From: Desulfobacteraceae bacterium
Lineage (GTDB): Bacteria; Desulfobacterota; Desulfobacteria; Desulfobacterales; RPRI01
Assembly (NCBI GenBank): GCA_011391695.1
Contig: JAABQB010000030.1
Span: 1-35,126 of the forward strand
Direction of reading: 5' to 3'
Length of the DNA stretch: 35,126 nucleotides
Within the stretch, counting starts at the first letter, position 1, and the number at the start of each line of letters is the position of its first letter. The notes below the pieces were generated by a model. It ran no database searches, had not been told where the DNA came from, and worked only from the letters and a program-made list of their open reading frames with translations. The position numbers and the translations under genes were made by a program. Shown piece after piece: positions 1 through 35,126 of this stretch.

Positions 1-2475
1 GATGTGGAAGCAATTGTTCTTTGCTGTGGAACAGATTTTTTCAATCCGGCTGATAAAAAAAATACCTGCGGTTATCACACGCTTCCAAACGTCATAACGG
101 GCATTGAATTCGAAAGGATAGTGAGCGGCACCGGACCCTGCGGCGGACAACTGGTGCGTCCTTCGGATGGAAAACGGATCGAAAAGATTGCTTGGTTCCA
201 GTGCGTGGGATCACGCGATTTGCAGAACAATGCCGATTTCTGCTCCAATATCTGCTGCATGTACGCCATCAAGGAGGCTCTTCTGGCAAAAAGCGGGACA
301 AACGGCGAAGCCGAAACAGTCCTTTTTTATATGGATATGCGCACATTTGGAAAATCATTTCAAAGATACAGGGACAAGGCACAGGGAGAATACGGCGTCC
401 GTTTTGAGAATGCGCGGGTCCATTCGGTCGTTCCTGAAGACGGAACCGGAAATCTTCTTGTCAGATACGTAGATACCTGCGGGAAGATTCATGAAGAATG
501 CTTCGGCATGATCGTGCTGGCAACAGGGCAAAGGCCGGCACAGGGAACCGGGGAACTGGCCGGCATAACGGGAATTTCCCTCAATCCGTGGGGATTCGCC
601 GAAACCGCTCCGTTTTCATTAACTGAGACATCCAGGCCTGGAATTGTTATAGGCGGTTCGTTTTCGGGACAAAAAGATATAAGCGAATCGGTTATCCAGG
701 CATCTGCCGCAGCAACCTGTGCATCAAGAGCTATTATTGCATCCGGAAAAGGCCCGATGCCGGAATCGCCTCCGGAAACGTTTTCACCTGAACTCCTGCG
801 GGAACCGCCGCGTGTGTTGGCAGTGGTCTGTACCTGCGGCAAATCGATCACGGCGTTCACCGATGAAAACAAGCTCTCCGCAAGACTAAAGATCGACCCG
901 GAGGTCGACCAAGTTATTTTTTCCGAGCGGATCTGTACTGCGGACGGATGGAATGAACTTGCCGGACAGATCAGAAAGTACAAGCCGAACCGTCTTCTGA
1001 TAGGCGCCTGCCTTCCGTACATGTACGGCCGAAAACTTAAAGAATTGGGAAAAGAGACCGGACTTAACGCTTCTCTTGCTGAAATAACTGATATCCGGAC
1101 TCCGGCAATCCGGTTTTCAGGAGAAAACCCGGGAGAGAATAAGGTTGCTGTTATCATAGAAAGCCTCCTCAGGATGGGTCTTGCTAAGCTTAAACAGGCG
1201 GAACCTTCAACAGCCCCCTCTTTGCCTGTGACACGTAACTGCCTTGTAGTCGGCGGCGGAATTGCAGGCATGACGGCGGCGCTGGCCATTGCGGATTCAG
1301 GGTCCAGAGTCGATCTTATCGAACACTCTGAAAATCTGGGCGGAAATCTCAAATGGATTACGGAAACGCTCGAAGGTTTTTCAACTCAAACCTTTTTAAA
1401 CGATACTATTCAAAGGATCGAAAAAAATCCTGGGATAGAGGTACACAAAAGTTCCAGCGTCCTGGCCTCTTTCGGAGAAGCAGGACATTTTATGACCACT
1501 GTAGAAAACAGCAAAAAAGAGATCCGGACAATAGAACACGGGGCGATAATTCTGGCTACCGGAGGAAAGGAAACGGAAATCACCGCGTACGGCCATGGAA
1601 CAAGCGGAGCGATTGTCACACAGAAGGAATTTGAACAAAGGATAACGGCCCGTTCGCTTGACCCTTTGACGCTCTCTTCGGTCGTCATGATTCAGTGCGC
1701 CGGGACTCGTGAAGAGCCGAAAAACTACTGCAGCCGCATCTGCTGCGCCGTTTCAATCAAGCAGGCTCTGTTTTTGAAAAAACAGAATCCTGAAATCGCA
1801 GTTTACGTGCTTTACCGTGACATGATGACATACGGTTTCACCGAAACCTACTACACGCAGGCAAGAAAGGCGGGGGTCATTTTTATCCGTTACACAAAAG
1901 ACCGCAAACCCGAAGTTCTGGTTTCCGGTCCGGAACCAAAGGTAAAGTGTTTCGAGCCGACTCTTGGAGAGGATGTCGAAATCACGGCAGACCTGGTTAT
2001 TCTTGCCGCAGGCGTGGTTCCTGAACTTCCCGCCGGTCTTGCTATGGCCTTCGGTGCATCATGCGATACGGACGGCTTTTTTCTGGAGGCTGAATCGAAA
2101 TGGCGTCCTGTCGATTCCATTAAAGAAGGGATTTTTGCCTGCGGCCTTGCGCATTCTCCCAGGACTATTGCAGAATCGGTTGCGACTGCGCAAGCGGCGG
2201 CCCAGCGTGCGATCCGCATTCTTTCAAGAAACAAACTGCCTTCGGGAAAAGTAACGGCTATGGTCCGTCACAGCATTTGCAGTCTGTGCGAGCAGTGTAT
2301 AGAAGCCTGCCCCTACGGCGCGAGAAGTTTTGATACGGAAAATGAAAAAATCCTGGTTAATCCCGCAATGTGCCAGGGATGCGGAACATGCGCCACTGTT
2401 TGTCCGAACAAGGCCTCCGTGATTGAAGGCTTTTCGACCCGGCAGATGCTCGAAGTCATAGACGCGGCGCTATGA
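1..2475 (+). CDS. HdrA-like flavoprotein with duplicated modules (5' partial)
   Basis: FAD/iron-sulfur electron-transfer protein of the heterodisulfide reductase A family, which handles electron bifurcation or transfer between ferredoxin, NAD(P)H and disulfide or sulfur partners in the cytoplasm. The frame is open from base 1, so the start lies outside the window; about 824 residues are visible. Two HdrA-type modules follow each other. The first has a QCVGSRD motif and a CSNICC cluster motif (bases about 200-260). The second opens with a dinucleotide-binding VVGGGIAGM motif (about 1246-1272) and has QCAGTRE with CSRICC (about 1690-1750). Two classical 4Fe-4S motifs of the CxxCxxCxxxCP type close the protein (about 2278-2415). 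Two modules in one chain recall the large HdrA/HdrL proteins of sulfate reducers. The partner hdrB/C or mvhD genes are not downstream, so the electron partner is unknown. Confidence 0.85.
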   Translation, partial: DVEAIVLCCGTDFFNPADKKNTCGYHTLPNVITGIEFERIVSGTGPCGGQLVRPSDGKRIEKIAWFQCVGSRDLQNNADFCSNICCMYAIKEALLAKSGTNGEAETVLFYMDMRTFGKSFQRYRDKAQGEYGVRFENARVHSVVPEDGTGNLLVRYVDTCGKIHEECFGMIVLATGQRPAQGTGELAGITGISLNPWGFAETAPFSLTETSRPGIVIGGSFSGQKDISESVIQASAAATCASRAIIASGKGPMPESPPETFSPELLREPPRVLAVVCTCGKSITAFTDENKLSARLKIDPEVDQVIFSERICTADGWNELAGQIRKYKPNRLLIGACLPYMYGRKLKELGKETGLNASLAEITDIRTPAIRFSGENPGENKVAVIIESLLRMGLAKLKQAEPSTAPSLPVTRNCLVVGGGIAGMTAALAIADSGSRVDLIEHSENLGGNLKWITETLEGFSTQTFLNDTIQRIEKNPGIEVHKSSSVLASFGEAGHFMTTVENSKKEIRTIEHGAIILATGGKETEITAYGHGTSGAIVTQKEFEQRITARSLDPLTLSSVVMIQCAGTREEPKNYCSRICCAVSIKQALFLKKQNPEIAVYVLYRDMMTYGFTETYYTQARKAGVIFIRYTKDRKPEVLVSGPEPKVKCFEPTLGEDVEITADLVILAAGVVPELPAGLAMAFGASCDTDGFFLEAESKWRPVDSIKEGIFACGLAHSPRTIAESVATAQAAAQRAIRILSRNKLPSGKVTAMVRHSICSLCEQCIEACPYGARSFDTENEKILVNPAMCQGCGTCATVCPNKASVIEGFSTRQMLEVIDAAL

Positions 2476-2566
2476 ATCTGATTGGAGGTTTATGGAAAAT
2501 CCGGCACATGATGAAAGCCGGCATGAAGTAAGAAAACATAATCATACTGTTATGGTCATAACCTAA
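2472..2566 (+). other. Two overlapping mini-ORFs after the HdrA gene
   Basis: Two very short reading frames fill the gap before the kinase. One (2472-2531, 19 codons) overlaps the HdrA stop codon in an ATGA arrangement. The other (2492-2566, 24 codons, His-rich) has GGAGG only three bases before its ATG. They may be a decayed gene start or chance; no family is recognised. Confidence 0.2.
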
Positions 2567-2584
2567 TAATATCTTAGGAATATC

Positions 2585-4858
2585 ATGTTCAAGCGACTAT
2601 ATCATTTTCGCCACAGCATTGTCCTGAAGCTGACTGTGACGGTGGGACTAACTCTTCTTGTCTCCATCTCAGTCTGGGCGTATTTCAACATCCGGTCCCA
2701 GAAAACAAAAATGATGGATAATTTTATTGCCGGAACAAACCGTCTTAGCGCCACAATAAAACTCGGCACCCATTATTCCATGATGTTAAACTCCCGCCAT
2801 GAGATCAATGAAATAATCAAAAATATATCGAAGCTGAAGGAAATAGAAAACATCCGCATTTATAACAAGTCGGGAGAAATCAAATTCTCAAACCGTCCTG
2901 CCGAGCTTGATATTGCCACTAATATAAAGGCGGAGGCCTGCGATATCTGCCACCGTTCCAAACCTCCGCTCGATAATCTTGATATTTCAGAGAGGACAAG
3001 AATTTTTTATTCGCCGAAAGGATACAGGATGCTCGGCATTATCGATCCGATTTACAACGAACCGGGTTGTTCCGCCGATGCATGCCATGTCCATCCAAAG
3101 AACAAAAAGATACTTGGCGCACTGGATGTTGTGATCTCGCTGAAAGAGACCGACAGGGCAATTTTTTCGATTGAAAAAGAGATGACTATTCTTGCGTTAT
3201 TTGTCTTTTTTATAACCTCTGCCATTATTTTCCTTTTCGTTTTGAAATTTGTTAATGAACCCATCAGAAAACTCATTGACGGAACACGCCGGATAGCTGG
3301 CGGCAATTATTCCGGAAAAGTTGAAATTGACCAGGATGATGAAATGGGCCAGCTTGCAAACGCCGTTAACAGTATGGGACAGAAGATCGGTGAAAAGCAG
3401 GCGGACCTTAATGCTCAGAGGGATGAATATCAGACCCTGTTTGAAAACGTGCCGTGCCTTATCACGGTTCAGGACAGGAATTTCAGACTTTTGAGGTATA
3501 ATCATGTCTTTGCCAAAAGCTTCAACCCCCGACCGGGTGATTTTTGTTTTCATGCATACAAGGGAAGAAGCAAAAAATGCCCGATATGCCCGGTTGAAAA
3601 GACATTTGAAGATGGATTATCTCATTTTGGAGAGGAATCCGGTCCCGATAGAGATGGAACAATTGCCCACTGGCTGTTCACAACCTCTCCCATTCTGAAT
3701 GAAAAAGGCGAAATCGTCGCCGCGATGGAAATAAGCCTGAATATTACGGAAAGAAAACGCCTCGAGGAAGAGCTTACAAAATCCGAAATAAAATATCATG
3801 CCATATTCAACAACATTCCAAACCCGGTATTTGTGCTGAAACAGGATACGCTTTTTATTCTCGACTGCAACGACAGCATAAAAGGAGTATATGGATTCGA
3901 TAAAGATGAAATCATTAACACTCCTTTTTTAAACCTTTTCCTGGAAAAAGAGAGGACATCCGTTGAGGCTAAATTAAGGAATTCATCAGTCATTACACAG
4001 GTTAAACAGCTCTCCAAAAACGGAGGTATAATTTTCGTCAATATCCGCATTTCTCCATCCGAATATCCCGGGGAAAAAGTTCTTCTTGTAACCACAAGCG
4101 ACATAACGAAGCGTCTGGAAGCCGAACAACTCTTGATTCAGGCAAGCAAAATGACGACCCTGGGGGAGATGGCATCAGGTGTTGCGCATGAACTGAATCA
4201 GCCTCTTTCGGTCATTAAAACAGCGAGCAGCTTCATAATCAGGAAGACAAACCAGAATGAAAAGATTGAGGATCAGATTATGTCCACAATGGTGAGCAAG
4301 ATTGATGCAAGTGTGGACCGGGCAAGTAAAATAATCAACCACATGAGGCTCTTTGCCCGCAAATCAGACATGGAACTTGAAAAGGTTAATGTAAATGAAA
4401 TTCTGAAAAACGCTTTTGAAATCTTTAGCCAGCAGCTTAAATTAAGAGATATCGAAGTTATCTGGGACACGGAAGAGAATCTCCCCGAAATAAAAGCCGA
4501 TCCGAGCCGGCTGGAACAGGTCTTTATCAATCTTCTGATTAATGCGCGGGATGCTATTGAAGATTTATATCCGCCCGGACAGGATATGAAAGGAGATAAA
4601 ATAATCAATTTAAAAACCCGTTCAGCCGATGGGGTCGTCATAACTGAAGTCTGCGACACCGGTATCGGAATGCCTGAAACAATTCTCGACAGGATATTCG
4701 AACCGTTTTTCACAACAAAGGAGGTCGGGAAAGGAACCGGACTGGGATTGTCGATCAGTTACGGAATCATAAAGGATTGCGGCGGAAACATCAGCGTCAA
4801 ATCAGAGCCTGGAAAAGGAGCGTGTTTTATCATGCAGTTTCCTGTGGCAGCTGAGTGA
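2585..4858 (+). CDS. Membrane PAS sensor histidine kinase with heme-c-like motifs
   Basis: Transmembrane two-component kinase, 757 residues. A first membrane helix (about residues 12-31) and a second (about 200-222) enclose a roughly 170-residue extracytoplasmic sensor. That sensor carries a CxxCH motif (C119, C122, H123) and a CxxxxCH motif (C162, C167, H168), which suggests covalent heme c and redox or ligand sensing. A HAMP linker follows (about 220-275), then two PAS domains (about 280-395 and 400-515). The first PAS holds a Cys-rich KKCPIC stretch. The transmitter has phospho-acceptor H535 in VAHELNQP, an N box (NLLINARDA), DTGIGM and GTGLGLS. It ends ten bases before a receiver-kinase gene, so the pair is probably cotranscribed. 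Heme attachment is inferred from motifs only; the kinase assignment is secure. Confidence 0.9.
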
Positions 4859-4868
4859 GAGAGGTTAT

Positions 4869-6044
4869 ATGGCTTTGGATTTCGAAGTTATGAAATATCC
4901 CGGATCCGGAAAATTAAATAAAACGATTCTGCTGGTAGACGATGAGGCGGATATCCGTGATGTATTGGGAATAACCTTATCTGATTTCGGCTATCAGATA
5001 ATCGCCGCAGATAACGGCGAAAAAGCCTTTAGTGTCTTTTGCGAACTGAATCCTCCTATTATTCTTACGGACATCAAGATGCCCGGTATGGACGGAATTA
5101 CCCTTCTGCAGAAGATCAAGTCCATGAATCCCGAAGCGGAAGTCATCATGATTACAGGTCACGGTGATATGGAGCTCGCTATCAGAAGTCTCAAGTACGA
5201 AGCATCCGGATTTATCACGAAACCTATCAATGTTGATTCGCTGGAAGTGGCATTGAAAAGGGCCTGCGATAAAATTCTCATGCGGGAAAAATTAAGGGAA
5301 TATACTGAAAATCTCGAACGCCTTATCAAGGAAAAATCCGAACTTCAGGACAATCTCTCTGCGCTGGGTCTGATGTTGGGCACGATATCTCACAGCATCA
5401 AGGGACTTTTAACGGGTCTCGACGGCGGAATGTATCTGGTCGATTCAGGATTTACGAAGGAAAACCTTGAAATAACCGCTGAAGGCTGGGCAGTCGTAAA
5501 GCAGATGGTCGGGCGCATCAGAAAATTGATATTAGACATTCTGTTCTATTCAAAGGACAGGGAAATGAGTCTCGAAAAGGTTGATGTATGCGCTTTCGCC
5601 AAAGAAGCGGCAATGGTTATCGAATCCAAGATACTTAACACTCAGATTGAATTTGTAAAAGATTTTGATCCGTCCGCCGGATCATTTGAAATCGACCCGC
5701 CGGCCTTTAATTCTGCGCTTATCAACATTCTTGAAAATGCCGTGGATGCCTGTATCCGGGATATATCCAAACCATCACATCGGATTCTCTTTTGCGCCAG
5801 GCAGGATAATGCCCAGACCGTTTTCGAAATTTCAGACAACGGCACCGGAATGGACCAGGAGACTATAGATAAGCTTTTTACGCTCTTTTTCTCGACGAAA
5901 GGAAAAGAGGGAACAGGGTTCGGACTTTTTATTGCCGACAGGATAATCCGAAAGCACGGCGGATCCATTGAAGTAAAATCAAAATCAGGCCACGGAACCC
6001 TATTCCGGATAAAGACCCCCAGAATCTCTTCCGGCTCAGCATAA
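4869..6044 (+). CDS. Receiver domain-histidine kinase (response regulator kinase)
   Basis: Soluble signalling protein of 391 residues with the reverse order of a usual hybrid kinase. An N-terminal receiver has the acidic pair D24/D25, phospho-acceptor D68 in LTDIKMPG, and FITKP. A coiled linker follows, then a kinase core with a likely phospho-acceptor H175 in ISHSIKG and an ATPase domain (NILENAVDA, DNGTGM, GTGFGLF). It has no DNA-binding output domain and no membrane segment. It lies ten bases after the membrane kinase, so it is the likely phosphorylation target of that kinase and would relay phosphate onward. The final output regulator is not adjacent. Confidence 0.88.
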   Translation: MALDFEVMKYPGSGKLNKTILLVDDEADIRDVLGITLSDFGYQIIAADNGEKAFSVFCELNPPIILTDIKMPGMDGITLLQKIKSMNPEAEVIMITGHGDMELAIRSLKYEASGFITKPINVDSLEVALKRACDKILMREKLREYTENLERLIKEKSELQDNLSALGLMLGTISHSIKGLLTGLDGGMYLVDSGFTKENLEITAEGWAVVKQMVGRIRKLILDILFYSKDREMSLEKVDVCAFAKEAAMVIESKILNTQIEFVKDFDPSAGSFEIDPPAFNSALINILENAVDACIRDISKPSHRILFCARQDNAQTVFEISDNGTGMDQETIDKLFTLFFSTKGKEGTGFGLFIADRIIRKHGGSIEVKSKSGHGTLFRIKTPRISSGSA

Positions 6045-6123
6045 CAATTATCACACCGGCCACGACTGATGAAGTGCTCCATACAAGTTACGATCAGGAA
6101 TAATAATCTGATTGATGAATAGT

Positions 6124-7527
6124 TTAAATCCGTCTTATGAGCATTTTGGTCAAGAAATGATTAATATCCTGGAAATAACGCATGCTGATCAGCTTTTTGG
6201 CCGAAGCTTTGGTTGTCGCACCCACCAAGTCCATCAAAAATGTCGGATTACGGGTGATTGCGGGCATCCCGAGTTTGTGTCCGATGGAAAGGTTCATGTC
6301 TCCGGCGGTAGTAAAGCATTTATCAAGGCGAGTGATTTTTTTGGCATTACGAATCTCCGCCCTGGCACAGCTTCCTAAAAGAAAGACCTCTTCGCCTCCC
6401 GCGTCAATAGGTTCTTCATAACGGCCGATTACAAATGTTGCCGGTTTGGCCGTGGCAAAAGCCCCGGCGCCTGCGTATTTTTCAACGTTGCCCAAAAACA
6501 TCTTGAGCCCCATTACACATCCTGTCAGGCACTTGTCTCCTGTGCCATCCCGATAGGGGCCCCACATGAAGCGCATGGGAGAATTCATTCGTTTGAGTTC
6601 TTTCTCTACGTCCTGCCAGCGGTAAAATTCATCGTCGTAAGGCATCAGGCGCTTCGCCTGCTCGTCAAGGTCATCTATACTTTTCAGATCACCATCGATA
6701 ACGATCTGATCGATGCTGGTTGGAGTATACCCACGGTCAAAGGCCGCCTTTAAATAGGGAACATCTTCCGCTTCAAGCCCCAGAAGCCGCGCCCCGACAA
6801 TGTCCACGGCCAATGGATTTGTTCCCATGATCACCAAGCCTAGTTTGCGGCGGGAGGGGAAAGCCTCGTTGCCTACGCCCACATCAATTGCATCCATGAT
6901 TATAAATTCGGGATAACCGGCTGAAAGCAGATCTGCGATTTTTTCATTCAACATGAAATCGTGGCGGATGGAACGCTCATCATCTGAACATATTCCGATG
7001 TTAAGCTTAACCGCACCGGTCATTTTGCTGACACAATGACACTTGAGTTTGGGCAGATACACTTTTGAGTCAGCACGCGCCATTTTACGCGATATTCGAA
7101 GATTATCATGCACCACCCCGCCGATAAAAATCGAGTCGCGTGGCTCTTCATCCATACAAAAGACCCTGACCGGGCATCCGGCCTGCTTGCGCACAAGTTT
7201 CATTTCATCGTAATAGCCGGCGCTTTTATAGCAAAGGCGCGTGGGAATTCCCACAGCGCAGTTTTCTCCCATATCGATTCGTTTTACACCGGGTGATTTC
7301 GACAGCGTGACAAGCGATGCCCCAACAAAGGCAGGCTGTGTATAGGCCATGTCTCCAAATACCTTGGTGTTGTAAGCAAAAACCACATTCGGTTTGACCA
7401 TCACTTTGCCCTGGGGGCGATAGTTAAGCCGGACCATCCCTTCTGTTATGAGCCTACTGAGCTGATCCCGGTCATAGTTCTCACAACGCTTTATAAATAC
7501 AGTATTTTTCAACGATTCCTCATTCAT
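6124..7527 (-). CDS. DUF362 domain-containing protein
   Basis: A protein of about 467 residues matching the DUF362 family. Members of that family often occur in anaerobes and some carry ferredoxin domains; their function is not established. It has no cysteine-rich ferredoxin motif, signal peptide or membrane helix. The frame could begin at 7572, but no ribosome site precedes that ATG. GGGAGA stands seven bases before the ATG at 7527, so I chose 7527; an ATG at 7554 with GGAG nine bases upstream is an alternative. It converges on the receiver-kinase gene and is the last gene before the cassette array, of which it does not appear to be part. Confidence 0.75.
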   Translation of the reverse strand: MNEESLKNTVFIKRCENYDRDQLSRLITEGMVRLNYRPQGKVMVKPNVVFAYNTKVFGDMAYTQPAFVGASLVTLSKSPGVKRIDMGENCAVGIPTRLCYKSAGYYDEMKLVRKQAGCPVRVFCMDEEPRDSIFIGGVVHDNLRISRKMARADSKVYLPKLKCHCVSKMTGAVKLNIGICSDDERSIRHDFMLNEKIADLLSAGYPEFIIMDAIDVGVGNEAFPSRRKLGLVIMGTNPLAVDIVGARLLGLEAEDVPYLKAAFDRGYTPTSIDQIVIDGDLKSIDDLDEQAKRLMPYDDEFYRWQDVEKELKRMNSPMRFMWGPYRDGTGDKCLTGCVMGLKMFLGNVEKYAGAGAFATAKPATFVIGRYEEPIDAGGEEVFLLGSCARAEIRNAKKITRLDKCFTTAGDMNLSIGHKLGMPAITRNPTFLMDLVGATTKASAKKLISMRYFQDINHFLTKMLIRRI

Positions 7528-7611
7528 CTGCTCATCTCCCATTTTTCGGGCCATTATTGCATTCTCCGGCATCGAACTATGAGGTCACCGTTCGACGTTT
7601 ATCATTCTTAC

Positions 7612-7659
7612 AGATAACGTAAAGCTCACCTGCGGCAGCTTTTCACCGTCAGGTAGAGC
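7612..7659 (-). other. attC-like site after the Phd/RelE cassette
   Basis: The R' box reads GTTATCT on the minus strand (7618-7612). The arms at 7624-7635 and 7646-7659 pair over 12 bases, with two unpaired bases (T and A) on one arm, which is the attC hallmark. The R'' box is not clear. This is the left end of the array. Confidence 0.6.
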
Positions 7660-7665
7660 GATGGG

Positions 7666-7962
7666 CTATGCCATAATTTCATTTATTGGCAATAATTGTT
7701 TGCCATGGCGGATGGTAAGAATAGATCTTTGTTCTGCTTCAATACGATAAATTATACGGTAATTACCGTAAATAAGCTCCCTAAATTGATTGTTTCTAAT
7801 TTCGGGAACGATCCTGCCGATTTCCGCGGAAGATTTTAGTTGTTCAACTTTTGAAAATACTGTTTTAATCCATTTTTCTGCTGCTGATGGTTTATCTTGG
7901 GCGATATAGCCTGCGATTTCTGAAGCCCTATCGACAGCAAGCGGTGACCAGACGATGATCAT
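7666..7962 (-). CDS. RelE/ParE-family toxin
   Basis: Toxin of a type II toxin-antitoxin pair, 98 residues, the usual size for the RelE/ParE fold. The sequence starts with a beta-strand WSPLAVDRASEIAGYI and has the central block FRELIYGNYRIIYRIE, common to this superfamily, followed by IRHGKQLLP. Family members either cleave mRNA at the ribosome or inhibit gyrase; the sequence does not tell which. Its start overlaps the antitoxin stop by four bases (ATGA), so translation is coupled and the antitoxin is made first. It sits in the last cassette of the array with its own promoter upstream of the antitoxin. Confidence 0.85.
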   Translation of the reverse strand: MIIVWSPLAVDRASEIAGYIAQDKPSAAEKWIKTVFSKVEQLKSSAEIGRIVPEIRNNQFRELIYGNYRIIYRIEAEQRSILTIRHGKQLLPINEIMA

Positions 7963-8240
7963 TTTTGGACTCGCTTTAAAACTTTGTCCACTGCGTCCTC
8001 ATGATCTATACCTTGTCCATTTTCGATCTGGCTTAAGGATATTTGAACATCCGTTAAAAGTTCAATTTTTTCTTGCATCGATTCAAATTCATTTGCGTCT
8101 ATCAGAACGGCAACGCCTTTTCCATGCTGAGTAATTATCAAAGGTCTTTTTGTATCGCGGACTTGCTTGATAAAACTTGCGATGCCTGTTCTTATCTCAG
8201 ATAACGGTTTAATATCCTGATTAATTTTTAATCTTTGCAT
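7959..8240 (-). CDS. Phd/YefM-family antitoxin
   Basis: Antitoxin partner of the RelE/ParE-type toxin directly downstream. The N-terminal half has the Phd/YefM DNA-binding fold pattern (PLSEIR, RPLIITQHGKGVAVLID, EFESM). The C-terminal third is the region expected to wrap the toxin. I prefer the ATG at 8240 (about 93 residues) over an in-frame ATG at 8252, because the family normally begins just before the SEIR block. Upstream lies a palindrome with TGTACA-type cores, so the product probably represses its own operon, with toxin as corepressor (family knowledge). Confidence 0.85.
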   Translation of the reverse strand: MQRLKINQDIKPLSEIRTGIASFIKQVRDTKRPLIITQHGKGVAVLIDANEFESMQEKIELLTDVQISLSQIENGQGIDHEDAVDKVLKRVQK

Positions 8241-8266
8241 TTTGCACCTCATTTCAGTTATTATTA

Positions 8267-8286
8267 TTGTACAATATAACGTACAA
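8267..8286 (-). promoter_or_regulatory. Probable operator of the Phd/YefM-RelE module
   Basis: TTGTAC and GTACAA arms are separated by eight bases. This gives TGTACA and CGTACA half-sites 12 bases apart centre to centre, the arrangement I recall for YefM operators. The minus-strand TTGTAC could also serve as part of a -35 region. It lies about 27 bases before the antitoxin start. Confidence 0.55.
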
Positions 8287-8315
8287 AAAAGATGCGTGCA
8301 AGGTATTTTTTTAAG

Positions 8316-8373
8316 ACATAACGAAGAATTAAGCCGCGCGGTCCTTTGCGTAGGATTGAATGACGGGTTCGCC
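8316..8373 (-). other. attC-like site after hicAB
   Basis: The R' box is GTTATGT (8322-8316) and the R'' box is GGCGAAC (8373-8367) on the minus strand. The flanking GACAACG and CGTTATGTC pair with two extra bases, but the inner stem is weak. This is a degenerate site, about 10 bases beyond the hicB stop codon. Confidence 0.5.
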
Positions 8374-8382
8374 GTTGTCTTT

Positions 8383-8784
8383 TTATCGATGTGATGCCAT
8401 GTATTCGGTAACTGCTTGAGTTAAAAGACCCGAACGAGTTTCACCATGCTTTTTAGCAAAATAATCTAATGAATTCAATAATCTCTCCGGCATGGTGATA
8501 TTGACCCTTTTTGATTTCAGAGACAACCTACTTAGGTCTACTTCCACAAGGGCCCATATGCCGTCTTTAAAGTCTGGGTTATCCATATGTCTTTCAATAG
8601 TTGTGGCAACAGGGAGAGGTTCTGAATCAAGTAACATACCTTCAATATGGCATTCCGCAGCCTCCTGGGCATTAGCTAAAGCCTCTTCAATTGTTTCCCC
8701 CGCTGAAAAACAACCTTGTAAGTCTGGAAACGAAATACCATAATCTGAATTTTCATCTTTATGGATTACAACCGGATATTTCAT
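8383..8784 (-). CDS. hicB: HicB antitoxin
   Basis: Antitoxin of a HicAB type II module, about 133 residues. Residues 1-70 are the RNase-H-like HicB core (YPVVIHKDENSDYGISFPDL, GCFSAGETIEEAL, EAAE). The C-terminal third is a CopG-like ribbon-helix-helix segment (RVNITMPERLLNSLDYFAKK, ending near GLLTQAVTEY), which would bind the operator at 8983-8995. The start at 8784 is set by GGAGGT seven bases upstream; a longer upstream reading frame exists but overlaps hicA and is rejected. The gene begins four bases after hicA ends, the usual hicA-hicB order. Confidence 0.9.
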   Translation of the reverse strand: MKYPVVIHKDENSDYGISFPDLQGCFSAGETIEEALANAQEAAECHIEGMLLDSEPLPVATTIERHMDNPDFKDGIWALVEVDLSRLSLKSKRVNITMPERLLNSLDYFAKKHGETRSGLLTQAVTEYMASHR

Positions 8785-8788
8785 AGCT

Positions 8789-8977
8789 TTACCTCCATTG
8801 CCAACCAGTCTGCCGGTAAATATTTCGAAGAGTACCAACAGGTAGATCTTTCTTGGGATGGGGAACAGTAACTTTGCCGGGCTTTCCCGGATGCTTGAAT
8901 TGATGATGGTCTCCTTTTGTATGATGGAGAATCCACCCATCCTTTTTTAGCCTTTGTATTATTTCCCCACTTTTCAC
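8789..8977 (-). CDS. hicA: HicA mRNA interferase toxin
   Basis: Toxin of a HicAB module, 62 residues, typical for HicA. It has the double-stranded-RNA-binding-like fold markers KSGEIIQRLKKDGW, then GDHHQF with the expected catalytic H24, and HPKKDLPVGTLRNIYRQTG. It should cleave mRNA independently of GTP (family knowledge). The start is a GTG at 8977 rather than the upstream GTG at 8995, because the latter lies upstream of the -10 element. The -10 box ends only seven bases before the chosen GTG, so the mRNA would be leaderless or nearly so. Confidence 0.88.
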   Translation of the reverse strand: MKSGEIIQRLKKDGWILHHTKGDHHQFKHPGKPGKVTVPHPKKDLPVGTLRNIYRQTGWQWR

Positions 8978-8982
8978 GATGT

Positions 8983-9014
8983 GTATTATACACACTTTAA
9001 AGGTTGGCTGTCAA
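8983..9014 (-). promoter_or_regulatory. hicAB promoter with operator over the -10 box
   Basis: On the minus strand, TTGACA (9014-9009) and TATAAT (8990-8985) are both consensus matches, with an 18-base spacer. The palindrome GTGTATAATACAC (8995-8983) covers the -10 box and is the likely HicB operator. The expected transcript start, about 8978, coincides with the hicA GTG. Confidence 0.75.
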
Positions 9015-9034
9015 TAACACTATGGAGTTTGTTT

Positions 9035-9105
9035 GGCGAACGCTAAAGTCACCTGCCGGTGTGGAGTGCAGCGTAACACCGCTCAGGTGGACTGACTGGT
9101 TCGGC
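9035..9105 (-). other. attC site after the ParE-type cassette
   Basis: The R'' box GCCGAAC (9105-9099) and R' box GTTCGCC (9041-9035) flank arms CACCTGCCGGTGT (9049-9061 region) and ACACCGCTCAGGTG, which pair with one mismatch and one extra base. It is 71 bases long and starts 14 bases beyond the toxin stop codon. Confidence 0.7.
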
Positions 9106-9118
9106 GAAGATTTGGAAG

Positions 9119-9418
9119 TCAAACCAAGCGACTCCTCCACTTTTTTGGATCAAGGGATGTATGAAAGATGCTGAAGATGAACACCTTCCCACCGGTATAC
9201 TCGTAAAAAATGGCATATGGAAATCGCCTAACCAATGCCCGACGGTACTCCTCGTGAGCTTTCGCGTAGAGTTCGGGCATGCGACAAATTACCTGAATAC
9301 AGGCATCCACACAGCTAAGAAAATCTTCTCCCAAGCCAGGTCTCCGATCTTCGTACCAGCTATATGCCTCATCGACGTCCTGTTGTATTTCTGGTGCGAA
9401 TATTAATTCAGCGGCCAT
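9119..9418 (-). CDS. ParE/RelE-family toxin
   Basis: Toxin of a second type II module, 99 residues. It carries the ParE-like pattern: IFAPEIQQDVDEAYSWYEDRRPGLGEDF at the N-terminus (shown here in parts: FAPEIQQDV, AYSWYEDRRPGLGEDF), then YRRALVRRFPYAIFYEY and FSIFHTSLDPKKW. These blocks are diagnostic of the ParE/RelE plasmid-stabilisation family, whose members usually poison gyrase. The start overlaps the antitoxin end by 11 bases, implying coupled translation. The closest attC-like site follows 14 bases after the stop, as expected for a cassette. Confidence 0.87.
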   Translation of the reverse strand: MAAELIFAPEIQQDVDEAYSWYEDRRPGLGEDFLSCVDACIQVICRMPELYAKAHEEYRRALVRRFPYAIFYEYTGGKVFIFSIFHTSLDPKKWRSRLV

Positions 9419-9632
9419 AGCGACTTCGGATCCTGTGTTTGACCTCGTCCCACGAAAGACTCGAAGCCGGCTTGCTCATCAAGTTAGCTTTTCGACGAGC
9501 CAACTCTTCCTTTTGCCATTCATATACAGGAACCTCTGACGGGGTAGCTGCCAGATCATCCCATAGGTCTTCCACCAGTTGTAACTTTTCTGGCGGACTT
9601 AGGTCTAATATGGAAATATTATTTGAATTCAT
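9408..9632 (-). CDS. Addiction-module antitoxin (short ParE-partner family)
   Basis: Short antitoxin of 74 residues from the family usually annotated as addiction module component. Visible signature: LSPPEKLQLVEDLWDDLA near the N-terminus and a Trp-containing tail WDEVKHRIRSRYGR. It precedes a ParE-type toxin with an 11-base overlap. An AAGGAGGT ribosome site stands a few bases before the ATG at 9632. It has its own promoter inside the cassette (9669-9697). Confidence 0.85.
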   Translation of the reverse strand: MNSNNISILDLSPPEKLQLVEDLWDDLAATPSEVPVYEWQKEELARRKANLMSKPASSLSWDEVKHRIRSRYGR

Positions 9633-9668
9633 CGTTACCTCCTTGACATGGGCTATCGTATTCGCTTG

Positions 9669-9697
9669 ATTCTATTCTTTTTGCCGCCAATCTGCAA
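9669..9697 (-). promoter_or_regulatory. Promoter of the ParE-type toxin-antitoxin cassette
   Basis: On the minus strand, TTGCAG (9697-9692) and TAGAAT (9674-9669) have a 17-base spacer. It lies between the preceding R' box (9712) and the antitoxin start (9632), so the cassette carries its own promoter. Confidence 0.5.
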
Positions 9698-9711
9698 GTT
9701 GTATATTTTTC

Positions 9712-9760
9712 GCCGAACGGTTCGGTCAGGAGCAGCCGGGGCTTCCACTGACCGTTTTAA
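9712..9760 (-). other. Short attC-like site after the cupin cassette
   Basis: The R' box is GTTCGGC (9718-9712). AACGG...GGTCAG and CTGACCGTT pair, with a four-base bulge, across a short loop. The R'' box (TTAAAAC) is poor and the element is shorter than usual attC sites, so it may be decayed. Confidence 0.4.
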
Positions 9761-9832
9761 AATATGATGATTTCCAGTATGAAACAAATTTACGAAAACG
9801 CCCCAGACCCGCCTGTCGCCTAAATTGGAAGG

Positions 9833-10204
9833 TTATAAAGCCTTTTCTTCAGACCACAATTCATTCTCACGATCTGTCCCAAATGCTTGATTAGCAGTTA
9901 AATATATTAGCTTCGTATCACCAACATTTTTAATACCATGTAATGAGTTAGAAGGAATAAAAACAGCATCACCTTCTTTAACTTCCTCTTTTTGATCATC
10001 AATGATCATCAGGCCAAATCCTGAAATAATATAATAGCACTGAGCCTGTACATGAGAGTGCAGATACTGCATTTTGTTTTGGTCCACTACAGTTATTTGA
10101 ACTGATATCTCCTTTGAACCGGAATTCAACTCTCCTATTAGAAGATTTGTTGAAAATCCATCATATTTTACATATTTTGTGTTTTTAATATTTGTGATCA
10201 GCAT
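9833..10204 (-). CDS. Small cupin-domain protein
   Basis: Single-domain cupin of about 124 residues from the preferred ATG at 10204. The upstream extension to 10291 runs through the attC-like hairpin and is rejected. The metal-binding cupin pattern is visible as HSHVQAQCYYIISG, then DAVFIPSNSLHGIKNVG, giving three His and a Gln or Cys around the usual metal site. Cupins of this size include isomerases, dioxygenases and sugar-binding proteins; the substrate cannot be read from the sequence. It is a lone cassette gene. The AT-rich codons differ from the GC-richer methyltransferase cassettes beside it, which suggests separate origins. Confidence 0.75.
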   Translation of the reverse strand: MLITNIKNTKYVKYDGFSTNLLIGELNSGSKEISVQITVVDQNKMQYLHSHVQAQCYYIISGFGLMIIDDQKEEVKEGDAVFIPSNSLHGIKNVGDTKLIYLTANQAFGTDRENELWSEEKAL

Positions 10205-10236
10205 ATTCAATAACCGGTTTATTTCGCACAGCTTTA

Positions 10237-10302
10237 TAAAACAGATCTCACTTGCCGGAAGGCCGCCAGGCCTGACAGTCAAGTGCAGCAACTTCGTTAG
10301 CG
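10237..10302 (-). other. attC-like site after the DUF3592 cassette
   Basis: The R'' box is CGCTAAC (10302-10296). CACTTG (10250-10255) pairs with CAAGTG (10280-10285) and GGCC pairs with GGCC inside, with an internal loop. R' is weak (GTTTTAT at 10243-10237). It starts about 118 bases after the DUF3592 stop codon. Confidence 0.5.
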
Positions 10303-10420
10303 GTCTTAAACTCGACTAAATCCAGTATCGAGAAGCTTCCAGTCTGAAGTTCCCTTCGCCTTTCCGCAACAATGGCCAGGCATATAATAATGGTGATCCT
10401 TGTCTTCAGAGTAACTTCCA

Positions 10421-11038
10421 TCATGTCGTCACCAGTGTGCTGAGAATGCCGCAGTCACTCAGCAAACCCCCAATCCAGACAATTACCAGCCCGGCCAAAG
10501 CAAAAAGTACGATGCCTGCAACCCCCTGAATAATGATCCTGAAACGGTTCGGGCCAAGGGACAACGCGAGCATGCCGCTTTTACTCTGAGGACGACGAAC
10601 GCGAAAGCCTATAGCTGCAGAGATCAGAAGGAGCCAGCTACCGCTAAAAAGAGTCATGGCCGTGGAAGCGTTCAGACCGCATGACAGAACTGCCATTGAC
10701 GGTTTGTCGGGATCATATCGCACCAGAACAGTCCTGGCTGATGACAGCCTATCCGCTATCTTCTGATTGGGCCCGCGCCACCAACTGCCTCTGTAACTGA
10801 AAGCGATCCGGTACCCTTCATAGCTCTTTCCTGCCACGGTGTAACTGTATTTTACATGCGTTAAGTATGTCGAGCTTTCACTCATGACATAATAATAAAC
10901 GCACTTGCTCGATTTGATCGTTCCCTCGGTAGTCGGCCATGACTTGGCCTTGTTGGCCATCATGAGATTGCTGATGCCGGAGGTGAGTATTCCAACCCCC
11001 ACTGCAAAGAAACAAAGGCTGATAATGATCGCTTTCAT
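10421..11038 (-). CDS. DUF3592 domain membrane protein
   Basis: Membrane protein of 205 residues. One helix lies at the N-terminus (about residues 3-24) and two hydrophobic stretches near the C-terminus (about 128-147 and 172-195). Between them is a soluble beta-rich domain beginning WPTTEGTIKSS, with YSYTVAGKSYEGYRIAF and VRYDPDKPSMAVL. WPxTxGxI at the start and the YDPxxP block are typical of DUF3592. The function of that family is unknown. Cassette gene: the start codon is only nine bases after an R' box, leaving no room for its own promoter. Confidence 0.75.
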   Translation of the reverse strand: MKAIIISLCFFAVGVGILTSGISNLMMANKAKSWPTTEGTIKSSKCVYYYVMSESSTYLTHVKYSYTVAGKSYEGYRIAFSYRGSWWRGPNQKIADRLSSARTVLVRYDPDKPSMAVLSCGLNASTAMTLFSGSWLLLISAAIGFRVRRPQSKSGMLALSLGPNRFRIIIQGVAGIVLFALAGLVIVWIGGLLSDCGILSTLVTT

Positions 11039-11047
11039 CTTACTTCT

Positions 11048-11104
11048 GCTACAATGCGGATCAGGCGCGGCTATTTACCGTCGCCTGAATCCGGCTTGTT
11101 AGAT
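11048..11104 (-). other. attC site after the 217-residue methyltransferase cassette
   Basis: The R'' box ATCTAAC (11104-11098) contains the TAA stop codon of the upstream methyltransferase. The arms GCGGATCAGGCGCGG and CCGTCGCCTGAATCCGGC pair completely apart from three unpaired extra bases (T, A, G) on one arm. R' is degenerate (TTGTAGC). Confidence 0.75.
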
Positions 11105-11752
11105 GCGTTTTCTCCTTCTAGCTACATAGGCCTTGGCACGGAGTGTCTTGGTTCTTTCGCGGTCCATCGGCACAGGGAATTCGAGACACCGCACCAACTC
11201 AAAATGGTTGTCGTTCAGGAGACCGTTTATTTCTTCCATGCCATGGCGATATAGCGTTACACTTGAATCCGTTTGCGTGTCCTCGCGTCCTACTATGAAC
11301 TCGGCCTCGTCTCCAGGCCCACGATCTCCCACTACAAATACAAAAATCCCACTGTCGCGCAGAATACGTGCAACCTCTCTGAAAGCAATTTTCAGATCCC
11401 TGAAGAAATTGAGCACACCGAGGCAGACTGCGTGATCCAGAGATGCTTCGCTGTAGGGATAGGGTTCCACTGTCAGGTCGTGTTTCTTAAGGTCCGCTGC
11501 GAATCCTTTTGATCTACAGGCTTCCAGCATCTCGGTCGAAACATCCATTCCGTACACGTGCAGGCCAGCTTTGTGGAACAGAACAGAACCAAGACCTGTC
11601 CCGATGCCGATGTCGAGCACGGACTCCCCAGGATTGGCGAAGCTGTACGAGAGGCCAAACACGACCTCAGGCCCACGCCAGTCGTATTCCTCTGCCTTAC
11701 TGTCGTAGTGGCTCGCCAGCGACGAACCTTTAAGTGTGTCTTTGGGGATCAT
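11099..11752 (-). CDS. Class I SAM-dependent methyltransferase (cassette)
   Basis: Rossmann-fold methyltransferase of 217 residues. SAM-binding motif I is VLDIGIGTGLGSVLF, followed by the acidic end of strand 2 in YGMDVSTEMLEACR, motif III-like LDHAVCLGVLNFF and REVARILRDSGIFVFVV. The pattern matches the ubiquinone/menaquinone-biosynthesis and small-molecule methyltransferase group, not a DNA methyltransferase. The substrate is unknown. The stop codon lies inside the attC R'' box and the start is 24 bases from the preceding R' box. Confidence 0.82.
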   Translation of the reverse strand: MIPKDTLKGSSLASHYDSKAEEYDWRGPEVVFGLSYSFANPGESVLDIGIGTGLGSVLFHKAGLHVYGMDVSTEMLEACRSKGFAADLKKHDLTVEPYPYSEASLDHAVCLGVLNFFRDLKIAFREVARILRDSGIFVFVVGDRGPGDEAEFIVGREDTQTDSSVTLYRHGMEEINGLLNDNHFELVRCLEFPVPMDRERTKTLRAKAYVARRRKRI

Positions 11753-11776
11753 ATCTCTTCATGCTCATTTTTCCGC

Positions 11777-11837
11777 ATCTAACGGGGGGCATCAGCCGCG
11801 CGGCTCCACCGCGTCGGCCTGCATGCCCTGGTTAGCC
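11777..11837 (-). other. attC site after the 152-residue membrane-protein cassette
   Basis: The best attC in the window, 61 bases. R'' is GGCTAAC (11837-11831), including the upstream gene's TAA stop. R' is GTTAGAT (11783-11777), fitting the GTTRRRY consensus. The arms GGGCATCAGCCGCGCGG and CCGCGTCGGCCTGCATGCCC pair fully, with unpaired extra bases on one arm, around a five-base loop. Confidence 0.85.
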
Positions 11838-12290
11838 CCTTGCTCTATCTATACGATCAATAAGCTCCTCAATATCTCTGTTCTTTTTGAAAGGAATCCA
11901 AGTCGCAGGCAGCGAGAAACTTAGTTCTCCACCTAACTCGGTCCGGTAACGGAGGCTTAACGTGACTCTTGGAGGACTTGTCATCGTCGAATAGCTGACG
12001 TTTTTTATGTCCTTCAGACTTACGCGAACCTCCTTGTTCCTATCCCGGAAAAGCAGGGTCGTCCCCTCGTCATAGACTTCGTCAAATAGATCCCAAATGA
12101 GTTTCTTCATTATGAAGTAGCCGAAAGCAGCCATAAATATCGGAATGAAAACCAACATCAGAGCCGGGCCGAGACCTGAGATACCTGCAACTAATCCTCC
12201 ACACAGAACGACGATGAGAATCCCAAACCATATGATTGGAAAGATTCTCTTATAGAAGAAGGTGGTTTTAGAGCTGAGTCTTTTCATCAC
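11832..12290 (-). CDS. Small membrane protein with a PH-like C-terminal domain
   Basis: Hypothetical protein of 152 residues. Two hydrophobic segments lie close together (about residues 14-38 and 40-62). A soluble region follows with a stretch LLFRDRNKEVRVSLKDIKNV and LRYRTELGGELSFSLPA. That region resembles bacterial PH-like domains of small membrane proteins (weak pattern match). Its stop codon TAA is embedded in the attC R'' box, and the start codon stands nine bases after the previous R' box. Function unknown. Confidence 0.7.
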   Translation of the reverse strand: MMKRLSSKTTFFYKRIFPIIWFGILIVVLCGGLVAGISGLGPALMLVFIPIFMAAFGYFIMKKLIWDLFDEVYDEGTTLLFRDRNKEVRVSLKDIKNVSYSTMTSPPRVTLSLRYRTELGGELSFSLPATWIPFKKNRDIEELIDRIDRARG

Positions 12291-12299
12291 TGCCTTTCG

Positions 12300-12390
12300 G
12301 GCTAACGACCGCGGTAACCGGACCGCCGCCGAAAGACTATGATTTCAAGACCGGCGTTATCGGCGGCTCCGGTTCACCGCTTTGTTCGCC
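12300..12390 (-). other. attC site after the 229-residue methyltransferase cassette
   Basis: Ninety-one bases. R'' is GGCGAAC (12390-12384) and R' is GTTAGCC (12306-12300). The arms GCGGTAACCGGACCGCCGCCG (split here as GCGGTAACCGG and ACCGCCGCCG) and CGGCGGCTCCGGTTCACCGC pair almost entirely, with an extra C on one side and GG on the other. The loop is about 29 bases. Confidence 0.82.
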
Positions 12391-12455
12391 TATTTCTAAA
12401 GTTTTCTGGCGATGTACATGCCATAGCTAAAATGTGCTTTGTACGTCTCGTAGAG

Positions 12456-13145
12456 TTAGATTTCACGTTGCTCTGCGGCCACGATCTCACGTGCCTCGTC
12501 GCTGTTTCCGTTCCTGTTCAGAAATTCTTCAAATCGAGCCTGCATTGGGCGGTAGTATTGATCCAGCCAACAGTGTTCGGGCAGGACAAAATACCCAAGC
12601 GGCGAATAGCCATGCTTTTCCAGCACTCGGATCTTGGTGGAGGCCAAGCCAATTTCTGGATACTCGTTATTCCAATAGTTTTCGATTTCCGAAGGTCGAG
12701 TGTCGGTGATCCAAGTGATCTCGGAGGCCACGAGAAGGCCGCCCGGCTTTAAGCATCGCCGCCAGTCAGCGACGCCTTTTTCAAACTCAATATTGTAGAT
12801 CGCGCCTTCGGACCAGATCACATCCAATTCTTCGTCGGCAAAAGGCAGGGCGTCCATCGAGCAGGCATTTGTCGGAATCTTGTCGGCGACACCAACTTGC
12901 TCGGCCCTCTCGTTAAGCACGTCCAGAAAGTCAGGAAGGAAGTCAATCGCTGAAATCTGAGCGTTCAAATGTCTGGCGAGCAATAGAGCAGATGCCCCAG
13001 TCCCGCAGCCGACATCCGTGATCTTCAGTGGTTCGCGCGAGTCGATCATTGCCAAGGAGATTGCTTGCAGTGTCTCGGCGTCTCCACCGGGCCCTTGCCG
13101 GTCCCCGTGTTTGTGCAGGTCAATTAGCAGCTTGTAGTCATCCAT
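12456..13145 (-). CDS. Class I SAM-dependent methyltransferase (cassette)
   Basis: Methyltransferase of 229 residues. SAM motif I is ITDVGCGTGASALLLARHL, and strand 2 ends with the acidic residue in ISAIDFLPDFLDVL. Later motifs are LDVIWSEGAIYNI and WRRCLKPGGLLVASEITW. It belongs to the broad methyltransferase-11/25 group acting on small molecules; the target is not recognisable. It is unrelated in detail to the other cassette methyltransferase, so the two are not a simple duplication. The stop codon is followed by a 65-base spacer and then an attC hairpin. Start codon 24 bases after the previous R' box. Confidence 0.82.
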   Translation of the reverse strand: MDDYKLLIDLHKHGDRQGPGGDAETLQAISLAMIDSREPLKITDVGCGTGASALLLARHLNAQISAIDFLPDFLDVLNERAEQVGVADKIPTNACSMDALPFADEELDVIWSEGAIYNIEFEKGVADWRRCLKPGGLLVASEITWITDTRPSEIENYWNNEYPEIGLASTKIRVLEKHGYSPLGYFVLPEHCWLDQYYRPMQARFEEFLNRNGNSDEAREIVAAEQREI

Positions 13146-13169
13146 GTTGAGACTCTGGCGATTTCTGTA

Positions 13170-13262
13170 GGCGAACGACGATGGTCAGCGGCGCTGGACC
13201 GCTGACGTCCGTATTGCAAACTGAAGCGCGAATCCCGCGTCCGCTGGACCAAAAGCTTCGGC
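13170..13262 (-). other. attC-like site after the first cassette
   Basis: R' is GTTCGCC (13176-13170). The R'' position reads GCCGAAG (13262-13256), one base from the GCCGAAC box seen at 9105-9099. GGTCAGCGG and CCGCTGGACC pair with one extra base. An alternative inner hairpin, GGTCAGCGG/CCGCTGAC, overlaps it. Confidence 0.55.
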
Positions 13263-13297
13263 CACAACTCTTTTAACCTCATGAAACGCTACTTGCA

Positions 13298-13591
13298 TCA
13301 CAATGTATCGCCGCCATGAGTCTCTGGTTTGCCCTTCTTTATCCGCTCGAAGTCTCGATTCAGAACCTCACCCAGGGTTGCCCGATCCCGCCAGGCTAGG
13401 AGTCCAAGCCAGAGAAAGAGAGCCCCCGCCGACAATATAACAACGCCAATGATGTGTCCGTTGAATAAGACAATAGCGGCGAAAACAGTGGCGGCCGCGG
13501 CGGCCAGAAAAGCAACTACGGCCCAGCATCGCAAGAAGAGCCGCCCCAATGCTCTATCAACGCTTCGTATTAGATTCATGGTAGTCTTCAT
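13298..13591 (-). CDS. Two-helix small membrane protein (first cassette)
   Basis: Hypothetical protein of 97 residues, with two membrane helices (about residues 22-43 and 47-66) and a charged tail LNRDFERIKKGKPE. No family is recognised. A GTTCGGC core box ends three bases before the ATG at 13591. Translation may instead begin at the in-frame ATG at 13579, which gives 93 residues. The gene abuts the upstream recombination core exactly as expected for the first cassette in an array. Confidence 0.6.
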   Translation of the reverse strand: MKTTMNLIRSVDRALGRLFLRCWAVVAFLAAAAATVFAAIVLFNGHIIGVVILSAGALFLWLGLLAWRDRATLGEVLNRDFERIKKGKPETHGGDTL

Positions 13592-13594
13592 CCC

Positions 13595-13601
13595 GCCGAA
13601 C
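13595..13601 (-). other. Core box (R'-like) at the head of the cassette array
   Basis: GTTCGGC on the minus strand is identical to the R' box at 9718-9712 and abuts the first cassette gene. No attC stem is visible upstream, so this is either the crossover site of a decayed attI or a truncated attC. Confidence 0.45.
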
Positions 13602-14039
13602 AGTATTAATAAGCGGAAAACTTTCCATCTATTGCCTATATACGATGGAAAATATTTCCATGTATTGCCGTATTAGCAATAAAACACGGGGAAAAACCAT
13701 CTAATTTTCCATGTTATTACGATATTGATCGTTTATATGGAAATTAAGAACAAATTTACATCGGGTTCAAAAATAGAACTTGTCGATCAATGCTACAGGT
13801 TATGAAATATTATCATTTTGAGAAAGCATAACTTCGTTTTTCCCGTTTCAGTAACACGGGGGGTTGAAAATACGTAAATCGCATATCACAATTTTTAATT
13901 TTAATAAAGTTGTGTTTGTTTTATCTGTATCTTAAAGTATCATTTCTACAATCAGCCGCAACCGGCTATAACGACTTTTCTGGATGCGTGTTCATGCTCA
14001 CTTTTTTAGTTCAATGTTTTTAACGCTTTATTGAAGCTC

Positions 14040-14075
14040 CCCGCCGCAAGTCCGCCGAGGCGGACCTTCGGCGGG
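14040..14075. repeat. GC-rich palindromic element
   Basis: CCCGCCG and CGGCGGG enclose GTCCGCC-GA-GGCGGAC, giving a long nearly perfect hairpin in otherwise AT-rich DNA. The 14-base segment GCCGAAGGTCCGCC within it recurs around 33500, so it belongs to a dispersed repeat family. It has no T-tract. Confidence 0.6.
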
Positions 14076-14177
14076 AATGCGCTCGCTTTTTCGGTTCAGC
14101 ATCGTAATTATTTTTCCTGGTTTATAATTCTTTTTCCTATATAAACAGGGCTTGACCATATTCTATAACTATTTTTC

Positions 14178-14205
14178 TTGACATAATATGGAATATAAGT
14201 ATATT
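14178..14205 (+). promoter_or_regulatory. Promoter of the Fic gene
   Basis: TTGACA (14178-14183) and TATATT (14200-14205) have a 16-base spacer, 35 bases before the start codon. GGAG precedes the ATG by nine bases. Confidence 0.5.
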
Positions 14206-14240
14206 GCTCGAATCGTAATCGTTTTTATGGAGAACCCGTC

Positions 14241-15773
14241 ATGTATGAAAACGTTCAGGAAAAAGCAACGCTCAGGGCGGCAGGATATACGGCTCTGATT
14301 GATCAGTATGATCTGGAGGTCATCCCGAACTGGCACAGGTCTCTTGTCACGACCAGTGGAATCCACCGGATCAGCTCGACCGGAAACATTATCGAAGAGG
14401 TCTATCCGTCCAAGTACTGGCCGGGAAACTCACTGGGTGATCATCTCGAATTTGCGCTCAAGTACGACGGCATGAATCTCGCGATACTTGCCGACCTGTT
14501 TCAAGTAGCAGCACCGGAAGATTTCTTGAGTTATGTCCTGTCCAAACCTATCGGTAAGTATGCGCGGCGGTTGTGGTTTCTTTATGAGTTTCTTACCGGA
14601 ACGACTCTTCCGATTGATGATTTGAAGAGTGGAAACTACATTGATTTGCTTGATCCCGATGAATACTACACGGTCACTCCGGCCAGACAGGTCCGTCGTC
14701 AGCGAATCAACGACAACTTACCGGGCGATCGCCGGTTCTGTCCGACTATCCGCCGCACCGATATCCTTCGGGATTTGGAAAAGTCCGACCTTCCGGAGCG
14801 CTGCAGAAAAGTCGTTTCCGGCTACCCACCAGAGTTACTGAAGCGGGCATTGAGCTATCTATACTCCAAAGAAACAAAATCATCCTTCGAAATCGAACAC
14901 ATAAAACCCAACTCGACCCGGACCGAGCGTTTTGTTACATTGCTTCAACTGGCGGAACACGAAGACTTTTGCGAAAAAGCAAGATTGATTGACCTTCAGA
15001 ACCGCATTGCCGATCCCCGCTTCTCAGAATCCGGATACAGATTAAGCCAGAACTATGTCGGAGAAACAGTTGCATGGCAGAAGGAGAAGATACATTTTGC
15101 CTGTCCTAAGCCGGAAGATCTGCCCGACCTGATGGAAGGTCTTATCGCATCGCACCAACGCATGGAAGAAGGGGAACTTTGCGCAGTGGTTCATGCAGTA
15201 GCCGTGGCTTATGGATTCGTTTTCCTTCATCCGTTCGAGGACGGGAACGGCCGGATACATCGATTTCTGATCCACAATATTCTTGCCCGCAGGGGGTTTA
15301 CGCCAAAAGGGATAATGTTTCCCATATCGGCATCCATGCTTAAGAACCCCGCCGGTTACAACGATTCCCTGGAGGCCTTTTCACGTCCGCTCATGACTCT
15401 CGTGGAATATTCATTAGACGAAGAAGGCCGCATGACTGTTCACAACGATACTGCCCGCTGGTACCGATACGCAGACATGACATCCCAGGCAGAGGCACTC
15501 TTCTTGTTCATCGCGCAGACCATTGATGCTGAACTCGTAGGCGAGCTTGATTTCCTGGCAAGCTATGACAAGGCCAAAAGGGCTATACTGGAGATCATCG
15601 ACATACCGGACCGGCAGATCGACCTTTTTATCCGGTTCTGCCTCGAAAACAACGGAAAACTTTCAGCGCGGAAACATTCAAGCCACTTTCATTCCCTGTC
15701 GGAAGGTGAGATCACCCGCATGGAACAGGCGGTACAGGCGGCCTACGGAAGAGACATGTCAAAGTATGCATGA
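14241..15773 (+). CDS. Fic-domain protein (probable AMPylator)
   Basis: Fic family enzyme of 510 residues. The canonical catalytic motif HPFEDGNGRIHR is present, with catalytic H330. Such enzymes normally transfer AMP from ATP to a hydroxyl of a target protein. A SSFEIEH segment with E219 lies at the position of the autoinhibitory helix motif (S/TxxxE followed by G or N). Here the residue after the Glu is His, so inhibition may be altered. The C-terminal 120 residues may be a winged-helix-like region; this is not certain. It stands alone, has its own promoter, and no FicA-like antitoxin is adjacent. It lies just outside the cassette array and in the opposite orientation, so it is probably not a cassette. 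Confidence 0.88.
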   Translation: MYENVQEKATLRAAGYTALIDQYDLEVIPNWHRSLVTTSGIHRISSTGNIIEEVYPSKYWPGNSLGDHLEFALKYDGMNLAILADLFQVAAPEDFLSYVLSKPIGKYARRLWFLYEFLTGTTLPIDDLKSGNYIDLLDPDEYYTVTPARQVRRQRINDNLPGDRRFCPTIRRTDILRDLEKSDLPERCRKVVSGYPPELLKRALSYLYSKETKSSFEIEHIKPNSTRTERFVTLLQLAEHEDFCEKARLIDLQNRIADPRFSESGYRLSQNYVGETVAWQKEKIHFACPKPEDLPDLMEGLIASHQRMEEGELCAVVHAVAVAYGFVFLHPFEDGNGRIHRFLIHNILARRGFTPKGIMFPISASMLKNPAGYNDSLEAFSRPLMTLVEYSLDEEGRMTVHNDTARWYRYADMTSQAEALFLFIAQTIDAELVGELDFLASYDKAKRAILEIIDIPDRQIDLFIRFCLENNGKLSARKHSSHFHSLSEGEITRMEQAVQAAYGRDMSKYA

Positions 15774-16061
15774 CAAATACACACACGCCCCGATTAAAAA
15801 AGTCCGTGAGAAGTATCCGGAACGTCCATAAAAACATTTCAAGCGGCGGGATAAGGGAATCCCTTTCCCGCCAAGTAAAAAGTCATTATTTGACTTTTTA
15901 CGAAGGTATCAGGATTGATGATCTCGTAAAAACTATATTTTCTCGCAAAGGCGCTAAGAACACGAAGAAATAATTCATTTAATATTAATATGTTAACTTT
16001 GTGATCTTTGTGGCTTGGTGTGAGATCCTGACTTTTTATGAAAGCATCAGGATTGATGGCT
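15774..16061. repeat. Gap with hairpin, direct repeats and dispersed repeat copy A
   Basis: The hairpin GGCGGGATAAGGGA/TCCCTTTCCCGCC (15845-15872) may end Fic transcription. Two 30-base direct repeats (15891-15920 and 16029-16058; 27 of 30 bases identical) flank a 100-base repeat (15936-16030) containing TTTTCTCGCAAAGGCGC. An inverted copy of the latter is at 32700-32803. Confidence 0.75.
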
Positions 16062-16352
16062 CTATTTTTTCTGTGGTTTGTAAAGGGTGCCGTCTGTTTC
16101 AATTTCAAATAAATCCTCTCCAAGAATATAAAGTACGCCCTTGCCACCTTCTGCTCCGGCAAGATGCGGATGACTGCTCCTTAAGTGGTTAAAATCCGAA
16201 TACTCCAGAAAATTCCTGAGTCCTTCGATTACTTCTTCAAGTTCGGGCCGCTTTGAATCAGGAGCCTTGAAATATTGTTTAAGGCTCTCTTCATATAAAC
16301 GCTTTGCCTCGGTTTCAATACAGTGTTTTGATAAATTAAGCAGTATCTTCAT
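16062..16352 (-). CDS. Hypothetical protein at the end of the NifX/ATPase cluster
   Basis: Soluble, charged protein of 96 residues. No family is recognised. The N-terminal half is predicted helical (KHCIETEAKRLYEESLKQYF, then LEEVIEGLRNFLEYSDF). The C-terminal part has two His-Pro/His-Leu steps and a short beta-like tail (GKGVLYILGEDLFEIETDGT). It starts 15 bases after the IscU-like gene ends, so it is likely cotranscribed as the last gene of the run. A direct repeat ends four bases beyond its stop codon. Confidence 0.55.
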   Translation of the reverse strand: MKILLNLSKHCIETEAKRLYEESLKQYFKAPDSKRPELEEVIEGLRNFLEYSDFNHLRSSHPHLAGAEGGKGVLYILGEDLFEIETDGTLYKPQKK

Positions 16353-16367
16353 ATCTTTAAGATCTGT

Positions 16368-16793
16368 TTACCGCACATTGTAAGCTTTCTTCCACTGGGT
16401 GCGGCGAAGTTCCAGAAGGTTTGAGAGCGCCAGATAAAGAGCCCCGACCGCAAGCTCGGCGCAATGAAAATGATCTTTGGGGAGAGTTTCAAGATATTCG
16501 GCAACCGCCTCCGGTGTGATTTCCCATGCCTTATCGATCGTTTTGTTTTCGGTCATTAAAACAATGGCGTTGGCGCATGCAGCAGTGTTCATGCATCCGT
16601 TTATATAATAAGAAGCCGTTTCTATGATGTTATCTCTTGCTTTGAGAAATATTTCAACGGTATCTCCGCAATCGCCGGTTTTTTTACCATAACCATCAGG
16701 GTGTTCGATAATTTCCTGTTTATCCTTACGAAACGCCATTTCAAGATATTTGAGAGAATGGCTTTGCCAGAAGTCTGATACTTCTTCATCCAT
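16368..16793 (-). CDS. IscU/NifU-N-like iron-sulfur scaffold protein
   Basis: Scaffold for iron-sulfur cluster assembly, about 141 residues from the chosen start. The three cluster-ligand cysteines of IscU are recognisable: C42 in GDCGD, C67 in NGCMNTAACAN, and C111 in HFHCAELA. HPDGYGK stands where IscU has NPRNVG. The start at 16793 is favoured by GGAG eight bases upstream; a longer frame to 16862 lacks a ribosome site and overlaps the upstream gene. It lies within the NifX/ATPase cluster and is a divergent IscU without iscS beside it, so it may serve a dedicated cofactor rather than general assembly. Confidence 0.82.
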   Translation of the reverse strand: MDEEVSDFWQSHSLKYLEMAFRKDKQEIIEHPDGYGKKTGDCGDTVEIFLKARDNIIETASYYINGCMNTAACANAIVLMTENKTIDKAWEITPEAVAEYLETLPKDHFHCAELAVGALYLALSNLLELRRTQWKKAYNVR

Positions 16794-16825
16794 TTTAAAA
16801 TCTCCGTTCATCCGGTCAATGTTTT

Positions 16826-17074
16826 TCAGCTCTTTCCGCAGCAGCTTCCGGGACCGGCACATCCGGCATGCTCAGGCGAAGAGCCGCAGCAGGCTGTATC
16901 TTTCGGTCCCGGGTAGCGTGAAGACTGCTGCCCCGAATATTGAGAATGAGCAGAAAGCAGTTTTTTCAGGTTTCGGCTGCCACAATGATTACACGAAGGA
17001 ACATCCCCGACAGTGACAAGCAAAATCTCTGATGGCTTACCACAGTCCTGACATAAATAATCGAACAGCGGCAT
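16826..17074 (-). CDS. FmdB-family zinc-ribbon protein
   Basis: Small zinc-ribbon protein of 82 residues. The FmdB pattern is clear: MPLFDYLCQDCG with C8 and C11, then SCNHCGS with C28 and C31. A Cys/Gly/Pro-rich tail follows (CCGSSPEHAGCAGPGSCC) and adds six more cysteines, which could bind metal. FmdB proteins are putative regulators associated with amide or formamide metabolism in some bacteria; that role is not indicated here. It lies 32 bases upstream of the scaffold gene and shares its orientation with the whole cluster. Confidence 0.82.
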   Translation of the reverse strand: MPLFDYLCQDCGKPSEILLVTVGDVPSCNHCGSRNLKKLLSAHSQYSGQQSSRYPGPKDTACCGSSPEHAGCAGPGSCCGKS

Positions 17075-17110
17075 AAGTTACTCCTTTTTTATTGAAACCG
17101 TCAAAGGGTT

Positions 17111-17473
17111 TCACAACAAGGCTGTCAAAGTATTCAACAACAGTTCGGCATTCTTTTCGTCGGGATTGAGCGGCAGTTGGGCCATTATTCCAAGTCCCTC
17201 CGAGGCTTCATGGAACTCTTCCGGCGCAAGGCCGGTCACAAGGACAAGATTGGCCATAGCGTTTACCCGGATCATATCTTTGGCAATATCCATGCACGAT
17301 TGCCCTTCCACCTTCTCATCGATTATGATCAGGTCAATCGAACCGGTTGCGGCAGCTTGGGCGGCTGTTACGGAATCCGCCCATATAATTTCATTTGCGT
17401 TCTTATCGCTCAATCCCTCGGCCAGCCTTGAAAAATTGTCGGCATTTTGGGTAATAATCAAAAATCTTTTCAA
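17111..17473 (-). CDS. Degenerate stand-alone receiver domain
   Basis: Single CheY-like domain of 120 residues. The phospho-acceptor position is kept (D52 in DLIIIDEKVEG) and VLVTG supplies the conserved Thr. The N-terminal acidic pair is replaced (LIITQNADN), and the conserved Lys near the end is missing (MAQLPLNP instead of a KP motif). It may therefore act as a phosphorylation-independent protein interaction module. No kinase is adjacent. It sits between two clustered metal-cofactor genes, 12 bases after the NifX-like gene. Confidence 0.7.
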   Translation of the reverse strand: MKRFLIITQNADNFSRLAEGLSDKNANEIIWADSVTAAQAAATGSIDLIIIDEKVEGQSCMDIAKDMIRVNAMANLVLVTGLAPEEFHEASEGLGIMAQLPLNPDEKNAELLLNTLTALL

Positions 17474-17485
17474 CTTTAACCTCTC

Positions 17486-17872
17486 TTAATGTGCACCGCC
17501 GCCGCAGGTATGTTCATTAGAAAATTGCGGTAGTTTGCCGTCAATCAGCGCTTGCACGGCATTCCCAACCGTCTGAAAGTCTCCGCCGAAATAGACCTCA
17601 ATACCAACCTGATTAAATCCCATGAGAGGTCGAAACCCCATGCCGCCGGCAATCAACTTACTGGCGCCTTTTCCGGCCAGATACTCTACAGGCGCCATGC
17701 ATCCGCCCTGTTGATGAGGAATATTTGGGATCACATCAATTTTTTTTATTTCGTTATTTTCCACGGTAACCAGCGTATATAGGTCACAGTGGCCAAAATG
17801 CGCGCCCAATGGAGCGTCAAGCCCACCCGGTGCGGAAGAAGGAACTGCTATCAATGTATTTAATGTGTTCAA
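17486..17872 (-). CDS. NifX/Orp-family cofactor-binding protein (first copy)
   Basis: Protein of 128 residues of the dinitrogenase iron-molybdenum cofactor biosynthesis family, which includes NifX, NafY and the Mo-Cu orange protein Orp. Visible marks: LGAHFGHCDLYTLV near residues 22-35, HQQGGCMAPVEYLAG, and LIAGGMGFRPLMGF. A His/Cys-rich end follows (HTCGGGAH). Translation appears to start at a TTG (17872), with AAGGAG six bases upstream. The family binds metal-sulfur clusters non-covalently. One of four family members in this cluster. Confidence 0.88.
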   Translation of the reverse strand: MNTLNTLIAVPSSAPGGLDAPLGAHFGHCDLYTLVTVENNEIKKIDVIPNIPHQQGGCMAPVEYLAGKGASKLIAGGMGFRPLMGFNQVGIEVYFGGDFQTVGNAVQALIDGKLPQFSNEHTCGGGAH

Positions 17873-17970
17873 TGTGTTCTCCTTTCAAAAACTACGCGTT
17901 TAATTTGTTGTTATATCATCCTGGTCCAGGCGAGGCTTCCTCCCGCCTTTTCCACCGGCAATGGCCATTA

Positions 17971-18339
17971 TCATGCGCCATGCGCCATTCTGTTGGGCGC
18001 TTTGGCCATATCAACCTCACCGGCTTTAAATTTTTCAATTGCCTGGCGCACCGTAATATTTTCCAGGTTCTGTCCTATTTCAATTCCGGCTGCAGAAAGC
18101 GACTGAAATGCTTTGGGGCCGACATACCCCGTCAGAACCACCTTGGCGCCTGACCTGAAAACATTTTCGGCCGCCTGAATGCCGGCTCCCTGGGACATAA
18201 CCTGAGATGATCCGTTATCAACATAGCTGAATTCAAGTGTGTCCGGATCAACGATTAAAAATCCTGCGGCACGGCCAAACCTGGGATCAACATTGGAATC
18301 CAGACTGGGTCCTTCGCAGCTTACAGCAATTTTTTCCAT
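17971..18339 (-). CDS. NifX/Orp-family cofactor-binding protein (second copy)
   Basis: About 122 residues from the ATG at 18339, which has AGGAG six bases upstream; an upstream in-frame start lacks support. Typical pattern: IAVSCEGPSLDSNVDPRFGRA at the N-terminus (shown in parts: LDSNVDPRFGRA), then GAGIQAAENVF, VVLTGYVGPKAFQSLSAAGI, and EIGQNL. No cysteine ligands in the C-terminus. Closely similar at the start to the 22225-22824 protein, so these two are paralogs. Likely carries or receives a metal-sulfur cofactor. Confidence 0.88.
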   Translation of the reverse strand: MEKIAVSCEGPSLDSNVDPRFGRAAGFLIVDPDTLEFSYVDNGSSQVMSQGAGIQAAENVFRSGAKVVLTGYVGPKAFQSLSAAGIEIGQNLENITVRQAIEKFKAGEVDMAKAPNRMAHGA

Positions 18340-18419
18340 AATACACTCCTTTGTTTGTTCCAAATCAAGTTTTTTTTATAATCATAGACACTTTTCAATA
18401 TTTGCGTATAGAGACATCC

Positions 18420-19376
18420 TCAGGCAGTAAAGGTCAGCTTTGTCCCCGACATGTTGAGGATGAACTGCCCTGGCATGGTGTTCTCCATGTACTGGATCGC
18501 TTTCCGTCCGGTGCAGTGCGTCGGAATAACATGAGTGGGGTTGAGTTCCCTGAGCTCTTCCGTCGTCCGGCCGATTATGGGCTCAAAGAACGGCCCTGAG
18601 AGATGAAACCCGCCCATGACGACATGAATCTTTTCGATGCCCGTCACGGCCATAGCGTAGCGGACCGTGTTGACAATCCCTGAGTGGGCACACCCGGACA
18701 AAACGACCAGCCCCTTATCCCTGAGGTTCATAACCACCGCCGTATCGTCCTCGATCGGATCCCATTTCTCAACCGTCCCCTCCTGAAAGAAGGCTACAGG
18801 AAATCCCTTCTCGAAATCAGTAACCCGCTCGATCTCCCCAAGAAAAACAGCATCGCCGTCCAGGAGGGTTTCGGGATCCTTAGATTCAATTACCTTAACC
18901 CCCATTTGTTCCAATCCTTTCCTGGTGATCGCCGGGAAATCGAACCTGAGTCCCTCTCCGTACTTGAGGTAACGGGGGCTTTTGAATATTCCCGGATGGA
19001 CAAATAACGGAAGCGCCTTTTTGCCGATCATTTCGACCAGCGCTGCAAAACCTCCTACATGATCGTTGTGACCATGCGAGAGAGCGAGGGCTTCCACCTG
19101 ACCCATGTCAACACCCAATGCCCGTGCATTGAAGGCTGCGCCTCCCTCAGAGTAGCCGAAATCGAAAAGCAGCGTATGGCTCTTTTCTCCGACAGTCGTC
19201 TTGACAAGGGCGGAAAACCCATGCTCCGCCAGGATTGAATTTCTGATCTGTCCTTCTTTGATCGCCACCGCTCTCTGGACAATGGCGTTATTGTCCATCA
19301 TGGTGATATCAATGGTGTTGTCCTGCAGAGTCAGAATTTCCACTTTGTCCAATGGGTTCAACTCTATCTTTTTCAC
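18420..19376 (-). CDS. Metallo-beta-lactamase-fold hydrolase
   Basis: Protein of 318 residues with the metal-binding motif SHGHNDHVGG (H101, H103, D105, H106). Further His positions occur in SGCAHSGIVN, GGFHLSG and THCTG. It resembles the MBL-fold family related to methanopterin ribofuranosyl-aminobenzene phosphate synthase. Members of that family are often near MinD-type ATPases with ferredoxin domains in anaerobes (recollection). It probably binds two metal ions; the substrate is unknown. A repeat-rich 142-base gap separates it from the upstream ATPase. Confidence 0.85.
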   Translation of the reverse strand: MKKIELNPLDKVEILTLQDNTIDITMMDNNAIVQRAVAIKEGQIRNSILAEHGFSALVKTTVGEKSHTLLFDFGYSEGGAAFNARALGVDMGQVEALALSHGHNDHVGGFAALVEMIGKKALPLFVHPGIFKSPRYLKYGEGLRFDFPAITRKGLEQMGVKVIESKDPETLLDGDAVFLGEIERVTDFEKGFPVAFFQEGTVEKWDPIEDDTAVVMNLRDKGLVVLSGCAHSGIVNTVRYAMAVTGIEKIHVVMGGFHLSGPFFEPIIGRTTEELRELNPTHVIPTHCTGRKAIQYMENTMPGQFILNMSGTKLTFTA

Positions 19377-19518
19377 GATGTCTATCTCCTTTCTTGCATT
19401 AAGATTATATTACTACTCAGGTTATTTAGACTATAGGCTGAAGGCTGAAGACCTTCAGGCTGTAGACTGTTAGTCTATAGGTTTTAGGGATAGATCTTAT
19501 AGCCTAATAGCCTATAGC
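19377..19518. repeat. Repeat-rich gap (copy of dispersed family 2)
   Basis: The segment 19419-19473 reads GGTTATTTAGACTATAGGCTGAAGG and so on (shown only in part), made of imperfect GGCTGAAG/CTTCAGGC units. The following 50 bases are built from TATAGCCTA-like units. An inverted relative is at 28531-28562. It separates the MBL gene from the ATPase gene within the cluster. Confidence 0.6.
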
Positions 19519-20391
19519 TTATAGTCTATTCAACTGAGCAGTTACTATCTTTTCCCATATATCTTTGACCGCTCTGGATCCCTCGGAATGATCATCAAAT
19601 TCAAAAATCGTCTTGCCCTGAACCATAGCTTTCGTGAAGACCGGATCAAAAGGAATGCGGCCCATTACGGCTACATTTCTTTCTCTTGCAAAAGCCTCAA
19701 TGGCCTGTCCCATATCAGGGTTAAGGTCAAACTTGTTGACACAGACCATGGCAGGCACCTTGAAAAAGGCGGCCAGTTCGGCCACCCTCTCCATGTCGTG
19801 CTTACCCGAAACCGTGGGTTCAGCCACGATGAGTGTCGCCGTGGCCCCGCCAAGTGAAGCGATTACCGGGCAACCGATCCCCGGAGGGCCGTCCGTCAAA
19901 AGGAGATCCAGGTTTTTCTTTTCGGCAAGTTTTTTACCTTCCTTCCGGATAAGGCTTACAAGCTTACCTGAATTTTCCTCGGCAATGCCAAGCCGTGCAT
20001 GGGCCATGGGGCCGAAACGGGTCTCAGAAAGATACCACTCTCCGCAGGTTTTCAAGGGAAACTCGATTGCCTTTTCAGGGCAGAAATAATGGCAGACCCC
20101 ACACCCTTCACATACAATCGGATCCACAATAAAATCTTCATTAATGGCATTCCACCTGCACAATTCCCGGCACAGGCCGCATTGTGTGCACATATCCCGT
20201 ATAATTACGGCTTCATGACCCGACTCAAAATCATGGCGCTCCTCAACACGAGGATCCATAATGAGATGAAGGTCTGCTGCGTCCACATCTGCGTCACAGA
20301 GCGCCTTCCCTTTTGCCAGAGAAGCGAAAGCGGCAAGCAGGCTCGTTTTACCTGTTCCACCCTTTCCGCTTATAACGACCAGTTCTTTCAT
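19519..20391 (-). CDS. MinD-type ATPase with inserted ferredoxin domain (copy 1)
   Basis: P-loop ATPase of about 290 residues from the ATG at 20391. Deviant Walker A SGKGGTGKTS (residues 8-17). Around residues 58-115 an inserted ferredoxin carries two CxxCxxCxxxC motifs (CTQCGLCRELC and CEGCGVCHYFCP), for two 4Fe-4S clusters. DGPPGIGCPVIAS is the Walker-B-like block. This is the COG1149 type found in anaerobes, and its nearest known counterparts are the ATPases encoded with the Orp protein in Desulfovibrio. It probably uses ATP and electrons to load or reduce a metal cofactor (inference). Confidence 0.88.
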   Translation of the reverse strand: MKELVVISGKGGTGKTSLLAAFASLAKGKALCDADVDAADLHLIMDPRVEERHDFESGHEAVIIRDMCTQCGLCRELCRWNAINEDFIVDPIVCEGCGVCHYFCPEKAIEFPLKTCGEWYLSETRFGPMAHARLGIAEENSGKLVSLIRKEGKKLAEKKNLDLLLTDGPPGIGCPVIASLGGATATLIVAEPTVSGKHDMERVAELAAFFKVPAMVCVNKFDLNPDMGQAIEAFARERNVAVMGRIPFDPVFTKAMVQGKTIFEFDDHSEGSRAVKDIWEKIVTAQLNRL

Positions 20392-20439
20392 AAAACTTTT
20401 CCTTCCCTTTTCTTTCATGTACAGGCACGTTTATGATCC

Positions 20440-21288
20440 TCAATGATTTTTATGAAAACTTATTTCTTCAATCTGATGGTATAATTTAAGGAATTTTTCC
20501 TTCCACTCGGGCATTACTTCCACAATCATCTCTCCTCGGGAGTAAGCCTCTGCGATTTTCCTGTCAAAGGGAATCTCCATCAAAATTGGTAGATTTTCCT
20601 TTTCCGCATAGATCTTAACCTTATCATCCCCCATGTCCGAACGATTGATAACCAGACCGCATGGAATACCAAGGATGTTCACGGCCCCGACAGCAAGCTT
20701 AAGATCATTCAGACCGAAAGGAGTAGGCTCGGTCACTAAGAGAACGAAGTCTGCCCCTTTCATGGAAGCGATGACCGGGCACGACGTCCCGGGTGGAGCA
20801 TCAATAATGGTCAACATATCAGGCCGGGCGTATTCCCGCACTTTTCTGATCAGAGGCGGAGACATGGCCTCGCCGACCCTTAATTTCCCATGAACAAATT
20901 CCAGTCCGTTCCTTCTGCCCCGTTCAATTACACCAAGTTCACGACCCGTCTCGGTGATAGCCTTTTCAGGGCAAACCTCCATGCATCCTCCGCAACTGTG
21001 GCACATTTCAGGGAAGGGCAGCACGGTTTTACCAATTACCACAATTGCCTTGAACTGGCATATTTCCCCGCATTTTCCGCATAGGTTACATTTCTCCATA
21101 TCCACCTCTGGAACAGGAGTGGTGATGGTCTTAACCTCGTTAATCACAGGATGTATGAAGAGGTAGGCGTTGGGTTCTTCCACATCGCAGTCCAGCAGCT
21201 GAACATCACCTCCAAGAGATACGGCCATGTTGGTGGCGACAGTCGTCTTTCCTGTGCCGCCTTTTCCGCTCGCTATGCTGATAATCAT
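20440..21288 (-). CDS. MinD-type ATPase with inserted ferredoxin domain (copy 2)
   Basis: P-loop ATPase of 282 residues, paralog of the 19519-20391 product. Walker A is ASGKGGTGKTTVATN, and the next strand ends LLDCDVEEPN. Two 4Fe-4S motifs lie at about residues 66-112 (CNLCGKCGEIC and CHSCGGCMEVCP). DAPPGTSCPVIAS follows. Its start overlaps the stop of the Mrp-like gene by four bases (ATGA) and it ends about 50 bases before copy 1, so the three ATPases are translationally linked and may form hetero-oligomers. Confidence 0.9.
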   Translation of the reverse strand: MIISIASGKGGTGKTTVATNMAVSLGGDVQLLDCDVEEPNAYLFIHPVINEVKTITTPVPEVDMEKCNLCGKCGEICQFKAIVVIGKTVLPFPEMCHSCGGCMEVCPEKAITETGRELGVIERGRRNGLEFVHGKLRVGEAMSPPLIRKVREYARPDMLTIIDAPPGTSCPVIASMKGADFVLLVTEPTPFGLNDLKLAVGAVNILGIPCGLVINRSDMGDDKVKIYAEKENLPILMEIPFDRKIAEAYSRGEMIVEVMPEWKEKFLKLYHQIEEISFHKNH

Positions 21289-22133
21289 GCTTTACTCCTT
21301 GTCTCTGTCAATTTTACAATCTCATCCACCATTTTGTTGAATTCCTGAGTGATCAAGAGCTTGTTGTTATCCAGAAGACTCATATCCCCTGTGTCGCCGT
21401 TAGATACCACCCCCGGTTCAAAGGGCAGAGTTGCCAAAAGTTTCAGGCCCTCCTTTTTTGCCGTGAGCATGCCGCCGTGAGTCTTGAATATTTCGATCAT
21501 TTTCCCACAGTGAGGACATTTAAGACCGCTCATGTTCTCAACAAGTCCTAAGATTTTCATATTAACCTGGCGGCAAAAATTGATGGACTTTCTAACATCG
21601 GCCAATGAAATCTCCTGAGGCGTAGTTACAATCAAGGCCATTGCATCTGGTATGGTCTGTGCCACGGTCAGGGGCTCATCACCCGTGCCGGGAGGAGAGT
21701 CGATGATCATGTAATCAAGATCCGACCACTCAATATCTGATATGAACTGTCTTATGACGCCGATCTTCAGCGGCCCCCTCCAGATCATGGCTGCATCCTT
21801 ATTTTCTCCCATAAGCGGTTCAACGGAAATCACTTCCATATTTGGAATGTACTTTACCGCGTGGGCCTTTCCCTCCTTAACGGCCGGTCCGACACTTCCT
21901 TTAAGACCAAGCATGCGAGGGATACTGGGACCGTGAAGATCCACATCCATAAGACCCACTTTGTAGCCCCTCTTCGCCAAAGCCACCGAGAGATAGGCCG
22001 AAATACTGCTCTTGCCCACGCCCCCTTTTCCGCTCATGACCAATATCTTGTTTTTTATCCGGCCCAATCTTTCCTTTATCTCTACATCCTGCTGTTGATG
22101 CTGGTCCTGCTGACTACCCTTTCCTTTTGCCAT
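21285..22133 (-). CDS. Mrp/NBP35-type ATPase
   Basis: Iron-sulfur carrier ATPase of the Mrp (ApbC/NBP35) family, 282 residues. Walker A is VMSGKGGVGKSS. MDVDLHGPSIPRMLGL and SPPGTGDEPLTV are family blocks, and the CPHC motif near residue 200 is the bridging cluster ligand pair. The first 20 residues are Gln/Lys-rich, which is common in Mrp relatives of anaerobes. It lacks the C-terminal NifX/Orp fusion that I recall for the Mrp protein of the Desulfovibrio Orp operon; here separate NifX-type proteins are encoded instead. Confidence 0.9.
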   Translation of the reverse strand: MAKGKGSQQDQHQQQDVEIKERLGRIKNKILVMSGKGGVGKSSISAYLSVALAKRGYKVGLMDVDLHGPSIPRMLGLKGSVGPAVKEGKAHAVKYIPNMEVISVEPLMGENKDAAMIWRGPLKIGVIRQFISDIEWSDLDYMIIDSPPGTGDEPLTVAQTIPDAMALIVTTPQEISLADVRKSINFCRQVNMKILGLVENMSGLKCPHCGKMIEIFKTHGGMLTAKKEGLKLLATLPFEPGVVSNGDTGDMSLLDNNKLLITQEFNKMVDEIVKLTETRSKA

Positions 22134-22224
22134 AAGACTCTAACCTCCGATTATTGCTCATAAATCAAAATAACGACATATTCCTTTTGTTATATTTTTA
22201 TATTCTCACACAAAGACGCGGTTT

Positions 22225-22824
22225 CTATTTTTTTTCAAAGGCATTGATTTTTGATTCAATCTGTTCAATCTGCCTGCGCATTTCATCTGCTTGATTTTTA
22301 AGGTTCTTCAGCTCTTCCTCTTTTGATAACTGGTTGTCCCCGGGCTGACCCGAACTTTTCGTTCCTAAGCCGCCAATTCCACGACCCATTCCTCTGCCTC
22401 CACCCATACCCTTGCCCATCCCCATGCCTCTACCCATACCGCGGCCCATACCTCCTCCGCCTCCCATACCGTAATGATCGGCAACATTGGGTTTGCTTGT
22501 AGATTTAATATCTCCCCTCATGTACTTTTCTATAGACTCTCTGACCGTCCCGGACTGCCCTAAATAAATCTCAATGCCGGCGGCAGAAAGGGCCTGAACC
22601 GCATTGGGGCCGCAATTGCCGGTTATTACAAGTACCGCACCCTTTGATGCCACAAACTGTGCGGATTGAATGCCGGCGCCTCCACCCAGGGCAATGCTCT
22701 CATTATCAAAGGCCTCAAAACTCATATCATCTGTCTCAACAATTATAAAATATGCACACCTGCCAAAACGCGGATCTATGTTTGAATCCAAATCTTTTCC
22801 ATTACTGCTTACAGCAATTTTCAT
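22225..22824 (-). CDS. NifX/Orp-family protein with Gly/Met-rich linker and coiled coil
   Basis: Protein of 199 residues in three parts. Residues 1-110 are a NifX/Orp domain (LDSNIDPRFGRC, GAGIQSAQFV, VLVITGNCGPNAVQALSAAGI). Residues about 118-155 are low-complexity Gly/Met/Arg repeats of the GRGMGMGKGMGG kind. Residues about 165-199 form a predicted coiled coil with the pattern EELKNLKNQADEMRRQIEQI. The last two parts resemble DUF5320-type small proteins, one of which is encoded nearby. The Met-rich linker could bind Cu(I) (inference). Third NifX copy of the cluster. Confidence 0.85.
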   Translation of the reverse strand: MKIAVSSNGKDLDSNIDPRFGRCAYFIIVETDDMSFEAFDNESIALGGGAGIQSAQFVASKGAVLVITGNCGPNAVQALSAAGIEIYLGQSGTVRESIEKYMRGDIKSTSKPNVADHYGMGGGGGMGRGMGRGMGMGKGMGGGRGMGRGIGGLGTKSSGQPGDNQLSKEEELKNLKNQADEMRRQIEQIESKINAFEKK

Positions 22825-22848
22825 CTTTATTTTCTCCTATGTTTACAT

Positions 22849-23805
22849 TCATATGCGGGAATAGCTTTTCTCGATCTGGTTTTTAGCTGCGTAATACACA
22901 GAGGAATTTATAAATTCCGTGTGGATTTGACCGGTACGCATCAGATTGCCGAGGTATTTTGACACCTCGTTGAGATGCATGCCGAATATTTCCACGATCT
23001 GGTTCGCCGTACACGGCCGTCGTTTCAACATGGAAAATATTTCTTCCTGGCTAACCTGCACATGGTCTCCATCTTTTGTCTCAAATTCCGTAATAATCTC
23101 AGCAGCAGGACAAAACAGATTGATTAACTCCTCCATGTGTTCTTTGGACAGGGGCGCAGCAAAATCCTCTGCCGGTGGACGTACAGCTGTATTGAGTTGG
23201 ATACGATCCGGAATTATCTCCTTTGCAAAGGCAGCGATTTTTCGAACATTCGCAGGAATCGAATTTATCCCTCCCACCAAAAAAACCTCCAGCCACAACT
23301 GCCCTTTGAATTGAGAACGGAAAGCCTTTTGTCCTTCAATCAACTGATCAAACTGCAATTGCCGGTGGGGACGATTAACCCAGCCGTAAGAAGCCTGATC
23401 CCAGGCGCTCAGGGAGATTTTAACTATGTTGGCACAGGCAGCCGCTTCCCGTACTTCCTGAAATTGCAGCATTGTGCCGTTGGTCAGGAGAACAACAGGG
23501 ATTATGCTTTTTTTACGTACATATTCCAGAATTTCTCCAAAGCGGGAATGAAGCGTTGGCTCTCCGGAACCGGCGAGAGTAATATAGTCGGCATGACCGT
23601 CTCTTTTCAGCCACTCATCAAGTTCTGCAATTACCGCATCCGTTGCTACATATTCTTCCCGGGTGACCGTCTTATTCGTGGTCCGCCCCAACTGGCAGAA
23701 AACACAATCAAGACTGCATGTCTTGTAAGGGGTCAGGTCAACGCCCAGCGACCGTCCGAACCGACGGGAAGGCACAGGGCCAAACAGGTATTTTTTATCT
23801 TCCAT
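22849..23805 (-). CDS. Radical SAM protein (COG0731-like)
   Basis: Radical SAM enzyme of 318 residues. The 4Fe-4S ligands are C30, C34 and C37 in CSLDCVFC. FGPVPSRRFGRSLGVDL, LAGSGEPTLH and LTNGT are the family blocks of the MoaA-like subgroup found beside NifX-type genes in anaerobes. The C-terminal 70 residues look like a winged helix (EEIFSMLKRRPCTANQIVEI and so on). It is encoded three bases after the DUF5320 gene. The role may be cofactor maturation or modification of a partner protein; the substrate is unknown. Confidence 0.88.
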   Translation of the reverse strand: MEDKKYLFGPVPSRRFGRSLGVDLTPYKTCSLDCVFCQLGRTTNKTVTREEYVATDAVIAELDEWLKRDGHADYITLAGSGEPTLHSRFGEILEYVRKKSIIPVVLLTNGTMLQFQEVREAAACANIVKISLSAWDQASYGWVNRPHRQLQFDQLIEGQKAFRSQFKGQLWLEVFLVGGINSIPANVRKIAAFAKEIIPDRIQLNTAVRPPAEDFAAPLSKEHMEELINLFCPAAEIITEFETKDGDHVQVSQEEIFSMLKRRPCTANQIVEIFGMHLNEVSKYLGNLMRTGQIHTEFINSSVYYAAKNQIEKSYSRI

Positions 23806-23808
23806 CGA

Positions 23809-24012
23809 TCAATCTTCCTTGCCAACACTTTTAACATTTACTTTTTTACATCTTGGTCTTTTAGGTAAAATAGCCACCGGCTTACCGGATAGACCAACGA
23901 ATCCTGTCTTAGGCTCATCAGGGATGCGAGGAATTTTCAGCAGGCAATAACCACCACCCCTGCCGGTCATGGGGCCTAGTCCCTTCGGTCCTGTTCCGTC
24001 ATGTCCTGGCAT
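23809..24012 (-). CDS. DUF5320-like small protein
   Basis: Short protein of about 67 residues. The N-terminus MPGHDGTGPKGLGPMTGRG is the diagnostic DUF5320 motif, followed by GYCLLKIP and a basic tail with a CKKVNVK segment. The ATG at 24012 begins the conserved motif; an upstream ATG at 24018 adds two residues. Function unknown. Members commonly lie in clusters with NifX and MinD-type ATPases. Confidence 0.8.
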   Translation of the reverse strand: MPGHDGTGPKGLGPMTGRGGGYCLLKIPRIPDEPKTGFVGLSGKPVAILPKRPRCKKVNVKSVGKED

Positions 24013-24077
24013 AAACATAATCTCCTTTATTCGTTTGTAAACTTTGTACTAACAAATTACTAAAGAATGTTAGTTTC

Positions 24078-24443
24078 CTAAGCAAAAATATTTTCCGGTT
24101 TGTATGGATGCGCACCTTCAACAACCTCCACCCCTGCCTTGGCCTTTATTTTGTTGATCAGCGTTTCTTTATATGGACAATGATCGATTATGCAGGGCCC
24201 GATGTGTATCCTGGTAACTTTTTCCTGCATCGGCTGATTCCATAATTTTACCTGCGCCAGGCGCGTAACGATAGTTGCACCGGGGCAGTCTCCACAATTT
24301 AGAAGCCCGATCAGCTCGGCATCATGAGCGGCATAACGCTTGAACTCACCCTCCCTCCGGTTAAAACCGACCATGCAGCGCGAACAACCGATACAGACAT
24401 CATCCATGGCTTTTTTGCAGCCGACTATAAGAATTTTTTCCAT
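24078..24443 (-). CDS. CGGC-domain protein
   Basis: Protein of 121 residues with a cysteine pattern typical of CGGC-domain proteins: VGCKKAMDDVCIGCSRCMVGF at the N-terminus (five Cys within 24 residues; shown as VGCKK and CIGCSRC), LLNCGDCPGA in the centre, then IGPCIIDHCPYKE. The central motif reads CGDC rather than CGGC. Several Cys pairs could bind metal or a cluster. Function is not established for this family. It is preceded by a 377-base gap, so it may have its own promoter. Confidence 0.8.
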   Translation of the reverse strand: MEKILIVGCKKAMDDVCIGCSRCMVGFNRREGEFKRYAAHDAELIGLLNCGDCPGATIVTRLAQVKLWNQPMQEKVTRIHIGPCIIDHCPYKETLINKIKAKAGVEVVEGAHPYKPENIFA

Positions 24444-24820
24444 GTAATAACTCCTTTTTTATAAGCTGAAGAAACCGTAAAAGATTTGATATGCCCCGGC
24501 CACAAATCACGGCAGGCGCCCATAAAGGGCTCTTCACTATTTTATATCTATGACAATAAGTGAGCGCACCGAACTACGGACCGGTGCGCTCACCGTAAGA
24601 TTGTTTCCGGCCAGCAAGCGATGCTGCCAAACACAGACAGGCAAAGCGGCACATGCAGGTTGGAGATTATTCCGCTGCGGTTTCAGTTTCGATCTCGGAT
24701 CAGGTCTGAGAGCAAGGCGCAAGCCGATGAAAAAGCGCAGCATACACTTAGAGTATGTGAGCATTTTGAAGAGGCTTGCAACACAGCTGTCAGGCCTCAG
24801 ACGGGGTTTTGAAATGGCTT
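24444..24820. repeat. Structured non-coding gap in the cluster
   Basis: No credible gene. It has a perfect 12-base stem GTGAGCGCACCG/CGGTGCGCTCAC (24560-24571 and 24582-24593) with a ten-base loop, and a second imperfect hairpin at 24720-24777 around CATAC/GTATG with AAGCC/GGCTT at its ends. The latter looks like a dispersed element I recall from related genomes; only one copy is in this window. Confidence 0.55.
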
Positions 24821-25453
24821 CTATTCTCTTGTCATCGCAGTGCCGCACTTTGAACACTGCTTCTGCAGGCACGGTACTCCGCGTTCATGAGGTTCACGAT
24901 TTCCGCATTTCGGGCACAGGCAGGTGCCTCCAGCGCCTCCTGCAAGTGGTCCGCTTAAGCGTCCGCCCTGGCCTTGTCCGCCCTGACCCCGGCCTTGTCC
25001 GCCCTGACCCTGGCCTTGTCCTCCGCCTTGCCTTTTTCCCCCGCCTTTTCTTCCATTCATCAGATGTATCTCCTTGTTAATGTTAATATCCGTCATTGCC
25101 GGTAGTTGGGCATAGCGCCTGCAGCAACCGGGCATTGCAAACTTCTCACTCTCAAGTTTGCCGTCAAGCCAGGCCTTGATAACCTTGCGCAGATCGCCTG
25201 CCACAAATGAAATTACACGAATTCCTGAGGCCATAACCATCGCGTGCAGCGGCCTCGATATAGCGCCGCAGACCAGCGTGCTGATGCCAAGCTCGACTAT
25301 ACGAAAGACCTTCTTAGCCGGCATGTCATTTGCCATGACCTCCTTTGTTTCGGCAATTATTCGACCCGATTCAGTCTCGACAACATGAATCTGCCGGGCG
25401 ATGTCAAACACAGGTGCGATCCGGTCATCCCAGTATGCAAATGCTGTTTTCAT
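24821..25453 (-). CDS. NifX/Orp-family protein with Gly/Gln linker and zinc ribbon
   Basis: Protein of 210 residues. Residues 1-115 form a NifX/Orp-like domain (TAFAYWDDRIAPVFDIA, ELGISTLVCGAISRPLHAMV). Residues about 133-170 are a Gly/Gln/Arg repeat of GQGGQGRGQGG type. The C-terminal 40 residues hold a zinc ribbon with CLCPKCG and CLQKQCSKCG. The first gene after the sigma-54 promoter, about 40 bases from it. Fourth NifX copy and the most divergent. The G/Q linker is encoded by tandem repeats at 24965-25030, which may vary in length between strains. Confidence 0.82.
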   Translation of the reverse strand: MKTAFAYWDDRIAPVFDIARQIHVVETESGRIIAETKEVMANDMPAKKVFRIVELGISTLVCGAISRPLHAMVMASGIRVISFVAGDLRKVIKAWLDGKLESEKFAMPGCCRRYAQLPAMTDININKEIHLMNGRKGGGKRQGGGQGQGQGGQGRGQGGQGQGGRLSGPLAGGAGGTCLCPKCGNREPHERGVPCLQKQCSKCGTAMTRE

Positions 25454-25491
25454 AATCTGAGTTCCTGTTCATCGTTCATGAATATAATGAT

Positions 25492-25508
25492 AGCAAGCAT
25501 CATGCCAT
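25492..25508 (-). promoter_or_regulatory. Sigma-54 promoter of the NifX/ATPase cluster
   Basis: On the minus strand, TGGCATGATGCTTGCT matches the consensus TGGCAC-N5-TTGCW, with the GG (-24) and GC (-12) pairs separated by exactly ten bases (25506-25505 and 25494-25493). It stands about 40 bases before the start of the NifX-type gene. Confidence 0.8.
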
Positions 25509-25586
25509 TTATCGGCATGTGTCATTAAAGTATTTAACAAATTGAAATTATGTGAGATAATATAATTTATGAAGAGATGGTGGCAA

Positions 25587-25616
25587 GTTATTGGAAAGCG
25601 ATAACGCTACTGTAAC
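25587..25616 (-). promoter_or_regulatory. Possible activator binding site (UAS)
   Basis: AGCG-ATAA-CGCT (25597-25608) lies inside GTTA-N22-TAAC arms, about 90 bases upstream of the sigma-54 promoter. That distance suits an upstream activator site for the adjacent sigma-54 regulator. Tentative. Confidence 0.35.
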
Positions 25617-25639
25617 TCATTTTGACAGGTGCAATACTG

Positions 25640-27031
25640 CTACTGTATTTGCTTTCGACGGGAACGTCCGTCCCGATCAGGAAGGTCAATACCCAGTTTC
25701 TTCATTCTGCGAAAAAGGGTGGTCTTGTGAATGCCGAGCTCCTTAGCGGCTGCCAGGCGGTTATAAGCGTTCCGCTCCAATGCAGTGTGAATGGATTGGG
25801 TATCTATAAGATCATGGAATGAACGCGCATCGGAACCAGTGCCAACTGATGCGCTGTGTGCCTTCAGCTCCTCAGGAAGATGCCCGATGCCGATGAGACC
25901 TTCTCTGCACATGATAAAGGATCGCTCAATGACGTTTTTCAGTTCACGCACATTTCCGGGCCAGTGGTGAGCCATAAGCAGGGAAAGAGCCTCAGCCTCA
26001 ATCCCTTCGATGGCTTTGCCCTGCAAAAGATTGAATCGCTCGACAAACTGCCCCACCAGTAGAGGGATATCTTCCTTTCTTCGGCGAAGCGGCGGAAGCT
26101 CAACACGAACCACATTCACGCGGTAGTACAGATCCTCCCTGAAAGCGCCCTTGCGAGTTTGTTCGGTCAAATCCATGTTGGTTGCGACTATAATACGAGC
26201 GTCTGTTGTTTCAGAACGGGTGGAGCCAAGAGGTTCGTATGTCCGTTCCTGCAGAACACGCAGCAGCCTGACCTGGAGTGCCGGACTGATCCCGCCGATC
26301 TCATCTAAAAAAAGAGTCCCTCCCCTGGCCAGAGAGAAACGGCCGGGCTTGTCTTTATTCGCACCTGTAAAAGCGCCCGCTTTGTATCCGAACAACTCCG
26401 ATTCAAGCAGTGTATCAGGCAGAGCGCTGCAATTCACGGCAACAAAAGGTCCATGGCATACCGGGCTCAGTTCATGAATGGTCCGCGCTATCAGTTCCTT
26501 GCCCGTTCCTGTCTCGCCCAGAACCAGAACCGTGCTTGGGCTGGCCGCGATGGCTGGGAGAATCTCGAATACTTTCTGCATCAGAGGGCTTCGGCTCACA
26601 AGATCGCCGACCATGTATTTTCCCTCCAGCTCACGGCGCAATGCCTCGACGTCGCTCAGATCCCGAAATGTCTCTGCTCCACCGATCACGCTTCCTTCCG
26701 AGTTTTTAAGCACGGCCGTGGATACGCTTATGGGAATACGGTTACCATCAGAATCAATGATATATCCGGACTTGCCTATAACAGGTTTGTTCGTTTTCAG
26801 CGTCTGCTGAAGCGCGCAATCTGCCCCGCACATACTGGAGCGGAACACCTCCGAGCAACGCCGACCGATCGCCTCCCTGCGCGATACGCCAGTGATCTCC
26901 TCCGCCGCACGGTTGAATGATGTGATGCTCCAATCCATGTCCACGGTGAAAACACCATCAGATATGCTCTCAAGGATTGCCTCGGTCGGCGAGAGAATAG
27001 AGGGCTTTTTGTTTTTTCTGCGGCTTTTCAT
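25640..27031 (-). CDS. PAS-type sigma-54-dependent activator (OrpR-like)
   Basis: Enhancer-binding protein of 463 residues. An N-terminal PAS domain (about 15-130) has a Cys triad C59, C68, C72, which could sense redox state or bind a cluster. The AAA+ domain has Walker A GETGTGKE (172-179), the GAFTGA loop (219-224) that contacts sigma-54, and FLDEIGG. A Fis-type helix-turn-helix closes the protein (AYNRLAAAKELGIHKTTLFRRM). It lies just upstream of, and in the same direction as, the sigma-54-controlled cluster, so it is almost certainly its regulator. Desulfovibrio Orp genes are controlled by a comparable regulator and sigma-54. Confidence 0.92.
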   Translation of the reverse strand: MKSRRKNKKPSILSPTEAILESISDGVFTVDMDWSITSFNRAAEEITGVSRREAIGRRCSEVFRSSMCGADCALQQTLKTNKPVIGKSGYIIDSDGNRIPISVSTAVLKNSEGSVIGGAETFRDLSDVEALRRELEGKYMVGDLVSRSPLMQKVFEILPAIAASPSTVLVLGETGTGKELIARTIHELSPVCHGPFVAVNCSALPDTLLESELFGYKAGAFTGANKDKPGRFSLARGGTLFLDEIGGISPALQVRLLRVLQERTYEPLGSTRSETTDARIIVATNMDLTEQTRKGAFREDLYYRVNVVRVELPPLRRRKEDIPLLVGQFVERFNLLQGKAIEGIEAEALSLLMAHHWPGNVRELKNVIERSFIMCREGLIGIGHLPEELKAHSASVGTGSDARSFHDLIDTQSIHTALERNAYNRLAAAKELGIHKTTLFRRMKKLGIDLPDRDGRSRRKQIQ

Positions 27032-27050
27032 TCCGGTAGCCTGTTGCTGT

Positions 27051-28382
27051 TCACTTTGTTTGAATTTTATGATTATTCGGGTTCTTTTTCAGCCTGACCC
27101 TGACCGAGTCCGCATGAGCGCCCAACCCTTCAGTTTCCGCAAGGCGTATGATATCTTTTGCTTCCCTGAAAAAGGCATCCTTTGAATAGCTTATCAGGCT
27201 TGTTTTCTTTATAAAATTATCGACGGAAAGAGCCGAGGAAAATCTTGCCGTTCCCGCGGTAGGAAGCACGTGATTCGGCCCGGCAATGTAATCTCCTACC
27301 GGTTCAGGTGTGTAATTCCCGAGAAATACCGCTCCCGCATTTCTTATCTTACCGATATATTCAAAAGGATTCTTAATCTGAAGTTCAAGATGCTCTGGGG
27401 CTATTCTGTTTGAGAGTTCTATGGCAACCGAAATATCCGGCATAACCATTATGGCGCCGTATTTTGAAATGGATTTTTCTGCAATATCCTTTCGTTCCAG
27501 TTTTTTAATCTGAACTTCAACAGCCTTATTCACGGCATTTGCTGTTTCCATCGAATCGGTCAAAAGTATTGATGAGGCAAGCGCGTCATGCTCCGCCTGC
27601 GAAAGGAGATCGGCCGCTGCATATTCAGGAACCGCGCTTTTATCCGCAATGACTAAAATCTCGCTCGGCCCTGCAGTCATATCAATTCCGACTGTCCCCG
27701 ATACTATTTTCTTTGCAAGTGTCACATAAATGTTTCCCGGCCCGACTATTACATCCACTTTTTGAATCGTTTCCGTACCGTAAGCGAGTGCTGCAATAGC
27801 CCAGGCGCTTCCGGCCTTGTATATCTCATCAACACCAACCATCTTTGCCGCAACAAACAGGTGAGGATCTATGCTTCCGTCTTTTGTCGGAGGAGTAACC
27901 ATTACTACACGGCGAACCCCGGCGACCTTCGCCGGTATAGCCCCCATGAGCACTGATGAGACAAGCGGGGTTTTGCCGCCCTTCCCGCCCGGAACGTAAA
28001 TTCCCGCCGCATCAACAGGATTAACAATTTGCCCAAGCAACACCCCGCCTCTTTCGCTGTTTGTCCAGGACATCCTGATCTGCTGCTTATGAAAAGATTC
28101 GATTTGCCCGATTGCACGTTTCAAGGAGGTAATGAATGCTTTTCCGACCATCTTTGAAGCAGAATCAATCTCCTTTCGGGTAACCTTAAGAGAATCCGGA
28201 GCCATTGAAGGTGAATCAAACTTGCGAATATATCTTATAAGTGCCCGGTCGCCGTTTTTTCTTACATCTTCAAGAATGCGGCTGACGCTTAACTGGTCTT
28301 TACGACTGAAAGAAATTCCCCTGTTGATAATTGAGAGAAGTCTTGCTTCGGCTTCTTTGGAGGGATATTTGAAAATTTTCAT
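27051..28382 (-). CDS. hisD: Histidinol dehydrogenase
   Basis: Oxidises L-histidinol to L-histidine in two NAD-dependent steps, cytoplasmic, zinc-dependent. It has 443 residues, the normal length. Clear family blocks: YVPGGKGGKTPLVSSVLMGA, VIVGPGNIYVTLAKK, GPSEILVIAD, LSQAEHDALASSILLT, NRIAPEHLEL and GPNHVLPTAGTARF. These include the catalytic Glu-His pair and Zn ligands. No other his genes are near it. It ends 20 bases before the sigma-54 activator gene, so read-through into that regulator is possible. Confidence 0.95.
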   Translation of the reverse strand: MKIFKYPSKEAEARLLSIINRGISFSRKDQLSVSRILEDVRKNGDRALIRYIRKFDSPSMAPDSLKVTRKEIDSASKMVGKAFITSLKRAIGQIESFHKQQIRMSWTNSERGGVLLGQIVNPVDAAGIYVPGGKGGKTPLVSSVLMGAIPAKVAGVRRVVMVTPPTKDGSIDPHLFVAAKMVGVDEIYKAGSAWAIAALAYGTETIQKVDVIVGPGNIYVTLAKKIVSGTVGIDMTAGPSEILVIADKSAVPEYAAADLLSQAEHDALASSILLTDSMETANAVNKAVEVQIKKLERKDIAEKSISKYGAIMVMPDISVAIELSNRIAPEHLELQIKNPFEYIGKIRNAGAVFLGNYTPEPVGDYIAGPNHVLPTAGTARFSSALSVDNFIKKTSLISYSKDAFFREAKDIIRLAETEGLGAHADSVRVRLKKNPNNHKIQTK

Positions 28383-28681
28383 ATTATAAATTCCTCATAA
28401 TTGACGGCTTCGTAAAATGCACAACTGTTTCCTTTTTGTCAAAAATCCGGCTTATAATCAATAAAATAATTTTTGCCAGGGTGATAGGCTGCAGACAATT
28501 AACCTGAAGGAGGAAATTATGCACGGAAGCTAACAGTCTTCAGACTTCAGCCTAAATAACCTTGTAACAAATCAAAAAACAGGTTGACATGCACGTCTCA
28601 ATCTGCTGAATTGAAAAATCCCAAAAAATACAAGTTCTCATGAATATGGGAATAAAACTGATAAATAAACGGAGGCGAATT
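28383..28681. other. Divergent promoter gap between hisD and serC
   Basis: Non-coding. It contains a copy of dispersed family 2 (28531-28562) and a candidate serC promoter, TTGACA (28584-28589) with a 17-base spacer and a poor -10 (TGAATT, 28607-28612). The ribosome site GGAGG is at 28671-28675. Confidence 0.55.
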
Positions 28682-29770
28682 ATGAAGGAGAACAGAATTT
28701 ACAATTTTAACGCAGGGCCGGCTGCCCTGCCGCTGAGTGTCCTTGAAGAAGTAAAGGAATCTTTCCTGAATTTCGCTGGATCAGGCATGTCCATAATCGA
28801 AATAAGCCACAGGTCAAAGCTCTTTGACGAGGTTATAAACGATGCGGTTCTGCGGACAAAAAGACTTTTAAAGCTCGATGGCAGGTATCAGGTTCTCTTC
28901 CTTCAGGGAGGCGCAAGCCTTCAGTTTTCGATGATTCCGATGAACCTGCTCCCTGACGGTAAAACAGCCGATTATGTCGATACAGGCACATGGTCCACCA
29001 AGGCCATAAAAGAAGCACAGATACTCGGCAAAAAAGTCAAGGTGGTTGCATCTTCCAAGGATAAGAATTATTCGTGTATTCCAAAAAACATACAGTTTAA
29101 CAGTGATGCTGTTTATGTGCACATTACGTCCAATAATACGATAAAAGGAACCCAGTGGGCTGATTTCCCTGATACGAAAGGAATTCCCCTTATTGCAGAT
29201 ATGTCCTCCGATATAATGAGCAGGTCGTTCGATCCGAAACCGTTCGGCATGATATATGCCGGAGCTCAGAAGAACATAGGCCCGGCCGGAGTATGCATGG
29301 TGATAATCCGTGAAGATATGCTTAAAACGGTGCCGGATACTCTTCCGTCGATGCTGAAATACACTACCTTTTCTTCATCGAATTCACTTTACAATACTCC
29401 GCCCTGTTTTTCGATATATGTAATTCAGCTAGTCCTTAAATGGCTGGAAGAGACTATCGGCGGTCTTGAAAAAATTGAGGCAATCAATAAGGAAAAAGCC
29501 CGGCTTTTATATGAAATCTTCGATACAGGCGCCTTTTATAAAGGAACCGCCGAAAAAGGGAGCCGCTCTTTGATGAATGTGACCTTCCGGCTCCCGAACG
29601 AAGAGCTTGAAGGAAAATTTATCCAGGAAGCAACCAAAAACGGGTTCGGCGGATTAAAAGGACATCGTTCCGTCGGTGGTTGCCGCGCATCCATTTATAA
29701 CGCGACAACCCTGGATGCAATAAAAGCCCTTACCGGGTTCATGAAGGAGTTCGAAAAGAAAAACGGGTAA
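28682..29770 (+). CDS. serC: Phosphoserine aminotransferase
   Basis: Converts 3-phosphohydroxypyruvate and glutamate to phosphoserine (serine biosynthesis), and may act in pyridoxal phosphate synthesis. From the ATG at 28682, with GGAGG seven bases upstream, it has 362 residues, the standard length; an in-frame ATG at 28640 lacks a ribosome site. Motifs: NFNAGPAALP, MSIIEISHRS, FLQGGASLQF, ADMSSDIMSR, and the PLP lysine K197 in AGAQKNIGPAG. The C-terminus has GHRSVGGCRASIYNA. It stands alone, without serA beside it. Confidence 0.95.
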   Translation: MKENRIYNFNAGPAALPLSVLEEVKESFLNFAGSGMSIIEISHRSKLFDEVINDAVLRTKRLLKLDGRYQVLFLQGGASLQFSMIPMNLLPDGKTADYVDTGTWSTKAIKEAQILGKKVKVVASSKDKNYSCIPKNIQFNSDAVYVHITSNNTIKGTQWADFPDTKGIPLIADMSSDIMSRSFDPKPFGMIYAGAQKNIGPAGVCMVIIREDMLKTVPDTLPSMLKYTTFSSSNSLYNTPPCFSIYVIQLVLKWLEETIGGLEKIEAINKEKARLLYEIFDTGAFYKGTAEKGSRSLMNVTFRLPNEELEGKFIQEATKNGFGGLKGHRSVGGCRASIYNATTLDAIKALTGFMKEFEKKNG

Positions 29771-29985
29771 AACCAACGTTGGTTTCTGGTTCCTGGTTTA
29801 TGGTTTCTGGTTGCCGCAGGTTCTCCAAAGGCGGATGGCGGATCTGCGGCTTTTAAAAGATTAAATTCCCGGCCTCTGGATTCCCGTTTTCACGGGAATG
29901 ACGAAATATGTCTTACGCCTCTCGCCTCATGCCTCTTGAACCCTTCTATTCACTGTTCACCATTCACTATTCACTTTTTTTCTAC
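29771..29985. repeat. Gap filled with simple and dispersed repeats
   Basis: Convergent gap with a degenerate tandem of TGGTTTCTGGTT units (29779-29812), a GGCGGATGGCGGATCTGCGG block, and TTCCCGTTTTCACGGGAA (29881-29898). The last resembles a palindromic repeat common in proteobacterial genomes. A CACTATTCACT-type tandem follows at 29950-29975. No gene. Confidence 0.65.
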
Positions 29986-30759
29986 TTAAATATTAAACTC
30001 CGCAACTATCGGTGTGTGATCGGACGGCCTTTCCGCAAGACGAGGCGCTTTATCTATCCATGCCGAAACGGACTTTTCTGCAAGACTTCTTGTGGCGCAA
30101 ATATGATCAAGCCTCCAGCCAAGGCCCCTTTTAACCGAATTTGGAATCCGGTAATCCCAAAAAGTAAACTCCTTTTCCTCAGGCTTGTGAATTCTATATA
30201 CGTCGGTAAATCCCCAGTTCATTACATTCAACAAGGCTTCATGCTCCAGCGGATGATAACCGACGCTTCCAAGTAATTTCACAGGATCATAAACATCGAT
30301 AGATTTTGGAGCGACATTAAAATCCCCGACCCATACCACCTGAGTGTCCGGAGTAAAATTATTTTCAAAAAATTTCAGCAGACGGTCGAACCAGGCCAGC
30401 TTGTATAAGAATTGTTCGGATCCAGGATCTCTTCCCTGGGGTATGTAAGTGTTGACTACAACAATATCTTTAAAAAAAGCGGCGGCGATCCTTGGTTTTT
30501 CGGCTTCATCCTCATCACCCAATCCGAATTCGATTCTTGACGGAACCTCTCTGCTTATAATCGCGACGCCGTTATAACTTTTCTGGCCTTTATAAGCGCA
30601 ATAGTATCCTTTTTCTTCAAAACTATTCTTCGGAAATTGATCGTCCTGAACTTTTGTTTCCTGCATGCAGAGTATGTCCGGAGATTCTTGTTCAATCCAG
30701 TCAAGTATCACAGGCATTCTTGCCCTGATCCCATTGACATTAAAACTTGCAATTTTCAA
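29986..30759 (-). CDS. xth: Exodeoxyribonuclease III
   Basis: AP endonuclease/3'-5' exonuclease for base excision repair, 257 residues. Motifs of the ExoIII/APE1 family: MKIASFNVNGIRAR at the N-terminus, LCMQETKVQD with catalytic Glu, YNGVAIISR, NTYIPQGR, WVGDFNVAP with the Asp-Asn pair, WRLDHICATRSLA, and ERPSDHTPIVAEF with the catalytic Asp-His. Its end is 215 bases from the end of the converging serC gene. It is the only gene between two plus-strand units. Confidence 0.95.
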   Translation of the reverse strand: MKIASFNVNGIRARMPVILDWIEQESPDILCMQETKVQDDQFPKNSFEEKGYYCAYKGQKSYNGVAIISREVPSRIEFGLGDEDEAEKPRIAAAFFKDIVVVNTYIPQGRDPGSEQFLYKLAWFDRLLKFFENNFTPDTQVVWVGDFNVAPKSIDVYDPVKLLGSVGYHPLEHEALLNVMNWGFTDVYRIHKPEEKEFTFWDYRIPNSVKRGLGWRLDHICATRSLAEKSVSAWIDKAPRLAERPSDHTPIVAEFNI

Positions 30760-30892
30760 GGTTTGGCCCTCTTTTTATGTTTCTTGACAAACTAACGCCG
30801 TTATGAGAATTAATGATTTAATAATAACATAAAATTCTTGCCTTTATCAAAGCAAATTCAAATTATTCCAACCCAAACAAAGGAGGTCGCTT

Positions 30893-32629
30893 ATGGACAA
30901 GATTCTAAGAATTAACATGGGCGCAGACGGAGGCCCCAAAACTACAATCGGCTCACTCGGTAATTATGCAGGCCTTGGAGGAAGAGCCATGACTTCCGCC
31001 ATAGTCGCAAAAGAGGTCCCTCCATTGTGTCATCCTCTCAGTGCGGAGAACAAACTTGTAATTGCACCGGGACTTTTAAGCGGATCTCTTGCCGCGATGT
31101 CGGGCCGGATATCAGTAGGTTGTAAAAGCCCTCTCACGGGCGGCATCAAAGAAGCCAATTCAGGCGGACAGGGAGCTCAGGTGCTTGGCCGGCTCGGGTA
31201 TGCGGCAATCGTTCTTGAAGGAGCGCCAAAAAGCGAAACGATCTATAAAGTTTTCATAAACAAGGATGGCGTTAAGATAGCCGCCGACAACAGCCTTAAA
31301 ATGCTCGGCAACTATGATCTTGTCGAGAAGATGAAAAAGGAATACGGGGACAAAATAGCCTGCATATCGATCGGCCCTGCCGGAGAGATGAAGATGTCGG
31401 CGGCTTCTGTTGCATTTACTGATATGGAGCTGAGGCCGACCCGCCATGCAGGCCGCGGAGGAGTCGGTGCTGTTATGGGCGCAAAAGGCGTAAAAGTCAT
31501 TGTGCTGGACGATACGGGCATGCCGAACAGAGAGCCGAAGAATCCCGAAAAATTCAAAGAAGCCAATAAGAACTTTGTTCAGGGGCTTAAAAAACATCCT
31601 GTCACCGGCGAAGGACTTCCTGCTTATGGAACTAATGTTCTGACCAACGTGATCAATGAAGCGGGCGGATTTCCCACAAACAATTTCAAAACCGGGCGCT
31701 TTGCAGGAGCTTCAAAAATCAGCGGTGAAACTCAGGCAGCCACAGAAACAGCACGCGGCGGAGTCGTAACCCACGGCTGCCATAAAGGCTGTGTTATCAG
31801 ATGCTCCGGAATATACAACGACAAGGACGGCAACTTTTTAACAAAACAGCCCGAATATGAAACTATCTGGGCGCATGGCGCAAACTGCGGTATAGATGAT
31901 CTCGATGCAATCGCGATGATGGACCGCCTTGATGACGATTACGGACTCGATACAATTGAAATGGGCGCCACAATCGCCGTTGCCATGGATGCGGGTCTGG
32001 CAAAATTCGGAGATGCAAAGGCTGCAATAAATCTTTTAAAGGAAGTGGGAAAAGGAACTCACCTTGGCCGTATCCTTGGAAACGGCGCTGCGGTTACCGG
32101 TAAAGTATTCGGCATTGAGAGGGTTCCGGTCGTGAAAGGCCAGTCGATGCCGGCCTACGATCCAAGGGCTGTTCAGGGTATGGGCGTCACTTACGCAACA
32201 TCTACAATGGGCGCCGATCATACTGCAGGTTACGCTGTCACCGCTAATATACTCGGTGTGGGAGGCAAGGTTGACGCGCTGAAACCTGAAGGACAGATTG
32301 ATCTTTCGAGGAATCTCCAGATTGCAACCGCTGCAATCGACTCCACGGGATTGTGCCTCTTCATCGCGTTTGCGATTCTCGACCAGCCGGATACTTTCCA
32401 GGCCATGCTGGATCTTATCAGCGGATTTACCGGCGCGAATATGACCGGTGATGATGTGGTCGCCCTCGGGAAATCAGTGCTGAAGAACGAAAGAGAGTTC
32501 AATATTCAGGCAGGATTTACTTCAAAGCACGACAGGCTGCCTGATTACTTTAAAAACGAGCCGCTTCCGCCGCATAACGTGACATTTGCTGTCAAGGACG
32601 AGGATCTCGACAAAGTCTTCAACTGGTAA
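30893..32629 (+). CDS. Aldehyde:ferredoxin oxidoreductase family protein
   Basis: Tungsten (or molybdenum) pterin enzyme that oxidises aldehydes to carboxylic acids with ferredoxin, 578 residues. NYAGLGGRAMTSA is the N-terminal domain block. The 4Fe-4S ligands lie in GCHKGCVIRCSG (three Cys) and in GLCLFIAF. GGQGAQVLGRLGYAAIVLEG, HAGRGGVGAVMG and GADHTAG are conserved pterin-binding blocks. The Cys spacing marks a subfamily distinct from the Pyrococcus enzyme. AAAGGAGG lies about six bases before the ATG. A strong terminator follows the gene, and a small MoaD/ThiS-like gene lies beyond it. Confidence 0.9.
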   Translation: MDKILRINMGADGGPKTTIGSLGNYAGLGGRAMTSAIVAKEVPPLCHPLSAENKLVIAPGLLSGSLAAMSGRISVGCKSPLTGGIKEANSGGQGAQVLGRLGYAAIVLEGAPKSETIYKVFINKDGVKIAADNSLKMLGNYDLVEKMKKEYGDKIACISIGPAGEMKMSAASVAFTDMELRPTRHAGRGGVGAVMGAKGVKVIVLDDTGMPNREPKNPEKFKEANKNFVQGLKKHPVTGEGLPAYGTNVLTNVINEAGGFPTNNFKTGRFAGASKISGETQAATETARGGVVTHGCHKGCVIRCSGIYNDKDGNFLTKQPEYETIWAHGANCGIDDLDAIAMMDRLDDDYGLDTIEMGATIAVAMDAGLAKFGDAKAAINLLKEVGKGTHLGRILGNGAAVTGKVFGIERVPVVKGQSMPAYDPRAVQGMGVTYATSTMGADHTAGYAVTANILGVGGKVDALKPEGQIDLSRNLQIATAAIDSTGLCLFIAFAILDQPDTFQAMLDLISGFTGANMTGDDVVALGKSVLKNEREFNIQAGFTSKHDRLPDYFKNEPLPPHNVTFAVKDEDLDKVFNW

Positions 32630-32642
32630 ACCGTTTTTTTAT

Positions 32643-32680
32643 AAAAGGGAGACCTTTTCGGGGGTCTCCCTTTTATTCTT
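32643..32680 (+). terminator. Rho-independent terminator of the oxidoreductase gene
   Basis: GGGAGACC (32647-32654) and GGTCTCCC (32663-32670) form a perfect stem with an eight-base loop, followed by TTTTATTCTTTTT. It starts 17 bases after the stop codon. The AAAA run before it makes it usable in either direction. Confidence 0.9.
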
Positions 32681-32699
32681 TTTCAATAATACGGCTTTG

Positions 32700-32803
32700 T
32701 AAAAAGACAGGATCTCACACCAGGCCGCAAAGATCACAAAGTTAACTTATTAATATTAAATGATTTTTTCTTGATGCTCTTTGTGCCTTTGTGAGAAAAT
32801 AGG
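32700..32803 (-). repeat. Dispersed repeat family 1, copy B
   Basis: Inverted copy of the 15936-16030 repeat, carrying the same GTTAACTTTGTGATCTTTG-like and ATTTAATATTAATA segments and CTCACAAAGGC in place of CTCGCAAAGGC. It lies between the terminator and the next gene. Confidence 0.75.
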
Positions 32804-32820
32804 GTTTTTAATAGTCCATA

Positions 32821-33429
32821 ATGAATAATGCAGCTTTTCCCTCTCTTTTGTTATCCTTTGAACCGGGCCGGATTTTTATCTTTTTCCAGCTTCTTGAAAA
32901 CGGTTTCATCGTAAAGGAAAAAATCGGCTGCAGCGTTAAGGAGTTCTTATGCAACCGGATGTTTATCGAACAGGAGTATCTCGATAATAGAATCCAGACA
33001 ATTTTCCTGAATGGAAAGCCTGTTGACGATGTCAATTCCGCAATAGTAAGAGACGGTTCATCTATCTCCCTTTCTGCCGCAATGCCAGGCCTTGCAGGAG
33101 CAACGATGAGAAGAGGCGGCACATTGGCGTCCATGCGAAGCGGAATCTCCTATGTTCCTGCGGAAACCGGCTTCGATTCATTCGAAGGTAAAGTAACAAT
33201 AAAATTTTTTAATCTCATATCAAAAGAACTGGGACCTGAATTTTTAAACCGCGGCATCATAATCGAAGGAAAGACCTTTTCCGGATTTATAGTCACAAAC
33301 AGGAAGATAATTGAAGCGGGGCTTTTTTCGGCTGAAACGGACGGCGTAAAAATAGAAACAGAAAAGCTTTTTAATATCAAGTGGGAAGATAAAGCGGAAC
33401 TGCTTCTGAAGGTGACAGGGATAAAATAA
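32821..33429 (+). CDS. MoaD/ThiS-like partner of the oxidoreductase (uncharacterised)
   Basis: Protein of 202 residues without recognised name. Residues about 55-95 look like a MoaD/ThiS (beta-grasp) segment: QTIFLNGKPVDDV, then VRDGSSISLSAAMPGLAGATMRRGG. The domain ends in a Gly-rich, basic stretch rather than the usual C-terminal Gly-Gly, and about 105 further residues follow. Position after an aldehyde:ferredoxin oxidoreductase suggests a role with its pterin cofactor. The start is uncertain; no clear ribosome site precedes 32821. A terminator follows directly after the stop codon. Confidence 0.65.
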   Translation: MNNAAFPSLLLSFEPGRIFIFFQLLENGFIVKEKIGCSVKEFLCNRMFIEQEYLDNRIQTIFLNGKPVDDVNSAIVRDGSSISLSAAMPGLAGATMRRGGTLASMRSGISYVPAETGFDSFEGKVTIKFFNLISKELGPEFLNRGIIIEGKTFSGFIVTNRKIIEAGLFSAETDGVKIETEKLFNIKWEDKAELLLKVTGIK

Positions 33430-33432
33430 CAA

Positions 33433-33462
33433 GGGCTGCCATTTCAGGCAGCCCCTCTTTTA
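33433..33462 (+). terminator. Rho-independent terminator after the MoaD-like gene
   Basis: GGGCTGCC (33433-33440) and GGCAGCCC (33447-33454) form a stem with a six-base loop, followed by CTCTTTTAT. Confidence 0.85.
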
Positions 33463-33563
33463 TCGTATTAATTTTTTTTCGCTTGAACCCTTGAATCCTG
33501 CCGAAGGTCCGCCAATCAGCATGGCGGAAACCCTTGAATCCTTGAACCCCTTTTTTATCTTTC
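33463..33563. repeat. Short repeat-rich gap
   Basis: Contains two inexact copies of CTTGAACCCTTGAATCC and the GCCGAAGGTCCGCC segment shared with the hairpin at 14040-14075. No gene. Confidence 0.5.
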
Positions 33564-34742
33564 CTATTCACAAAGTTCAAACAGAGCCGCTGCGCCCATA
33601 CCGCCGCCTATGCACATCGATTCGACTCCGTATTTGACGCCCTTCTCTCTCATGTTTGAGATGAGCGTCGCGCAAAGCTTTGCGCCGGTACATCCAAGCG
33701 GATGCCCAAGGGCTATTGCTCCACCATGGATATTTACCTTCGCCATGTCAAGGCCCAGTTCCCTGATACAGTAAAGGGCCTGGGAGGCAAATGCCTCGTT
33801 TAATTCAAACAGGCCTACCTCTTTTAAATCCATTCCGGCGAGCTTCATTAGCTTAGGAATGGCATATTTTGGTCCGACGCCCATTTCATCCGAGCGGCAC
33901 CCGACCGTCGTATAGCATTTAAGCTTTGCGACAGGCTTTATTCCCATAGCTTTTGCCTTATCGCCGCTCATTATGATTGTCGCGGCCGCTCCGTCTGTTG
34001 TCTGCGAGGAATTTCCTGCTGTAACAGAACCGCCTGCTGCAAAAGCTGGTCTCAGTTTGGCAAGGCCCTCTATGGTCGTATCAGGCCTGATTCCGTCGTC
34101 ATTTTCCACTATGAAAGTTTCTTTCTTATATGTCCCGTCTTTTTGAAGAACAAATTTTGCGGCAGGCGTCGGAACAATCTCCTTATAAAGCTTTTTGCTC
34201 AATGCTTCCGATGCCTTCATCTGTGAATTATATGCAAATTCATCCTGAGCCTGGCGTGAAATATTATACCGGTTCGCCACGTTTTCAGCCGTGATTCCCA
34301 TCGAACAGTACAGGTCGGCCTGTTTTTTTGAATGCTCAGGATGAGGTCTTGGGAAATTTCCGCCCATCGGAACAAATGTCATCGACTCGATTCCGCCTCC
34401 GATTACCACATCAGACCATCCTGACATCACGCGCAAAGAAGCAAGTGCAATCGCCTCAAGCCCCGACGAGCAGAAGCGGTTTACCGTCGCACCCGAAACC
34501 TCATCCGGAAAACCGGCTATTTGGGCGGCAATGCGTCCTATATTAAGCCCCTGTTCGGCCTCAGGGAAAGAGCACCCGATCATTAGATCCTCAACGTCCT
34601 TCTTTGCAAGATTCCGTGTCTTTTCAACCGCAGCGGTTAAAATAAAAGACAAAAGATCTTCAGGTCTCGTATCTTTATAAGCCCCTTTTGCCCTTCTGCA
34701 ACCGGGAGTCCTTACTGATGTTACTATATATGCATCTCTCAT
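33564..34742 (-). CDS. Acetyl-CoA acyltransferase (thiolase)
   Basis: Thiolase of 392 residues that cleaves 3-ketoacyl-CoA in beta-oxidation, or condenses acetyl-CoA. The acyl-carrying Cys is C91 in NRFCSSGLEAIA; NEAFASQ and GGAIALGHPLGCTGAKL carry the catalytic His and second Cys. GNSSQTTDGAA and RTPGCRRAKGAYKDT are typical of FadA-type thiolases. It lies 37 bases downstream of a fused 3-hydroxyacyl-CoA dehydrogenase gene, so the two are likely one operon for fatty-acid degradation. Confidence 0.93.
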   Translation of the reverse strand: MRDAYIVTSVRTPGCRRAKGAYKDTRPEDLLSFILTAAVEKTRNLAKKDVEDLMIGCSFPEAEQGLNIGRIAAQIAGFPDEVSGATVNRFCSSGLEAIALASLRVMSGWSDVVIGGGIESMTFVPMGGNFPRPHPEHSKKQADLYCSMGITAENVANRYNISRQAQDEFAYNSQMKASEALSKKLYKEIVPTPAAKFVLQKDGTYKKETFIVENDDGIRPDTTIEGLAKLRPAFAAGGSVTAGNSSQTTDGAAATIIMSGDKAKAMGIKPVAKLKCYTTVGCRSDEMGVGPKYAIPKLMKLAGMDLKEVGLFELNEAFASQALYCIRELGLDMAKVNIHGGAIALGHPLGCTGAKLCATLISNMREKGVKYGVESMCIGGGMGAAALFELCE

Positions 34743-34779
34743 TGTTGTTTCCTCCTTGAGATAAAAATCCGTTCAAATG

Positions 34780-35126
34780 TTAGTTCCTGAGGGGCTTGCC
34801 CGTCGAAAGCATGTGGTCAATTCTTGCCAGGGTCTTTTCCTCTTTAAGAAAATCGACGAATGCCGTTCTTTCCAGCTTTAAAATGATCTCTTCGTCAATT
34901 TCACTGTTTGTTCTGACGTCGCCTCCGCTTATGACGAATGCTATCCTTTTTGCCAGGAATGCATCATATTCACTAACAAACTTGGCGTTCTGCATATTGA
35001 ATATTTCAGCATTAATCATACCCTGTGCAGCTTCTCCGAAAACCTTGAGTTTCTTCTTAACAGGAGGAGCATAACCTTCATCCAGCATCTTTAAGACTTC
35101 TTTCTTTGCTTCACCGATAAGGTAGT
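34780..35126 (-). CDS. 3-hydroxyacyl-CoA dehydrogenase/enoyl-CoA hydratase, C-terminal end (5' partial)
   Basis: The frame is open through the right edge of the window, so only the last 115 residues are seen. They match the C-terminal part of FadN-type 3-hydroxyacyl-CoA dehydrogenases. Visible blocks: FLAKRIAFVISGGDVRTNSEIDE (shown here as AKRIAFVISGGDV and NSEIDEE), then LERTAFVDFLKEEKTLARI and LSTGKPLRN at the end. These enzymes catalyse the second and third steps of beta-oxidation. The thiolase for the last step follows 37 bases downstream. Confidence 0.85.
   Translation of the reverse strand, partial: YLIGEAKKEVLKMLDEGYAPPVKKKLKVFGEAAQGMINAEIFNMQNAKFVSEYDAFLAKRIAFVISGGDVRTNSEIDEEIILKLERTAFVDFLKEEKTLARIDHMLSTGKPLRN

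Follow-up and report, generated by a model that had tools for sequence, protein, structure and literature searches.

The closest described relatives of the sensor discussed here are Cache sensors with a single heme (PMC12889525), in the available part of which neither the term "diheme" nor a CX4CH motif occurs, and a group of Geobacter sensors that, according to the accessible part of PMC8396549, carry one or two CX2-4CH motifs, with GSU0591 and GSU0599 (the latter annotated as a two-component protein) having two. For the neighboring enzyme the described counterparts are HdrA of the methanogen HdrABC-MvhAGD complex (5ODC), which has an FAD module with an inserted ferredoxin domain, and locus VIII of D. 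autotrophicum HRM2, in which hdrL and hdrA4 stand in tandem together with hdrBC (PMC2702500, seen in part); the legend to Figure 4 of that paper names a response regulator and a histidine kinase at an unspecified locus. A receiver domain within HdrA is mentioned in none of the available parts of PMC2702500, PMC5109826 and PMC4046663, no report of one was found in a literature search that reached few subscription papers, and the same search, extended to receivers fused to oxidoreductases in general, gave nothing related. A third point of reference is formed by the REC-HK hybrid kinases, in which an N-terminal receiver is followed by a kinase core and no DNA-binding part.

The locus lies in the window, a stretch of 35,126 nucleotides (forward strand, positions 1 to 35,126 of contig JAABQB010000030.1, assembly GCA_011391695.1) from a Desulfobacteraceae bacterium, and consists of a truncated HdrA gene followed on the same strand by two kinase genes spaced 10 bases apart. 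Its features are as follows.

1..2475, + strand, HdrA flavoprotein, C-terminal 824 aa, gene cut by the contig start (NCBIfam HdrA2 and full genes of the same genus)
2585..4858, + strand, HK1, sensor histidine kinase, 757 aa, with a transmembrane segment, diheme Cache domain, second transmembrane segment, HAMP, PAS_4, PAS_9, HisKA and HATPase_c (Pfam; transmembrane segments read by eye)
2675..3199, + strand, extracytoplasmic diheme single-Cache domain of HK1, about aa 31-205 (predicted structure and structural match)
2780..2782, + strand, M66, candidate axial ligand, paired with Met60 of GSU0935 in a weak alignment (Met in 66 of 68 diheme kinases)
2939..2953, + strand, putative heme motif 1, CDICH, aa 119-123 (C, C and H in 73/73)
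3068..3088, + strand, putative heme motif 2, CSADACH (CX4CH), aa 162-168 (73/73)
3092..3094, + strand, H170, invariant His two residues past motif 2 (73/73)
3440..3760, + strand, PAS_4 domain of HK1 with invariant C321, C332 and C335 (74/74 kinases)
4187..4189, + strand, H535, phospho-accepting His of HK1, in AHELNQP (74/74)
4869..6044, + strand, RR-HK (HK2), receiver-histidine kinase, 391 aa (Pfam; catalytic residues kept in 55 aligned sequences)
5070..5072, + strand, D68, phospho-acceptor of the RR-HK receiver (54/55)
5391..5393, + strand, H175, phospho-accepting His of RR-HK, in SHSIKG (55/55)

The initial annotation had read CxxCH and CxxxxCH motifs in the extracytoplasmic domain of HK1 and had called them unusual for a PAS histidine kinase. 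Both motifs are present, with CDICH and CSADACH flanked by two hydrophobic segments (read by eye) ahead of the HAMP domain, and conservation of the heme cysteines in homologues, which had been set beforehand as one point on which this reading could fall, came out in its favor. All 73 of 73 non-identical homologues share C119, C122, H123, C162, C167, H168 and H170, which rules out a chance origin of the Cys/His motifs, while the spacing of motif 2 varies from CX4CH in some to CX3CH in others. The 73 proteins derive from 82 loci, 79 of which have an open reading frame; L117 and L118 (below 28% identity, with one CxxCH each), four identical copies and L119-L121 (no tblastn match) were dropped before counting. 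Within the order, 53 of 96 genomes have the sensor domain, the source genome included, or 50 when three weak matches (G049, G072, G092) are excluded. A phylum-wide profile search over 395 sampled genomes hit 121 of them at E ≤ 1e-8, and both motifs are present in all 29 phylum loci fetched, these being the best-scoring matches (L205-L233). One of these loci, L213, continues into a GGDEF-like diguanylate cyclase sequence, as judged by eye.

A predicted model of the sensor domain (m3a4a65d43b17; mean pLDDT 77, lowest near the two motifs) finds its best structural matches among single Cache domains, the first being the WalK Cache domain 4ywz_B (Z 15.8, rmsd 2.0 over 137 residues). PAS identity of the extracytoplasmic domain is ruled out on this basis, and of the annotated "PAS kinase" the motifs stand, with the outer domain being Cache and the PAS domains cytoplasmic. 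The WalK-type extracytoplasmic Cache fold is shared with sCache_heme/DUF3365-Tll0287, GSU0582 and GSU0935 (PF21563, PF11845), and the Pfam sensor family of the GSU0582 type is the top Pfam match in all five members tried, every time under the cut-off. The window domain itself scores 23.5 bits against PF21563, for which the cut-off is 27, no PF11845 match was listed in the Pfam search, and the GSU0582 and GSU0935 structures 3B47 and 3B42 are absent among the 50 structural matches listed. In a profile alignment to 3b42, which is weak (E 0.62), the heme motif of GSU0935 falls on motif 2, and Met60 of GSU0935 (chain residue 26, taking His144 as chain residue 110) aligns with M66. Shared with these known sensors, according to this weak alignment, are a c-heme motif behind a strand with a PxxNE-like loop at its end and a conserved Met at the place of Met60. 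Given this correspondence, motif 2 most likely represents the known Cache heme site and motif 1, a CXXCH earlier in the chain, an extra one. Unlike the one-heme sCache_heme domains, the window domain has two motifs, has CX4CH or, in homologues, CX3CH instead of the canonical CXXCH at the known site, and scores under the Pfam cut-offs. As modeled, the sensor domain is a single Cache fold and a two-heme relative of the one-heme Cache sensors GSU0582 and GSU0935, the presence of c heme being suggested by the conservation of the motifs. The label "unusual" is not entirely apt: c-heme sensors are a known class, and the accessible part of PMC8396549 lists two-motif cases for G. sulfurreducens. As GSU0591 and GSU0599 likewise have two c-heme motifs with CX2-4CH spacing, a comparison made by description only, the diheme sensor is to be seen as a variant of the known c-heme sensors.

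In the cytoplasmic part of HK1, Pfam recognizes HAMP (220-268), PAS_4 (286-392), PAS_9 (413-509), HisKA with its His (526-593) and HATPase_c (639-755), which makes it a sensor histidine kinase. The three PAS_4 cysteines C321, C332 and C335 are kept in all 74 kinases aligned, including six without the diheme domain, and possibly constitute a second, cytoplasmic redox input. A gene that starts with a matching receiver is found within 500 bases 3' of the diheme kinase at 56 of 73 loci (none at 12, contig too short at 5). In the window this gene encodes RR-HK, with Response_reg at 20-129 and HATPase_c at 277-384. Across 55 aligned sequences, the receiver residues D24, D25, D68 and K118 are kept in 54 and T96 in 53, and H175, N290 and D323 in all 55. 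With D68 in the receiver and with H175 and the N and G boxes in the kinase core, RR-HK has the layout of REC-HK hybrids; it is unlike them in that its SHSIKG-type phospho-accepting helix escapes Pfam HisKA, the invariance of H175 notwithstanding, and in that it often partners a heme kinase. No DNA-binding family reaches its Pfam cut-off in RR-HK (GapR_DNA-bd has E 0.16, with 12 bits versus 22.6). Pfam therefore bears out what had been annotated as a receiver and kinase core without DNA-binding domain. The accompanying proposal, a phosphorelay from kinase to receiver-kinase to an unknown output, stands as regards a pair without a DNA-binding output, and for the output relatives of this organism offer a candidate.

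This candidate resides in HdrA. The window protein matches NCBIfam HdrA2 over nucleotides 1-2475 at 4e-144, under the whole-protein cut-off of that model, and in two genomes of the same genus (L050 and L051) a full HdrA gene precedes the kinases. The L051 protein (1147 aa) has the FAD module with inserted and C-terminal 4Fe-4S domains that define HdrA, the C-terminal part of which is present in the window, and in addition a receiver that spans aa 197-306 (Pfam E 3.5e-31). The five residues of the receiver active site, D201, D202, D245, T273 and K295 in L051 numbering, are all kept in 40 of 40 readable HdrA genes of the order, a count that omits the 41st gene (G003), truncated by the end of its contig, and in 8 of 10 additional members of the phylum that were aligned. 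The FAD module with inserted ferredoxin domain is shared with HdrA in 5ODC (E 5e-84). The HdrA of the relatives differs in having no match to 5ODC before 5ODC residue 145, in the inserted receiver and in a second flavoprotein module farther on. The receiver stands between 5ODC HdrA residues 311 and 320, where the methanogen protein has an 8-residue linker. From the published HdrA structure, we take this linker to be where the chain leaves the inserted ferredoxin domain. A predicted structure of HdrA with its receiver (A2, four sequences) had a mean pLDDT of 50, too poor for use.

In the source genome itself, contig C51 stops inside the same HdrA gene, with an N-terminus 94% identical, and the window contig starts directly behind the position of the receiver. 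The receiver piece was found nowhere in the assembly, its position falling in the gap between C51 and the window contig, about 0.64 kb long as estimated from L051, so that its presumed presence in this genome is read from the relatives. Contig C51 further encodes a sigma-54 activator, a free receiver (141 aa), an HdrC/HdrD-type protein with membrane-like segments (by eye), HdrL, MvhD and an FrhB-like protein ahead of the HdrA start. Many relatives have HdrC and HdrB between HdrA and the kinases, and the tandem HdrL-HdrA with HdrB/HdrC resembles D. autotrophicum locus VIII (PMC2702500, seen in part).

The kinase pair and the receiver-bearing HdrA are co-inherited. An HdrA query at E ≤ 1e-70 found 42 of the 96 order genomes, one of which (G092) has HdrA without the receiver part, so that 41 remain. 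In 22 of these the diheme kinase follows HdrA on the same strand at a distance of up to 3.2 kb, and in one at 6.8 kb; four have an orthologous kinase without heme domain, three carry kinase genes that share the contig with HdrA but run in the opposite direction, two have a different histidine kinase and receiver, three have none (among them G062, where the gene is broken) and in six the contig ends early. A cultured carrier is Desulfosarcina cetonica JCM 12296 (L045), with the sensor kinase, an RR-HK match split into two pieces and, at the edge of the contig, the end of an HdrA gene. Over 95 genomes, 36 have both diheme kinase and receiver-HdrA, 13 the kinase only, 5 receiver-HdrA only and 41 neither (Fisher 4e-10); the same table by family (n = 72; 30/10/2/30) gives p 2e-9, with kinship only partly removed. 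On a tree of 74 kinases, linkage to HdrA takes 8 changes versus 20.3 with shuffled labels, and one set of 32 kinases comprises 26 linked, 3 unlinked and 3 undetermined members; here, "linked" denotes the HdrA C-terminal part (at least 36% identity) within 8 kb upstream or within 14 kb on either strand, scored without requiring the HdrA receiver itself. Presence of the heme domain switches three or more times along this tree. Of the kinases that lack it, six still adjoin HdrA, so that the link between kinase and HdrA outlasts the sensor, and the two hydrophobic segments that remain in four of these (none in the other two) point to loss of the heme domain.

Natural exceptions bear on this association in several ways. 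Family f111 has a degenerate HdrA receiver (DPDAH) in G364 and G476 and one that goes unrecognized by tblastn in G134, and the surroundings of HdrA hold either no kinases or unlike ones with 26-27% identity to this pair, which fits the proposed link between the kinases and the HdrA receiver. In family f92, HdrA of the same cluster is without a receiver in G115, G152 and G187 (in the last the contig ends there). In G152, HdrA is followed by a free receiver and a diheme kinase, the latter being a kinase of the RR-HK type fused to the diheme domain, and in G115 by two free receivers and an RR-HK-type kinase without heme domain. Family f92 thus shows that free receivers can connect the diheme sensor to an Hdr cluster and, with the sensor adjoining a receiver-less HdrA, rules out the HdrA receiver as its obligatory partner. 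Two further HdrA relatives that were fetched (G400 and G473) have no receiver, in G226, G030 and G054 the HdrA receiver is intact with no adjacent kinase pair, and HdrB is separated from the diheme kinase by another receiver match in G401 and G080. Many diheme kinases lie elsewhere, next to a receiver-kinase; these, together with the 13 genomes that have a diheme kinase and no receiver-HdrA, indicate that the kinases have other targets too.

The best explanation of these data, in which we place about as much belief as doubt, is a relay from the diheme Cache sensor via HK1 and RR-HK to the HdrA receiver with direct gating of electron flow. The periplasmic redox state would alter the ligation or redox state of two covalent c hemes in a single Cache domain, and this change would be conveyed through the transmembrane helices and HAMP to HK1, with the cysteine-bearing PAS domain possibly adding a signal from the cytoplasm. 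HK1 would then phosphorylate D68 of the RR-HK receiver and so set the activity of the RR-HK kinase core (H175), after which this core, or HK1 itself, would phosphorylate the HdrA receiver at D245 (L051 numbering). Because the receiver occupies the short-linker site of methanogen HdrA behind the inserted ferredoxin domain, phosphorylation there would gate electron flow in an HdrA-HdrC-HdrB/HdrL-MvhD-FrhB-like complex. The basis of this relay is the domain layout, the invariant residues, the gene order, the co-inheritance and the intact receiver in relatives; from there we infer heme incorporation, redox as the signal sensed by the Cache domain, the direction of phosphotransfer and the effect on HdrA. 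The HdrA receiver as such is a strong candidate for the output of the kinase pair. That the periplasmic sensor directly controls the electron-bifurcating Hdr complex through a phosphorylated receiver in HdrA, and not through transcription, we advance tentatively, with doubt slightly outweighing belief.

The strongest rival is transcriptional control, in which the kinase pair would act via free receivers or the sigma-54 regulator near the Hdr cluster and another kinase would serve the HdrA receiver. The sigma-54 activator and the 141-aa free receiver that precede the Hdr genes on C51, the free receivers between HdrA and kinase in f92, and the other histidine kinase and receiver pairs 3' of HdrA in G079, G086 and G080 all speak for it; the C51 sigma-54 protein, however, has no receiver domain across its 384 aa (start missing), and no receiver match lies between HdrA and diheme kinase in any of the 22 same-strand clusters, and we consider this reading unlikely, though a serious contender. 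Similarly improbable in our estimation is that the sensor domain detects a gas (NO or CO) instead of redox potential, with the relay otherwise unchanged. Its relatives GSU0582 and GSU0935 bind NO and CO (PMC8396549) and sCache_heme signaling domains act as NO sensors (PMC12889525), yet the former source, of which, as of the latter, a part was available, favors a redox-linked ligand change for GSU0582 and GSU0935, and two hemes with a conserved extra His and Met would suggest six-coordinate sites and electron transfer. Less probable again is an HdrA receiver that serves as a structural or docking module and stays unphosphorylated in the cell: the rest of HdrA persists where the receiver is degenerate (f111) or absent (f92), but such a module would sit uneasily with five out of five active-site residues in 40 of 40 genes of the main group. 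That the Cys/His motifs hold zinc or an iron-sulfur cluster instead of heme is very improbable, since CX3-4CH does differ from the canonical c-heme motif but the domain lies outside the membrane, motif 1 is an exact CxxCH, motif 2 takes the position of the GSU0935 heme motif (weak alignment), the genome encodes two members of the cytochrome c assembly family PF01578 and CX2-4CH is accepted as a heme signature for Geobacter sensors in the available part of PMC8396549.

The sensor adds to the Cache family a two-heme member with relaxed heme spacing. More surprising than this sensor is the other half of the locus, an HdrA that, in relatives, bears a receiver and stands next to its kinases. To our knowledge, little is known on the post-translational regulation of flavin-based electron bifurcation in anaerobes, and a receiver in HdrA next to a kinase pair would make such regulation directly testable with purified parts. 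If the direct relay is true, two-component signaling would here target the hinge of a redox enzyme and not transcription, and if the HdrA receiver and its cognate-looking kinases hold, the external redox state would be tied to an electron switch in sulfate reducers and related organisms.

The Hdr cluster of the window's own genome is split between two contigs, with the break falling in the ferredoxin-receiver portion of HdrA. The two contigs look to be adjoining in the genome, and the window therefore most likely starts partway through an Hdr operon. The features concerned here are as follows:

G000:C51:15000-24754 (locus L130), upstream part of the broken Hdr cluster, the other part being window 1-2475
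Window 3545-3589, invariant C-x10-C-x2-C motif (74/74 kinases) within the diheme sensor kinase's cytoplasmic PAS_4 domain
Window 16368-27031, nine proteins scanned
Window 30893-32629, aldehyde ferredoxin oxidoreductase (AFOR_N, AFOR_C)

The nine proteins include NifU_N and three Nitro_FeMo-Co proteins, two ATPases of the ParA/Mrp type, one of which has 4Fe-4S motifs, and radical SAM, CGGC and PAS-sigma-54 regulator proteins. PAS-sigma-54, Mrp-like and CGGC-like genes that resemble these by eye lie close to the receiver-less Hdr cluster of locus L265.

In relatives, the receiver domain within HdrA varies: at L194 and L195 (genomes G364 and G476) it is degenerate, with T, K and the second acidic residue gone, and at L265 and L266 (family f92) HdrA has no receiver and free receivers are present.

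The PAS_4 cysteines, kept also in those of the 74 kinases that have no heme domain, could form an Fe-S site or a thiol switch. The diheme Cache domain is also found on other proteins: at L266 it is followed by a kinase core (AHGIKN) of the type seen in the receiver-kinase, and at L213 and L214 it is carried by shorter proteins of 466-472 aa. Judging from the GGDEF-like sequence read by eye after this domain, the L213 protein appears to be the same sensor joined to a different output.
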